In this document: piece after piece, positions 1-64,000 of the stretch
Layout: the number at the start of each line of letters is the position of its first letter
Position numbering within the stretch: the first letter of the stretch is position 1
DNA from: Turnera subulata
Taxonomy: Eukaryota > Streptophyta > Magnoliopsida > Malpighiales > Passifloraceae
DNA: 64,000 nt
Assembly: GCA_028386065.3 (NCBI GenBank)
Contig: JAKUCV010002262.1
Coordinates: 45,499 to 109,498, forward strand
Reading direction: 5' to 3'
Position numbers and translations under genes: made by a program
The notes under the pieces: model-generated
Told to the model about the DNA's origin: nothing
What the model saw: only the letters and a program-made list of their open reading frames with translations
Databases searched by the model: none

Positions 1-1004
1 ATCGGTTTCCAGTTGTCCTTGTTAGTTGTCGGTTTCTTTGATAATTGTCAGATGAGTGTCACTTGTCATTTCTTAATGAATATTGAGATATGTTGGTTGT
101 CGGCTGTGGTCGACGGTTGGGTTATTATTATTTCTAAGGGTATGTCGATACCCAGAAATCGAGATTAATGAGAATTGTTGTTGATGTGGTTACGAGTTGC
201 TGTGGTGACTGCTGTTACCGTGTTGTGTTGTGATTCTACCCGGGCTTCGGTTTGTGATGTTGATTGGGTATGGTCCGTGCTGGTTGCCGGCTACCCGGTG
301 AGCGAGGCTCACGTGATTTGAGTTTGTTTTGGTACCGGGTTAGATGATCGGCAAGCACAGTGACGGTATGTTATCATACGATGAGGAACCTCTGTTGAGT
401 ATAGTCTGTCAGAACTAGAGTATGTTCTATATAGTTTGTTGAGACTGGGTCGGATACCCAATACGTAGTCGAGTTGAGATGTCATGGTCGGGCACTAGAG
501 TATGGTACAGTCAGTACTAGGTGGTTAGTGCATTGTATAGTCTATGGGGTGGACATTTGCATAGTCTACTTTGTTCTTTGGCAGTATTGTTGTATGTGTT
601 GTTCACTACTCGTATGCCGTAATGATGTGCTCTTGTTGTTATGTATATGCTATGTTATTCATCATAGGTTAAGTGTCGGTGAGATTATGGAAATCTCACC
701 CCTCACCTGCCCCATCGGCAGGCTTCATTGTACTTCATGCAGGTATGCGTCATGGCAGGCTGCGGCATCTCCTCCGACAGATCTGGATCCATAGTTTTGC
801 ATCGAGTCAATTCATGCTTTGCTGTGATTCTTAAAAATTGCTTCCGCTGTGCTATAATTGTTATTTCACCCGAGATCGGGTAATTGATATTATCTTTGGG
901 CAGTTGGGCCGGATTATTCTGTTGTATTTACTATTTGTGCCACGTGTCGGCACTGTTGTTCAGTAAATACTGTGTATTGGGTAAATTTGGGTCGGAGTGT
1001 TTCA
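1..1004 (+). mobile_element. 3' part of a long chromovirus-type (Ty3/gypsy) LTR
   Basis: This stretch is a diverged relative of the 4-kb LTR at 41070-45036, read on the opposite strand. Shared landmarks occur in the same order: a CTCACC-rich hairpin-like segment near 700-725, a GGATCCATAG block near 785, CTTCCGCTGTGC near 840, a CACGTGTCGGCAC block near 945, and a terminal GGGTCGGAGTGTTTCA against GGGTCGGGGCGTCTCA. The LTR end is placed at the CA at 1003-1004. No primer binding site follows and no target-site duplication could be tested, because the 5' end lies outside the window. It is either a solo LTR or a truncated element. Short open frames inside it are not considered coding. Confidence 0.75.
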
Positions 1005-1235
1005 GATAATATTTATAAAAAAATACTTAGTTTAAGAATGCTAAGATAATTTAAAAAAACAAAATTTCAAGATTCCAAACGAAAAAGATATTGTTTCTTT
1101 TTTGTGGTTACTTACTAAATCTAGAATAGCTTTTAGACTCTTAAATCCAATTTAGCTTATTTAATTTGATAAAAAAAAAAAACAACTTGGCTTATTTAAC
1201 AAACGATGACCGAATTAAATTTGTATATAAACATT

Positions 1236-1732
1236 TCCGGTGGAGCTGTGAAATGCATTGAGATCAGAAAGAACACCAAGGGTGAAAGCACTCTATTGGG
1301 CCAACACTAACACGGAGAGACGAAAGCTAGGGGAGCAAATGCGATTAGTGACCTCGGTAGTCTTAGCCATAAACAATGGATACTAGGCGTTGTGCGTATC
1401 GACCCGTGTAGTGCTGTAGCTAGCAGGTTAAGTATCCCGCATGGGGAGTACGTTCGCAAGAATGAAACTCAAAGGACTTGACGAGGGCCCTCACAAGCGG
1501 TGGAGCATGTGATTTAATTCGATGCAAAACGAAAAACCTTACCAGGGCTTGACATGTCCGCGAATCCTCTTGAAAGATAGGGATGCCATCGGGAACGCGG
1601 ACATAGGTGGTGCTTGGCTACCGTCAGCTCGTGTGTAAGGTGTTGGGTTAAGTTCCGCAACGAGCGCAACCCTCGTGTTTAGTTACCACTATTGTGGAAC
1701 CCTGGTAATAAGCCTGAGGAAGGTGAGGATAA
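1236..1732 (+). pseudogene. rrn16: Nuclear insert of plastid 16S rRNA gene (NUPT), decayed
   Basis: The sequence follows the 3' half of a plastid-type 16S rRNA gene, recognised from conserved blocks such as GAAAGCTAGGGGAGC, GATACTAGGCG, GTATCGACCCGTG, CAAGCGGTGGAGCATGTG, GGGTTAAGT and CGCAACGAGCGCAACCCTCGTGTTTAG. Wording such as 'actaggcg...tgtgcgtatcgacc' is plastid rather than mitochondrial. Many differences from the expected plastid sequence are G-to-A or C-to-T changes at former CpG sites, and there are small deletions, for example in the helix after the GTGTTTAG block. This is the pattern of an old, methylated nuclear copy. It cannot make a functional rRNA and should not be taken for a bacterial contaminant. 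Confidence 0.92.
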
Positions 1733-1763
1733 CATACGAATGTAGAAATTAATTTTAAATTAA

Positions 1764-1822
1764 GGGGATGTAGCTCATATGGTAGAGTTGTTTCTTTGGT
1801 TAATTGATCGAATTGGGATTTT
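1764..1822 (+). pseudogene. tRNA-Ala-like relic or SINE head
   Basis: GGGGATGTAGCTCA-ATGGTAGAG at 1764-1787 matches the 5' half of a plant nuclear tRNA-Ala (acceptor, D arm, A box). A B-box-like GATCGAATT follows at 1806, but about 10 bases too close for a normal anticodon arm, and no 3' acceptor half is visible. It could be a damaged tRNA, a tRNA-derived SINE head, or a diverged relic of plastid trnA, since it lies just beyond the 16S insert. It is not a working tRNA. Confidence 0.35.
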
Positions 1823-2027
1823 AGAAAAGTTACACCCATAGCAAAACAAAACTTTTTCCCCGCTACTTTATTAATTAGTTGACTAGAGGACGGTAACTAT
1901 GGATTACAAAATTAGATATTTGAATGCAAAAATGAACACATCCTGTCGCCGCTTGCTTCATTTGATCGTGATGACATAATTTTGTCCAAATTCTTGTTAT
2001 TTTGTGCAGATTATAGGGTATTGGTGC

Positions 2028-2174
2028 TCATGCTTCAGGGTTCCTCAGGTAGAAAAGCACCGCGATCAAGACCACCACCAAGAATATCGACACCGTCTTG
2101 GCCACTGGCGTGAACAGCGACATCGTCATGGTCACTGGCCTAGTTTCTTCCATTCTCGCCGTCTCTGTTTCCAT
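2028..2174 (-). pseudogene. POD-3: first-exon relic of a class III peroxidase
   Basis: On the minus strand an ATG at 2174 opens a 48-codon frame that is homologous to the N-terminal anchor of the peroxidases at 15221 and 55960. It shows the same hydrophobic core (VVVLIAVLFYLRNP) preceded by a charged start. The frame stops (TGA, 2028-2030) where POD-1 and POD-2 continue into the catalytic domain, and nothing resembling the distal-histidine segment or exons 2-4 follows. The relic also keeps the upstream peroxidase promoter. It could at most encode a membrane-anchor micropeptide; a pseudogene is more likely. Confidence 0.8.
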
Positions 2175-2380
2175 TTCTCTCTCTAGCTAAAGAAGTATTA
2201 GCAGAAAAGGATTTCTCTTTCTAGCTAAAGAAGTAGTAGTAGAAAAGGAATGTAGAGAAAGAGAGGAGAGAAGAGTGAGCGCGGGAACTGGTTAGGAGTC
2301 AGTTACTCGGTTTGCGAATTGACTTAAGCGCCCCCTGGCCATTATATTGGCTGGCTGGGGGGTTTGGGTATCATGTGGGT
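2175..2380 (-). promoter_or_regulatory. Peroxidase promoter/5' UTR copy of POD-3
   Basis: The segment holds the CTTCTTTAGCTAG leader, a CT-rich (GAGA on the plus strand) tract and the block CCCTGGCC-TTATA-TGG that also lies upstream of POD-2 (near 55810), at 6860 and at 17310. It therefore marks the edge of the duplicated unit. The 36-base leader/CT segment is itself repeated (agctaaagaagta at 2185 and 2223). Confidence 0.7.
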
Positions 2381-3340
2381 TTCTTCCATTCCACATTTCT
2401 AATTAACTAGAATTTTCCGTTGAATATTATCAAGCGGACCTTGGTGGATATGCCACGTGTGAGCACGAGAGCAATCGTTCAATTTTTTTAGGTGCTCTTT
2501 GAATTTTTCTGGTTGAGAGCTTCTGGCTGCTATTTTTTTTTTCCGCGGGACCAACCTGGCTGCTCTTTAAATAGCCCATCAAAATTAAGTGACAATGATC
2601 ATTAGCCTAACTTTCATTTATGCACACAGATTATGAAAGATTTGGCAAGGTGGTGACCACACCACACCTTATCTATTTATTAATTCCTCAGAAGTTCTGA
2701 CTATGTGGCTATGCGCTCGACATCTTTATATATAGATAAAGTTTATTTTATATGTAGAAATTTTCTTCACCGAATAAAAATATATACAGATAAATCTTGT
2801 TACATGTTATAGGAACTAGTTTTATTATAATGATTATGGGTTGTCTGAATGTAAATACTTTTTTGGAACTAGTTACAAGCAAATCTTTTTTTGGATAGAA
2901 TTATGTATTGTGCCCTTTTTTTTTATAGAATTTTGTATTTTGTCGAGTTTTCGCAATCCTTTATTCCAATTTGGATTAGGATTTGTTTTTTTCCCCTAGA
3001 AGATTAACCTAAAAATTAAAAACATAATAAAAATATTGCTAAAATATATACATATCATGCCTCGGATTCAGTGCGTAAAACTTTCACTCTCCGGAGACCA
3101 AAAAATCCCACAAAAGGCAGCTTGACTACATGCTATACAGATATATAATATGTATTTTTGGATAGAATTATGTATTTTGTCCCTTTTTTTGATAGAATTA
3201 TGTATTTTGTGAGTTTTTGCAATCCTTTTTCCAACTTGGATTAGAATTTCTTGTATCCTACACTCTTGTCATCAAAGTAATGTCACCAATCAATACAGAA
3301 TTTTTCTTGCGTTTTTTCTGCGTCTTACTTTTCCAACTTC
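2381..3340. other. AT-rich upstream region of TLP-A with an internal direct repeat
   Basis: No gene is seen. A block of about 100 bp is present twice, near 2885-2990 and 3152-3250 (GGATAGAATTATGTATT..., CGCAATCC-TT..., TTGGATTAG), the second copy adjoining the TLP-A start. Equivalent CAATCCTTT...AGGATT blocks precede TLP-B and TLP-C, but the TATATATA box found there is missing here. The promoter of this pseudogene therefore appears to have decayed too. Confidence 0.6.
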
Positions 3341-5194
3341 ATGGCTCTGATGATCCAACGTGCTCTAATCATTTTGCTTCTTGTTATTCTGATTAACCCA
3401 GGTATTATTTCTTCGTTGTTTGTCTTTGTGATTTGTGTAACTTTGCATTTGTTTTTGTTTTTTATGAGACTTTGCATTGTTTTCTGTTGATTCTCTATTG
3501 ATTTTCATATCTCTCTACTGCTTGAGCCGCGCTGCTCCTGAACACTACAATGGTGGTTGGCACCATTCTTTGCAATTATATTTCGTTTTTGTTTTCCTCA
3601 ATGAGTGTCAACATAAAATTACAATGTCGTTTTGCCTAGTTTATTAGGTATATAATTGGTCCAAGTTTGCATGTAAACGAGATGTTTTCTTTCATTAACT
3701 CTTTGATTGACTTTGTTCTTTTATTTACTCTCTCTCTGATAATTGACTTGTATGATTTATCCATGATAGGTCAATCATCCCTCGAAGTATAACTGTCCTT
3801 TCACAATCTGGCCAACTACACGGCCAGGTTACTCAGAACTCTCAGTGACTAGTTTTATTCTCGAACAAGGCCAATCAATCACTCTAGAAGTTCCTAATGA
3901 TTGGTCAGGCAGCATATGGGGCGAACTTCTTGCAACCAAAATCCTTCCGGAGATTTGACATGTGCCATCGGTGATTTCAACTCCTCCTCCGTTAGATGGC
4001 TCGGCAAAAGACCGGCCTTGCCGATAACTCGTGCAGAGCCGTCTCGGATAAATTCGGGGCCCGGAGCGAGAATAAAAATAGGGGCCCCTTATTACAAGAT
4101 AAAGAACACAGATCTGGGTTTGTTATGCTTGAAACGACTCAAGCCCATCACTGTAAAGTATGCAGAGCTTGAATATGGAGGTTATAGTTGACGTGAGGGG
4201 TTTCATATCTTCTTCTCCATTATCTGAGAGTGCAAGCAATACAAAAAGGTGAGTAATAAATTTGGAAAAACAAAAAAGGAAGAAAGAGATAGATATCTTA
4301 TCGTAAATAAATTTGGGAAAACAAAAAAAGAAGAAAGAGATAGACTTTATTTGTAAGAGTAAATATAGCCTTGTATGGTAAATATAAAAAGAAACTAAAC
4401 TTTTTTTAATTAAAAACATCAGCATGTGACGTGGGACCCCATGAAGAGGGGAGCCCTGAGCTTGTGCTCATCTGACTCCCCCATTAGACGGCTCTGAACT
4501 CGTGCAAGGTTACACCTAGCTCGTCTAGATCCCTCTGCACAAGACTTCTACGAAGTCAACCTGGCTGATGGCTACAACCTTCCAGTGGTGATTAGACCGA
4601 AAGGTGGAAGTGGCAATGTCTGTGTTTCTACAGGATGTGTTCAAGATCTGAACACGCAATGTCCTCCTGAGCTTAAGGTTGTCGGTGATGATGGGGTTAC
4701 TACTATCGCATGTAAGAGTGCCTGTCTTGCTTTTGGGACGGATGGATATTGTTGGAATGATGACGGTGGCGTTTCGAGTTCTTACGGCCAATTCTTTAAG
4801 CATGCATGTCCTCGTGCTCGGACCCATACTTTCGATACTTTGAATAATTTGTTTTCATGTGTCAATGCTGATTACCTACCTAATCACCTTCTGTCCTGCC
4901 AATCCATTCAGGTGAGTAATTATTTTATTTCTCATATATATTGATGGATCGACTAAATATAAAATTTTTATGATTTGTCATAGTTATTGTCTCTTGTGGT
5001 TGCAGTAGCACACGCGTAAACAAAAAGGAAGGTGCACCAAGAGCATCGTTGAGAATAAGCCTAGTATCAACAACCAGAATGTACCAATCTCGTTTCCTAC
5101 CTCTCAGGCCACATCAACATATTTCTCAAGAGGAGGTTCCCTCGTCACCAATGCTGCAATTTGGACAGCTTTGGCAGCTTTGACAATTTTCTAA
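3341..5194 (+). pseudogene. TLP-A: thaumatin-like protein pseudogene
   Basis: Exon 1 (3341-3401) encodes a signal peptide of about 20 residues and ends in phase 1 before GTATT. Exon 2 runs 3770-4911 and is interrupted by a hAT element (4034-4496); exon 3 runs 5006-5194. Compared with TLP-B it has several lesions: a loss of about 13 bases near 3795 that brings a stop (GTA TAA) before the first Cys, the hAT insertion, a 4-base insertion near 4880 (ACCTACCTAATC), and a one-base deletion near 5042 in exon 3. Splice borders are still recognisable. It is most similar to TLP-B, from which it differs mainly by these breaks. Confidence 0.9.
4034..4496. mobile_element. Non-autonomous hAT element (Tip100-like ends) in TLP-A exon 2
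   Basis: The element is 463 bp and is bounded by inverted CAGAGCCGTCT and AGACGGCTCTG. An 8-bp target duplication AACTCGTG lies on each side (4026-4033 and 4497-4504). The intact paralogue TLP-B carries this target once, uninterrupted, near 10268. The 8-bp duplication, the CAGAGCC start and the GGGGCCC run just inside the left end are typical of hAT-Tip100 relatives. No transposase is encoded. Confidence 0.93.
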
Positions 5195-5601
5195 ATTATA
5201 AAAAAGACTATACAAAAGCATTTAGCTGAAATACTTTACAGTTTTAATTTCCCTTTTTTCGTTTCATCGTGTTGTAATGGAGCAGCATATTAGGAAACAG
5301 AAGCTAGACAAAAAAAAATTGAATTTTAATATTTTTACTAGACAAATATTACTTGTCCTGTAATTCGACAAGATTTTTCTTCCGATAATGGAAAAGAATT
5401 AATTCTTTTTAACGGATGAGGTACACGGATCCGGCGGATCCGGCTGGGGGATTCGGCTTTTGATAATGGGCCTTAGTAGTTGGTCCCAATAGTGCGTTTC
5501 TAGTGGGTTATCATAAACGAGAACGTCGAGATTCAGCAACCCCGTCCACACATTATTAAGACAACCACGCAAATTATTTGATATCTATGGGTTAATCTAT
5601 A
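5195..5601. other. TLP-A 3' flank
   Basis: This is the TLP-A 3' untranslated region, with a TTGTAATGGAGC block shared with TLP-B (near 11030). It is followed by AT-rich sequence and a short GC patch with two GGATCCGGC copies near 5427. No gene seen. Confidence 0.6.
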
Positions 5602-6354
5602 TCTATACTATATATAAAGCACTGAAGAAAAAAGCACCGAAATTAAAAGATAAAGATCTCCCCAGTTGTTTTATTATTATATTTTAATTAATGGCTTAAC
5701 AGTCTATACTTATCATATATAAAAATACGAACTTTGAAAAAATAGAGCACCGAAATTGAAAGACATAAATACCCTATTTATTTTATTATTATATTTAAAT
5801 TAATGGCTTAATAGTCTATACTTTAATACTAACCGTATATAAAAGTACGAACTCTGAAAAGAAGAGCACCGAAATTGAAAGATACAAATATCCCTATTTA
5901 TTTTATTATTATATTTTAATTAATGGCTTAAAAAGTCTATTATTACAATAGCGCTTGTTTATTCGGTTTTTAATGTTATTTTTCTGTAATGAAAAAATTA
6001 ATAGGTGAGCCACAGTGCATCTCCATCAATAAATTACAAGAAAAAAATGCAGAAAAATGAAAAGAAATTTAATCTTAAAGTATTGGTGATGAGGCAAAAC
6101 TTTATAGATTCCTAAATCAATGAAACATTAGAGGGTGAAAGATCGAAAGTTATTTTTGTAGATAATAAGGTAAAAAAAAATGCACATCTATTATTTATTA
6201 TATTTAATAGTATTTTAACTAGACAAATAATATTCATATTTTAATATTAATTTTTGGAGACAAAAGTTACTCCATCATGGATGTAACTGACAAAAGGACC
6301 ATAAAGTTATTTCTAAACATAACAAAATTATACCACGTCGTGCACCAAAACTAG
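5602..6354 (+). mobile_element. Possible small non-autonomous Helitron
   Basis: The left end TCTATACTATATATAAAGC matches the typical plant Helitron 5' terminus. The right end is CTAG, preceded by a short CCAC-GTC-GTG hairpin-like motif. The flanks are A (5601) and T (6355), as expected for insertion between A and T without a target duplication. The interior is AT-rich and begins with a tandem repeat. No Rep/helicase is present. The hairpin is weak, so the right border is uncertain. Confidence 0.45.
5633..5945 (+). repeat. Three-unit tandem repeat of about 110-120 bp
   Basis: Units begin near 5633, 5744 and 5863, each with AGCACCGAAATT-AAAGA. Each also contains TTTATTATTATATTT and AATTAATGGCTTAA-AGTCTAT. 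The linker TATAAAA-TACGAACT between units resembles the left terminus of the surrounding element, so the repeat looks like repeated duplication of the element's own 5' end. Confidence 0.85.
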
Positions 6355-6789
6355 TTAATAGTTAAAAGGAGTAGTAGTAGATAACCTCTAAGCGCAGAAA
6401 ATCCATTAATGTCCATATCGAAGCACTGTCGATCGGATTTTGATAACAAATGGTTTAAAGGATCAACAAGTGCTAGTGAGTCCACGACTTTGCTAATCTT
6501 CAAACTAATTCCAATCAACCAAAAGTTGCATACCCGGGCACAGAGGGGCATTGTTAAGAATCAATGACTACAGAATCTTTCTTTTTCTTTTAGGATTTTA
6601 ATTCTTTAATATCATTGTAGAGGATAACCTAAGGATTTCCATCCGTTTGGACATATCAACTTAGTCCCATTAATACAATTGAAGGCTAGTTAACAAAGAT
6701 GACTAGCCGTACTGCAACAGAAAGCAGGAAAAAGACAAATCCATGCTTCAAAAATTTAAATGAAGACATGAGTTAGCAATGACGTGGGA
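6355..6789. other. Intergenic, no feature seen
   Basis: AT-rich sequence without a convincing frame, repeat or homology to the rest of the window. The 66-codon open frame on the minus strand is not supported by anything else. Confidence 0.5.
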
Positions 6790-7574
6790 ATGAAAGGTAG
6801 ATGCTAATGTTAGGTTAGCGAAATGGTGAGGAGGCAGTTAGGTTAGCGAAATGACTAAAACCCCCCTGGCCGTTATAATGGTTAGGTTTTGAATATTTTT
6901 CGCTTCGCTTTTTTATTTTTCTGCTCTGGGGAGGAGGAGAGTCGTGTGGCTGGGTTACTACGTTTGAGGGCCCATTCCTATTAGGTATTTCATTTGGGTC
7001 GAGATATCTTTTTTACTTATATTGGGTTATTAATGGGCCCAAATAGGCCAGGTCTCTGTTCAGCTAGAATGATCCACATAAGATGATTAAATTGTGAAAT
7101 GGGCTTGTTTGCCTGAAAGGTTAAGGGAGAAGTCTTGATACCTTCTGTTGATATATATATAAAAAAACAACAAAAAAGAAAAAGAAAAAGAAAAGAAAAT
7201 TGTGCACATAAAATGCAGGTAATTATTATTTATTAGCATTACCATTCTAATAAAAAATTATAATTATTATTAGTATTACCATTTAACATTATAATTTACA
7301 CTATGATACTTGATTTTATTTTTTTACTATTTTTAAAAATTATTTTATATTTATTTTATATTTCATGACTAATTTTTTAAGAATAATCATATCATATGTT
7401 ATCATACCACGTGTGCACAAAATCTAGTAACTAATTTTGAAAATGAACATAGTTGGTGCATGGCATGTCGTTCGGTTCATCCCAACCCCCAATTGAATCA
7501 CCCTGGTTCAGTGAGCATAACTTTGATTTTAAAAAATCGTCTCGAAAATTTTTCACATTTTCTCTCCATCGAGA
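6790..7574. other. Duplicated peroxidase-promoter / SCI1-upstream intergenic segment
   Basis: The left part repeats the POD-2 upstream region (55780-55860) in reverse orientation, including the GTTAGGTTAGCGAAATG motif, which occurs twice here (near 6808 and 6839). The rest matches 17290-18614 almost throughout: the GGTTACTACGTTTGAGG block, an AT-rich middle, the TACCACGTGTGCA block and GTTGGTGCATGGCATGTCGTTCG. It is thus one copy of the spacer between a divergent peroxidase and SCI1. In this copy the peroxidase body is missing. Confidence 0.8.
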
Positions 7575-7644
7575 ATGGGAGGCGACAGGAAGACGAAGAA
7601 GAGTAAAACCAAGAGAAGCCCTTCTCTCACATCATCCTCGGAAG
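7575..7644 (+). pseudogene. SCI1-like exon 1, isolated copy (reading frame intact)
   Basis: ATG at 7575 opens 23 codons plus one base rich in Lys, Arg and Ser (MGGDRKTKKSKTKRSPSLTS...), ending before GTGATG in phase 1. It matches exon 1 of the full copy at 18615-18685, where one extra base breaks the frame. Exons 2-4 are absent downstream, so this is an isolated first exon in a truncated duplicate. It matters because it preserves the exon-1 frame that the longer copy has lost. Confidence 0.8.
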
Positions 7645-8231
7645 GTGATGCTCTGTCCTCTTTCTCTTTTTTTTTTCTTTTTTTCTTCCCCACGGGACCT
7701 TTCTGCTTGTTTCCATAGAAAACGCTGGAAAAAAAAGAAGCTGGTGTCTATGTTACGTGTTGGCTCAGAATATTATTATCTTCCAATTTAAGTCCTATAT
7801 GTGTATTTTTACCCAAAAAAAATGTCCTATATGTGTATAAGTGGCCTTTTCTATTAGCTAATGGCAGCGATGTGTATAAGTGGCCTTTTCTATTAGCTAA
7901 TGGCAGCAAGAGAATTCGAGCTGGCTATGTTTTGTAGGGAACTTTTTTCTAACAGTCACCTACCCGAAGACAAATATTTTCCAATTGTTCCCGTTTTCAA
8001 TGTTTACTTTTTCCCTAACCACTGAAACAAAAGAAATATTTACCTTGGAATACTACAGCAGCAATACGGCAAGACGGGTGGTACCATAAAAACGCAAAAC
8101 ACCCCGGAGGAAATGGGTTCTATAAGGCTATAGCAGTGTGCGACTGTGCTATATTGGCAAAGAGATTGTGGGCTGGGAAAACTGAAAGTGTTCACCCAAT
8201 CCATATCAAAGCCCCAGTTTATGGATTTGCC
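7645..8231. other. SCI1 intron-1-like sequence joined to a PPR start relic
   Basis: The first part continues like intron 1 of the SCI1 copy at 18686. Near 7918-7950, GCTGGCTATGTTTTGTAGGGAACTTTTT matches the start region of PPR-1 (near 36870). This is a rearrangement point where SCI1 sequence was joined to a PPR start that is then lost. Nothing else is seen up to the LINE. Confidence 0.55.
7831..7908 (+). repeat. Two tandem 39-bp units
   Basis: The unit ATGTGTATAAGTGGCCTTTT plus CTATTAGCTAATGGCAGC occurs twice in direct succession. The paralogous intron at 18770-18800 has it once, so this is a local duplication in this copy. Confidence 0.9.
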
Positions 8232-8246
8232 CCCGTTTGGAGGTTT

Positions 8247-8933
8247 TTTTTTTTTTTGAGAATTAATCAATTTCATTACGGAATGGTTAGGAGAATCCTA
8301 ACAAAGATGAATACAATGTAGAAGTAAAGCAGGCTTTAGAAAAGCCTGAATCAGACAATTACAAACAGAAAAACCTATCAAACAGGAGCTGGGATTTTTA
8401 GACCCCAGAATGTACACAAAGACTGCAACTCTAGAGATAAAGGTCTAGGTTTCAAGTTGGACAAACCACAAAACCGCAGTTTTACATGAGCACATACAGC
8501 AGCAAAGATTGCATCTGGAGGCTGAAAACAGTGAGTGAAGTGTCGAGTATTCCTCTCCCTCCAGATATGATATATACAGGCACACCAAAGAAGTCGTAGG
8601 ATCATGGACTTAACATTCTTCTTCTGCAGGAATTTTTGCGCCCAAAGAAATTCAGCTGACCAGGAACTTACAGTTCTGCGCATATTACAAAGAGAGAGTA
8701 GTCGAGTCCAAATTTCTGCCGTGTAAGGACAAGCAAAGAATAAATGGTCTCTTGATTCCTCCGGGTAAGAGCAGAAAAGAGAAGAGGCATCAGTGACAAT
8801 CCCCCAATCATGTAGTCTCTTTCTAGTGGCTAGACGATTAAGAACAGCCAACCAGGATATAAAACTATGCCGAGGAATGTGGCCAGCAGACCATAATAGC
8901 TTAAACCATGAGACCCGAGGCTTTTTTAAACCT
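8247..8933 (-). mobile_element. 5'-truncated L1-type LINE
   Basis: The minus-strand frame 8378-8977 encodes the end of a plant LINE ORF2, the zinc-binding region after the reverse transcriptase (HSFISWLAVLNRLATRKRL..., C..C..H..C pattern with SRDHLFFACPYTAEIWTRLL). The poly(A) tail appears as a T run at 8244-8257. A 15-bp target duplication CCCGTTTGGAGGTTT flanks it (8232-8246 and 8934-8948). Only about 690 bp of the 3' end was inserted. It belongs to the same family as the LINE at 62399-63177. Confidence 0.92.
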
Positions 8934-8948
8934 CCCGTTTGGAGGTTT

Positions 8949-9425
8949 GCTTCTGGATCTAATGGTGGCAGGTGCAATTGTGAGTATATCTCATGTTGCC
9001 CGGTTAACTAACTGGAAAGCTCACAGTGCTGGTTGAAACATTTTGTGTTTGGTTAGAAGAGCCACCTGATTTTCTATTGTAATTAAGTTCATGTCATGCT
9101 CTGCGTCGTTTGTAAACTGCTCTTTAGCAGACCTTCCAGTTTAGAGAAATAGATGTGCAATCGCCCAATACATTTAAGCTGTAAAGAAGGTAACGTTTTA
9201 AAAAACTTATGGTTAGCTAGTTACAAGCAAATCCTTTTTCTATCCAGTAAAGGATTACAAGCAAATCCTTCTTCGATTATGTCTTTCTCTAGCTTCGCAA
9301 TCCTTTATCCGACTAGGATTATAATCGTACCTCTATACGTATATATATAACATTGTCACCTAACTAATATCACCACTCTCCTACTCATAAATTTTTTTCC
9401 TGCGTCTTACTTTTCCAACTACCAT
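8949..9425 (+). promoter_or_regulatory. TLP-B upstream region with TATA box
   Basis: A TATATATAA box lies at 9342-9350, about 80 bp before the ATG. Just upstream is an inverted AATCCTTTATCC/GGATT arrangement and two copies of ACAAGCAAATCCTT (near 9222 and 9252). The same elements precede TLP-C (TATA at 21916-21925). This suggests that a shared TLP promoter is retained. Confidence 0.6.
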
Positions 9426-10958
9426 ATGGCACCAATGATCCAAATTCCGCTGCTCATCACTTTGGTTGTGGTTATTCCATTAATGATTAACCTAGGTATT
9501 ATTTTTTTTATCAATAATATAGGTTTCTCCGGCTTTGCATTGGTTTCTATTGACTCTATTGATTTTCATATCTCTGCAATACTATATTTTTGCTTTTTTT
9601 TGAAAAAAAAAATATTTTTTGAAACCTTAAAATATGTCGTGCTGTCTGATAATTAATTAACAAGAAGGTACCGTAACCTTCGTATTCCCATCTCCATCTC
9701 ACTTCGGCAGTACAGTACAGCATGAGCCGCGTCGCTCTTAAACAATGGTGGTTGACACCATTCTTTGGTCATAACACAACGGCGACCCTCTCCATCATGG
9801 GGATTGACACCATTCTTTGCAATTATATTTCGTTTTTGTTTCTTTTCAGTGAATGTAAAAATAACATAACTATGTCCTTTCGCCAAGTTTGTTTGGGATA
9901 TAATTTGTCCAAGTTTGCATGTAAACAAGCTTTCATTGAATGACTTTGTTCTTTTATTTACTCTTTGATTGACTTTTATGACTTATCCATGATAGGCCAA
10001 TCGACCGTCGAATTATCAGTAGCGAACAACTGTCCTTTCACAATCTGGCCAACTACACGGCCAAGCGCAGGCAACTCAGAACTCTCAGTACCTAGTTTCA
10101 CTCTCCAACAAGGCCAATCAACCACCCTGGAAGTTCCTGACGATTGGGCAGGCAGCATATGGGGTCGAACTTCTTGTAACCAAAATCCTTCTGGAGATTT
10201 CACATGCGCCACCGGGGATTTCAACTCCTCCTCCGTTGAATGGGTCGGCAAAAGACCAGCCTTGCCCATAACTCGTGCAAGGTTACACCTGTCTCATCCC
10301 TCTGGGCAAGACATCTACGAAGTCAACCTAGCGGATGGCTACAATCTTCCAATGGTAATTAGACCGCAACGTGGAACTGGCGATGTCTGTGTTTCTACAG
10401 GATGTGTTCAAGATCTCAACACGCAATGTCCTCCTGAGCTTAAGGTTGTCGGTGATGATGGGGTTACTACTATCGCATGTAAGAGTGCCTGTCTTGCTTT
10501 TGGGACGGATGGGTATTGTTGGAGCAGCGACGGTGGCGTTTCGAGCTCTTACGTCCAATTCTTCAAGCATGCATGTCCTCGCGCTCGGACCCATATTTTC
10601 GATACTTTGAATAATTTGTTTTCATGTGTCAATGCCGATTACCTAATCACCTTCTGTCCAGCCAATCCATTCAGGTGAGTAATTATTTAATTTCTCATAC
10701 ATATTGATGGATCGACTCAATTTTATATTTTTATGATTTGTCATAATTATTGTCTCTTGTGGTTGCAGTAGCACACGCGTAAACAAAGAGGAAGGTGCAC
10801 CAAGAGTCATCGTTGAGAATAAGCCTAGTATCAACAACCAGAATGTACCAATCTCGTTTCCTACCTCTCAAGGCACATCTACATATTTCTCAAGAGGAGG
10901 TTATCTTGTCACCAATGCTGCAATTTGGACAACTTTGGCAACTTTGGCGATTTTCTAA
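9426..10958 (+). CDS. TLP-B: thaumatin-like (PR-5 family) protein, three exons, apparently intact
   Basis: Exons are 9426-9495, 9996-10674 and 10769-10958, with GT..AG introns in phases 1 and 2, giving 312 residues. Residues 1-23 form a hydrophobic signal peptide. The thaumatin fold follows: NNCPFTIWP, then WGRTSC, DGYNLPM, CVQDLNTQCP, FFKHACPRA and ITFCP. The TLP family is secreted or apoplastic and is linked to defence; some members bind or hydrolyse beta-1,3-glucans. This one is atypical. I count 12 Cys in the core instead of the usual 16: the GDC Cys is F, the YCC pair has lost one, and the C of the CGPT-type segment is missing. The REDDD glutamate position is Arg. A C-terminal tail of about 60 residues ends in a hydrophobic stretch (AAIWTTLATLAIF), possibly a GPI-attachment signal. 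Glucan-cleaving activity is therefore doubtful. Confidence 0.9.
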
Positions 10959-11317
10959 ATTATATAAGAAGACTATGCTGAATACTTTACGATCGATTTT
11001 AATTTCCCTTTTTTCGGTTTCATGTTGTAATGGAGCGGCATATTAGGAAACAGAAACTGAAGTTCCCTTTAGTTAGTTAAATCACGTTGTCTTTTTCTTT
11101 TTGTTTGTCACCATAATCAAAGTGATGCTCCTGTTGGAACTTATGAGTTGTGGTCTGATGGTTTCTCATATTCTCAATGTAAATTGGGTTTTCATTTCAA
11201 CTGCTGAATTTGTTTCGATTTTTCTAGCACATTTACCCTAATCTCAACCATTGCTTACCATCCCATGTCCCTTGTCACTCTCTACTCTTCGTTCTGCATA
11301 CCATATACATATACACG
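10959..11317 (+). other. TLP-B 3' flank and copied SCI1 intron-3 sequence
   Basis: After the TLP-B 3' UTR, the segment from about 11110 to 11310 matches SCI1 intron 3 (19490-19640) and, inverted, 63230-63400. Shared strings include TTTTCATTTCAACTGCTGAATTTGTT and TCTCAACCATT. It is a duplicated spacer with no coding exon. The junction to PPR sequence is at ACACGG|TGCCC near 11318. Confidence 0.75.
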
Positions 11318-11700
11318 GTGCCCAAGGGAGACTTAGTAACTTGGAATGCACTTATTGGTGGCCATGCAGATAACCAACAATCAGAAGCGGCACTAGAAGC
11401 CTTTAAATTGATGAAAGAAGAATGTGTTCCTACCAACTACATTACACTGTCAAATGTTCTAGGTGCTTGTTTGGCTCCTGATGATCTGCTGCCTGGTGGG
11501 ATGCCCATCCATGCTTTTAATAATTCGATCAGGGTCTGAATCTGATGAACACGTCCTGAATTCACTTATCATGATGTATGCCAAGTGTGGTGATCTAAAT
11601 TCAAGTAACTATACCTTTGATGGATTAAATATTAAGAGTGCTGTTGCACGGAACATTATCATGGCTGCAAATGCTCATCACGGTTGCATGGGGGAGGCTC
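11318..11700 (+). pseudogene. PPR-3: internal fragment of a PPR-DYW gene
   Basis: The sequence starts abruptly inside a PPR repeat (PKGDLVTWNALIGGHADN...). It covers roughly three repeats matching PPR-1 38480-38870 and PPR-2 60400-60830. One extra base near 11518 shifts the frame (the paralogue continues HAFIIRSG), and similarity ends at GCMGEAL near 11700. Both gene ends are missing, so no product is expected. Confidence 0.9.
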
Positions 11701-12034
11701 TGATAAAATCCCATTCATCTAACAAAATCTAAGATAAAATCTAAAGTTTAACTACACCGTAACTATGTCAATATCAAAGAGGAAAACATTGATTGTGTTT
11801 GTTCCGCTTCTGCTCCCATGTTTTGGAAGCTGGCTTCGTATATGTCCTCTCACAATCTCTGGAGACCTAAAATCCAGAATTATGACTACCATATCGCAAG
11901 CATCCTACAACTAAAAATTCACAAGCTATTTCCAACTGAAAACAATCACTGGTTCCTCAACAGAGAGAAGAAATCTTTCAACTTGCAAAACCAACTAAGT
12001 GAAAGAATGAAAAGAATCTTGACAGGGATCGGGT
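11701..12034 (-). other. POD-1 3' UTR and flank
   Basis: Read on the minus strand, about 11930-12034 matches the POD-2 3' UTR after 58352 (CTTTTCATT-TTTCACTTAGTTGG, GAGGAACCAGTGA). The remainder up to the PPR fragment shows no recognisable feature. Confidence 0.6.
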
Positions 12035-15221
<3,187 letters not shown>

Positions 15222-15388
15222 TTCACTTCCTAGCTAAAGACGTAGTATCAGAGAAGTAGTAGCACAGAAGTAATAGAGAGTGAGAGTGAGAGAAAGAGAG
15301 AGAGAGAGAGTAAGGAGATGATTTATTATAATATCAAAAAAAAGGAAACGAGACGAATTAAAGGAAGGAGAAGGGAGAGCGCGGGAAA
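15222..15388 (-). promoter_or_regulatory. POD-1 leader with CT tract, separated from its distal promoter
   Basis: Read on the minus strand it holds a CT-repeat tract (plus-strand GA run, 15279-15311) and the TTTAGCTAG leader just before the ATG, both shared with POD-2. The upstream part of the promoter, with the CCCTGGCCGTTATAATGG block, is now at 17290-17340, beyond the transposon. Confidence 0.65.
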
Positions 15389-17274
15389 GGGTTTTTGGTA
15401 CAGTTGGTACCCAACTTTCTTACGTTTGGTCAATCGTGTACCTACAACTTTTCTCGAGACATTTATGTACCTTGAGTTTTAGCGGGCAGGTTAATCATGG
15501 GTCTCGGGCGGGGCATGTGCTGACGTGGTTTCTGCCCCAAATTGAGCTGCTGCTCGTAGCTCAAAACGACGTCGTATCAGCATGATACGACGTCATTTCA
15601 TATCTAAGTGTCAAAGGTGGGTCTCACCAAGGTTCAACCAATCAAGATAGTAATCAATGATCTTAGTATCCAACCAGGGTTCAACCAAAAAGATAACAAA
15701 AAGATAAAACACCAAACTATTTTACCAAATACTAGTCGGGAAAACGGAAAAAAAATAGCGTGAAAATCTTAAGCTTTTCATTTATATACACAGATTTAAT
15801 AAAAAAAAGTTCTTTTAAACACACAAAAAAACTGGTAAACATGGACCCAAAACAAAGATCTCACATAACCTGAAAATCTCTCCCTCCTCACCACTTTCTC
15901 CCCTTCCCCTCTCCGTCTCAAACTAACCCCCACCACCACCACCCATCTTTCCTCCTCTCTTTCCTTGCTCCCTAAAAGCTGCCGCTTCAGCTTCTACGTC
16001 CCGTCCCTTGGAAATTCACTAACCTTGAAAACCGCCCAACCGAATCGAACGACTCCGATGTATTCGGTGAGGAGGGAGCTCAAGGGGATTCAACCCCTCG
16101 TGGGTAGCCTCCTCCGCCTCCGAGACTGGCGAGCTTGGTTGCAATTCTTGTTAGGGCTCTTGCTGCAAAGGTACGGATTGGGGGCTCGGTGGGATTGAAA
16201 CATGGCCTTGGGCGGCAGCGCTGCCATGGCATTTAGGGTATTTTCAAAATGGTAGTTCTTTTTATTTGATTTGCAGAAATCAACAATGGTGCCTGCAAAC
16301 ATTCAATTGCAACTTTCGTACAAATTGGATTGATTGCTGGTGGTTGTATATTTGGACAAAAATCCATTGCCACTGGATGCCTGTCCGATATAAAGCCAGA
16401 AGAAATAAATCCACCGCTTTCTTTGTATTTGTACTGGGGAAGGAGGAGAACCAAAAGACTTAACAGTTTACTAGATCAACCTTTGAGACGGTGCAAAGAC
16501 ATCAACCTTTGTACTTCTCAACGATACTTTTCTGTTGGTGTCAATTTTGGTTGATGGCGGTTGTGGTGGTGGTCTCGGGCTTGGGTGTTTGGCGGTTGTG
16601 GTGGTGGTGTTGGGTTCTGGATGGTGGTTGTGCTGGATTTTGGATGGTGGTGGAGGCAAAGTGTGATGGGTGGTGGTGATTCGCAGTGGTGAGGGGCTGG
16701 AATCGGGAAAAAGTTTGCTATTTTTTTGGAATAAAAATTGTTATTTATTATACAAAAATTAATTTTGATTTTTTAAATTTAGGCTGGAATCGGGAAAAAA
16801 AATCCAGGCTGGAAGCACAAATTATATAAAACCCATTATAACTTATGTTACGTATTGCTTTATACAAATTCCTCAAAAAAAATTTTCTTTATACAAAACA
16901 AATCCATTTATAATATGGATACTTTATTATTGGGATAATATTTTGGGTTTGGTTAAACCTCTCAAACTAGGTAAGAATCGGGTGGAAAGCTACTCAAATC
17001 AGGTAAGAACCAGGTGGAAAGCTACTGGGAGAATGGTGGAACCCACACCTGCCACATGGACGCTAAACGACGTCGTATCATGGTGATACTACGTCGTTTT
17101 GAGCTACGGGCAGCAGCCCAAAATTGGGTAGAAACCACGTCAGCACATGCCCCGCCCGAGACCCATGACTGACCTGCTCGCTAAAATTCAAGGTACATAA
17201 ATGTCTCGAGAAAAGTTATAGGTACACGATTGACCCAACGTAAAAAAGTTGGGTACCAATTGTACCAAAAACCC
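15389..17274. mobile_element. Mutator-like element (probable Pack-MULE) in the POD-1 promoter
   Basis: Terminal inverted repeats of about 205 bp (GGGTTTTTGGTAC-TTGGTACCCAACTT... at both ends, nearly 90% alike by eye) bound a 1886-bp insert. A perfect 9-bp target duplication CGCGGGAAA (15380-15388 and 17275-17283) is diagnostic of MULEs. Rejoining the flanks mentally restores the promoter order seen before POD-2 (GCGGGAAATGGTGAGG). No transposase is present. The interior contains gene-like, GC-richer sequence. Confidence 0.95.
15845..16680 (+). other. Gene-like cargo of the MULE
   Basis: A pyrimidine-rich leader (15885-15970) precedes a short frame with ATG near 16059 (MYSVRRELKGIQPLVGSLLR...). 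A possible GTACGG donor lies near 16172 and a TTTGATTTGCAG acceptor near 16276, followed by a frame containing IGLIAGGCIFGQK. A GGT-rich stretch with repeated GGTGGT and GGTTGTG motifs ends the cargo (16550-16680). This looks like captured pieces of one or more host genes. I do not recognise the donor. Confidence 0.45.
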
Positions 17275-17283
17275 CGCGGGAAA

Positions 17284-18614
17284 TGGTGAGGAGTAAATGA
17301 CTAAAACGGCCCCTGGCCGTTATAATGGTTGGGTTTTGGATGTCGTCGGTTTCTTCCGTTTCGCATTTTTATTTTTCTCTGCTCTGGGAAGGAGGAGACA
17401 GGGAGAGTCGTGCCTGCCTGATTGGGTTACTACGTTTGAGGGTCCATTTCTAAAGGTGATATCCGAGATATCTTTTTACTTATAATGTGCTGTTAATGGG
17501 CCTCAGTTGGCCAGGTGTCAGTTCACCTAGAATAATCACATAAGATGAATAAATTGTGAAGTGGGCTGGTTAGCCCGAGGAGGTTAAGGGGAAAGACTTG
17601 AGAATAGTTGAGATCTTCTGTTGATTAAAATTAAAAAAAAAATTGCGACATAAAATGCATGTTTTGATTGAAATTTTAGGATATGTTACATATATGTAGT
17701 TATGTACACATATATTTCATTGAGTTAGACTATGAAGTGGTCGTGTCATGTGTGGATTGTATCCACATGTGTAAAGTAATTTAATCAAAAGAGAATCGCG
17801 TATTGGCCATGGTAGAAAATCTAAAAAATAGAAGAAATTATGAAGATAGTAGTTTTTTGATATTATGAAGATAGTAGTTAATAGATTATTTATCTTGACA
17901 AAGATATTTTAGACTTAGAAACATATTTTATTATCTTAATTATTAAAGAAATGAAATCTGATAATATTTTGTAAAATGAGATCTATATCGAAGAACAAAG
18001 AAAGAAGAGAAAGAAAAGAAATTCAATATGAATTCTGAAAAACCCATGTGTAATAAAAATTAAAATTTGTTATTTGATATAAGTTATGTATAGAAGATAA
18101 TAATACAAGTGAATAAGACAAAGAATATTCAAAAAATAATTTCAATAATCTCAAACTTATAAAAGATAGTTTTGTGACAGGTAAGTGATAGAATATATAT
18201 CTATCCTCATTTATTAACTTGTAATTATCATCCATTCTCGAAAAAAAACGTAATTGTTGTCATTACCATTTAACATTATAATTTACACTATAATACATGA
18301 TTTAAAATATTAAAAATATGAGAACTTTCATATTGTTATTTGTTGACTATTTTTAAAAATTATTTTCTATTTATTTTATATTGCATAACTATTTTTTTTT
18401 TAAGAATAATCATATTATATGTTATCATACCACGTGTGCAAAAAAAATCTAATAACTAAATTTTGGAAAATGATCGTAGTTGGTGCATGGCATGTCGTTC
18501 GCTTCATCCCCAACCCCTCCTCAATAATCATCCTAGCTCAGTGCGAATAACTTTGATTTCCAAATGTTAGGTTTAATCGTCTCGAAATTCTTTCACAATT
18601 TCTCTCCAGCGGAA
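17284..18614. other. Peroxidase distal promoter and SCI1 upstream spacer
   Basis: This is the paralogue of 6840-7574. The left 130 bp is the displaced distal POD-1 promoter (CCCTGGCCGTTATAATGG near 17310). The middle, about 17640-18480, is AT-rich without genes, and it carries an extra segment of about 600 bp (17690-18240) not seen at 7220. The right end leads into SCI1. Confidence 0.7.
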
Positions 18615-20949
18615 ATGGGAGGCGACAGGAAGTCGAAGGAGGAGTAAAACCAAGAGAAGCCCTTCTCTCACATCATCCTCGGAAGGTGATGCTCTGTCCT
18701 CTTCCCTACGGGACCCTTTTCTTTTCTTGGCTCCAGAATATTATTATCTTGCAATTTAAGTCCTATATTTGTATAAGTGGCCTTTTCTATTAGCTAATAT
18801 GATGAAACTGGAGCGAGCTGTTTACTTAGCCCTGGTGGTTATAGTTTGTGTAAATTACGACCATTTCTGCATTGGTGGATGGAAGAAACTGATTGATTTT
18901 CGTTTCTGACGGCTTTTTCTTTAAAAATCCGGTGGTTGCAAAATTGACTGTTGGATGATTTTTTACGGGTAGTTTCTTTCTTTCTTTTTTTTTTTTTGCT
19001 TCAGTTTCCTGTATTTTTTTACAAAGTGAGAACATTCGGGAGTTGTTCTTATAAAATGTGTTCTGGATGGTAACATATAGACGAAGGGAAGAGCAGAAAA
19101 AGGCACAGAAGGGAAGAAGAGGGGGGTAGGAGAAGCCGGAAGAGTGATGATAAAGAGAGGAGAAAGGACAAGAAATCTCACAAGCACAGGTCTGATAAAG
19201 GTATCATTTTGATTTCCTGGGTTTTTGGCATTCTATACTATGCTTTCTTGTGCTGGTTCATGGTATCTTTCATATGCTTTATTCTAAATTTTGTTCACGT
19301 ACCATCCTTTGGATGGGTATCTAGACATGCTACTTTCCCTATTGGTATAGAGGATTTTTCTGAAATAATTCAATCCTGTTGACATGCTATTATTAACCCA
19401 GAAAAGAAGTCGAAGGATAAGCATAGCAGTAAACGTCAGAGGAGCGGGCACCACTCGGTATGCAAACTTTTACTGTTCTCTTTAACTATGATCTGATGTT
19501 TTCTATATACTCAATTGTAAATTAGGTTTTCATTTCAACTGCTGAATTTGTTCCGAGTTTTGTATCATGTTTGCCTCTAATCTCAACCATTCCCTGCCAT
19601 CCCTAGTCTCTTCTCACCCTCTCTACTCTTTGTTTTGCATTACTTTTTTTTAATACTGATTTAGGTCTTGGTTGTTACTCTACTGTAATAGGATTTAGGA
19701 CTGGTATAGGTGGGATTTTGGATGAAGCACATCTAGATTTCATACCATTTGACCAAAGGTAGAACAGAAATCTTAAAATAGCCCACCTAATTAATTTGCA
19801 GAGTATGCGTGGAGCGATTGTATTAACTATAGATGGACACCTTTTCCATTGGTCCCTTTACTGATAACTTCATTCCCATTATGCACAGCCTTGTATTAAC
19901 TTTGTTGCTCGGTAGACTATATTTTATTTCCTCTGTGGCACATTTAGGGTAATCATGCTCATGGCTTTCTAAGTCACCATAATGTGTCCAATTAAATGCA
20001 TAACTCATTGCGATGACTTCTTTGTGACTAAGATTGAGAATAACTTATATCAACTTCATGGCTTCAATCCTGTCCCATTGGAAGTAATTTGTGTGCCCAA
20101 CAATGTTGAGCATGATTCAGAATCATATCTACTACACTGATTGGGCCATGAAGGTGCTACTTGTTTTGATAGGTTGGTTGTTAAAGACAGCTAGACACTT
20201 CGTAACTTCTATATCTTGCTTCGTTTGCATTCTTTGTTTCACTGATTATACTGAAGAGTCTCGGATGTATTTATGTAATGCAAAATATTAGAATGATGTT
20301 TTCTACTGGTTAAAATCATCTAGTTCTTTAAAAATCTTGGATATTCCTATGTTGCTGCAAATTTAATTTGAATAGTCTTTGTCATTTCACTTCTAGTTCT
20401 GATGGTGTTACACCTCAATAACCAAACAAAACAAATCCCACTTGGAAGTGGAGTATTGCTTCAATTTCTTTGATTGTTATTCAGCTTGGCACTTTGTTTC
20501 ATGTAGTTCGGTCCTATGGCTCAGAATGGATTTAGTGTTTTATGGTAGAATTTGCTTAGCATTGAACTTTTGACTTAAGAAGAAATCGGCCAGAAGGAAA
20601 AGCTTGTGGGCGCCATCCTTTTTTAATTGTGTTGGGTGGCACGGATTTAACTGATTTCTTGTACGTGCAGAGTGAATTGATTGGTTTGTGCCTTTTGCTT
20701 TGTTTCTATCTTCAGAAAAGTAAGATTGAGGAGCTGTCCAATGATGACTACTTCTCCAAGAATAATGAGTTTGCTACATGGCTGAAAGAAGAGAAAAAGT
20801 TGTTCTTCTCTGACCTTTCATCCGAGTCTGCACGCCAATTGTTTTCAGACTTTGTCGAAGACTGGAATGATCTAAAGCTTGAATCACGATACTATGACGG
20901 CATGTCAAGTGGTCCTCGGAGTGCTCATAACTGGGTATTCAAAAAGTAG
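18615..20949 (+). pseudogene. SCI1: SCI1-like gene (style cell-cycle inhibitor 1 family), frameshifted in exon 1
   Basis: Exons are 18615-18685, 19081-19200, 19402-19457 and 20716-20949, all with GT..AG borders. Exons 2 and 3 encode a Lys/Arg/Ser-rich nuclear-type stretch (DEGKSRKRHRREEE...). Exon 4 encodes the conserved domain: LSNDDYFSKNNEFATWLKEE, then KLFFSDLSSESARQLFSDFV, ending GPRSAHNWVFKK. The family comprises small nuclear proteins; the tobacco member restrains cell proliferation in the pistil. Exon 1 has 71 bases against 70 in the copy at 7575: an extra G near 18638 (AAGGAGGAGTAA) gives a stop after ten codons, with no later in-frame ATG until exon 4. With 70 bases the model would encode 159 residues, the family size. 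It is either a recent pseudogene or an assembly error. Confidence 0.8.
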
Positions 20950-21543
20950 CAGCAGAGAAGCCACCCCAGCGGTTCTGTTTTGCTTCACTCTGCATGGTTT
21001 TGTACATTTAGATATGCGTAAGTCTAATCTCGAGTTTTATTCCTGTACTAATTCGCTGCTTTCCAATTGTTGTTTCCTCATTTCCAATGTTTACACGAAG
21101 TATGACCTGTTTATGGGGGTGTAATTGCAAAGTTATCGATATGAAGTAGATAGCCTTGTATTTTCATTTTTATAAATTCTCTGGTTGCGTTCTGCAATGC
21201 GAATGGATTTCATGCTTTAGCACCAATTCCTCCACTAGGTCTGTTTTTTTCCCTTAAACAGACGTTCTTCACACTTAGTTGATCAGTTGATTTCAGGAGA
21301 GGAACTAAAAATATTTACCTTACGGGTTAGGACTAAAATACGATCTTGCTTGTGTTTCTGCTTGCTAGGGTAACCAATACATTCAACCAAAAAACGAAGG
21401 TTTGCAAGGTAGAAAAACATATGGTTGGTTACGACAAACAGTCACTGAACTCATGAATGCAATGGGCAGCAAAACAAAGTTTTTCTTCTGTTTTTGCTTC
21501 TGAGTATTATTAATTCGCAGCTCATCTATGTTCATGAGTTGCA
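20950..21543. other. SCI1 3' flank
   Basis: The 3' UTR (AGCAGCAGAGAAGCCACCCC) also reappears at 36800. From about 21120 on I see no gene. The 81-codon open frame that overlaps the end of SCI1 is a shadow of exon 4. Confidence 0.6.
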
Positions 21544-21666
21544 GCTCGCTTGCATCCAAGCATCATAAAATAAGGGAGGCCGAAGAACAGAAAGAAAGGT
21601 TGTCCAAATATCATAAAATAAGAGAGGCCAAAGAACAGAAAGAAAAGTTGGCAAGCGAATATTGAG
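21544..21666 (+). other. Possible terminal exon with an in-frame 48-base duplication
   Basis: After an acceptor-like GAGTTGCAG at 21535-21543, an open frame reads SLASKHHKIREAEEQKERL, then SKYHKIREAKEQKEKLASEY and a TGA. The 16-residue unit SK.HKIREA.EQKE.L is repeated twice, is highly charged and is likely helical. Differences between the two units are few, so the duplication is fairly recent. No upstream exon was found. It may be the tail of a lost gene or an alternative exon of SCI1. Function unknown. Confidence 0.35.
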
Positions 21667-22012
21667 AGCCAGAGACTGGGTGAACATTGCGATTATCTTG
21701 GTAGAGTGAAACCATGTTCGTTTTCTTTAACGAGCAAATCCTTTTTCATTATTTAGAAATATGCCGTGTAATTATATTTGCTTTTTTTATGTGAGCAAAT
21801 CCTTTTTCAATCCAGAAAACGATTTTCTCCTTTCCCTACTGTCCCAAATCGTTTTCCAGGTAGGATTAAGCCCAATTCTTTTCCAAGTAGGATTAGGAAG
21901 TAATCCTGCCTCCTCTATATATAAATTTGTCACTTATGTAATATCACACTCTCCAACTCACCGATACTCAACTTTTGAAAATTTATTCTGCCTCTGTTCT
22001 TCTCCTACTGCA
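21667..22012 (+). promoter_or_regulatory. TLP-C promoter region with TATA box
   Basis: TATATATAAA at 21916-21925 lies about 90 bp before the ATG at 22013. Upstream are two GAGCAAATCCTTTTTCA copies (near 21730 and 21793) and two AAGTAGGATTA copies near 21884, related to the TLP-B promoter blocks. Confidence 0.6.
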
Positions 22013-23344
22013 ATGGGTTCGTTTCCTCTCGTTGCTCTTATTGTTACTATGCTAGCAACGGGATCAGGTATTATTATTATTATCCTGCAGCGATATGCCT
22101 TTATTTTACTTTTATATTAATAATAATGCTTACGAGTTACGATGTATATAGTTTGTACATCTGTTATCTTTTTTTTTTTTTGTTGTTGATATGTTATTCT
22201 TATTTCTTTTTGTTTTTCGTCCATATGTTATTCTTGTATCAACTCTTGAGAATCATATTTTTTTAAAAAAAATAACGGTAGACAATATTCTTTGATTTTC
22301 ATATCTCTATGCTTTATTTTTTTTAAAAAAAATTGATTTTGAAACCTAAAACGTTGTCGTGCTGTCTGATAATTAATTAACAAGAAGGATTGCTGAAGAG
22401 GCTGTTGTTGTGTTTGATGGTGTCGTGGCCCAAGATGGTACGTGACCTCTATTTGGAGCGACCGACTGACGCGGTGGCTCGGAGGAGATGGAACGAATTT
22501 TTTAAAACTTTAAATTGAAACGATTATATTAAAACCACTATTAACGAAACTACACCGTATTTGTTTTCCATGTTGCACGCCTGCCCACATCAAATTATAT
22601 TTTTTTTCCTTGCTATGAGTGTCAATATAAAATTGCTATGTCGTTTTTGCCTAGTTTATTATGTATCTAATTTGTCCAATTTTAACTCTTGATCGATTTT
22701 ATGACTTGCGCAGTTCAAGCATCTGATTCGGTAACATTTAAGATTGCGAACAAATGCCCTTTCACAGTTTGGCCCGCTGCACGCTCCAATGCAGCTTATC
22801 CAGAACTCTCAGAAACTAGTTTCACTCTCGAACAAGGCGGATCAACCACTCTACAAGTTCCTGGCGGTTGGGCAGACAGTATATGGGGTCGAACTTCTTG
22901 TAGCCAAAATCCATCAGGAAACTTGGTGTGTGCCACTGGAGACTTCAACTCCTCCAGTGTTCAATTGGTCGACGTCGGCAAAGGACCAGCCTTGCCCGTT
23001 ACTCTTGCAAATTTCCACCTATTTCATCCCGGGGGGGAAGATGTATACGAAGTCAACGTTGCTGATGGCTACAACCTACCCATGATAATTAGACCGCAAC
23101 GTGGAACTGGCAATGCCTGTATCTCTGCAGGATGCGTTCAAGACCTAAACTCTGTATGTCCTCATGAGCTTAGAGTTTTTGGTGATGATGGCGTTACTAC
23201 TGTGGCTTGTAAGAGCGCTTGTCTTGCTTTTGGGCCGTGGGCATATTGTTGCAGTGATTGCGTTTTTTTTTTGTCTAAAACCGAAGTCATATATTGAATA
23301 TATGCAAAATGTGTACAAAGCACACAAAACACAGAGCTTATGAA

Positions 23345-26300
23345 CTAGCTCTGTTCAAACCTATCCCCCTCAAGAACGTTACAGATACTATGAGGTGAAG
23401 CGACAAAATTAGTTAGGATATGCTTGGACTTAAAAGCTAACCCGGCTAACTCAATTGCCACTTGGTTAGCTTCTACTTTGACAAACTGAAAGGAGATCAA
23501 GGAAAATACATCAATCTCAAGCAAAAGGGAATTAGCTAAATTATCCAGCTGGTCCTCCTGGTATAGCTCTTCATTCATCCAGGTAATGGCATCCTGCAAA
23601 TCACATTCAACCACCAGGCGTGATACCTTATGTTCTTTTGAGAACTGTAGTGCCTGCAGGAAGCTCAACCTCGCAGCCTTGAAGGATGAGCAGTGGCCCA
23701 GATTTGCATGAAAGCCTCCAATCCACTTTCCATGACAGTCCCTTAACACATCTCCTGTGGCTGTTGTTGCCCCATCAGTAGCAACCTGAGAGGTGACATT
23801 GAGTTTGAAGAACCCGAGGCTTGGTGGTCTCCAAACTTCAGGAATGTCTGGTTTATTTCCGCAGTTCTTTGGACGATGAGTAGAGTCCGTCCAAGCTTGT
23901 CTAAGTGCCCTCACGGTATTCTTGATGACCATGGGCGGTTGGGATATACTAGGTGCATTCTCGTCAAAAAGTTGTTGGTTTCGCCATTTCCACAAGAACC
24001 AGCATGTGAACGCAAAGGTCGTGCTCCATTCTGCATCCACCGTATTGGAATGATGATGTACCAAGTTTGATTTCAGCCAGGGAATTAGTCCTAGCTCAAA
24101 GAACCTACTTAGACATCCATTACCCCATATTGACATCCACACATCATGTGCAAGGACACAGTCTTTGACCACATGGAGCGGGGTCTCCGGGGAGTTCCTA
24201 CATCCAGCACATAAAGGATCATTTGTTAGATGCCTCACATACCTCATATGGTTTGTCAACAGCCTATCATGGGCCAAGAGCCATAAGAAGGAGCATATCC
24301 TCCTTGGCCCTTGCCATTTCCAAATGGTAGTCCATAGGCTCTGCAGACTCAAATCTCCTTGTTCCTCAAGCGCTGCATAGGCTGATTTAATAGAGAATTC
24401 CCCCGATGCGTCTGCAAGCCAAATCACTTGATCTGGGCCTCTATCGGCAGCTGGGGTCTCAGTTAGCAATAGTCTCGACACCGTTTCCTGGGGAACCAAG
24501 GGAGCAATGCACTCGAGATCCCATGAGCCATTCGGTAGTGTCATGCTGTGAACACTACGCTTCAATAGATCCTCTGGTACAGGGGCAGTTGCGTGTGTAA
24601 GTAAACAACCCTCTACATCCAACCATAAATCTGTCCAAAAGTTAATGGATTGCCCATCCATGACTTCCCATGCAATGAGCTTACGGAAGGAGGGCCAAAT
24701 TGCTCTCATTGCTCTCCAAAGATGAGAGCCTGGTTTACTTGGCCATGTCTGTAGTAGAACAAGGTTCTCCCGTATATATTTCTTTCTAAAAACTTTTACC
24801 CAAAAAGTGTCCGGTTCATGAAGGATCTTCCATGTGAGTTTCATGAGGCATGCATCATTGCAGCTCCTCATTTTTCTGATCCCCAACCCTCCAGCCTTTA
24901 TTGGCTCACAGATTTTATCCCAACTGATCAAGTGAACTTTCCTGTGTTGGTCAGTGGAGCCCCAAATAAAGCTTCGACATATCTTATCAAGCTTGTCACA
25001 AATTGAACGAGGGAGCCTCATTGTTTGCATGGTGTAGATTGGTAAGGCTGAGATGACCGATGTAGCCAGGGTGGTGCGCCCTGCTAGGGATAGGTGTTTA
25101 GCCTTCCATCCGGTTAGTCTTTTTTGGGCTCGGTCTAGACTGTAGGCATAGGTGGATTTGGTGATTGTGGAGTGTATTAGTGGCACCCCTAGATGTCGGC
25201 CGAGATCTCTAGTTGTGGTGAAACCGAGTTTGTTGCTGATGGCATCTTGCATCTCAATGGACGTACTCTTAGAGAAGCAGATTTTTGATTTTTCGTTGCT
25301 GATCTTTTGGCCTGAGAAGCTACAGAAAGTTCCAAGGCAATCAGAAATTGTTTGAACCTGTGAGAGGTCAGCAGCAGCAAATAACAATAAGTCATCAGCA
25401 AAAAATAAGTGCGATATTTTTGGCCCTCCTTTGGACACCGAGATTGGCTTCCACTCTTTTCTCTTGACTGCTTGATGGATTAAATGACCCAATCTCTCCA
25501 TACAGAGGACAAAGATGTATGGAGAGATTGGGTCCCCTTGTCTAATACCACGAGAAGGTTTGAATAATTCAGTGAGAGCACCATTCCAACAAACCTGAAG
25601 TGAAGATGTTGAGATACAAAGCATCACTAGAGTAATTAACTTCTGTGTGAAGCCTGCAGCCATGAGAGTTTCTTTTATAAACGACCATCTCAAGCGGTCG
25701 TACGCTTTTTCAAGGTCGATTTTGAGGGCCATGGTACCACCAGCACCTTTCTTTCTTCCCAAAGAGTAGATTGTTTCTTGGGCAATAATGATGTTGTCAG
25801 TTATCAAACGGCCCGGTACAAAACTACTTTGATTGAATGCAACCAGCCCATCCAAGAGAGGCTTGATTCTGTTGACGATCACCTTAGTAACCGCTTTGTA
25901 AATTACGTTACAGAGTCCAATTGGCCTAAATTGTGTGATCCTTTCTGGCGTTTCAGTTTTGGGGAGCAACATAATTAGTGTAGAGTTCAGTCTCTCGTCC
26001 CACTTTCCCTGTTCAAAGATACCATAGAGTAGATCAAATATTTGACCTTCCATAACCGGCCATTGTTGTTGGAAGAAAATAGCTGGCAGCCCGTCGGGGC
26101 CTGGGGCCTTCAGAGGGCCCATTTGGAAAATACTGGTCTTTACTTCTTCCCTTGATATTTCTCTATCCATCAGTCGCTTAGCCTCTTGTTCCAGTTGGGC
26201 AAAGTGGTTTGGTAGAGGAAAAAGGCAAGTAGTTGACCCTTCTTCACTGAATAGTTGACGAAAATAATTAGTGGCCAGTAATTGAAGTCTGCTTGGGTCG

Positions 26301-27425
26301 GTTTGCCAAGTGCCATTGTCATCCAGTAAGGCTTCCACCTTGTTTTGTTTCCGCCTAATGATAGTTGACATATGAAAAAATGCCGTGTTTCTATCTCCAT
26401 CCTGGACCCATTGTCGACGAGATTTTTGCAACCAGAGGAGCTCTTCTTGAAGGAGAACTCCATCCAGCTCCAGCCTCAATTCTTTCTCCAAGTTTGATAG
26501 GAAGACAGAGCTCCTATGTTCCAGGTAACGTTGAATTCCAGCTATCCTGGCCAGTAAACGCTTCTTTTTCAAGTGGATATTTCCAAAAATTTCTCTATTC
26601 CATACTTGCACTCGATCTGTGAACTGTTGAGCAGTATCATGGAAGTTTTTGGAGGTATCCCAGTTATCCGTAACAAATTGCCTAAACCCCGGGTGCGTCT
26701 GCCATGCTGCAAGGAATCGGAAAGGCCGTCTATCCGGAGGAGGAGGTGTGCTGCCCATTTTCAGTAGAACTGGACAGTGATCAGATCCAATCCGTGGAAG
26801 GTGGACAATGGATGCTTTAGGAAATTTTATCCTCCATTGATCATTGCAGATAAAGCGGTCTAATCTGGCCCGTCGGCTGCCACTACGCCATGTATACTTG
26901 CTTCCCATAAAACCTAAATCAAGTAAATTAGTTTTTAACATACAATCAACGAATAAGCCATTGGCCTGACCTGCTTGGCCAAATCTGTTTCTTCGTTCTT
27001 CTCCTGCAAGGACTGCATTGAAATCCCCCCCCTATGAGCCAAGGTTCATTTATAGTGGGAGCCAATGCCTCTAGGTTCATCCAAAGGAACTTCCTCCACT
27101 TCTCTTGGGGACATCCATACACTGCCGTGAATAGAAAATTGACATCCCCTTGAGTAACTCTCACATGGACAAACTGCAGGTGGTTGAAAAAGATAGAAAC
27201 TTCAACTCGCACTTCATCCCATAATAGCCAAATCCCTCCAGAAAAGCCTCTTGCTTCAATGCGATGGGAGGAAGAAAATCCAAGTCTTCTAATAACTTGC
27301 ACAGCTCGTCTGCCACTTATCCGAGGTTCCACAATGACCATAATCTCTGGTTTATTACTACGACAAAATTCCCTGCAATTCCTGGTAAACTTGCGCTTGC
27401 CAGCCCCCTGGCAATTCCAAACCAT
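23345..27425 (-). pseudogene. LINE ORF2: endonuclease / reverse transcriptase / RNase H, one frameshift
   Basis: From 27425 an EEP endonuclease starts (MVWNCQGAGKRKFTRNC, then GGIWLLWDEVRVEV, then AVYGCPQ). The frame breaks in a C/G run near 27025-27035 just before the expected GDFN motif. It continues from 26941 as a 1198-residue open frame: the end of the endonuclease (SDHCPVL), reverse transcriptase with FADDLLLFA, a zinc-binding zf-RVT region (CSFLWLLAHDRLLTNHM, CAGC...C) and an RNase H-like C-terminus. In the RNase H-like end, FKLNVTSQ replaces the usual KxNxDG-type start, so that domain's activity is uncertain. The product would carry out target-primed reverse transcription. Confidence 0.93.
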
Positions 27426-27480
27426 TATTGGTAGAATAAAAATAAATGTAGAGAAAAAGGACTACCCGGCAGAAGAAACT

Positions 27481-29252
27481 TTAGGTGCAAGAGGAAGTCG
27501 AAGCCTCCCCGCAAACTTGTGGGATAACCTCCATCTCATGCTCCTCAAAAGCATTAGGCCTAGCTTGTAAGGCTTGACTGCTAAGCAAGAAGTCATTTTG
27601 CTGTGATGATGTTGATTGTGAAGAGCAATGCACAGGGTTCATAACCAGGTCTACATGATAACTTGGATCAGGTGGTTTTGACGGGGTTAGAATTAGTGAG
27701 GGGGGAGGCGGGAGGCTAGTGGCATGTGAGGAGTGGGGGTAGATAATTTGATGGTGAGATTCTGTAAGGTTTATGGCAGAGTGAGGTTCTCTAGGGACGG
27801 AGGGAACAGAGGGGTTACTTCTTAACAGGATCTTGGGTTGGAAGACAGGGGTGTTTGGGGCTATAGTTGGTTGGGCTTCTGGATTTAGTGGTTTCTTGGC
27901 CAAGAGGGCTGTGCTGTTTGAGACATCCTTTAGTGGGTTTCTCTTGACATATGGTTTGGCTGGTGGAGTGTCCTGTTTTGCAGCTGGTGCTTTCCGGTTG
28001 GTGGACTGAGTAAGCTTTTGATGAACTTGGGGAGTTTCTGGAGTGGACCTTAGGTTTAGAGTTATGGCCTAAGGTTAGGGAAGAGAACCCTAATGCCGGT
28101 GGGGAGCCGTGGGAGGGGGTGGGCTCAATTTCCAATGCTTGGTAGCGGCTACCAGTTGGACCAACGGCGGCTGTAGTTGGAGTAAGAGGCTTCGGGTCTG
28201 CCGGTTTTTTTGGTGGTCTCCGTGGCCTTGTTGGGACAACCATCCATTCTCCCACAATAGACGGTTTATTCGGGGGTTGCTTGAGGGGGACTTGGCTACC
28301 CATAGATGTAGGGATCGCCGAGAAACTAGTGTACTGCCCTTCTATCTCTTTGCCTTTCTATCCACCGATGGCATCTTTCATGAACTGGCAAGAGAAGGAG
28401 GAGTGTCCATAACGCCCACAAGAGAAGCAGATCTGGGGTAGGCCTTCGTATATCACCTTAAAGCACTCCCCATCAAGCCATACCTTACCCTTCAATGGAC
28501 GTGAGAGATCGACAACCACTGCTACCTTTGCGAATTTGGCTCTGGTTTGACTCTCTGTCTTGATATCAATCTTTATGGTTGAGCCTAGTCTGTTACCCAT
28601 AGTGCGGAGGATTTGGGTGTGGTATTTGTTTACCGGGAACCCTTGAAATCGTACCCAGACCACTGCTCGGTTAATACTGCTTGTCTTTGCTCTAAAATCT
28701 GGGTGCCATGGCTGAACAGAGAGGGCGTGTTGAAAGATAGCCCAAGGACCTCCTGTTAAGGCATGATAATAGTCAGATGAATCCCAAAATCGGACGATGT
28801 AGAAGTTGTTCTCAAGGTCAATTATTTTAAATGGCCCAGTTGGGTTCCACATCGTTCACTTGTAGAGCTCTATACCCAATTTCTCTTCCAAGGAGCTTCA
28901 CAATAACTGCTTTTTCCCATGGTTTCTCCAATCTTTGTTTGAAGGTTGCAGAGAGGACAATGTTTTCGCCATTCTCCCCTTCTTCGATCAGGATGTCACC
29001 GTCTTCCACCTCCACTTCTTCCTCCAAAGCCCACGGGTCCTCTTCCTCACCAACTGGTTGACCCGTAGCTAGCATCTCCTTGTAGCTGACTGGATGGTCG
29101 GCCATGGCAATGTCCACTTGTTGAGGTAGAGGTGCTTTGTTTTCCTTGATCCTAACTTTCTTGGTGCTTCGGTCAACGTCGGGTGGGGGATTATCTGGAT
29201 CTGAAACAACTGGGGTCACTGTAGTGCTTGGTGGATCAGTTGGGATGGTCAT
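27481..29252 (-). pseudogene. LINE ORF1: DUF4283 / CCHC zinc-knuckle RNA-binding protein, frameshifted
   Basis: ATG at 29252 opens an acidic N-terminal region. A DUF4283-type fold follows (KAVIVKLLGREIGYRAL, then FYIVRF), then WVRFQGFP and one zinc knuckle CFSCGRYGHSSFSC near 28385-28430, and a Pro-rich tail. The frame shifts near 28850, again just after the knuckle near 28355, and near 27880. In intact L1 elements this protein coats the element RNA. Confidence 0.85.
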
Positions 29253-29510
29253 AAGGACAAGAGTAGTCTAGAGAGAAACGGAGAGATTTTTTTTTTTAGC
29301 GCAACTGATGCAGTGATTGCGTTTCGAATTCTTATGGCTAATTCTTTAAGGATGCATGCCCTCGAGCTCGTAACCATCTTTTTGATGATTCAATTAATTT
29401 ATTTTCATGTGTGGATGCCGATTATTTGATCACCTTCTGTCCTGCTAATCCCTTTGGGTAAGTAATTACTTTCTCATATGTATTGATGGTTGACTTCACT
29501 ATTTGTCTCT

Positions 29511-29708
29511 TGTTATAAAACACGTGAGGTGAATGTCATTTGTATCCGACCTAACACCTAACACAGCACTCACCCCTCCTCCTCTTGTAATCTCTATAAA
29601 TAGCAATTCTCTGCTTAATGTATTTGCAGACCAAAATGAAGCAATAAAATGACGAGCTTATTCGTTACTTCTTCTTCTTCATTCTCCTTTATTAATAGTT
29701 TTACAACA
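29511..29708 (+). repeat. Left LTR of the copia-type element
   Basis: 198 bp, TG...CA ends, with TATAAATA at 29595-29602 and AATAAA near 29645 as likely promoter and polyadenylation signals. The CACGTGAGG near its start is a G-box-like motif. Confidence 0.95.
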
Positions 29709-29739
29709 CGTTATCAGCACGAGCTCTAACCCAGAGCAT

Positions 29740-30240
29740 GAAAAAAAAAGAACAAAACCAGTATCAAACCTCTACTGTTACTTTTTACCTTGATGAGCTC
29801 CGGGCCGCTGCTTGTCTCACCGCCGGCACCGGGCTCTTCCCCTCTCCGTTGCTGACTCAACAGCACTGTCCCCACCCATTGCCGCCGCCGGACGCGCCTC
29901 CCAGACGCAACGACCCAACGGCGGAACCCAACAACCCGACAGTCGCCGCTCCTGCACGCGACAGTCGCCGCTCCTGCCAATGCCGCGCCGCCTTCTTCTT
30001 CCCCTTGCCACTGTCGGCCGCTCACGCCCCGCGTCGTACCGCCGCCGTTGCTCCCATCGTCGGGCCGTGGCTAGAACCCGAGAGGGTCTCGGGTCGAAGC
30101 ACAACACCTCGCCGCCTTGTCGGTTTCCTCAGTCATCCATTGTCGCCTGCACAGCCGCGTCGTTCCTGCTCGTCGCCGCCTGCACCTCAAGTGGCGAGCT
30201 CGAGGTTGAAGACGACCCCGACCCGGAAGCGTGAACGGGT
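29740..30240. other. GC-rich leader of the copia-type element
   Basis: A CpG-rich block with repeated CAGTCGCCGCTCCTGC motifs. Long open frames exist in several frames at once, which reflects base composition. No gag-like or zinc-knuckle motif is seen, so I do not call a gene. Confidence 0.6.
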
Positions 30241-30539
30241 CGCGTGTTTGGGTCGGGTTTTTTTTTGAACTACTGTCTGAGCTAGGCCGGGCTGGGCTGG
30301 GCACTTGGGCTGGCCGGCATGGGCCTGAGTTGGTACTGTGCAGTGGGCTTGGGCCGACACTGTTCATGGCCCAGCCTGGATTTTTTAAAAAAAAAATCTA
30401 AAAAAAAACACAAACAGAAAAAAGGGGGGAAAACAATAGAAAAGAAAAAAAAGGGAAAAGAAAAGGAGAGAAAGAAAAAGAAAAAGAGAAAAAGATAAAA
30501 AAATTGAAAAAAAATGAGAAAGAGAAAAAAAAAAGAATT

Positions 30540-30870
30540 TATATTGCCGAAATTTAGTATCTCGGAATTTTCCCGGCAAGCCCGGAAGGCTGTTATACTT
30601 ATTTTGTGTTTGGCCGGAATCCGGCGATGAATAGTAAGCCCGGAAGGCCTTTGAAACCTCGGATTTTTCCCGGAAGGCCCGAAATTTAGTTTCTCGGATT
30701 TTTCCCGGCAAAGCCCGGAAGACCGTTATATAAGCCCGGAAGGCCTTTGAAACCTCGAATTTTTCCCGACAAAGCCCGGAAGACCGTTATATAAGCCCGG
30801 AAGGCCTTTGAAACCTCGGATTTTTTCCGGCAAAGCCCGGAAGACCTTTATATAAGCCCGGAAGGCCGTT
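30540..30870 (+). repeat. Tandem repeat of about 60 bp rich in AAGCCCGGAAGGCC
   Basis: The unit alternates AAGCCCGGAAGGCCTTTGAA with ACCTCGGATTTTTCCCGGCA and AAGCCCGGAAGACCGTTATA. Near-complete units start about 30638, 30733 and 30793, with degenerate ones before. A purine-rich AAAGAAAAAG tract precedes it (30400-30535). Confidence 0.85.
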
Positions 30871-32079
30871 ATATTTATTATATTTATTGGCTGGCTAAGC
30901 CGCCTTTATCGTATAAGCGTATTATATATGTTATTGCTGAAAGATTTATCGAGTAAGCATATTTTCTGTTTTTTTATTAAAATTCCGATTGGGCTACTAA
31001 AAGGGCTCATTATTCATTTAATGGCCGGCTAAGCTGCCTATTTCTTTATGTTTTAATTGGGCTCGTGTAAGGCCCATCGCATTTAATTTTCAGCAATTTC
31101 ATTTTAATTGGGCTATAATAGGGCCCATTGCCTTTCATTTTCTCGTCTTTAATTTTACTTATGGGCTCGTACTAGGCCCATTATTTTAATTTCCTGCCAT
31201 TTACTTTCCTTGGGGTAATTAATATAAGGCCCCTTGCTTATTTATTTTAATTAAGCATTTATATATTCAATTATGTTATTTGAATTTGAGGCTCTTAAAA
31301 TTTCCGGAAGAAATTTAAAATGGGCATTAAATGCGAAAATGCATTTAAATGAGAATAGTCTGCAAGACTAAATGTAAGAGTCCCGAAGACTCGGGAAACG
31401 AAAAAATACAACGAAGACTGGAAGTCTTACCGTTCAAAAGATCCTGAAGATCCTTCAAAGAAAAATCGAAAATAAACATTATTACCACCAGAAGATGGCA
31501 ATTATATGACCACCAGAAGGTGGATATTATACTTGCTTAACAATTCATTTTATATTCAATTTATTTTTATGTTCAGTTTAAATTATTACGCATTGCAATT
31601 TATTTTTATTTACTTTTCAGTACTTTATAATTGTTTCTTAGAATAATGCCTGAAGCATCAGTCTCGAAGACAATGCAAAATTGACATCCACAGGGGGAGA
31701 ATTATATGTTTGTGGATGTCAATATAACATATTATGACATTTCGAAATGAAAAAAATGATTAACACGCTCCAGAAGAGCATAAATTCGAATATGTTCCTG
31801 AAGAACGCATGTTTTAATATGATCTAGAAGATCGTATATTTACGCGAGTACAGACACCCCCAGTAATAAAATGAATTATTATGGATCCCAAATGAATTGA
31901 CTCAGATTTATTCCCTGAAGCGAATAAGACAATATAATTATTTGTGCCTGTGGGCGTAAATGAGATAATAAATGGAAAAGGCTCAAAGTAAACATGCATA
32001 TTATTATTGCAAAAACAGATCCATAACTGGAGAACATTCAAAGAAGAATGGTTCTCATACATATATTTAAACAAGTAAT

Positions 32080-32763
32080 CTATCGGTTGGGTTCAACATT
32101 AACCCTGAAACTCTGAGCCTCACCATTAATGTTGACCCTAACACTGTCGTTCCAGGAGAACCACATACCACCCTTGTTGTTTTCTCCAGGTATCTCAAAC
32201 CGATTCGTTGGAGGAAAACGAAGTGGAATCACACCATGATTCTCTCCTGCTTGCCACAAAGTCTCAGTAATCAGTACCATGTTAGGCTTGTACTGATTCT
32301 TCAGATCCCTTAAGGTACGCACAAAGTCTTGAGACTTTCTTGCTATACCCCTGCAATTCCACAATAAAAGTCGTACCTTAGGCCATGTAGGTGGTAACCC
32401 AGTCACCCTTGGGATGCTCCGAGCCATCATAGAAACATGATAATAACTGCTTTGATTTAAAATTTGACATGAAGGCTCTAGCTGAAATTCCTGCATCCTA
32501 GCAGATATAAAAAATATTATAGAGTTAGCTGAGCCATAAAAATTTGTCCTGAGATTGCCTTGGTCCTCCAGGAAGAAAGTTTCTTCCATTGGAGTCACAA
32601 AGAACCTAGACGAGTATAGCTCATCTATAAAAACCAAACGTGGGATTCTTGCTAGCTCATTAGGCAGTTCCTCTTGTTGTTCATTTACCATGCTATAGGC
32701 CAATCTATTTCTTCTACCTAGTGAGGCACCCTCAACAAAGAAAACAGTAGCTGGGGAAGGCAT
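32080..32763 (-). CDS. ORF-X1: antisense 227-residue protein with a half EEP domain, unknown function
   Basis: The frame is read opposite to its copia-type host. An in-frame ATG exists at 32859, but it overlaps a TATAAAA box (32859-32865). The ATG at 32763 (MPSP...) is preferred because it matches the start of ORF-X2 and follows an A-rich leader. The protein is exactly as long as ORF-X2 and about 163 of 227 residues are identical without gaps. Residues 1-125 (FFVEGASLGRRNRLAY, ELYSSRFFVTPMEETFFLED, FYGSANS) match no family I recognise. Residues about 130-220 resemble the first part of a LINE endonuclease: LLLWNCRG with the catalytic-type Asn, LITET with Glu, and GGMWFSWNDSVRVN. The later catalytic Asp and His segments are absent, so nuclease activity is unlikely. 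It is the only intact frame in an otherwise decayed element. Confidence 0.8.
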   Translation of the reverse strand: MPSPATVFFVEGASLGRRNRLAYSMVNEQQEELPNELARIPRLVFIDELYSSRFFVTPMEETFFLEDQGNLRTNFYGSANSIIFFISARMQEFQLEPSCQILNQSSYYHVSMMARSIPRVTGLPPTWPKVRLLLWNCRGIARKSQDFVRTLRDLKNQYKPNMVLITETLWQAGENHGVIPLRFPPTNRFEIPGENNKGGMWFSWNDSVRVNINGEAQSFRVNVEPNR

Positions 32764-32858
32764 TTTTGTCTTGGTTGAGTTTTTCTGTTTCTTTGCTTTG
32801 ATGAATTTTTCTATATCTATGAGTTTTCCTGTATCTTCCCATGTAATTCCTTCCCCCA

Positions 32859-32865
32859 TTTTATA
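32859..32865 (-). promoter_or_regulatory. TATA box of ORF-X1
   Basis: The minus strand reads GGCTATAAAATGGGGG. The box begins 102 bp before the ORF-X1 ATG. ORF-X2 has TATAAAAG 114 bp before its ATG. The predicted leader (about 32834-32764) is A/C-rich and nearly free of G runs. Confidence 0.55.
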
Positions 32866-33829
32866 GCCTGAGCATAGATAGCCAGGTGTCCCCGAAAAGA
32901 TCCAGAAGATTTTTCAGTGGATTATATTATTATTCAGAAAATTCCAAAGCTTTACAATCCTCGAGGATTTGCTTTTGGAAATGTCTGCCACTACATTAAT
33001 TATTGCTTAATAATTCTGATCCTTTCGACATGAGTGTCAAATATAAGCTTAAAATTGGTACACAACAGCCTGAAGCTGGTACCCATCAAAAGCTAGTAAA
33101 AAATAGCAGCCTGAAGCTGACACATATATACCAGCCTGAAGCTGGTACCAACTTAAAGTTGGTTTATTGGATTTATTTGGCATGACCGGTTGGGCCATCC
33201 CGGGTCAATAATGATGCACAAAATTTATTTGGTCATTCATTGAAAAACCAGAAGTTTTACAATCAATGAATTTCCATGTGTTTTGTTTGCTGCGAAATTA
33301 ATAATACGGCCATCCTATGATGAGATTGGCCTAGACCAGCAAATTTGGGAATAATTCTGGGATATGAACGCGGACTGATAGATCCGCTGTGTTGACCATC
33401 TAGGTAATTTTTACGATGCATCGACTAGATGGTCTATTGTGTGACACAAGTTGGCATTGTGCGCACTCGTTTTAATGATTAAGCCACTTGCAGGTACATA
33501 TCCCTACTTATGTTACTAGATTATATGTCTAGATTATGCTGGTATATTTCTTCAATGGATAATGTATATCATTGGAAATAAACCCAAACAGATCTGGGCC
33601 ATATTGACAATTGATTGCAGGACCATTGATGGAATATCATTGTTTGATAATTGGTATTTTATATGCAGCAACACTTGAGTGCATCAAGCCAACATTATAT
33701 GATCTCCCCATTTAATTGATTAATGGTCACATACTTAGTATCTCTCATCTTTGGACCATCGGTTATATAGTATAAAAATGCTCCACCACAGCATTGTTTT
33801 GTTAGTCCTTAAAGAATATTGAGAATATA

Positions 33830-35330
33830 TGTTGTGTATGTTGGGTATGTTAATTTGATGTTAGAGTTTACCCAACATAAGGGGGAGGAAAGAAGCAGCT
33901 GGATCAACAGATTAATCAAGAGATTATTGAAATGATTTATCAATATCTAGTTTTTGATCCTCGAATAAATTAGTATGAACCTGAAGTTCAAAAGATGATT
34001 CAGTTGCTGAAAAATTGATATGCAATTGCTAGACATATTTAAATTAAATGTGACCATATACCAGCTGCAAATGCTCCTGTTTCAATTAATGTTCCTGAAG
34101 AACAATATAAGTATGCAAATGAATCTATAGATTATTCTCGGTTCCAAAAAGAAAAGAAATTCTCAAAAGAGAAAAAGGAGCAAATGTGATAAGATGGCCC
34201 CAGTAAGAAAATATGGCCTCCAGTAGAGGTTTGAATTAAAAAGTTCCCCAGAAGAGGTTGATTCTCTGACACAAATTGATAAAGTTCCAGAAGTAACTCA
34301 GGTACCTGAAATAAGTGAATGTTATGAGATCTCAATTATAGTGTCAGAGATAAGATGGAACCGACATGAAATAACCGTCGACGGAATACAATTTTTATTT
34401 ACTTTACATAGCGCTAAAATGAGGATCATGAACCTACTAATGAATGTAGGTGTTGTATGATTGGGCAAAATAAAGAAATACGTTTAAGGCTGTGTTGGAC
34501 TCGCTCGAAGCGAGAAATATCCGGACCTGTAGTCCGTACACCAGAAGGTGTAAAATTCAATTGGTCATAAAATGGGAATTTGTGCGGAAAAATAATAAGT
34601 AATGAGATATAAAGCACGGTTTATGGCACAAAGTTTTACCCAAACGACCAGGTATTAATTATGAGGAGATATACTCCCCTGTGGTGGGTGCAATTACTTT
34701 TGTCTGGCAGTATATGAAAAGTATTAAAAATGCATCTAATGAATGCCATTACAGCCTATTATTATGGATCCATAAGTCATGATATATACATTAAGCTCCC
34801 TGAAGGATCCAAGTTGCCTGAAGCAACTAATTCCCGGGAAATTACAAAATAGAATTGAATTGATCTTTACATAATTAAATCATTTTGAGTATAGATAAAC
34901 TTATTTATGATTGGAACTCCCGAAGAAGCTTCCAAATACCGTGCTATTAGATTGGTCCTGGAGTACCCTGTTGAAGTGCAATATGTATTGCTAAGAAAAT
35001 AAAGCCTGAAGCTTTTGACTTAAGCCTATTGGCAAGATATGAGTTTGCTCTTATCTTCGGGGAATAAAAGACGTGGTGTCATGTTAATCCTATAAGCCCG
35101 AAGAAAGAAGAGTTGGTCCTTGCAGATGCCGATCCCCCACTTGATCCACATAAGGCACAGCCGGACATCTGCCACTACTTTACACATGAAATTGTTGCAT
35201 CATTGGGACTACAAAAGGCAAGATAGATGCTCTAACAAACAAATTACGAAGATAAAACAACCAACATTGTCTAGTTGGAGTAATGATGTATCAAAAGTGA
35301 TCAGACAAGGCCTACATCACCAGAAGTTGA
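33830..35330 (+). pseudogene. Degenerate copia pol remnants
   Basis: Short plus-strand islands recall Ty1/copia reverse transcriptase: LDSLEARNI...GPVVRTPEGV near 34500-34550, and an FTQ-PGI-NYEEIYSPVV-like stretch near 34630-34690, with many stops and frameshifts between them. The linker before it contains Pro-Glu coding (VPEATQVPE-like, 34290). None can yield a working polymerase. Confidence 0.75.
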
Positions 35331-35524
35331 CAAGAAAATTATTGGCATGCAACGACAACAAGAAATCAAGAGAGGCCAAAATGAGGGGGATTAGAATACG
35401 CACTGCACTCTTTTTTCCTTCACCAAGTTTTTATCCCACATAGTTTTTCTTGGTAAGGTTTTTAATGAGGCAGTTATTTCAAAAAGCGTATTCTACCCAA
35501 TACACAATAACATCCAAGAGGGAG

Positions 35525-35722
35525 TGTTATAAAACACGTGAGGTGAATGTCATTTGTATCCGACCTAACACCTAACACAGCACTCACCCCTCCTCCTCTT
35601 GTAATCTCTATAAATAGCAATTCTCTGCTTAATGTATTTGCAGACCAAAATGAAGCAATAAAATGACGAGCTTATTCGTTACTTCTTCTTCTTCATTCTC
35701 CTTTATTAATAGTTTTACAACA
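35525..35722 (+). repeat. Right LTR of the copia-type element
   Basis: Identical to the left LTR at 29511-29708 by direct reading, preceded by a purine tract and followed by the TCTCT target duplication. Confidence 0.95.
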
Positions 35723-35923
35723 TCTCTATGGTTTTCTCATATTATTTTTTGTGGTTGCAGTCAAGTGCCAAGAGTCAGCGGGAGCAAACCAAATATCATT
35801 AAGGAGAATAGACCAATCCTACCCTCTACTTCTCTCGGAACATCAGCATATTTTTCAAGGGGAGGTTCCCTCATCAGTAATTCTGCAATTTGGGCAACTT
35901 TGGCAGCTTTGACAATTTTCTAA

Positions 35924-36864
35924 ATTGTATAGGGCTATAGAAGAGCTACTGAATACTTTTCTCTTTTAATTCCCTTTTGATGTTGTAATGAAGTAGCAAA
36001 TCTTTTTCTTTTTTTGCAAACATAATAAAAAGTGATGTTACTATTGGAACGTAAGGGTAACTTATGGGGTATTAGCAATTTTAAAATTGTGTTTAAAATA
36101 GCTAATGACAACCATTTGTGATTGTACTTTTTCTCAATACTGATTTAGGCCATGACTGTTACTCTATTGTATTTAGGATTTAGGACTTGTATCGATGGGA
36201 CTTTGGATGAAGCGCATCTAGATTTCATACCATTTGACTAGAGGTAGAAAAAAAAAAAAACTTAAAATGTCCCACTTAAAACTTAAATCGCCCGACTATC
36301 TGTGGAGCAATTGTGTTAATAATATATCAACAATTTTTTTCGGTTGGTCCGTTTACTGATAACTTTGTTTTCATTATGCACAGCTAGCATTGTATTAGCT
36401 CGACAAGCTATATCTTGTCTCATTGTATGAGCTAAGTTGCCATGATGTACATTGATGTGTCCAATTAAATGCATGACTCATTGCGATGACTTGTTTGTGA
36501 CTAAGATTTTGAATAACATACATCAACTTTATGCTCCCAGTCCTGCCCTGATGAAAGTAATTCTGTGCGTCCAACAATGTTGAGCATGACTCAAAATCAT
36601 ATTTACGATTGGGGCATGAAGGAGCTAGTTGTTTCGATAAGTTGTTTGTTATAGATAGCTAGACACTTCTTAACTTCTGATTGAAATGGTGGTGTTACAC
36701 CTCAGTAACCAAACAAAACAAATCTCCACTTGGAAGTGAAGGATTGCTTCATTTTTTTTTATTGTTATTCAGCTTGGCACTTGTTTCATGTAAAACTAGC
36801 AGCAGAGAAGCCACCCCGGTGGTGTTTTGACTACCTTTAATTTCTTGAGAGTTTCGCGCAACAG
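35924..36864 (+). other. TLP-C 3' flank joined to an SCI1 relic lacking exon 4
   Basis: From about 36130 the sequence follows SCI1 intron 3 (19660-20490), including ATTTAGGA-TT, GGATGAAGC-CATCTAGATTTCATACC and TTGGCACTTTGTTTCATGTA-like blocks. At 36796 it jumps directly to the SCI1 3' UTR (TAGCAGCAGAGAAGCCACCCC). The end of intron 3 and all of exon 4 have been removed. It is a non-coding relic of the duplicated unit. Confidence 0.75.
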
Positions 36865-39590
36865 TTGTGCTGGCTATGTCCTGTAGGGAACTTTTTGCTC
36901 TCAACTCCTCCAGACACCGACCGTTACCTTCCATTTTTTTCCCGCCAAAATCTCCAAAACCAAAAACCCTTCTCCACAATCCCGTTGCCATGCACAGTCA
37001 CAGACATAGAAGAACAACCGAAAAGCAACAATACAAATTCAAATTATGGGAGCATTGTTTCCCTCTCAAACCACCCGAACCCCGAAATTTCCTGCTTTTA
37101 TCAAAAGGGTTTCTCCCAGATAACCAGAGAAGCTACTGGCAAGGCCTTACACGCGCTTTGCATCAAGGGTCTAGTCAATCTAGGTGTGCTATACAGTAAC
37201 ACTTTGATTACGATGTACTCAAAGTTTGGTCATATTGGTCTTGCTCGTTACGTGTTTGATAAAATGCGCGAGAGGCACGAGGCTTCTTGGAATAATATGA
37301 TGTCCGGGTTTGTTCGTGCGGAATTTTATGCAGAGGCGATTGCTTTCTTTAATGAGATGAGGGGCTTTGGCACTAAGCCTAGCGGATTTGCAGTTGCTAG
37401 CTTGGTAACCGCCTGTGATAGGTCAGGGTGTATGTTCGATGAAGGTGTCCAAGTGCATGGTTTTGTTCTGAAGTTTGGTCTACTGAGTGATGTTTTTGTG
37501 GGTACATCGCTGTTGCATTTCTATGGAGTTTATGGGTTTGCTTTGGATGCTGGGAAGCTGTTCGAGGAGATGCCTAACAAGAATGTTGTTTCTTGGACTG
37601 CATTAATGGTTTCCTATATGGATTATGGAGAACCAAGCACGGTACTGACTTTATATCGGTCTATGAGGCATGAAGGGGTGAGCTGTGATGAGAACACGTT
37701 GGCTACTGTGATCAGTTCCTGTGTGTCACTTGACAATGAACTGTTAGGGTCACCAAGTGATTGGACAAGTTATAAAATTTGGATTAGGAACTAATACTTC
37801 TGTGGCAAACTGTTCGGTATCTTTGTTCGGCAGTTTTGGTATAATGCAAGAGGTTGACAACACTTTCTATGGTATAAACGATCTTGACATAATCTCGTGG
37901 AACTCCTTGATTTGTGCAAACGTTCACAATGGTCTTTGTGAAGAATCACTGAGATGTTTTCATCAGATGCGCCATGTTTATGGGCAGACAAATTCTACCA
38001 CACTTTCAGCTTTGTTAGCTGGCTGTGGGTCTGCTGGTGATTTGAAGTGGGGAAGGGGACTTCATTCTTTAGTTCTGAAATTTGGCTTAGATTCTAATGT
38101 CTGTCTATGCAATACTCTTATAGGTATGTACTCTGACACAGGACAATTTAGGGATGCGGAATTGGTTTTCCAAGGAATGGCAGATAGGGATCTCATATCA
38201 TGGAATTCCATGCTTGCCTGTTATGCTCGATAGGGCAATTGCCAAGATGCTTTGAAAATTTTTGCTAGAATGTTCCATATCGATAAAACCGCAAACTACG
38301 AAACTTTTACAAGTGCATTGGCTGCGTGTTCAGATCCAGAATTTTTCGATGAAGGCAGGAGGGCTCATGCCCTCGCAATCCTTACTGGCCTACATGACAA
38401 TTTGATTGTCGCCAATGCATTGATCACCTTATATGCGAAGCTCGGTATGATGGGTGAAGCAAGAAAGATATTTCATAGGGTGCCCAAGGGAGACTTAGTA
38501 ACTTGTAATGCACTCATTGGTGGCAATGCAGATAACCAACAATCAGAAGCGGCACTAGAAGCCTTAAATTGATGAAAGAAGAATGTGTACCTACCAACTA
38601 CATTACACTGTCAAATGTTCTAGGTGCTTGTTTGGCTCCTGATGATCTGCTGACTGGTGGGATGCCCATCCATGCTTTTATAATTCGATCAGGGTTTGAA
38701 TCTGATGAACACGTCCTGAATTCACTTATCATGATGCATGCCAAGTGTGGTGATCTAAATTCAAGTAAATATCTTTGATGGGTTCAATATTAAGAGTGCT
38801 GTTGCATGGAACGTTATCATGGCTGCAAATTAATGCTCATCACGGTTGCATGGAGGCGGCTCTGAGACTTCTTTTGCAAATAAGCCGTGTATGAGTAGAT
38901 TTCGATCAGTTTAGCTTTTCTGAATGCATTGCTGCAACAGCTAAGTTGGCAATACTGGAGGAATGTCAGCAGCTTCATGCTTTGGCTATCAAACTTGGTT
39001 TTGACTCAAATTCTTTTGTTATGAATGCCACAATGGACATGTATGGAAAATGTGGAGAACTAGATGATGTATTAAGGATTATCCCACAACCAATTCAACG
39101 ATCGAGATTATCATGGAACATACTGATATCATCTTTTGCAAGGCATGGGTGCTTTGAGATGGGATCATATAAAAGAAAGAAGAAACCTGCTTGCAGTTGG
39201 GTGAAGTTGAATAACAGGTTGAGTTCGTCTGGAATGGGGGACCAGTCTCATCCACAGACCAGTAAGATATATGCAAAGTTAGAGGAGCTGAAGAAGATGA
39301 TCAAAGAGGTAGGTTTATTTCCCGATACAAGCTATGCCTTGGAAGATACAGATGACGAACAAAATGAACATAATCTTTGGAACCACAGTGAGAGACTTGC
39401 CCTTGCATATGGCCTAATCAATACTCCAGAAGGTTCAACAATAAAAGTTTTCAAGAACCTTCGTGTTTGTGGCGATTGCCATTCGGTTTATAAGTTTGTT
39501 AGTGGAATTCTTGGGCGGAAAATCATATTACGGGACCCTTATCGGTTTCACCATTTTCATGGTGGCAAGTGTTCCTGCTCTGACTATTAG
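36865..39590 (+). pseudogene. PPR-1: DYW-class pentatricopeptide repeat pseudogene
   Basis: The reading order matches a long intronless PPR-DYW protein, resembling Arabidopsis At1g16480 from memory (GKALHALCIKGLVNLGVLYSNTLI, then QVHGFVLKFGLLSDVFVGTS). Such proteins bind organelle transcripts and edit C to U. The first 300 codons are open. Breaks seen: an extra base near 37748, TAG at 38231-38233, a lost T near 38566, a deletion near 38766, a 4-base insertion near 38830, TGA near 38893, and loss of about 380 bp near 39155 covering the last repeats and part of the E region. The DYW domain is otherwise present (HSERLALAYGL, CGDCHSVYKF), but the final Trp codon is TAG (CSCSDY, stop). The copy cannot be functional. 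Confidence 0.92.
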
Positions 39591-39737
39591 TAATGAAGTA
39601 TTACGGGACCCTTACCTGTTGCTTATCGAGCCTTGCTTTCCGATACCGAGACTTGTTCGATGTCCCTAGTATTTATTTTATATAAGTCTTTCCATATTGT
39701 TTCCCTTTATGAAAGTTTTGATTGTTAGTATTATTAC

Positions 39738-39771
<34 letters not shown>

Positions 39772-40150
39772 ATTACTCTTGCTAGTATTATTGTTATTAT
39801 TATTAGTATCATTATTATTGTTATTATGTTTCCAAGATATTATTTACCTATATTATAATAATTTACTAATTAAAATTAAAAATTAAATCTATCCTTCTCC
39901 CATTAGATGTGTTTTTGAAGTTAAATTTGAAATTTATTGATATTTTTTAGTTTATAAAGAGTTTTCCTAAATTATATTTTGTTTAAAGTAAAAAAATTAT
40001 GTTTGTGTATAAAACACAAAATCCGTAGTCGTTTTATCCAATACGACGTAGTTTTAGCCAAGCTCAAGCATAAAACACAAGTGATGTTGCGTTTTGACCA
40101 AAGAAGGATATGAGTTGACTGAATTTTTAGACCTCTGAAACGACGTCGTT
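39591..40150 (+). other. PPR-1 downstream region with an ATT microsatellite
   Basis: An (ATT)n tract with a few interruptions spans about 39729-39830. The rest is AT-rich, with two ACGACGT-GTTTT motifs near 40043 and 40140. No gene seen. Confidence 0.7.
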
Positions 40151-41069
40151 TTCTGAGTTGGCAAGGTTCCCCATCTTTCCCTCTTCTTTTTCTCTGTTTT
40201 TTTAATTTTATTCTCTCCCTTGCTCCTCTTTTTCTCCCCACCGGTCCTTTCCCCTCCCCTTTATTTTCTGTCTTTTCTTTCTCCTTGTCTTCTTCTTTTT
40301 CTCCCTTCGTCTTCTTCCCTATCTGCTCTCTCTCTCTCAATCATCTTCTTCAAAATTTCCTCCTCTGCCCATCTCTTCCTCTCCCTATGTCTCTGTTCCA
40401 TACTTTTCCTCTCTCCTCTCCCCTCCACCATCAATGAATCCCTCTGTCAATCTCTCTAAGCCGCCGCCGTTCGTTCTTCTCTCTCCCCCTCATTCTCGCG
40501 TGCGTCGGATTTGAAGAGCGAAGGATGGGCCGATGGTGTGACAAACTCCAGCGAAGGGAGCAAGAACCAGTCCCGATCGAACCAAGGCTTGACCAGATGG
40601 CATCGGAGATAGGGTCGAATAGACCCCCCACGCCACCATACCGATTGCAGGATTCGTGTGGATTGATGGTGTTTGGCTGAACGATGGGTTGACGGTGTAT
40701 CTTTGTGTGGGCAGTAGTCAGAGGTGTGATGTTGGTAGTGGGTACGGGTCTTGGTTATGGTTTTTCCCAATGAGCTTGTTGGGTTGGTGTTTCAGTAGTG
40801 AGCAGTTGATGTGATGATGATGTGATGACGATGGTGGGTTGTTGTTGCAGATTATGGCCGGAGTTGGGTGGATTGGCCTCTACAGTTGGGTGTTGTGTGG
40901 ATAGCGATTCAGCGGAGAAGTTGTTGTATGTCACGCGATGACATACTGTTTGTGCAGTACCTGGACGGAATCCGGCAAGAACCCCGGCAAGAACCCGAGC
41001 GTTTTCCTTCGAGGCTCGGAAATAATCTGGCCGAGGCAGAATCCAATGAATGGAGAAATTGGGTAAGTC
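40151..41069 (+). mobile_element. Probable diverged long-LTR fragment, left of the insertion
   Basis: A CT-rich block (40165-40500) is followed by GC-rich sequence and a CGGAATCCGGCAAGAACCCC motif near 40970. The same layout is seen on the minus strand of the LTR at 43600-44700. The sequence continues at 54612 (GGACTCGGAAACACGGG, ACGGACTCGTTAATG), so the 13.5-kb element landed inside an older related LTR. The borders of the older LTR were not found. Confidence 0.45.
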
Positions 41070-44000
41070 TGAGACGCCCCGACCCGTATTTACCGTACAC
41101 AGTAAACACGTGCCGGAACTGTGACAACCCGACCCAACAAAGCCCAAGCATACAGTGTGAACTACAATAACTCGGCCCAACGGCCCAAAATAGTAAAACA
41201 ACATAAACAATAAATCCCGGCCCAATGGCCCAATAACATTAACAATATGCACAGCGGAAGACTTAAACTCACTAACACTGTATGCGACACATGCAATCTA
41301 TGGATCCAAGCCTGTCCAAGGGAAACGCTGCAGCCTGTCTGGAATGCACCAAGCCTGTACAACAACATCTCATCCTACGGGATGAAACCCCGCAGGCGAG
41401 GGGTGAGTCCGAAACGCTCACCGACGAAAGATAAACAGTGATATATTCAACCATAACACTTTCGAGGTAAACACAACAATCAAATCAAATGAATCCATAA
41501 CAAACAACATAACAGTGGATTACAACTCAAGCAACACAACAGAGGAATTCATCGCAAACAACACGACAGAGGATTCTCACCCAATCATATCAAGCTCAAC
41601 CAATCACATCACAAGTAAATTACCCTAACAACTATATCAAGACCGATGGATGCTTAATTATTTTTTATTTCCAATTTTATCTTCCGGGCCCCGTCACTGG
41701 ACAAGCTAGGGTCGTACCTGGTTATTAACTAATTCTGGATGCCAGGCCCCACCATAATCCGGGATCAACATCCCCATATCTCAAATCCGGGATCAACATC
41801 CCAATATCTCAAATCCGGGGTCAACACCCCAATATCTCAAATCTGGGGTCGACACCCCAACCAACAAACCCTCTGGCAAGACACCACAGAACTAGTCTCT
41901 AACCATCTAGTCGTACCACTACTTTCCAAGTGACAATTACATCATCTCATAATCAAATCCATTTCCATTTCCAATACTCTTTGTTCTTTCCTCAATTATC
42001 CACATAGACCATAGACCAGTTCATCATTATTCTCTACATAGTATCACAAATCCATTATCACAGACTAACATCATCAATGATAACCACAGCAGTCAAACTG
42101 CCAGCAATCAACATCTCAGCAGTTCAATCAAGCTCACAACAACAACATCATAGCAATCAATCAACCAGCAGTATTCATTCCAGCAGTTCCATCGAACAGT
42201 AAAAATACACAAACAACAAAAATGCACACACAGCATTACGGGCACATATCAAGGTTTATCCATCCTCACCTGGTATGTCTCTGAAACTGCTATCCGGTCA
42301 ACCCTCGTTACCCTATATGTACATTTAGGAACACAATAATCACTCATAATGCGCATCCAAAGATAGTTATGCATGATGCCGGTTTAATTGTATTTAGTCG
42401 GCTTGCCTTATCCAATTTCTTTATTATGAAATTATCCTCTTTATTCACTATACCATTTATACTTAATTTCAAATTAAAACCGAAACCGAGTTTCCTATCG
42501 ATATTCTAATTATTCTTAATTTTTAAGTTAAAACCAAAACCGAACGTTCAAGCCGATATCCCGACCCATTAGTCACTTAAGATAAGAGAATATATAAATA
42601 CGTTGTACAAATTATCTGGCAGAAATTATATTTGTAAATAGATCAATTTACGGCCCGTATATTACTTCGTACTTTATTTAACAATAAGAAATAAATAATA
42701 CTTATAAATAACATACCCGACGGTAAGACCGTAAAATAGAAAATACCATCGGTATTAAGTTAACATAGCTGGTACATGGTGTAAATATAATTTTAGCATA
42801 ACGTTGTAGAAACTTATATTTATAATTACGTAAAACTATTATAATCGATAACCATATGCTCGGCAAGTGTATTATTAATACAATAACTCATTTAATAATT
42901 TAATAGGGTAAAACCCATACATATCATAATTAGTATAGCTTATAATGATTAAATAGATAAATATATACGGCATAATGTAACGAATGTTTAATATCTATCA
43001 TCACAGCAATACGATTATTACGTTAAAACGTAAAACTATTATAATCGATAACCATATGCTCGGCAAGTGTATTATTAATACAATAACTCATTTAATAATT
43101 TAATAGGGTAAAACCCATACATATCATAATTAGTATAGCTTATAATGATTAAATAGATAAATATATACGGCATAATGTAACGAATGTTTAATATCTATCA
43201 TCACAGCAATACGATTATTACGTTAATAATTCACATCTTGTATATAATAATACTTAAAATGTTGAGCACTAGACCCATCAGAAGGTGTAGTAAATCGGCC
43301 AATTGTGTAGGAATTATAAAATAATTTATGCGGGTTATATACATTGGATTTTAGTGTACTTAGGTAAATTCGAAAATAATTATCGTTCTTGATCCATAAT
43401 TTAAATCGTTATCCGCTTAATTATATATTACATCTCAGTTAAACTTATCCCACGGTTTCGTTATTAGGTCCGTTAAATGCGTGTATGTCACGGTATGATG
43501 GGCCTCCGCACGTTCGGCCCGTTTCCGAGTCCGTGTGCAACCGAGCCCAAACCCGAGCGCATAGGAGTTTAAACGAGTCCAAGGAATTACCCAAGGTCCG
43601 TTTCCGGGCTTGCCGGAAAAATCCCGAGAACTCGCCGGAATAGACCCGAGACTCGCCGGAAACTCGCCGGATTCCGGCAACCACTATTCACGGCAGCAGC
43701 ATACCCTCCTTGTTACTGTTCACGCTCCCAAAACACCCAAAATACATAGCATCACCGTTGAGCCCAGCAGCAACACGTCGTATCCACAACAAGCAGAATC
43801 CCTCAACAATCAATCAATTCAACCGGGTTAGTCACAACCCAATCAATACCAAATTCAATTCCTATGCTAACCAACCCAACACATGAAGGCAGAGGCATGG
43901 ATTTCTTACCATTGAAACCCACCGGCGGCGCACCTACAGCAGGAGGAGAGGGAAGGTTCGGTGCGTGACACACGAGGGAGAGAGGGAGTGCGACGGCGAC

Positions 44001-45036
44001 GGATCGGAGGAAGGGTGGCAGAGGCGACTTCGTCGGCTCTCTTCGTCTGGACAGCGGCGCGGTGGCTGCTGGTCACGGAGTCGGTGCTGTGCGCGGAGGA
44101 GGAGAAGAGACCCGATCTCCTAGCACGGCAGCGCTCATGGTTGCAGTGGCTGCGGATAGAGGAAGGGGGAAAGGTCTGACGGCGGCGCGTCAGAGGGAGA
44201 GGAGGAGGAGAACAGGAAGGTGGGGGAAGGACGGTGGTGTCGGGTCGGTGGCTCACAGGTGGTTGGTGGCGGCTTCGCAGTGAAGGAGGAGGAAGAAGGA
44301 GACTAGATGATGATGATGGCGGCAGAGAAGGGAGAGGCAGGTGGAAAGAGTTGGAGAGGAAGAGAGGTGTTGATGACGAAGATGGTAGAGAGAGAGAGAT
44401 GAGAGGAATCGGCAGAGGGAGGGGAAATAATGGAGATGGTAAGGAAGAAGACAAAGAAGAAAAAGTGAGGAAGAGATGGGAGAGGGGCCAACAATTTCAC
44501 GGGAGAAATAAGGAGGCCGGCGGCTGGGAGGAAAAGAGAAGGAGAAAAGAAAAGAAAAGAAAGGAGAAAAGAAAGGAAGGGAAAGAAAGGAAAGAAGAGA
44601 GGAAAAGTGGGGCCCGCGGCTGAAGGAAAACCCGGGAGAGAGAAAAGAAACGTTGCCGGGAAAGAGGAAGAGAATGGAAAGAGAAGAAGAAGAGTGGCCT
44701 CGGGCAACCACATTCGGCCAGTCTGGATTCTCGAGTCGGAATCCCGTAAATGCAGGGATACTCCCGTCTTTCCGACAAATCCCGTCCCGAGTCCAAAAAT
44801 ACAACTTGGGCTCGGAAAATTCGATTAATCCTCCTGAACGTCGTCCAAGTCTCGGAACTGAAAACCGAGGCTCGGTTAGTTAGGAAGACACTCCCGAGCG
44901 CGGGAAAATTCTCGGTTTCGAAAAACGACTACCGATTTACCTCGAATTAATTACCCGAGATTACTTCAACAGTAAATCACGGTAAAACAATTTCTACAGT
45001 CCCGGTAAAAATCCATATTTTACCCGGGCTGTTACA
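41070..45036 (-). repeat. 3' LTR of the large element
   Basis: The LTR is 3967 bp. It differs from the other LTR by scattered single-base changes and a few small indels, plus an extra 200-bp tandem copy at 42831-43230. Long open frames in the purine/pyrimidine-rich section 43900-44800 occur on both strands and are compositional. Confidence 0.93.
42831..43230. repeat. 200-bp tandem duplication present in one LTR only
   Basis: TAAAACTATTATAATCGATA starts at 42831 and again at 43031, and the two 200-bp units are practically identical. The partner LTR has a single unit (52631 onward). The duplication therefore arose after or during this insertion. Confidence 0.93.
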
Positions 45037-45180
45037 GTCTACCCACCTTAAAAAGAATTTCGTCCCCGAAATTCCGTCTTATCCGTGGGTCCTACCACGA
45101 TAAGCTTCTGGCACACTCTGTCAGGTGTCCAACCTCAACATGAGATACCGCTTATACCCTTAAGCGACATCTCTTCCGCT

Positions 45181-45188
45181 TATAAATA
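45181..45188 (+). promoter_or_regulatory. TATA box for the antisense ORF-A
   Basis: TATAAATA lies 145 bp inside the 3' LTR boundary and 42 bp before the ATG of ORF-A, pointing away from the LTR, antisense to the element. Confidence 0.5.
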
Positions 45189-45222
45189 CCAAACCTCACA
45201 GCTGAGACATTCACTCTCAGCC

Positions 45223-45600
45223 ATGGACTCTCCACTTCGTTCTCGTATGACTTCAGACTCCGAGAACAACAGCTACATCGGCGGCACAGCTTTCCCAACA
45301 AGCTCCGATGAAGAGCCTCCGAAGAAGCGGTTCAAGACCAACATCATCGGTCTGGAGGAGCACATGGTGGTCTCCCCAAAGCGACGGAAGAAACGTGCTG
45401 TCAAGAAGGCTGGAGACAAGAAAGGAAAGGCGGTTGCTGAGAGCAGCACTCCGCAACAGAAGTTGACGCAGCTGAACGTCTCGTTGAGGAAGATCAGCTC
45501 GGCGGTGGCACAAATTGAACTGGCATGCGCGGAGCTGTTCCCGCACTTAAGGAACGTCCAACAGCTTGTAAAGGACCTTGAGAAGCAAGTAGCTCCTTAG
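45223..45600 (+). CDS. ORF-A: antisense basic protein with NLS-like stretch, unknown function
   Basis: The frame could start at 45085, but the ATG at 45223 (AGCCATGGAC, good context, just downstream of a TATA box) is preferred, giving 125 residues. The N-terminal part is Ser/acidic-rich with PPKKRFK. A strongly basic SPKRRKKRAVKKAGDKKGK stretch at about residues 51-69 resembles a nuclear localisation signal. The C-terminal 45 residues have heptad-like leucines and end in VKDLEKQVAP, suggesting a short coiled coil. AAATAAATAAAATAAA at about 45633 gives polyadenylation signals. I recognise no family. It lies antisense just inside the 3' LTR, a position reminiscent of antisense genes of some retroviruses; this comparison is inference only. 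Confidence 0.55.
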   Translation: MDSPLRSRMTSDSENNSYIGGTAFPTSSDEEPPKKRFKTNIIGLEEHMVVSPKRRKKRAVKKAGDKKGKAVAESSTPQQKLTQLNVSLRKISSAVAQIELACAELFPHLRNVQQLVKDLEKQVAP

Positions 45601-46333
45601 AGCACTTCTTCTCTGTTGTAACACCTTTATGAAATAAATAAAATAAAATTTCCTTTTTAAATCAAAATTCTCTTATGTTAAGAAATCTTGTGTTAAATAG
45701 GAAAACAAAACATGTCAAGGCAGATTAAAATCAACCATAAGATTATAAAATCAAATATAAAGGAATCAAAAATTAAAACTCAGTTAACAAAATCAAAACA
45801 GAAAGAAATTAAAACAAAATATATTTCCATGAACGGCGTTTGTATCGGACGTGAACATCCTCGATTCATGAAACGTACCGTACAACTAACGGTGACGTCG
45901 ATTAACCTCGTGAAAAAGATACCCGTTAACTCGGAAAGCGATAATCACGGGATCGTCCTGTGTCCCTCGAAGGAAACGATACCCACTTGCTCACATTTTC
46001 CGCATAAGACAAAACGTCTGTCAAGGCTCGTATCTCTCCACGATGTTCGAACAGCTGTGAGCTTGTCGCACATGCGCTCTACTCGAGATACGGCCCCATC
46101 CGTCTAGCCTCAACGGTCACGGATGCTTGTGATAAAAGATGCAAGAAAAGTTATTAAGACCATAGGAAGAAAAGACAAGGTAGCCAGAGCGAAGGAAATC
46201 AAGAGATGTAAAAAGACTGAAAAACTCTGGCACGGTAATCCGAAAAACGCATAAAGCAATAAATGCAAAGCAACGGTAAATTCAAAAACAAAATCTTGAA
46301 AATCAAAAACGGTAATCACGCTCCCCATAAGAG
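45601..46333. other. Internal region between ORF-A and ORF-X2
   Basis: A 131-codon plus-strand frame (45712-46107) lacks TATA, good start context and any similarity in the other carrier element, so it is not called. The minus strand shows no recognisable gag or pol motif. Confidence 0.5.
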
Positions 46334-46340
46334 TATAAAA
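46334..46340 (+). promoter_or_regulatory. TATA box of ORF-X2
   Basis: GAGTATAAAAGAGAG is a near-ideal plant TATA box 114 bp before the ORF-X2 ATG. The predicted leader (about 46365-46447) is a run of CAA/ACA/AAC words with almost no G, similar to translation-enhancing CAA-rich leaders. An upstream ATG at 46352 would lie before the predicted transcript start. Confidence 0.6.
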
Positions 46341-46447
46341 GAGAGAGTGGTGATGAGTAAATTATTAAAAGCATTAGAAGCAACAAACACTCAAGCAAAC
46401 AAAACCACAAAACTCCGAAAAACCAAACACAAACACGTCCCAACACA

Positions 46448-47131
46448 ATGCCTGCTCCTTCATCCGTCTTCTTCGTCGAAGGTGCCAATTTTGGCAGAAG
46501 GAACCGACTGGCTTACAACATGGTCAATGAGCGTGCTGAGGAACTACCGAACGAGCTCGGCAGAATGCCACGTCTAGTTTTCGTCGACGAGCTCTACTCC
46601 TCAAGATTCTTCGTCACTCCCATGGAAGAGGTGTTCTTCCTAGAGGACCATGGGACACTGAGGACTTCCTACTACGGCTCAGCAAATTCCGTGATGTTCT
46701 TCATCTCGGATAGACTTCAAGAGTTCAACCTGGAGTCCACTTGCCAGATTGTGGAGCAAGGTGCTTACTACCAGCTCGCAATGACAGCCCAGAGCATACC
46801 CAGAATGACTCGGCTACCTCCAACCTGGCCAAAGGTACGGCTACTGGTGTGGAACTACAGAGGAGTGGCAAGGCGTGCACAGGAGTTCTCACGCACCTTG
46901 AGGGACTTAAAGAACCAGTACAAGCCCAACATGGTTCTTCTGACGGAGACGCAATGGCAACCACGGGACGATCACGGTCTGATTCCACTCCGATTCCCAC
47001 AAGCTAACCGGTTCGAGATTCCTGGCCAGCGTGACAGAGGCGGCATGTGGCTTTCTTGGAGCGACAGAGTCACGGTCAACGTCAACAGTGACGCAAACAG
47101 CTTCCGTGTCAACGTCGTTGCGAACCGTTAA
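46448..47131 (+). CDS. ORF-X2: antisense 227-residue protein with a half EEP domain, unknown function
   Basis: The frame starts MPAPSSVFFVEG and ends in RVNVVANR before TAA, without interruption. It is collinear with ORF-X1 over its full length. The best conserved segments are GRRNRLAY, DELYSSRFFVTPMEE, LPPTWPKVRLL, RTLRDLKNQYKPNMVL and NRFEIPG. The endonuclease-like part has WNYRG where ORF-X1 and LINEs have WNCRG, but the Asn and the Glu of LTET are kept. Nucleotide differences between the two copies are largely at third positions in the part compared, so protein sequence appears selected. It lies opposite to the strand of its carrier and has its own TATA box. Its role is unknown; it might be a nucleic-acid-binding accessory or regulator of element expression. 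Confidence 0.82.
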   Translation: MPAPSSVFFVEGANFGRRNRLAYNMVNERAEELPNELGRMPRLVFVDELYSSRFFVTPMEEVFFLEDHGTLRTSYYGSANSVMFFISDRLQEFNLESTCQIVEQGAYYQLAMTAQSIPRMTRLPPTWPKVRLLVWNYRGVARRAQEFSRTLRDLKNQYKPNMVLLTETQWQPRDDHGLIPLRFPQANRFEIPGQRDRGGMWLSWSDRVTVNVNSDANSFRVNVVANR

Positions 47132-47457
47132 TTGTATTTTCCTTTTTATATAATATCAAAAATCCATGTATTATTTCCCCTTTTTATAAATTATTAATGT
47201 AATATTTCTATTCGCAATCAATATATTAATATTTCCCTTTGTATCAAAATATTAGCAATATTTATAATATTTGTATTTCGCATATTTAGCATCATTACCT
47301 CTTATGTGTATGTTCCGCGACAGCTGGCGTCCCTCGACTGGATCCATAATGCACTAACTAAGTGATGTAAAATAATAAAATGGAGCGAACTATGCAAACA
47401 AGACAACAACACACATAGACTGCCCGGCAAGACCTAACGCCCGCTCCGCTACCAAAA
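47132..47457. other. End of internal region, with candidate primer binding site
   Basis: AT-rich 3' flank of ORF-X2 with repeated TAATATTT words. On the minus strand TTGGTAGCGGAGC directly follows the 5' LTR (near 47442-47456) and is the likely primer site; I could not assign the tRNA. Confidence 0.5.
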
Positions 47458-50400
47458 TGAGACGCCCCGACCCGTATTTACCGTACACAGTAAACACGTG
47501 CCGGAACTGTGACAACCCGACCCAACAAAGCCCAAGCATACAGTGTGAACTACAATAACTCGGCCCAACGGCCCAAAATAGTAAAACAACATAAACAATA
47601 AATCCCGGCCCAATGGCCCAATAACATTAACAATATGCACAGCGGAAGACTTAAACTCACTAACACTGTATGCGACACATGCAATCTATGGATCCAAGCC
47701 TGCCCAAGGGAAACGCTGCAGCCTGTCTGGAATGCACCAAGCCTGTTGTGGAAGCCCGTACCCCAATTAAATAAAAATAAAATTATTAAATGAAAAAGAG
47801 TTACCAAAATACTCTTGAAACCCGGGGTACAAAAACCGATGCTTCGGCATACAAACATTTTCCATGAAAATGTATAAACAACGAGATGTCATAAAAATAA
47901 ACGAGATCAACCGGCTTAACAAATATTAAGCCATCACGGCATCATGCCGACATAATATCACAAATCATCTCCGGCTAACTGCCGATATAAAGATAAAACA
48001 TTTATGACATCTCGAATTATTCATCATGCAGCGGAAGATAAAATAATAATCAAATCAGTGTAGAAAAATGACATGCATATGGCCCTATGGATCCCACCAA
48101 GAGATAATGCACAACTACCTGCTGAAGTGACTGCGTCTGATCTCCGAGTCGAAGGTATAAGTGAGTCTGCACGCTAACTAAAGTCTGAAAAACAACGGTG
48201 GCGATTATGTGAGTCGCCTACTCAGTGAACATTAAAAGTCTAAATATACATGAAAGTGAAGTCATGCTCGTAGGGTGAGTAGCTCACGAGCACAAGTACA
48301 GCATACAAGCAAATCAGAATCACACACCATCACATAAATGTTTTATTGTATTATAGCTCGTATTGTTTGAGCTCAATGCGTTATCTTATTGTTATCATTA
48401 TTATTATTTTTATTATTATGGGCCCTCTACTGTGAGTCAAGTCTCGGTAGCGCATCTGATCAGATCAGGGTGTGAAACCCAAATGTCGAACCTCAGAAGG
48501 GGTAGATTCTGAGGCCAAAAACCACTGATAAATCTCAAGTGGCCGCTAGCTACCTGAGGGTGCACTCAGACACACCTAACCGGTGCAAGTCTTCCAGGGG
48601 TGCACCTACATCCCCTGGGCATGCTAAACAGCATAATGTGACCCGAGGTACCCAACCCTCCTCGGGGCTACCAACCGACATCACAGTAGAATTTAGTATT
48701 TTATTCTTAATTAAACCTTTATATTTCTGTTTGAAGTACATTATGTCTTTCAGGGAAGTGTGTATGTGTCCCTGTATCATCCGGGCCTTCGGCCCATAAC
48801 CACATATTATCACAAAAGTGTATTACATAGTATATAACAGTTTTTCATGTAGAATTTAGACATGTAAGTCAATCAAGCATACAATTCCAATTATCGCATG
48901 TAGCAAACAAGGCAAGTAAACAAACAAACCACACCAACATGCATTCACAAAACATATATAAAAAGACTTGTAATGTCACCTCAAAATGCGGTTTATGACT
49001 TCTCCCCGATCCGAGTCTACGGCTCTCGAGATATCTCCCGTACCTGAATACCGGTACATAATATAATCACTAAGCTAATTTTAGAAGTAAAAACGTGCAT
49101 GTATGCTAAAGGTACGTTCTTATCGAGTAACTCCCGTCCCTAACTATCAAATCGTAAGATTTCCGGGCCTAAGTCCAAAAGGATATTTTCTTCTTCATAA
49201 CTCCAACAATTAAGGATCTAAGGTTCGTCGGTTTAAGTTCGTTAACAATTCTCGGGCCTAAGGCCCACTAAATCCTTAATCACAAATTCCGGGCCTGTGG
49301 GCCCACCTTCTTACGTCCATAATTTTACCGATTATGAAATTGGGCTTCGAGCCCGTTCTTAACATCCGTGAGTTTAGTTTCCCGTGATTAAGTCCTAAGT
49401 CCGTATTTTAGGTCCAATTAAATATCCTAAGCTTCAAATTGAAATTATTGGGCCTGGGCTCGGTTTTTCCTAAAACCGTCCTAAAGTCGTTTCCGAGCCC
49501 AAGAGTTGATCGGCCTAAAGTTCTATTCGTGTCGGTAAATTCTCCCGGCCACACACTCTTTTCTCTCCGCTCTCGGGAATCCACAATTCACCAAATATAT
49601 CAATGTAAATATGTTTCGGTAAATAAAATTCCATAATTTAATTACATGGTATAACCGAGATAAATCTTAGACAATTACCGTCTAACACTCGTAAAAACGA
49701 GAATTCTCGTCCGCCGGCAGAGCCCGAGCCTTCGCCGGAAAAGTCCCCGAGCCCTCGCCGGAACAGTGCCCGCTCGCCGGATTCCGGTCACTCTCGCCGG
49801 AACAGTAACCCGACACCCCAAAGAACCGCAACTGTAACCTGGAAGGAACCCACAACAAGCTGCCAAACCCCAAAACCAACAACTCACATCCCATTCTTTG
49901 AATTTCATATGCACAAATGACGAAATAGATTGAGAACTACAAGGGGTCACCGGAATACTCACCGGAAAACGAATCCGCAGAACCTGATGCCGGATCCAAG
50001 CCCCAGAGTCTCAATAGTGTCAACCAAACACGCACGCACACACTACCGGATCCCCCCCCACAACAGCAACCTTCAAACCCGCGCCGGCCAGCACTCAAAT
50101 CCGGCCATGCCTCATCAGACCCGCCACGCAAACCACTGGACACGAGCACCTCAAATACACACACCCCTGCCACAAAAACACAACTCCTACCTACCGCCAG
50201 ACGCAGCCTCGCCAGCCAGCCCCGCAACCACCATCCAAACACAATCACCTCCACAAAGAACCAATCAAACACGACTTGACTAAAGCACGAGAAGACAAGC
50301 AGAAAAGCGAGAGTCATTGGCGGCTTACCCGGTGAGAGGTGGCGGCAGAGCAACAGCAGTGTTCCTCAAACGCGTCGTGTTTTAGGCCCCTCACTCACGA

Positions 50401-53400
50401 AGGCCGACAAAAGCCCCAGCCCCACACTCGAGTTCGTCCCCGAGTTCACCGCCGTCGATCTTGACTCTACCGGTGTGCTCGTCGCGAACTTGGTGCAGCA
50501 AGGAATCACCTCTCGGGCTCGTGGTTGCGGCGGAGTGAAGACGACAGAGGGGTTTTATGTGGGCGGCGACCGAGAGAGAGAGAGGGAGTGAGGTTTGTAT
50601 CCCGGAACCAAGAACTGGATTGGGAAGGAGAGTGGAAAAAGGAGGAGAAATCGGGAAGGAAAAGGATGAGGAAGGAAAGAGGAGGTTGTGGGGGACATAG
50701 CCGTTGACGGCATGATTAAAGACTGAATATGGGGGAACAAATCCGTTGGGGGGGGTGGCGGCTGAGTGGGAAGAAAACGGTAGGAAGAAAAAAGAAAATT
50801 GAAGGAGAAAGAAGAAGGGGGTTGCTGGGGTTAGGGTGTGACCCGCCAGCCGACGACGCGTCGTTGGCTGGGCGCGGTCAACCCGCCTCAGTTGACCAGC
50901 CCTTTCTTTTTTTTTTTTTAAATAACCCAAAACGACGTAGTTTCGAACGAACTACGCTAACCCTCTCGTTTCGCCCCGAAACACCTTCCGATCTCAACGA
51001 AACCCGAAGCATGAGAAATCTCAACTGGAAATTGACATTTCCAAGGGAAAATAATTTATTTCCTCGACTAAAACTCGAAAATACTTCAAGGGTAAAATTG
51101 GAATAAATTTCCGAAAATTCCGAAAATCAAATTATAAAATCCAGGGCGTTACACCTGTACAACAACATCTCATCCTACGGGATGAAACCCCGCAGGCGAG
51201 GGGTGAGTCCGAAACGCTCACCGACGAAAGATAAACAGTGATATATTCAACCATAACACTTTCGAGGTAAACACAACAATCAAATCAAATGAATCCATAA
51301 CAAACAACATAACAGTGGATTACAACTCAAGCAACACAACAGAGGAATTCATCGCAAACAACACGACAGAGGATTCTCACCCAATCATATCAAGCTCAAC
51401 CAATCACATCACAAGAAAATTACCCTAACAACTATATCAAGACCGATGGATGCTTAATTATTTTTTATTTCCAATTTTATCTTCCGGGCCCCGTCACTGG
51501 ACAAGCTAGGGTCGTACCTGGTTATTAACTAATTCTGGATGCCAGGCCCCACCACAATCCGGGATCAACATCCCCATATCTCAAATCCGGGATCAACATC
51601 CCAATATCTCAAATCCGGGGTCAACACCCCAATATCTCAAATCCGGGGTCGACACCCCAACCAACAAACCCTCTGGCAAGACACCACAGAACTAGTCTCT
51701 AACCATCTAGTCGTACCACTACTTTCCAAGTGACAATTACATCATCTCATAATCAAATCCATTTCCATTTCCAATACTCTTTGTTCTTTCCTCAATTATC
51801 CACATAGACCATAGACCAGTTCATCATTATTCTCTACATAGTATCACAAATCCATTATCACAGACTAACATCATCAATGATAACCACAGCAGTCAAACTG
51901 CCAGCAATCAACATCTCAGCAGTTCAATCAAGCTCACAACAACAACATCATAGCAATCAATCAACCAGCAGTATTCATTCCAGCAGTTCCATCGAACAGT
52001 AAAAATACACAAACAACAAAAATGCACACACAGCATTACGGGCACATATCAAGGTTTATCCATCCTCACCTGGTATGTCTCTGAAACTGCTATCCGGTCA
52101 ACCCTCGTTACCCTATATGTACATTTAGGAACACAATAATCACTCATAATGCGCATCCAAAGATAGTTATGCATGATGCCGGTTTAATTGTATTTAGTCG
52201 GCTTGCCTTATCCAATTTCTTTATTATGAAATTATCCTCTTTATTCACTATACCATTTATACTTAATTTCAAATTAAAACCGAAACCGAGTTTCCTATCG
52301 ATATTCTAATTATTCTTAATTTTTAAGTTAAAACCAAAACCGAACGTTCAAGCCGATATCCCGACCCATTAGTCACTTAAGATAAGAGAATATATAAATA
52401 CGTTGTACAAATTATCTGGCAGAAATTATATTTGTAAATAGATCAATTTACGGCCCGTATATTACTTCGTACTTTATTTAACAATAAGAAATAAATAATA
52501 CTTATAAATAACATACCCGACGGTAAGACCGTAAAATAGAAAATACCATCGGTATTAAGTTAACATAGCTGGTACATGGTGTAAATATAATTTTAGCATA
52601 ACGTTGTAGAAACTTATATTTATAATTACGTAAAACTATTATAATCGATAACCATATGCTCGGCAAGTGTATTATTAATACAATAACTCATTTAATAATT
52701 TAATAGGGTAAAACCCATACATATCATAATTAGTATAGCTTATAATGATTAAATAGATAAATATATACGGCATAATGTAACGAATGTTTAATATCTATCA
52801 TCACAGCAATACGATTATTACGTTAACAATTCACATCTTGTATATAATAATACTTAAAATGTTGAGTACTAGACCCATCAGAAGGTGTAGTAAATCGGCC
52901 AATTGTGAAGGAATTATAAAATAATTTATGCGGGTTATATACATTGGATTTTAGTGTACTTAGGTAAATTCGAAAATAATTATCGTTCTTGATCCATAAT
53001 TTAAATCGTTATCCGCTTAATTATATATTACATCTCAGTTAAACTTATCCCACGGTTTCGTTATTAGGTCCGTTAAATGCGTGTATGTCACGGTATGATG
53101 GGCCTCCGCACGTTCGGCCCGTTTCCGAGTCCGTGTGCAACCGAGCCCAAACCCGAGCGCATAGGAGTTTAAACGAGTCCAAGGAATTACCCAAGGTCCG
53201 TTTCCAGGCTTGCCAGAAAAATCCCGAGACCTCGCCGGAATAGACCCGAGACTCGCCGGATTCCGGCAACCACTATTCACGGCAGCAGCATACCCTCCTT
53301 GTTACTGTTCACGCTCCCAAAACACCCAAAATACACAGCATCACCGTTGAGCCCAGCAGCAACACGTCGTATCCACAACAAGCAGAATCCCTCAACAATC

Positions 53401-54606
53401 AATCAATTCAACCGGGTTAATCACAACCCAATCAATACCAAATTCAATTCCTATGCTAACCAACCCAACACATGAAGGCAGAGGCATGGATTTCTTACCA
53501 TTGAAACCCACCGGCGGCGCACCTACAGCAGGAGGAGAGGGAAGGTTCGGTGCGTGACACACGAGGGAGAGAGGGAGTGCGACGGCGACGGATCGGAGGA
53601 AGGGTGGCAGAGGCAACTTCGTCGGCTCTCTTCGTCTGGACAGCGGCGCGGTGGCTGCTGGTCACGGAGTCGGTGCTGTGCACGGAGGAGGAGAAGAGAC
53701 CCGATCTCCTAGCACGGCGGCGCTCATGGTTGCAGTGGCTGCGGATCGAGGAAGGGGGAAAGGTCTGACGGTGGCGCGTCAGAGGGAGAGGAGGAGGAGA
53801 ACAGGAAGGTGGGGGAAGGACGGTGGTGTCGGGTCGGTGGCTCACAGGTGGTTGGTGGCGGCTTCGCAGTGAAGGAGGAGGAAGAAGGAGACTAGATGAT
53901 GATGATGGCGGCAGAGAAGGCAGAGGCAGGTGGAAAGAGTTGGAGAGGAAGAGAGGTGTTGATGACGAAGATGGTAGAGAGAGAGAGATGAGAGGAATCG
54001 GCAGAGGGAGGGGAAATAATGGAGATGGTAAGGAAGAAGACAAAGAAGAAAAAGTGAGGAAGAGATGGGAGAGGGGCCAACAATTTCACGGGAGAAATAA
54101 GGAGGCCGGCGGCTGGGAGGAAAAGAGAAGGAGAAAAGAAAAGAAAAGAAAGGAGAAAAGAAAGGAAGGGAAAGAAAGGAAAGAAGAGAGGAAAAATGGG
54201 GCCCGCGGCTGAAGGAAAACCCGGGAGAGAGAAAAAAACGTTGCCGGGAAAGAGGAAGAGAATGGAAAGAGAAGAAGAAGAGTGGCCTCGGGCAACCACA
54301 TTCGGCCAGTCCGGATTCTCGCGTCGGAATCCCGTAAACGCAGGGATACTCCCGTCTTTCCGACAAATCCCCAACTTGGGCTCGGAAAATTCGATTAATC
54401 CTCCTGAACGTCGTCCAAGTCTCGGAACTGAAAACCGAGGCTCGGTTAGTTAGGAAGAGACTCCCGAGCGCGGGAAAATTCTCGGTTTCGAAAAACGACT
54501 ACCGATTTACCTCGAATTAATTACCCGAGATTACTTCAACAGTAAATCACGGTAAAACAATTTCTACAGTCCCGGTAAAAATCCAAATTTTACCCGGGCT
54601 GTTACA
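47458..54606 (-). repeat. 5' LTR of the large element, split by a nested solo LTR
   Basis: It matches 41070-45036 from end to end outside the insert at 47747-51153. Without the insert and its target copy it is about 3.74 kb. Confidence 0.93.
47747..51153 (-). mobile_element. Nested solo LTR of a related chromovirus-type family
   Basis: The insert is 3407 bp, starts TGTAACGCCCTGG and ends GGGCTTCCACA on the minus strand, and is flanked by a 5-bp duplication CCTGT (47742-47746 and 51154-51158). No internal domain, primer site or second LTR is seen, so it is a solo LTR left by recombination. CGCCGGAATCCGG motifs near 49730-49800 resemble those of the host LTR, indicating a sister family. Open frames inside are compositional. 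Confidence 0.88.
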
Positions 54607-54611
54607 AAGTC

Positions 54612-55050
54612 TTTGAGGCCGATTAGCTTCCGTGGGCTCGGGCTTGGGCAGATTACACAACGGACTCGGAAACACGGGTTAAGCTTGTAACGATCCATGC
54701 TCTCGGGACGATATTAACGGACTCGTTAATGTCTAAAAACGGACAGAATTAATTATACGAGATAGTAATTTTAATTCAATCTATTTATTTAAATAATAAT
54801 TATTAATGGTTTTAGCCAAATAATAATATGGTTAAATTTTTATTAATAGTTTGGATTAATTAATCTTGCTTTTGATTTATATTAATTAAGGGATAATCAT
54901 AGTTAATCATTCGTACCTTGAACAAAACCAACAAAACCGAATAAGGGAAATCATGCATTTTTTTTTTGCATTATAAGTGATTATGTATTGGTATGAAATA
55001 TAGGAATGGCGAGGCAAGATTGGATACCGGCTTCCGAGGCATTATGAGGT
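54612..55050 (+). mobile_element. Probable diverged long-LTR fragment, right of the insertion
   Basis: This continues the sequence at 41069 and resembles the host LTR family (GGGCTCGGGCTTGGGC, CGGACTCGGAAAC, TTAACGGACTCG). It fades into AT-rich sequence, and the true border is unknown. Confidence 0.4.
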
Positions 55051-55959
55051 GAGAAAGGGGTGCATGATGGTTGACTTTTTTTTATTTTACTTAAGGTTCC
55101 TTAATTTTTTTCCTTTCTTAATTAAGGTGATTTGTGACTATTTGTTTTGGGTTAACATGATCGATTGATATTAATGGGAGGGGAGAAGTATTTTCCCATG
55201 TAGTGCACATTTCTTTCTTTTATAATTTTTTTAATTAGTATGAAAAGTTGATTTATGAGGTAGAATTAAAAAATAAAAAATACAAACAAGTGAGTTTAAT
55301 ATAAACTCAGGCTATATGTCATTCCAAACTTGTTATATAGACTTATTTTCTAAAAAAATTAAGATTTATCTTAATAGTATAGTATTATATATAAACTATT
55401 TAAAAAGTTCATAACATCAGATAAATTTAAGATAACGTATCAATCTTTATAAAGGAAAAGGTATCATATTAATTGGTGAATTACTGTGAATAAACTCATC
55501 CATATGGATAAGGTTCAGGTGATAAAGAAAGACGGTGAGGGTTTAACAGTTTAAGTAGGAATTTCATAATTTCATATTTTCAAACTTGAGTATAGAAACG
55601 CAAAAGAAAAAAAATGATGTACTATTTTATAATTTAACCTTTTTTGAGTATCAAATTATAACTTAACCTTAACTGACCCACACAACCAGCCCACACAACC
55701 AGGTGTTACAGATGCATTTGTCCACGTCATCAAGGTAATATTACCCGAGATTTTGTCCAGAGGGTATCATAGCAATGCCCAAGCGAAAAATATCCAAAAC
55801 CCAACCATTACAACGGCCAGGGGGTTTTAGTCATTTCGCTAACCTAACTGCCTCCTCACCATTTCCCGCGCTCTCTCTTCTCCTTTCTTTATCTCGGCTC
55901 CTCCTCCTCTCTCTCTCTGTATTACTTCTCTGCTGGTACTTCTTTAGCTAGAAACAAAA
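55051..55959 (+). promoter_or_regulatory. AT-rich spacer and POD-2 promoter
   Basis: 55051-55740 is AT-rich with no gene seen. The POD-2 promoter proper begins near 55780 with CCAACCATTACAACGGCCAGGG and TTAGTCATTTCGCTAACCTAAC. It continues with a CT-rich tract (55868-55918) and the TCTTTAGCTAG leader. The same blocks occur, broken or displaced, at 2175, 6840 and 17290. No clear TATA box is visible. Confidence 0.6.
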
Positions 55960-58351
55960 ATGGTGAAAAAGAAAGAAATGAAGAAGAAGGAAGAGACGGC
56001 GAGCTTGAGGCCAGCGGTGTTGAAGAAGACGTCGATTTTCATGGTGGTGCTCTTGATCGCGGTGCTGTTCTCCCTGAGGAACCCCAAGATTGAAGCGGAG
56101 GGGAAGAGCAACCATATCCCTTCTTTTCTCCAGAGGCAGAAGGTCTCTTCTCCCCTTGAAGCTGAGGGCCTTTCCTATGACTTCTACCAAGATTCATGCC
56201 CGGGGGCGGAAGACATGATTCGATCGAAGATGAAAAAGTTTTTCTCTAACCAGAAGGGCGTTCCTGCGAATCTCCTGAGGCTTTTCTTCCATGACTGCTT
56301 CATCAGGGTACAACGTTTTCGCTTCCCTTTCTGCGGAATTTTATCGAACAGCTAATCTGATGTTTCTATCAACGAGTTTGGGTTCTGCTCGCTGCTGTTA
56401 CTCTGTGTCTATGGATTCTGTTGGTTAGGTACTTTGTTGAGGGGGTTTTTGATGGATGATCTTTGATTACTTTTTGTTTCTTGTGTTACTTAACTCTTTG
56501 TAGTGTTCTTGTTATTTTATTATGTTTTTAGTTATATGCGATTGTTTCTGGTCTCTCCTTGTTTATTGTTTTCACTTATCTCTGATTTCATATCGATTTC
56601 GTTCTCTTCACACCAGTAACGGATTTGTGTTTCATTATGGGAGTGATGTGGTTATGGATCTTTCCGTCATGTTCTGTTCTATTTGATGATTGTATCGTCT
56701 GATTTTTACTGATCTACTATTTTTCTTGAATGTTCTGATTTTCCGGGTCACGGTAGAGTTCTAAATTGATTGGGGTTTAGGTTTTAGTCAAGATATCAAT
56801 TATTCATATATACTTCGCTTGCCTTCAATCATTTGCTGCACATGGATTTTACAATTTTCTGGGCTCTTTTGAATCAGGGTTGTGATGCTTCAGTCCTGTT
56901 AAACACTACCGATGCCAATAACAACCGTTCCGTTGAGAAGCAGGCCCCCCCAAATTTGACCCTGAAAGGCTTTGATGTAGTGGAATCCATTAAAGAAGAC
57001 CTTGAAGAAGCATGCCCAGGAGTTGTTTCATGTGCTGATGTTCTTGCACTTGCCACAAGAGATGGCATTCTTTTGGTCAGTTTTTCCTCATGTGTCTGTT
57101 CAGAACTTAATTGTTAATGACTTAATACCGTATCTTGATGTCAAAAGTCATTTAAGCAGGAAGTCTGCAGGTTTTTAGCATTTGATAATATGCAGGATTT
57201 GGTTTAGTTTAGGATAGTGTCAGTCAAGAAATTGAAAACATCTGTTACTAGAATAGGAAGTTTTATACAAAAAATCTGAAGCCTCTGATGTTCTAATCAG
57301 TTAGAGATAACTGTTTTTGCTTGAAGTTTCATCACTTTGTTCCCGTCTCCTCCTGTTTGATTGATACTGGTTATGAAGGGATGAATGCAGGAAAAGCTAT
57401 TTCCTTCTGTTTAGTCACATAAGACTTGAAACCCTGTTCAGGGATAAATAATTGAATTAGACATAGACAGCTACTACTTTACTCGCACAACAATTTCTAA
57501 ATACCCCTAGGAATCAGAAAGGTCATTACTGTATCAGTAATATGAGATTGCTGACGTGCTTCTTGCTTCTGTAATAATGCAGACTGGTGGACCTTTTTAT
57601 CCGGTTTTTACAGGCAGAAAAGACAGTCATGAATCCCACTTTCAGGAAGCCCTGAGCGATATTCCCAGTCCCAACCATAATATTTCCCAAATCCTTTCCC
57701 TCTTTCAACGCAGAGGCTTTGATGAAAGAGATACAGTCAGTCTTTTAGGTATTTTGCGACTTCTCCCTCTTTTCCATCCTATATTGTTCATGAAAATGGA
57801 ACTTGCAGCATTGTTTTGAAATAATTTAACGGTTCTGTGTAGGGGCGCATAATGTGGGTAGAATCAGCTGTGACTTCATCCGGAATCGCTTTGGCAACTT
57901 CAGTGGCACAGGCCATCCAGACAGCACTATGGCTTCAGATTTCATGGATGAGTTGAGACTTCAATGCCAAGATGGTCATGGAATCACTCAAGTTGGCGCT
58001 CCCACTCTCGCTCCCGCTCCCACTCCCACGATGGCAACACTAATAAAAGGGAACTCTAAGCCTATGATGATGTTTTCTGAACAACTATCTGTTGCAATTT
58101 CTTCTGGATCAGCTTTTGATGGTCATTACTACCGAAATCTGTTAAGGAGCAGGGGACTCCTCTTTGCTGATCAACAACTGATGGCTAACAACATCACAGC
58201 AAGTCTTGTGCGGACTTATGCATCTGATGATGGAAGAACTTTCAGAAAGGATTTTGCCAGGGCTATGCTCAAGATGTCAAACCATGGTGTGCTGACTGGA
58301 GACAATGGAGAGGTCCGATTCAAATGCGCCTTGCCTAGGAGTCACTCTTAA
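55960..58351 (+). CDS. POD-2: membrane-anchored class III peroxidase, intact
   Basis: Exons 55960-56307, 56878-57075, 57583-57748 and 57843-58351 (phases 0, 0, 1; GT..AG) give 406 residues. A Lys/Glu-rich start and a hydrophobic segment at about residues 27-42 (SIFMVVLLIAVLFSL) suggest a type II anchor. The heme domain begins near residue 75 (YDFYQDSCPGAEDM). The distal motif LRLFFHDCFIRGCD places His at 111. [12 protein letters not shown] is the conserved helix D region, and LLGAHNVGR gives proximal His240. A Thr/Ala-Pro repeat sits near residue 295. The usual role is H2O2-dependent oxidation of phenolics in or near the wall. It is the mirror-image paralogue of POD-1 and keeps the standard distal site, so it is probably the functional copy. 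It resembles peroxidase 48-type proteins (from memory). Confidence 0.93.
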
Positions 58352-59279
58352 ACACTAAAGATCACTGTCAAGATTCTTTTCATTGTTTCACTTAGTTGGG
58401 TTTGCAAGTTGAAAGATTTATTCGCTCTGTTGAGGAACCAGTGACTGTTTTCAGATGGAAATAGCTTGTGAATTTTTACTTGTAGGATGCTTGCGATAAG
58501 GAGTCATAATTCTGATTCTGAGTGAATTGTATATTGGCTCTAACTACTAATATTGGTTTGGTGGATTTTCACTCTAAGCGGTACCTTTTTCTATTTCAGT
58601 TGTTAACTTTAGTTTGCTACATATTTTTGTTGCAGTAGAATTGCAGGATGGTATTCCACCGAGTTCACAAATTTTCTTTCCCTTTCTGTCGTTCAACTGA
58701 TAGCATTGCAGTAGCTTAGTCACCCGCCTGCAGGAAAACAGTTTCGATCATAGCAAAAAGGGAAATATAGGGACAAGGGACAAATAAGTTTAACCATAAA
58801 ATTCATTCGAGATTGATTTACTGGCATTTTAATATATTTATGATAAAGAGAAGAACCTACCAACATTTCCTATGAGTCATATAATAGTATGGCATTTCTC
58901 AATTGCATGACTTGCAGGTTGTGCGAGGGTGTAAAACATGTAAAGGAACCAGTGATTCTTTTCAGATGGAAATAGCATGTGAATTTTTACTTGTAGGATG
59001 CTTGCGATAAGGAGTCATAATTCTCTGACTGAATTGTATATTGGCTCTACTAATATTGTATATTAGTAGTTAGGATATAAAGGGCTTTGAGTCCTATTAT
59101 TCTTAAACATTTTTCAATCAATTCCTATAATTATTTTTTAATTAATCAAAGTCCTATTAATTTGAAGCCTTGCACGAGATTCTCAAAAGAATTAAAGGTA
59201 AGAATAATTATATACCAACAAATTCAAGATGTACAGTACAATTGGTTAGTAAACACTAAAGAGTTAAATAAAGGTAGTC
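58352..59279 (+). other. POD-2 3' region with a 115-bp direct repeat
   Basis: The 3' UTR block at about 58435-58558 (GAACCAGTGA..., TTTTACTTGTAGGATGCTTG, CGATAAGGAGTCATAATTCT) recurs at about 58945-59058. No gene is seen after it. The second copy lies beside the start of the rearranged region. Confidence 0.8.
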
Positions 59280-59525
59280 CTTGGAAGATTTAGTACACGT
59301 CGGTGACAAATCTAAGGAGGGCGGAGAAGGTACGCCCTTCTTCTTCAAAGAGTAGTACACGTCGGCTAGTAGAAGCCAGATAAGATCAGGGTCGACCATG
59401 GCAAGTCCATGTAGTGCATTAATGGATGCATCATGAAGCCCGGTAACACCACTACAAGCTATGCCCACCACGAGACCACTAATCTTTTTGAAGACTCCTT
59501 CCAATGCAGAAGCACCTTTTTTGTT
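59280..59525 (-). pseudogene. Fragment resembling a TTI1-type ARM-repeat protein
   Basis: The minus-strand frame from 59558 reads KGASALEGVFKKISGLVVG and MVDPDLIWLLLADVYYSLKK, then a Pro/Ser-rich end. This resembles the C-terminal part of plant TELO2-interacting protein 1-like ARM-repeat proteins, as I remember them. In Arabidopsis a gene of this kind (At1g79190) adjoins the SCI1 homologue (At1g79200), which fits the content of this window. It is fused to the truncated PPR-2 at 59545 through a short repeated stretch (ACCACGAGACCACTAATCTT at 59466 and 59548). Only a fragment is present. Confidence 0.5.
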
Positions 59526-59544
59526 TCGAGACAAATCAGCAATC

Positions 59545-62500
59545 ATGTTGAGCACCACGAGACCACTAATCTTTTTGAAGACCTTGAGATTTGAATCTCA
59601 CTGGTCTGTGGATGAGACTGGTCTCCCATTCCAAACGAACTCAACCTGTTATTCAACTTCACCCAACTGCAAGCCGGTTTCTTCTTTATTTTATATGATC
59701 CCATCTCGCTTCTAACATTCTCTACATCCTCCCATCTTCCAGTGGCTGCACAAACATTTGCATAAAGAACATAAGCTGCATCATCTAATGGGACTAATTG
59801 CAAAAGATTCTCAGCAGCTTTTCTCCCAAGTTCCATATGACCATGGATTTTACAAGCAGCCAACAAGCTCCGCCATCCAAAGTCAGTTGGTGGAACAGGC
59901 ATCTTATTGATGAAAGTTTCAGCCTCAGCTAGCCTCCCTGATCACCCCAAAAGATCAATGATACATACACAGTGCCCTATTCTTGGAGGAACGCCAAACT
60001 CTTTCACCATCGAAACATAGTATGCTAGGCCCTCCTCCACTAATCCCCCATGACTGTAAGCAGAGAGAAGAGATATGAAGGTAACTTGATCTGGTTCTAC
60101 CCCCAGTTTTATCATTTCATGAAAAGTTTCTTTAGCCTTCTCAAAGCACCCATGCCTTGCAAAAGATGATATCAGTATGTTCCATGATAATCTTGATCGG
60201 TTGTGGGATAATCCGTAATACATCATCTAGTTCTCCACATTTTCCATACATGTCCATTGTGGCATTCATAACAAAAGAATCCGAGTCAAAAACCAAGTTT
60301 GGTAGCCAAAGCATGAAGCTGCTGACCTTCCTCCAATATTGCCAACTTAGCTGCTGCGGCAATGCATTCAGAAAAGCTAAATTGATCCAAATCTACTCCT
60401 TCACGGCTCATTTGCACAAGAAGTCTCAGAGCCTCCTCCATGCAACCATGATGAGCATTTGCAGCCATGATAATGTTCCATGCAACAGCACTCTTAATAT
60501 TTAACCCATCAAAGATATAGTTACTTGAATTTAGATCACCACACTTGGCATACATCATGATAAGTGAATTCAGGACGTGTTCATCAGATTCAGACCCTGA
60601 CCGAATTATTAAAAGAATGGATGGGCATCCCACCAGGCAGCAGATCATCAGGAGCCAAACAAGCACCTAGAACATTGAAAATGTAATGTAGTTGGTAGGT
60701 ACACATTCTTCTTTCATCAATTCAAAGGCTTGCAGTGCCGCTTCTGATTGTTGGTTATCTGTATGGGCACCAATAACTGCATTCCAAGTTCTAAGTCTCG
60801 CCTGGGCATCCTATGAAATATCTTTCTTGCTTCACCCATGATACCGAGCTTCGCATATAAGGTGATCAATGCATTGCCGACAATCAAGTTGTCATGTAGG
60901 CCAGTAAGGATTGCGAGGGCATGAGCCCTCCTGCCTTCATTGAAAAATTCTGGGTCTGAACACGCAGCCAATGCACTTGTAAAAGTTACGTAGTTAGCGG
61001 TTTTATCGATATGGAACATTCTACCAAAAATTTTCAAAGCATCTTGGCAATTGCCCTCTTGAGCATAACAGGCGAGCATGGAATTCCATGATATGACATC
61101 CCTATCTGCCATTCCTTTGAAAACCAATTCCGCATCCTTAAATTTTCCTGTGTCAGAATACATACCTACAAGAGTATTGCATAGACAAACATTAGAATCT
61201 AAGCCGAATTTCAGAACTAAAGAATGAAGTCCCCTTCCCCACTTCAAATCACCAGCAGACCCACAGCCAGCTAACAAAGCTGAAAGTGTGGTAGAATTGG
61301 TCTGCCCATAAACATGGCGCATCTGATGAAAACATCTCAGCGATTCTTCAAAAAGACTACTGCGAACGTTTGCAGAAATCAAGGAGTTCCATGAGATTAT
61401 GTCAGGATCGTTTATACCATAGAAAGTGTTGTAAACCTCTTGCATTATACCAAAACTGCCGAACAAAGATACAGGAGAGTTTGCCACAGAAGTATTAGTT
61501 CCTAATCCAAATTTTATAACTTGTCCAATCACTTGGTGACCCAACAGCTCATTGTCAAGTGACACACAGGAACCGATCACAGTGGCCAACGTGTTCTCAT
61601 TACAGCTCACCCTTCATGCCTCATAGACCGATATAAAGTCAGAACTGTGCTTGATTCTCCATAATCCATATAGGAAACCATTAATGCAGTCCAAGAAACA
61701 ACATTCTTGTTAGGCATCTCCTCGAACAGCTTCCCAGCATCCAAAGCAAACCCATAAACTCCATAGAAATGCAACAGCGATGTACCCACAAAAACATCAC
61801 TCAGTAGACCAAACTTCAGAACAAAACCATGCACTTGGACACCTTCATCGAACATGCACCCTGACCTATCACAGGCGGTTAGCAAGCTAGCAACTGCAAA
61901 CCCGCTAGGCTTAGTGCCAAAGCCCCTCATCTCATTAAAGAAACCAATTGCCTCCGCATAAAATTCCGCACGAACATACCCGGACATCATATTATTCCAA
62001 GAAGCCTCATGCCTCTCGCGCATTTTATCAAACACGTAACGAGCAAGACCAATATGACCAAACTTAGAATACATGGTAATCAAAGTGTTACTGTATCGCA
62101 CACCTAGATTGACTAGACCCTTGATGCAAAACGCGATAAGGCCCTGCCAGTAGCTTCTTTGGTTATCTGGGAGAAACCCTTTTGATAAAAGCAGGAAATT
62201 TCGGGGTTCGGGTGGTTTGAGAGGGAAACAATGGTCCCATTATTTGACTTTGTGTTGGTGCTTTTCGGTTGTCCTTCTATGTCTGTGCATGGCAACGGGA
62301 TTGTGGAGAAGGGTTTTTGGTTTTGGAGATTTTGGCGGGAAAAAATGGAAGGTAAGGGTCGGTTTCTGGAGAAGCTCAGAGAAAAAGGTTTCCGACATGG
62401 AATTCTATCTTCTATCATCCCCCTGCTCTCTTTCCCAGCACTAAAATTCCATCCCAAGCGAAAGTTTGTACACTAATTGCTCATAACTCTTGGTGCTGGC

Positions 62501-63200
62501 CTGCAACCCGATTGCCTATTATTTCTCACCTACAGCAAGCTGCTGCTCATGCCATTACTCCATCTTTGGATGCTGACCAAGCCCACTGGATATTATCACC
62601 TTCGGGGCTGTACACTGTTCGTAGTGCCTGGGAGCATATTCGAATAAAATAGCCTCGAGTCTCATGGTTTAAGTTACTATGGTCTGCTTGTCACTGATGC
62701 CTCCTGCCTTTTCTGCTCCTACCTCAAGGAATCAAGAGACTATTTATTCTTTGCTTGTCCTTACACGGCAGAAATCTGGACTCGCCTACTCTCTCTTTGT
62801 AATGTGCGCAGAACTGTAGTTCCTGGCCAACTGAATTTCTTTGGGCGCAAAAATTCCAGCAGAAGAAGAATATTAAGTCCATGATTCTACGACTTGTCTT
62901 TTGTGCCTGATGCAGTTCTAGCGACTGTATGTGCTGATGTAAAACTGCGGTTTTGTGGTCTGTCCAACTTGAATCCTAGACCTTTATCCCCAGAATTGCA
63001 GTCTCTGTGTACATTCTGGTGTATAAAATTCCCGGTTCCTGCTTGATAGTTTCTCTGTTTGTAATTGTCTGATTAAGGCTTATCTAAAAGCCTGTCTTGT
63101 TCTACGTTGCATTCATCCTTGATAGGACTCTCCTAACCAATTCGTAATGAAATTTATTGATTCTAAAAAAAAAAAAAGTTTCCGACAGCACATAGCCAAC
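59545..63200 (-). pseudogene. PPR-2: PPR-DYW pseudogene lacking its DYW end
   Basis: This is the inverted paralogue of PPR-1, read from about 63195 down. The start region is split by a LINE (62399-63177). Frameshifts: a lost base near 62125 in the LHALCIKG segment, a lost G near 61612 (GAAGGGTGAGC), a deletion near 60800 after MPRRD, and further breaks near 60660 and 60230. The last repeats and E motifs, deleted in PPR-1, are kept here (59550-60226: VTFISLLSAYSHGGLVEEGL, WRSLLAACKIHGHMELGRKA). The gene is cut at HPQTSEI near 59590 and joined to other sequence, so the DYW domain is lost. The two copies have lost different parts. Confidence 0.92.
62399..63177 (+). mobile_element. 5'-truncated L1-type LINE in the PPR-2 start region
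   Basis: This plus-strand copy of the family seen at 8247 shows YTAEIWTRLLSLCNVRRTV-like coding, now with stops, and a 3' end with a run of 13 A. A 10-bp duplication GTTTCCGACA flanks it (62389-62398 and 63178-63187). It splits the PPR-2 N-terminus. Confidence 0.88.
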
Positions 63201-63639
63201 TTCAGTATTTTATCAAAAGTACAGCCATCCTCTTCAGCTCCGTGTATATGTATACTGTATGCAAAACGAAGTGCAGAGAGTGAAAAGGGACATAGGATTG
63301 TAAGCAATGGTTGAGATTAGAGGCAATGTGCCAAAAAAACTGGAAACAAATTCAGCAGTTGAAATGAAAACCCTTAGAATATGATCGAAAACATCGGATC
63401 ACAGTTTAAGAGAACAGTAAGAATTAAGAAAATAGCTAATACCCCATAAGTTACCCTTAAGTTCCAATCCCAATAGGACCATCACTTTGATTATGATTAC
63501 AAGCAAAAAAAGAAAAAAAAAATAGACAATGTGATTTAACTAACTAAAGGAAACTTTAGTTTCTGTTTCCTAATATGCCGCTCCATTACAACACAAATGA
63601 AACGAAAGATGGGAAAATGCTTTGTATAGTCTTATTATA
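63201..63639 (-). other. Inverted SCI1 intron-3 sequence and TLP-D 3' flank
   Basis: Read on the minus strand this matches 11050-11310: TLP 3' flank, then the TTTTCATTTCAACTGCTGAATTTG block. It is the spacer between TLP-D and PPR-2 in the inverted unit, with no gene. Confidence 0.75.
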
Positions 63640-63806
63640 TAATATAGAAAATCGTCAAAGCTGCTGCCAAAGTTGTCCAAATTGCAGCGTTGGTGACGAG
63701 GGAACCTCCTCTTGAGAAATATGTTGATGTGGCTTGAGAGGTAGGAAACGAGATTGGTATATTCTGGTTGTTGGTACTTGGCTTATTCTCTCCGATGACT
63801 CTGTTG
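63640..63806 (-). pseudogene. TLP-D: last-exon fragment of a thaumatin-like gene
   Basis: The minus strand encodes the TLP C-terminal tail (NQNIPISFPTSQATSTYFSR, then LVTNAAIWTTLAAALTIF). It corresponds to exon 3 of TLP-B, with the usual TAA changed so that the frame runs a few codons further. Similarity stops near 63806 at GTCATCGGAGAG. The following sequence to the end of the window (63807-64000) matches nothing else here, so exons 1 and 2 are missing or lie beyond a breakpoint. Confidence 0.85.
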
Positions 63807-64000
63807 ATTGTTGACCAAGCTGATGACAGTGAAGTGTGATTAATTAGTTAGTGGAATGTTTAGTGTGATTGAGATGATAAGGTGAGTGGTCACTTTAGTT
63901 AAAGTGTGATGTATCCTTTAATCATGATGTTTATCCTGATTGTAAGTGTGTTTTGTATTATATGGTGTGCTATTATGATCAGATTAGGAAAAGCAAACCC

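Follow-up and report, generated by a model that had tools for sequence, protein, structure and literature searches.

ORF-X, an antisense accessory gene of unlike LTR retrotransposons in Turnera subulata

Two copies of a 227-residue gene, here called ORF-X, lie antisense within two different LTR retrotransposons in a 64,000-nt stretch of Turnera subulata contig JAKUCV010002262.1 (the window; all coordinates are positions within it). In the genome as a whole, ORF-X is carried by at least three types of element: a pol-bearing copia lineage, a short-LTR copia-derived family, and a large-LTR family that is probably gypsy-type. Strong selection on the protein, as read from its substitution pattern, and the presence of the gene in several unlike carriers suggest an accessory gene common to different jumping genes. 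On balance, we think it probable that ORF-X is a real, self-serving antisense accessory gene of LTR retrotransposons that has its own promoter, has passed between carriers, and most likely has an anti-silencing or protective role.

The two window copies and their carriers

ORF-X copy 1 (32080-32763, minus strand) and copy 2 (46448-47131, plus strand) are both open frames of 684 bases including the stop codon, are matched by relatives elsewhere, and run opposite to carrier 1 (plus strand) and carrier 2 (minus strand), respectively. BLASTP aligned the two proteins with 163/227 identical residues, 198/227 similar residues, and no gaps, which reproduces the hand count of the initial annotation; its description of both frames as uninterrupted and antisense was likewise correct. 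At the nucleotide level, the copies are 68.3% identical, with 49, 23, and 144 differences at codon positions 1, 2, and 3, respectively, a dN of 0.17, and a saturated dS. When neutral evolution to this divergence was simulated, only 0.115% of 20,000 runs kept an open frame; the mean protein identity was 42%, and the highest value in 2,000 runs was 55%, compared with the 72% observed. Outside ~669 bp around ORF-X, the carriers share only short, repeat-like matches. A TATAAAA motif lies 102 bp upstream of the start codon of copy 1 (32859-32865, minus strand) and 114 bp upstream of that of copy 2 (46334-46340, plus strand).

Both carriers are young LTR elements, each with a 5-bp TSD. Carrier 1 (29511-35722, plus strand, 6.2 kb, TSD TCTCT) is a copia-derived nonautonomous element with identical 198-bp 5' and 3' LTRs (29511-29708 and 35525-35722), and its PBS-like motif CGTTATCAGCACGA and purine tract are common to its relatives. 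ORF-X precedes a decayed region (34606-35223, plus strand) whose motifs we take to be those of copia reverse transcriptase (RT) and RNase H; here, an RVT_2 match fell below the cut-off (E = 0.018, in a translation with X at the stops), and the stop-free pieces taken alone gave no Pfam match. For carrier 1, the initial claim of no other living coding sequence is correct.

Carrier 2 (41070-54606, minus strand, TSD AAGTC) is a large-LTR nonautonomous element. Its 3' LTR (41070-45036) contains a 200-bp tandem duplication, and its 5' LTR (47458-54606) is interrupted by a solo-LTR-like insert of 3.4 kb (47747-51153, TSD CCTGT); the two LTRs differ by 24 substitutions at 3737 compared sites, with 230 gap columns. 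The 2.4-kb internal part (45037-47457) has no pol-like frame, in that four stop-free pieces scanned gave no pol match, and the RT-RH-INT order of Ty3/gypsy elements was not found in carrier 2. Given that carrier 2 lacks pol, its classification as probably Ty3/gypsy-type rests on its ends, which bear minus-strand PPT-like and PBS-like motifs that we presume to be gypsy-type. Of the original pairing of copia-type with gypsy-type carriers, carrier 1 is read as copia-derived and carrier 2 as only probably gypsy-type.

The initial claim about other coding does not hold for carrier 2, which has another conserved antisense gene, ORF-Y (45223-45600, plus strand, 125 residues). ORF-Y is open in 11 of 12 relatives, with a dN/dS of 0.165 (66 pairs); by eye, it has a serine-rich start, a basic NLS-like stretch, and a possible coiled coil. 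ORF-X is conserved in 12 of 12 gypsy-type loci, which were picked via ORF-X. No gag or pol was found in the copies of the gypsy-type family examined. Elsewhere in the window is a thaumatin-like gene whose closest solved structures are 2ahn and 3zs3, which we take to be cherry and apple proteins.

ORF-X copies across the genome

A ten-residue ORF-X motif had 2,495 matches (1255 + 1240) in the 518.7-Mb genome, compared with 6 (2 + 4) for a control, and the copies form at least nine subfamilies that are antisense wherever the orientation is readable. Many are dead: 20 loci sampled for diverse motifs comprised 6 intact copies, 7 with stops, 5 with frameshifts or indels, and 2 cut by N runs. Relatives of copies 1 and 2 were selected by ORF-X protein similarity (best 150 rows each), with stops in 26 of the copy 1-type rows and 4 of the copy 2-type rows; the list used for pairing with pol had stops in 32 of 150 ORF-X rows. 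Frames of 1,307 and 1,559 codons around two ORF-X2 copies, considered as a fusion protein, proved to be assembly N runs. Of 54 copies, 40 had a TATA box 85 to 130 bp upstream, compared with a mean of 2.2 and a maximum of 6 in controls; this count, like those from the tree described below, uses related copies. From this TATA-like box, whose position varies little, we predict that ORF-X has a promoter of its own and is transcribed in the direction opposite to the LTR transcript.

In the short-LTR family, all 15 LTR-bounded copies hold ORF-X antisense as judged by the purine tract, and 13 of them also by the PBS. In all 15, the longest ATG frame on either strand was the antisense one, with 227 to 259 residues in 12 copies, 203 in L023, and 134 and 112 in the two relatives with stops. 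LTR identity was 97.8 to 100% in 11 of the 15, and no gag or pol was found in the copies of this family examined. ORF-X windows were 94 to 98.5% identical to carrier 1, compared with 78 to 93% elsewhere (windows with at least 18 copies). At a window size of 60 bp, this conserved island extends past ORF-X, since positions 31760-32079, beyond the stop codon, are also 91 to 97% identical, and one window within ORF-X drops to 91%.

The dN/dS was 0.104 among short-LTR copia copies (171 pairs, 19 sequences) and 0.025 among gypsy-type copies, compared with 3.2 and 4.9 in two wrong frames (78 pairs each); picking copies by protein similarity lowers dN and makes the conserved island look stronger. A copy chosen by motif only (X2 versus L057) gave a dN of 0.024 and a dS of 0.805, motif-picked rows curing this bias only in part. 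Across 91 pairs from 14 sequences, mean pN was 0.145, mean pS was 0.741, and the highest ratio was 0.271. Within families, these values (0.025 to 0.10) are far below 1 rather than near it, and selection on the ORF-X protein is strong, in line with the initial proposal that the gene is kept by selection.

Alternatively, the antisense RNA could be what matters, through double-stranded RNA or regulation of the sense transcript, with the ORF-X frame being incidental. The accessible text of Vicient and Casacuberta 2020 (PMC7264820) proposes that antisense transcripts of plant LTR elements supply siRNAs, and the DNA just past the ORF-X stop is conserved too. Nevertheless, synonymous sites vary without constraint but the protein stays conserved, wrong-frame control ratios exceed 3, and no gap separates the window copies over 227 codons, all of which make an effect of the RNA alone highly unlikely.

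The third carrier, found outside the window, is a copia-type lineage with an open pol frame. When 138 pol rows were listed against 150 ORF-X rows, 20 pairs were convergent and none were on the same strand, with ORF-X facing the end of pol across a gap of 282 to 373 bp; one further pair is C179. The pol frame ran for 1,009 to 1,027 codons without a stop in 10 of the 20 pairs, 9 of which also had a stop-free ORF-X. Among the matches listed, ORF-X was missing beside 51 of the 71 close pol rows and beside all 67 of the more distant ones. At L061 and L046, ORF-X faces a gag zinc knuckle, and third-type carriers have gag-bearing relatives. ORF-X is thus neither restricted to nonautonomous elements, as the initial annotation had assumed, nor confined to one element lineage.

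Origin and possible role of ORF-X

In the ORF-X tree, the short-LTR copia rows formed one group (95/97), as did the gypsy-type rows (100/100), while the third-type rows needed three changes and the deep forks were weak (41/48 and 68/93). Since both window families are single groups among third-type copies, the pol-bearing third-type copia elements would be a likelier source of ORF-X than a host gene captured twice, with the weakness of the deep forks bearing on this order. The idea of one accessory gene common to copia- and gypsy-type elements was borne out, as copia-derived and probably gypsy-type carriers both hold it antisense. It had been left open whether this gene was shared or captured twice; sharing is favored, and double capture from the host is less likely given how the families nest. 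At least two transfers of ORF-X from one carrier type to another may have taken place. The simplest route would be template switching when RNAs of different elements are co-packaged, and the likely reservoir is the pol-bearing copia lineage.

In its general form, host capture would mean that each retrotransposon lineage independently took up a member of a host gene family and that selection acted in the host gene. The absence of introns, the promoter-like box, and the saturation of the oldest divergence at synonymous sites are all compatible with such a history. However, the dN/dS is low among copies within each element family, implying that selection acts while ORF-X is in elements, and the gene is antisense in the same region in 15/15 LTR-bounded copies and convergent at one spacing in 20/20 pol-linked pairs. 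On the matches listed, we consider independent capture unlikely.

The C-terminal part of ORF-X (residues ~130 to 227) is similar to the first half of an endonuclease of the LINE type. In copy 1, residues ~129 to 227 (32083-32379, minus strand) resemble the first half of the endonuclease/exonuclease/phosphatase domain, and BLASTP matched copy 1 to the endonuclease of the window's own LINE (E = 2e-8, a single pair). PF03372 matched relative L045 (residues 134 to 222 versus profile positions 2 to 95 of 225; E = 1.3e-4; 22.2 bits against a cut-off of 24.5) and, weakly, L061 (E = 0.1), but gave no match in P0001, P0002, L054, or copy 1. The likeness is to the start of the ORF2 endonuclease domain of plant L1-type LINEs, although ORF-X stops halfway through this domain and has no reverse transcriptase, so the complete endonuclease plus reverse transcriptase of a LINE ORF2 is not present in its 227 residues. 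A full-length LINE match was accordingly not seen, only the last ~100 residues being involved, and residues 1 to 128 matched nothing in the searches made. A search of 5.8 billion sequences, of unconfirmed plant content, returned 66 and 452 candidates, none of them an ORF-X relative at E 0.001 or E 10. None of 45 stretches from viral contigs was confirmed as a relative, and the PDB contained none by sequence. Two AlphaFold models of ORF-X were unusable (mean pLDDT, 31.2 and 38.6). A circular permutation of the endonuclease was weighed by eye and dropped.

ORF-X would encode a small protein that probably binds nucleic acids; with only half of the fold, it would not be an endonuclease. This protein may work for the element that encodes it, given that copies without gag or pol keep ORF-X, and an autonomous partner would supply the gag and pol proteins. 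Its most likely action would be to counter host silencing of the element's own DNA or RNA, or to protect them; the anti-silencing role is a guess by analogy. More tentatively, at somewhat less than even confidence, we propose that ORF-X is a LINE-derived antisense gene under element-level selection and partly free of any one lineage, which has been exchanged among copia and gypsy-type elements and suffices for elements without gag or pol to persist at very high copy number, by defending whichever element encodes it.

ORF-X could instead help packaging or mobilization, allowing such elements to use the particles of an autonomous partner without acting on silencing. In two ORF-X families, the copies examined showed neither gag nor pol, yet many copies are recent (LTRs 97.8 to 100% identical in 11/15), and ORF-X also lies next to an open pol frame in a copia lineage that could be such a partner. 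However, a helper function leaves the retention of ORF-X by the pol-bearing lineage unexplained. Moreover, copia and gypsy-type machineries generally package separately, and one protein would have to serve both. We therefore regard this possibility as doubtful, and we favor defense of the encoding element.

Comparison with known systems

Plant LTR elements are known to carry aORFs that are antisense to gag-pol, have their own promoter (Grande), occur in most copies, and are of unknown function, as described in the accessible parts of PMC7264820 and PMC11963269. ORF-X is likewise antisense to gag-pol (20/20 pol-linked pairs and 15/15 LTR-bounded copies), but it is found in copia and probably gypsy-type elements. 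Its promoter evidence is the TATA-like box, whose spacing from ORF-X hardly varies. In the accessible text of PMC7264820, known aORFs lack similarity to other transposable elements, whereas half of ORF-X resembles a LINE-type endonuclease. With respect to the aORF-3R site, between pol and the 3' LTR, ORF-X is downstream of pol in the third type (the 3' LTR being outside the compared sequence) and before the RT remnants in carrier 1, while carrier 2 has no pol. Transposase_28 (PF04195), found in Retand TRP28 proteins, was not among the Pfam hits of ORF-X.

A survey of eORFs in plant LTR elements (Neumann et al. 2019, PMC6317226) includes, in its accessible text, a reverse-oriented category and eORFs in both superfamilies (45 groups in copia and 314 in gypsy); since its threshold for an eORF was 250 codons, the 227-residue ORF-X is too short to be included. 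HODOR, a high-copy 9,716-bp LTR element of apple that also occurs in pear, resembles carrier 2 by length only (~10 kb without the insert), and, unlike for carrier 2, antisense genes go unmentioned in the accessible text on it (PMC6901071, PMC13334179, PMC8558331). Within the accessible literature, our search found no account of the ORF-X gene.

What antisense genes do for plant LTR retrotransposons is a long-standing question (PMC7264820, accessible text). The carriers of ORF-X are diverse, and in some of them it is the one gene left, which allows its effect to be studied free of confounding by gag and pol. It also offers a traceable case in which LTR lineages have apparently exchanged a gene, and in which a LINE fragment may have become part of an accessory gene. 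A parallel comes from bdelloid rotifers, in which the same ORF3 types occur in unrelated retroelement lineages and are read, in the accessible text of Rodriguez et al. 2017 (PMC5408684), as gene sharing. Like ORF-X, ORF3 is an accessory ORF common to unrelated retroelements, but it differs in its nonplant host and in its enzymes (GDSL esterase and DEDDy exonuclease). Accessory ORFs in antisense orientation were thus already known from the LTR elements of plants, and shared ORFs from the retroelements of rotifers; what is new is one antisense gene common to copia and probably gypsy-type elements of a plant.

ORF-X in two unlike LTR elements

ORF-X is a conserved antisense protein gene common to unlike LTR elements. 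Both copies described in the initial annotation were borne out: X1 (P0001; 32080-32763, minus strand) and X2 (P0002; 46448-47131, plus strand) each span 684 bases including the stop and encode 227 residues, 163 of which are identical in an alignment with no gaps. Their DNA is 68.3% identical, with 49, 23, and 144 differences at codon positions 1, 2, and 3, respectively, a dN of ~0.17 (NG86), and a dS of 2.9 by an ML method (saturated under NG86). When this divergence was simulated free of selection, the open frame was retained in 0.115% of 20,000 runs, and protein identity never exceeded 55% (2,000 runs). The only good alignment between the two carriers is the ORF-X stretch of ~669 bp; the remaining matches are short and repeat-like.

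Carrier 1, which contains X1 (29511-35722; TSD TCTCT), has two identical 198-bp LTRs and decayed plus-strand coding. A sub-threshold RVT_2 match (E = 0.018, stops read as X), together with motifs that we take to be those of Ty1/copia, points to a Ty1/copia element. A 61-bp unit occurs in three tandem copies at 30693-30875.

Carrier 2, which contains X2 (41070-54606; TSD AAGTC), has an internal part of only 45037-47457. We read it as a minus-strand element because, on that strand, a purine-rich tract leads into the left LTR and the right LTR is exited with TTTTGGTAGCGGAGC; its ends are presumably gypsy-type, and carrier 2 has no pol. The LTR pieces differ by 24 substitutions at 3,737 compared sites; most of the 230 gap columns between them stem from a single 200-bp tandem duplication (42828-43226, left LTR only). 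The right-hand LTR contains a separate insert (TSD CCTGT). Both LTRs include 28-bp tandem units (41756-41860 and 51556-51660). Elsewhere in the window, two large inverted duplications were observed, one between 36879-39162 and 60136-62401 (94% identical; it includes frames judged PPR-like by eye, and repeats of thaumatin-like frames lie nearby) and one between 11871-13723 and 56635-58517 (90% identical).

Conservation and abundance of ORF-X

LTR pairs were found at 15 of 20 long-fetched X1 loci. In all 15, ORF-X is antisense, a purine-rich tract precedes TGTTAT, and the antisense strand holds the longest ATG frame; 13 have a CGTTATCAGCACGA-like PBS, with one base changed in two of them. The longest frame is 227 to 259 residues in 12 of these loci; that of L023 (203 residues) fits ORF-X starting from its residue 25, and those of L027 and L028, copies with stops, are 134 and 112 residues. 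No sense frame exceeds 197 codons in the 15 loci. Identity to carrier 1 is 94 to 98.5% across ORF-X versus 78 to 93% elsewhere (200-bp windows, at least 18 copies), in a profile of copies chosen by ORF-X similarity, which favors such an island of conservation; the stretch past the ORF-X stop (31760-32079) is likewise 91 to 97% identical (60-bp windows).

ORF-X is full length in all 12 X2 loci, one with a stop. These loci also carry a second conserved antisense gene, ORF-Y (45223-45600, plus strand), which played no part in their choice. Its basic product has NLS-like stretches and no Pfam family above the cut-off; it is open, ATG started, and 125 to 128 residues long in 11 loci, the internal part of the 12th being shortened. 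The proposal that ORF-X is kept by selection held up in both families. Pairwise dN/dS is 0.104 in the short-LTR copia-derived family (171 pairs, 19 sequences; L023 and L024 were excluded because of their length, and stops are present in L027 and L028) and 0.025 in the gypsy-type family (78 pairs, 13 sequences), where wrong-frame controls gave 3.2 and 4.9; ORF-Y gave 0.165 (66 pairs, 12 sequences).

In the 518.7-Mb assembly containing the window, the best 150 places in the X1 protein search are at least 93% identical (26 with stops), and those in the X2 search are at least 96% identical (4 with stops). A ten-residue ORF-X motif with degenerate codons gave 1,255 + 1,240 matches versus 2 + 4 for the reversed control, a lower bound, since any motif change drops the copy. 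Twenty loci hand-chosen for unlike codons among the listed motif places comprise at least nine sub-families, most 63 to 81% identical to one another. Six are intact, seven have stops, five have frameshifts or indels, and two are interrupted by N runs; frameshift-free copies are 227 residues (228 in L054). By 150-bp flanks, six resemble carrier 1 and four carrier 2, nine are or resemble the probed loci L045, L061, and L046 (some matches being just 47 to 95 bp), and one is unassigned.

In 40 of 54 copies, a TATAWA box lies 85 to 130 bp upstream of the ORF-X start (Markov controls: mean, 2.2; maximum, 6), although these copies are related and the 40 boxes are not independent events. The box recurs across families with poorly aligning flanks, and ORF-X may be expressed from its own promoter.

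A third carrier type and probable transfers of ORF-X

Probes of 1 kb downstream of ORF-X were taken from the three loci. The L045 probe contains an open 280-residue copia pol end running opposite to ORF-X (RVT_2, E = 0.0025, below the cut-off). A zinc knuckle of gag type is present in the L061 and L046 probes (zf-CCHC matches at E = 0.019 and 0.015, both under the cut-off). ORF-X faces the knuckle frame at ~0.5 kb (L061) and ~0.8 kb (L046), too little space for pol, which is thus missing at L061/L064 and L046/L065. The flanks of these loci have repeated CATCGATGTT words. We take this third group to be SIRE-like.

Searched against the genome, the pol end gave 138 scored rows; the open frame that contains the L045 copy is 1,021 codons long. 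Against the best 150 ORF-X places, 20 convergent pairs (gap, 282 to 373 bp) and no same-strand pairs were found, and pol rows had no further ORF-X of that list within 8 kb. All 20 pairs fall among the 71 pol rows of at least 93% identity and none among the other 67; 51 of the 71 lack an ORF-X among these 150 places, a list centered on one sub-family. The pol frame is stop-free over 1,009 to 1,027 codons in 10 pairs, and ORF-X is also stop-free in nine of these. The motif sample added one pair (C179).

On a 27-row protein tree, support is 95/97 for a single group of short-LTR copia rows and 100/100 for one of gypsy-type rows. Third-type rows require three changes, of which starred branches account for at least two, and form a single group in 0 of 200 bootstrap trees. 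The tree therefore calls for at least two transfers from one carrier type to another. They would most simply have run out of the third type, a direction that we infer because the deep forks are weak and the tree has no outgroup.

The ORF-X protein and its precedents

Residues 133 to 213 of ORF-X match the endonuclease of the window's own LINE (E = 2e-8 and 3e-8, single pairs). A minus-strand LINE in the window (23345-28852) comprises three frames: DUF4283, endonuclease, and RT/RNase H, the last of 1,198 codons. Pfam Exo_endo_phos matches residues 134 to 222 of L045 ORF-X (E = 1.3e-4; 22.2 bits, under the curated cut-off of 24.5) and L061 ORF-X at E = 0.1; the scan gave no such match in P0001, P0002, or L054. 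Since the L045 match covers profile positions 2 to 95 of 225, the endonuclease domain is halved. Where rows of the alignment cover them, WN and the E of "TET" are kept; we take these to be active-site positions. No match was found for residues 1 to 128. The predicted role is non-catalytic and nucleic acid binding, and ORF-X probably benefits the element encoding it. As candidate functions, we favor defense against silencing, with a mobilization helper second.

Compared by length alone, carrier 2 minus its insert (~10 kb) is near the apple/pear HODOR repeat (9,716 bp). The nearest precedents are the accessory ORFs that plant Tat elements carry in antisense (PMC7264820, PMC11963269) and the ORFs that rotifer retroelements share (PMC5408684).
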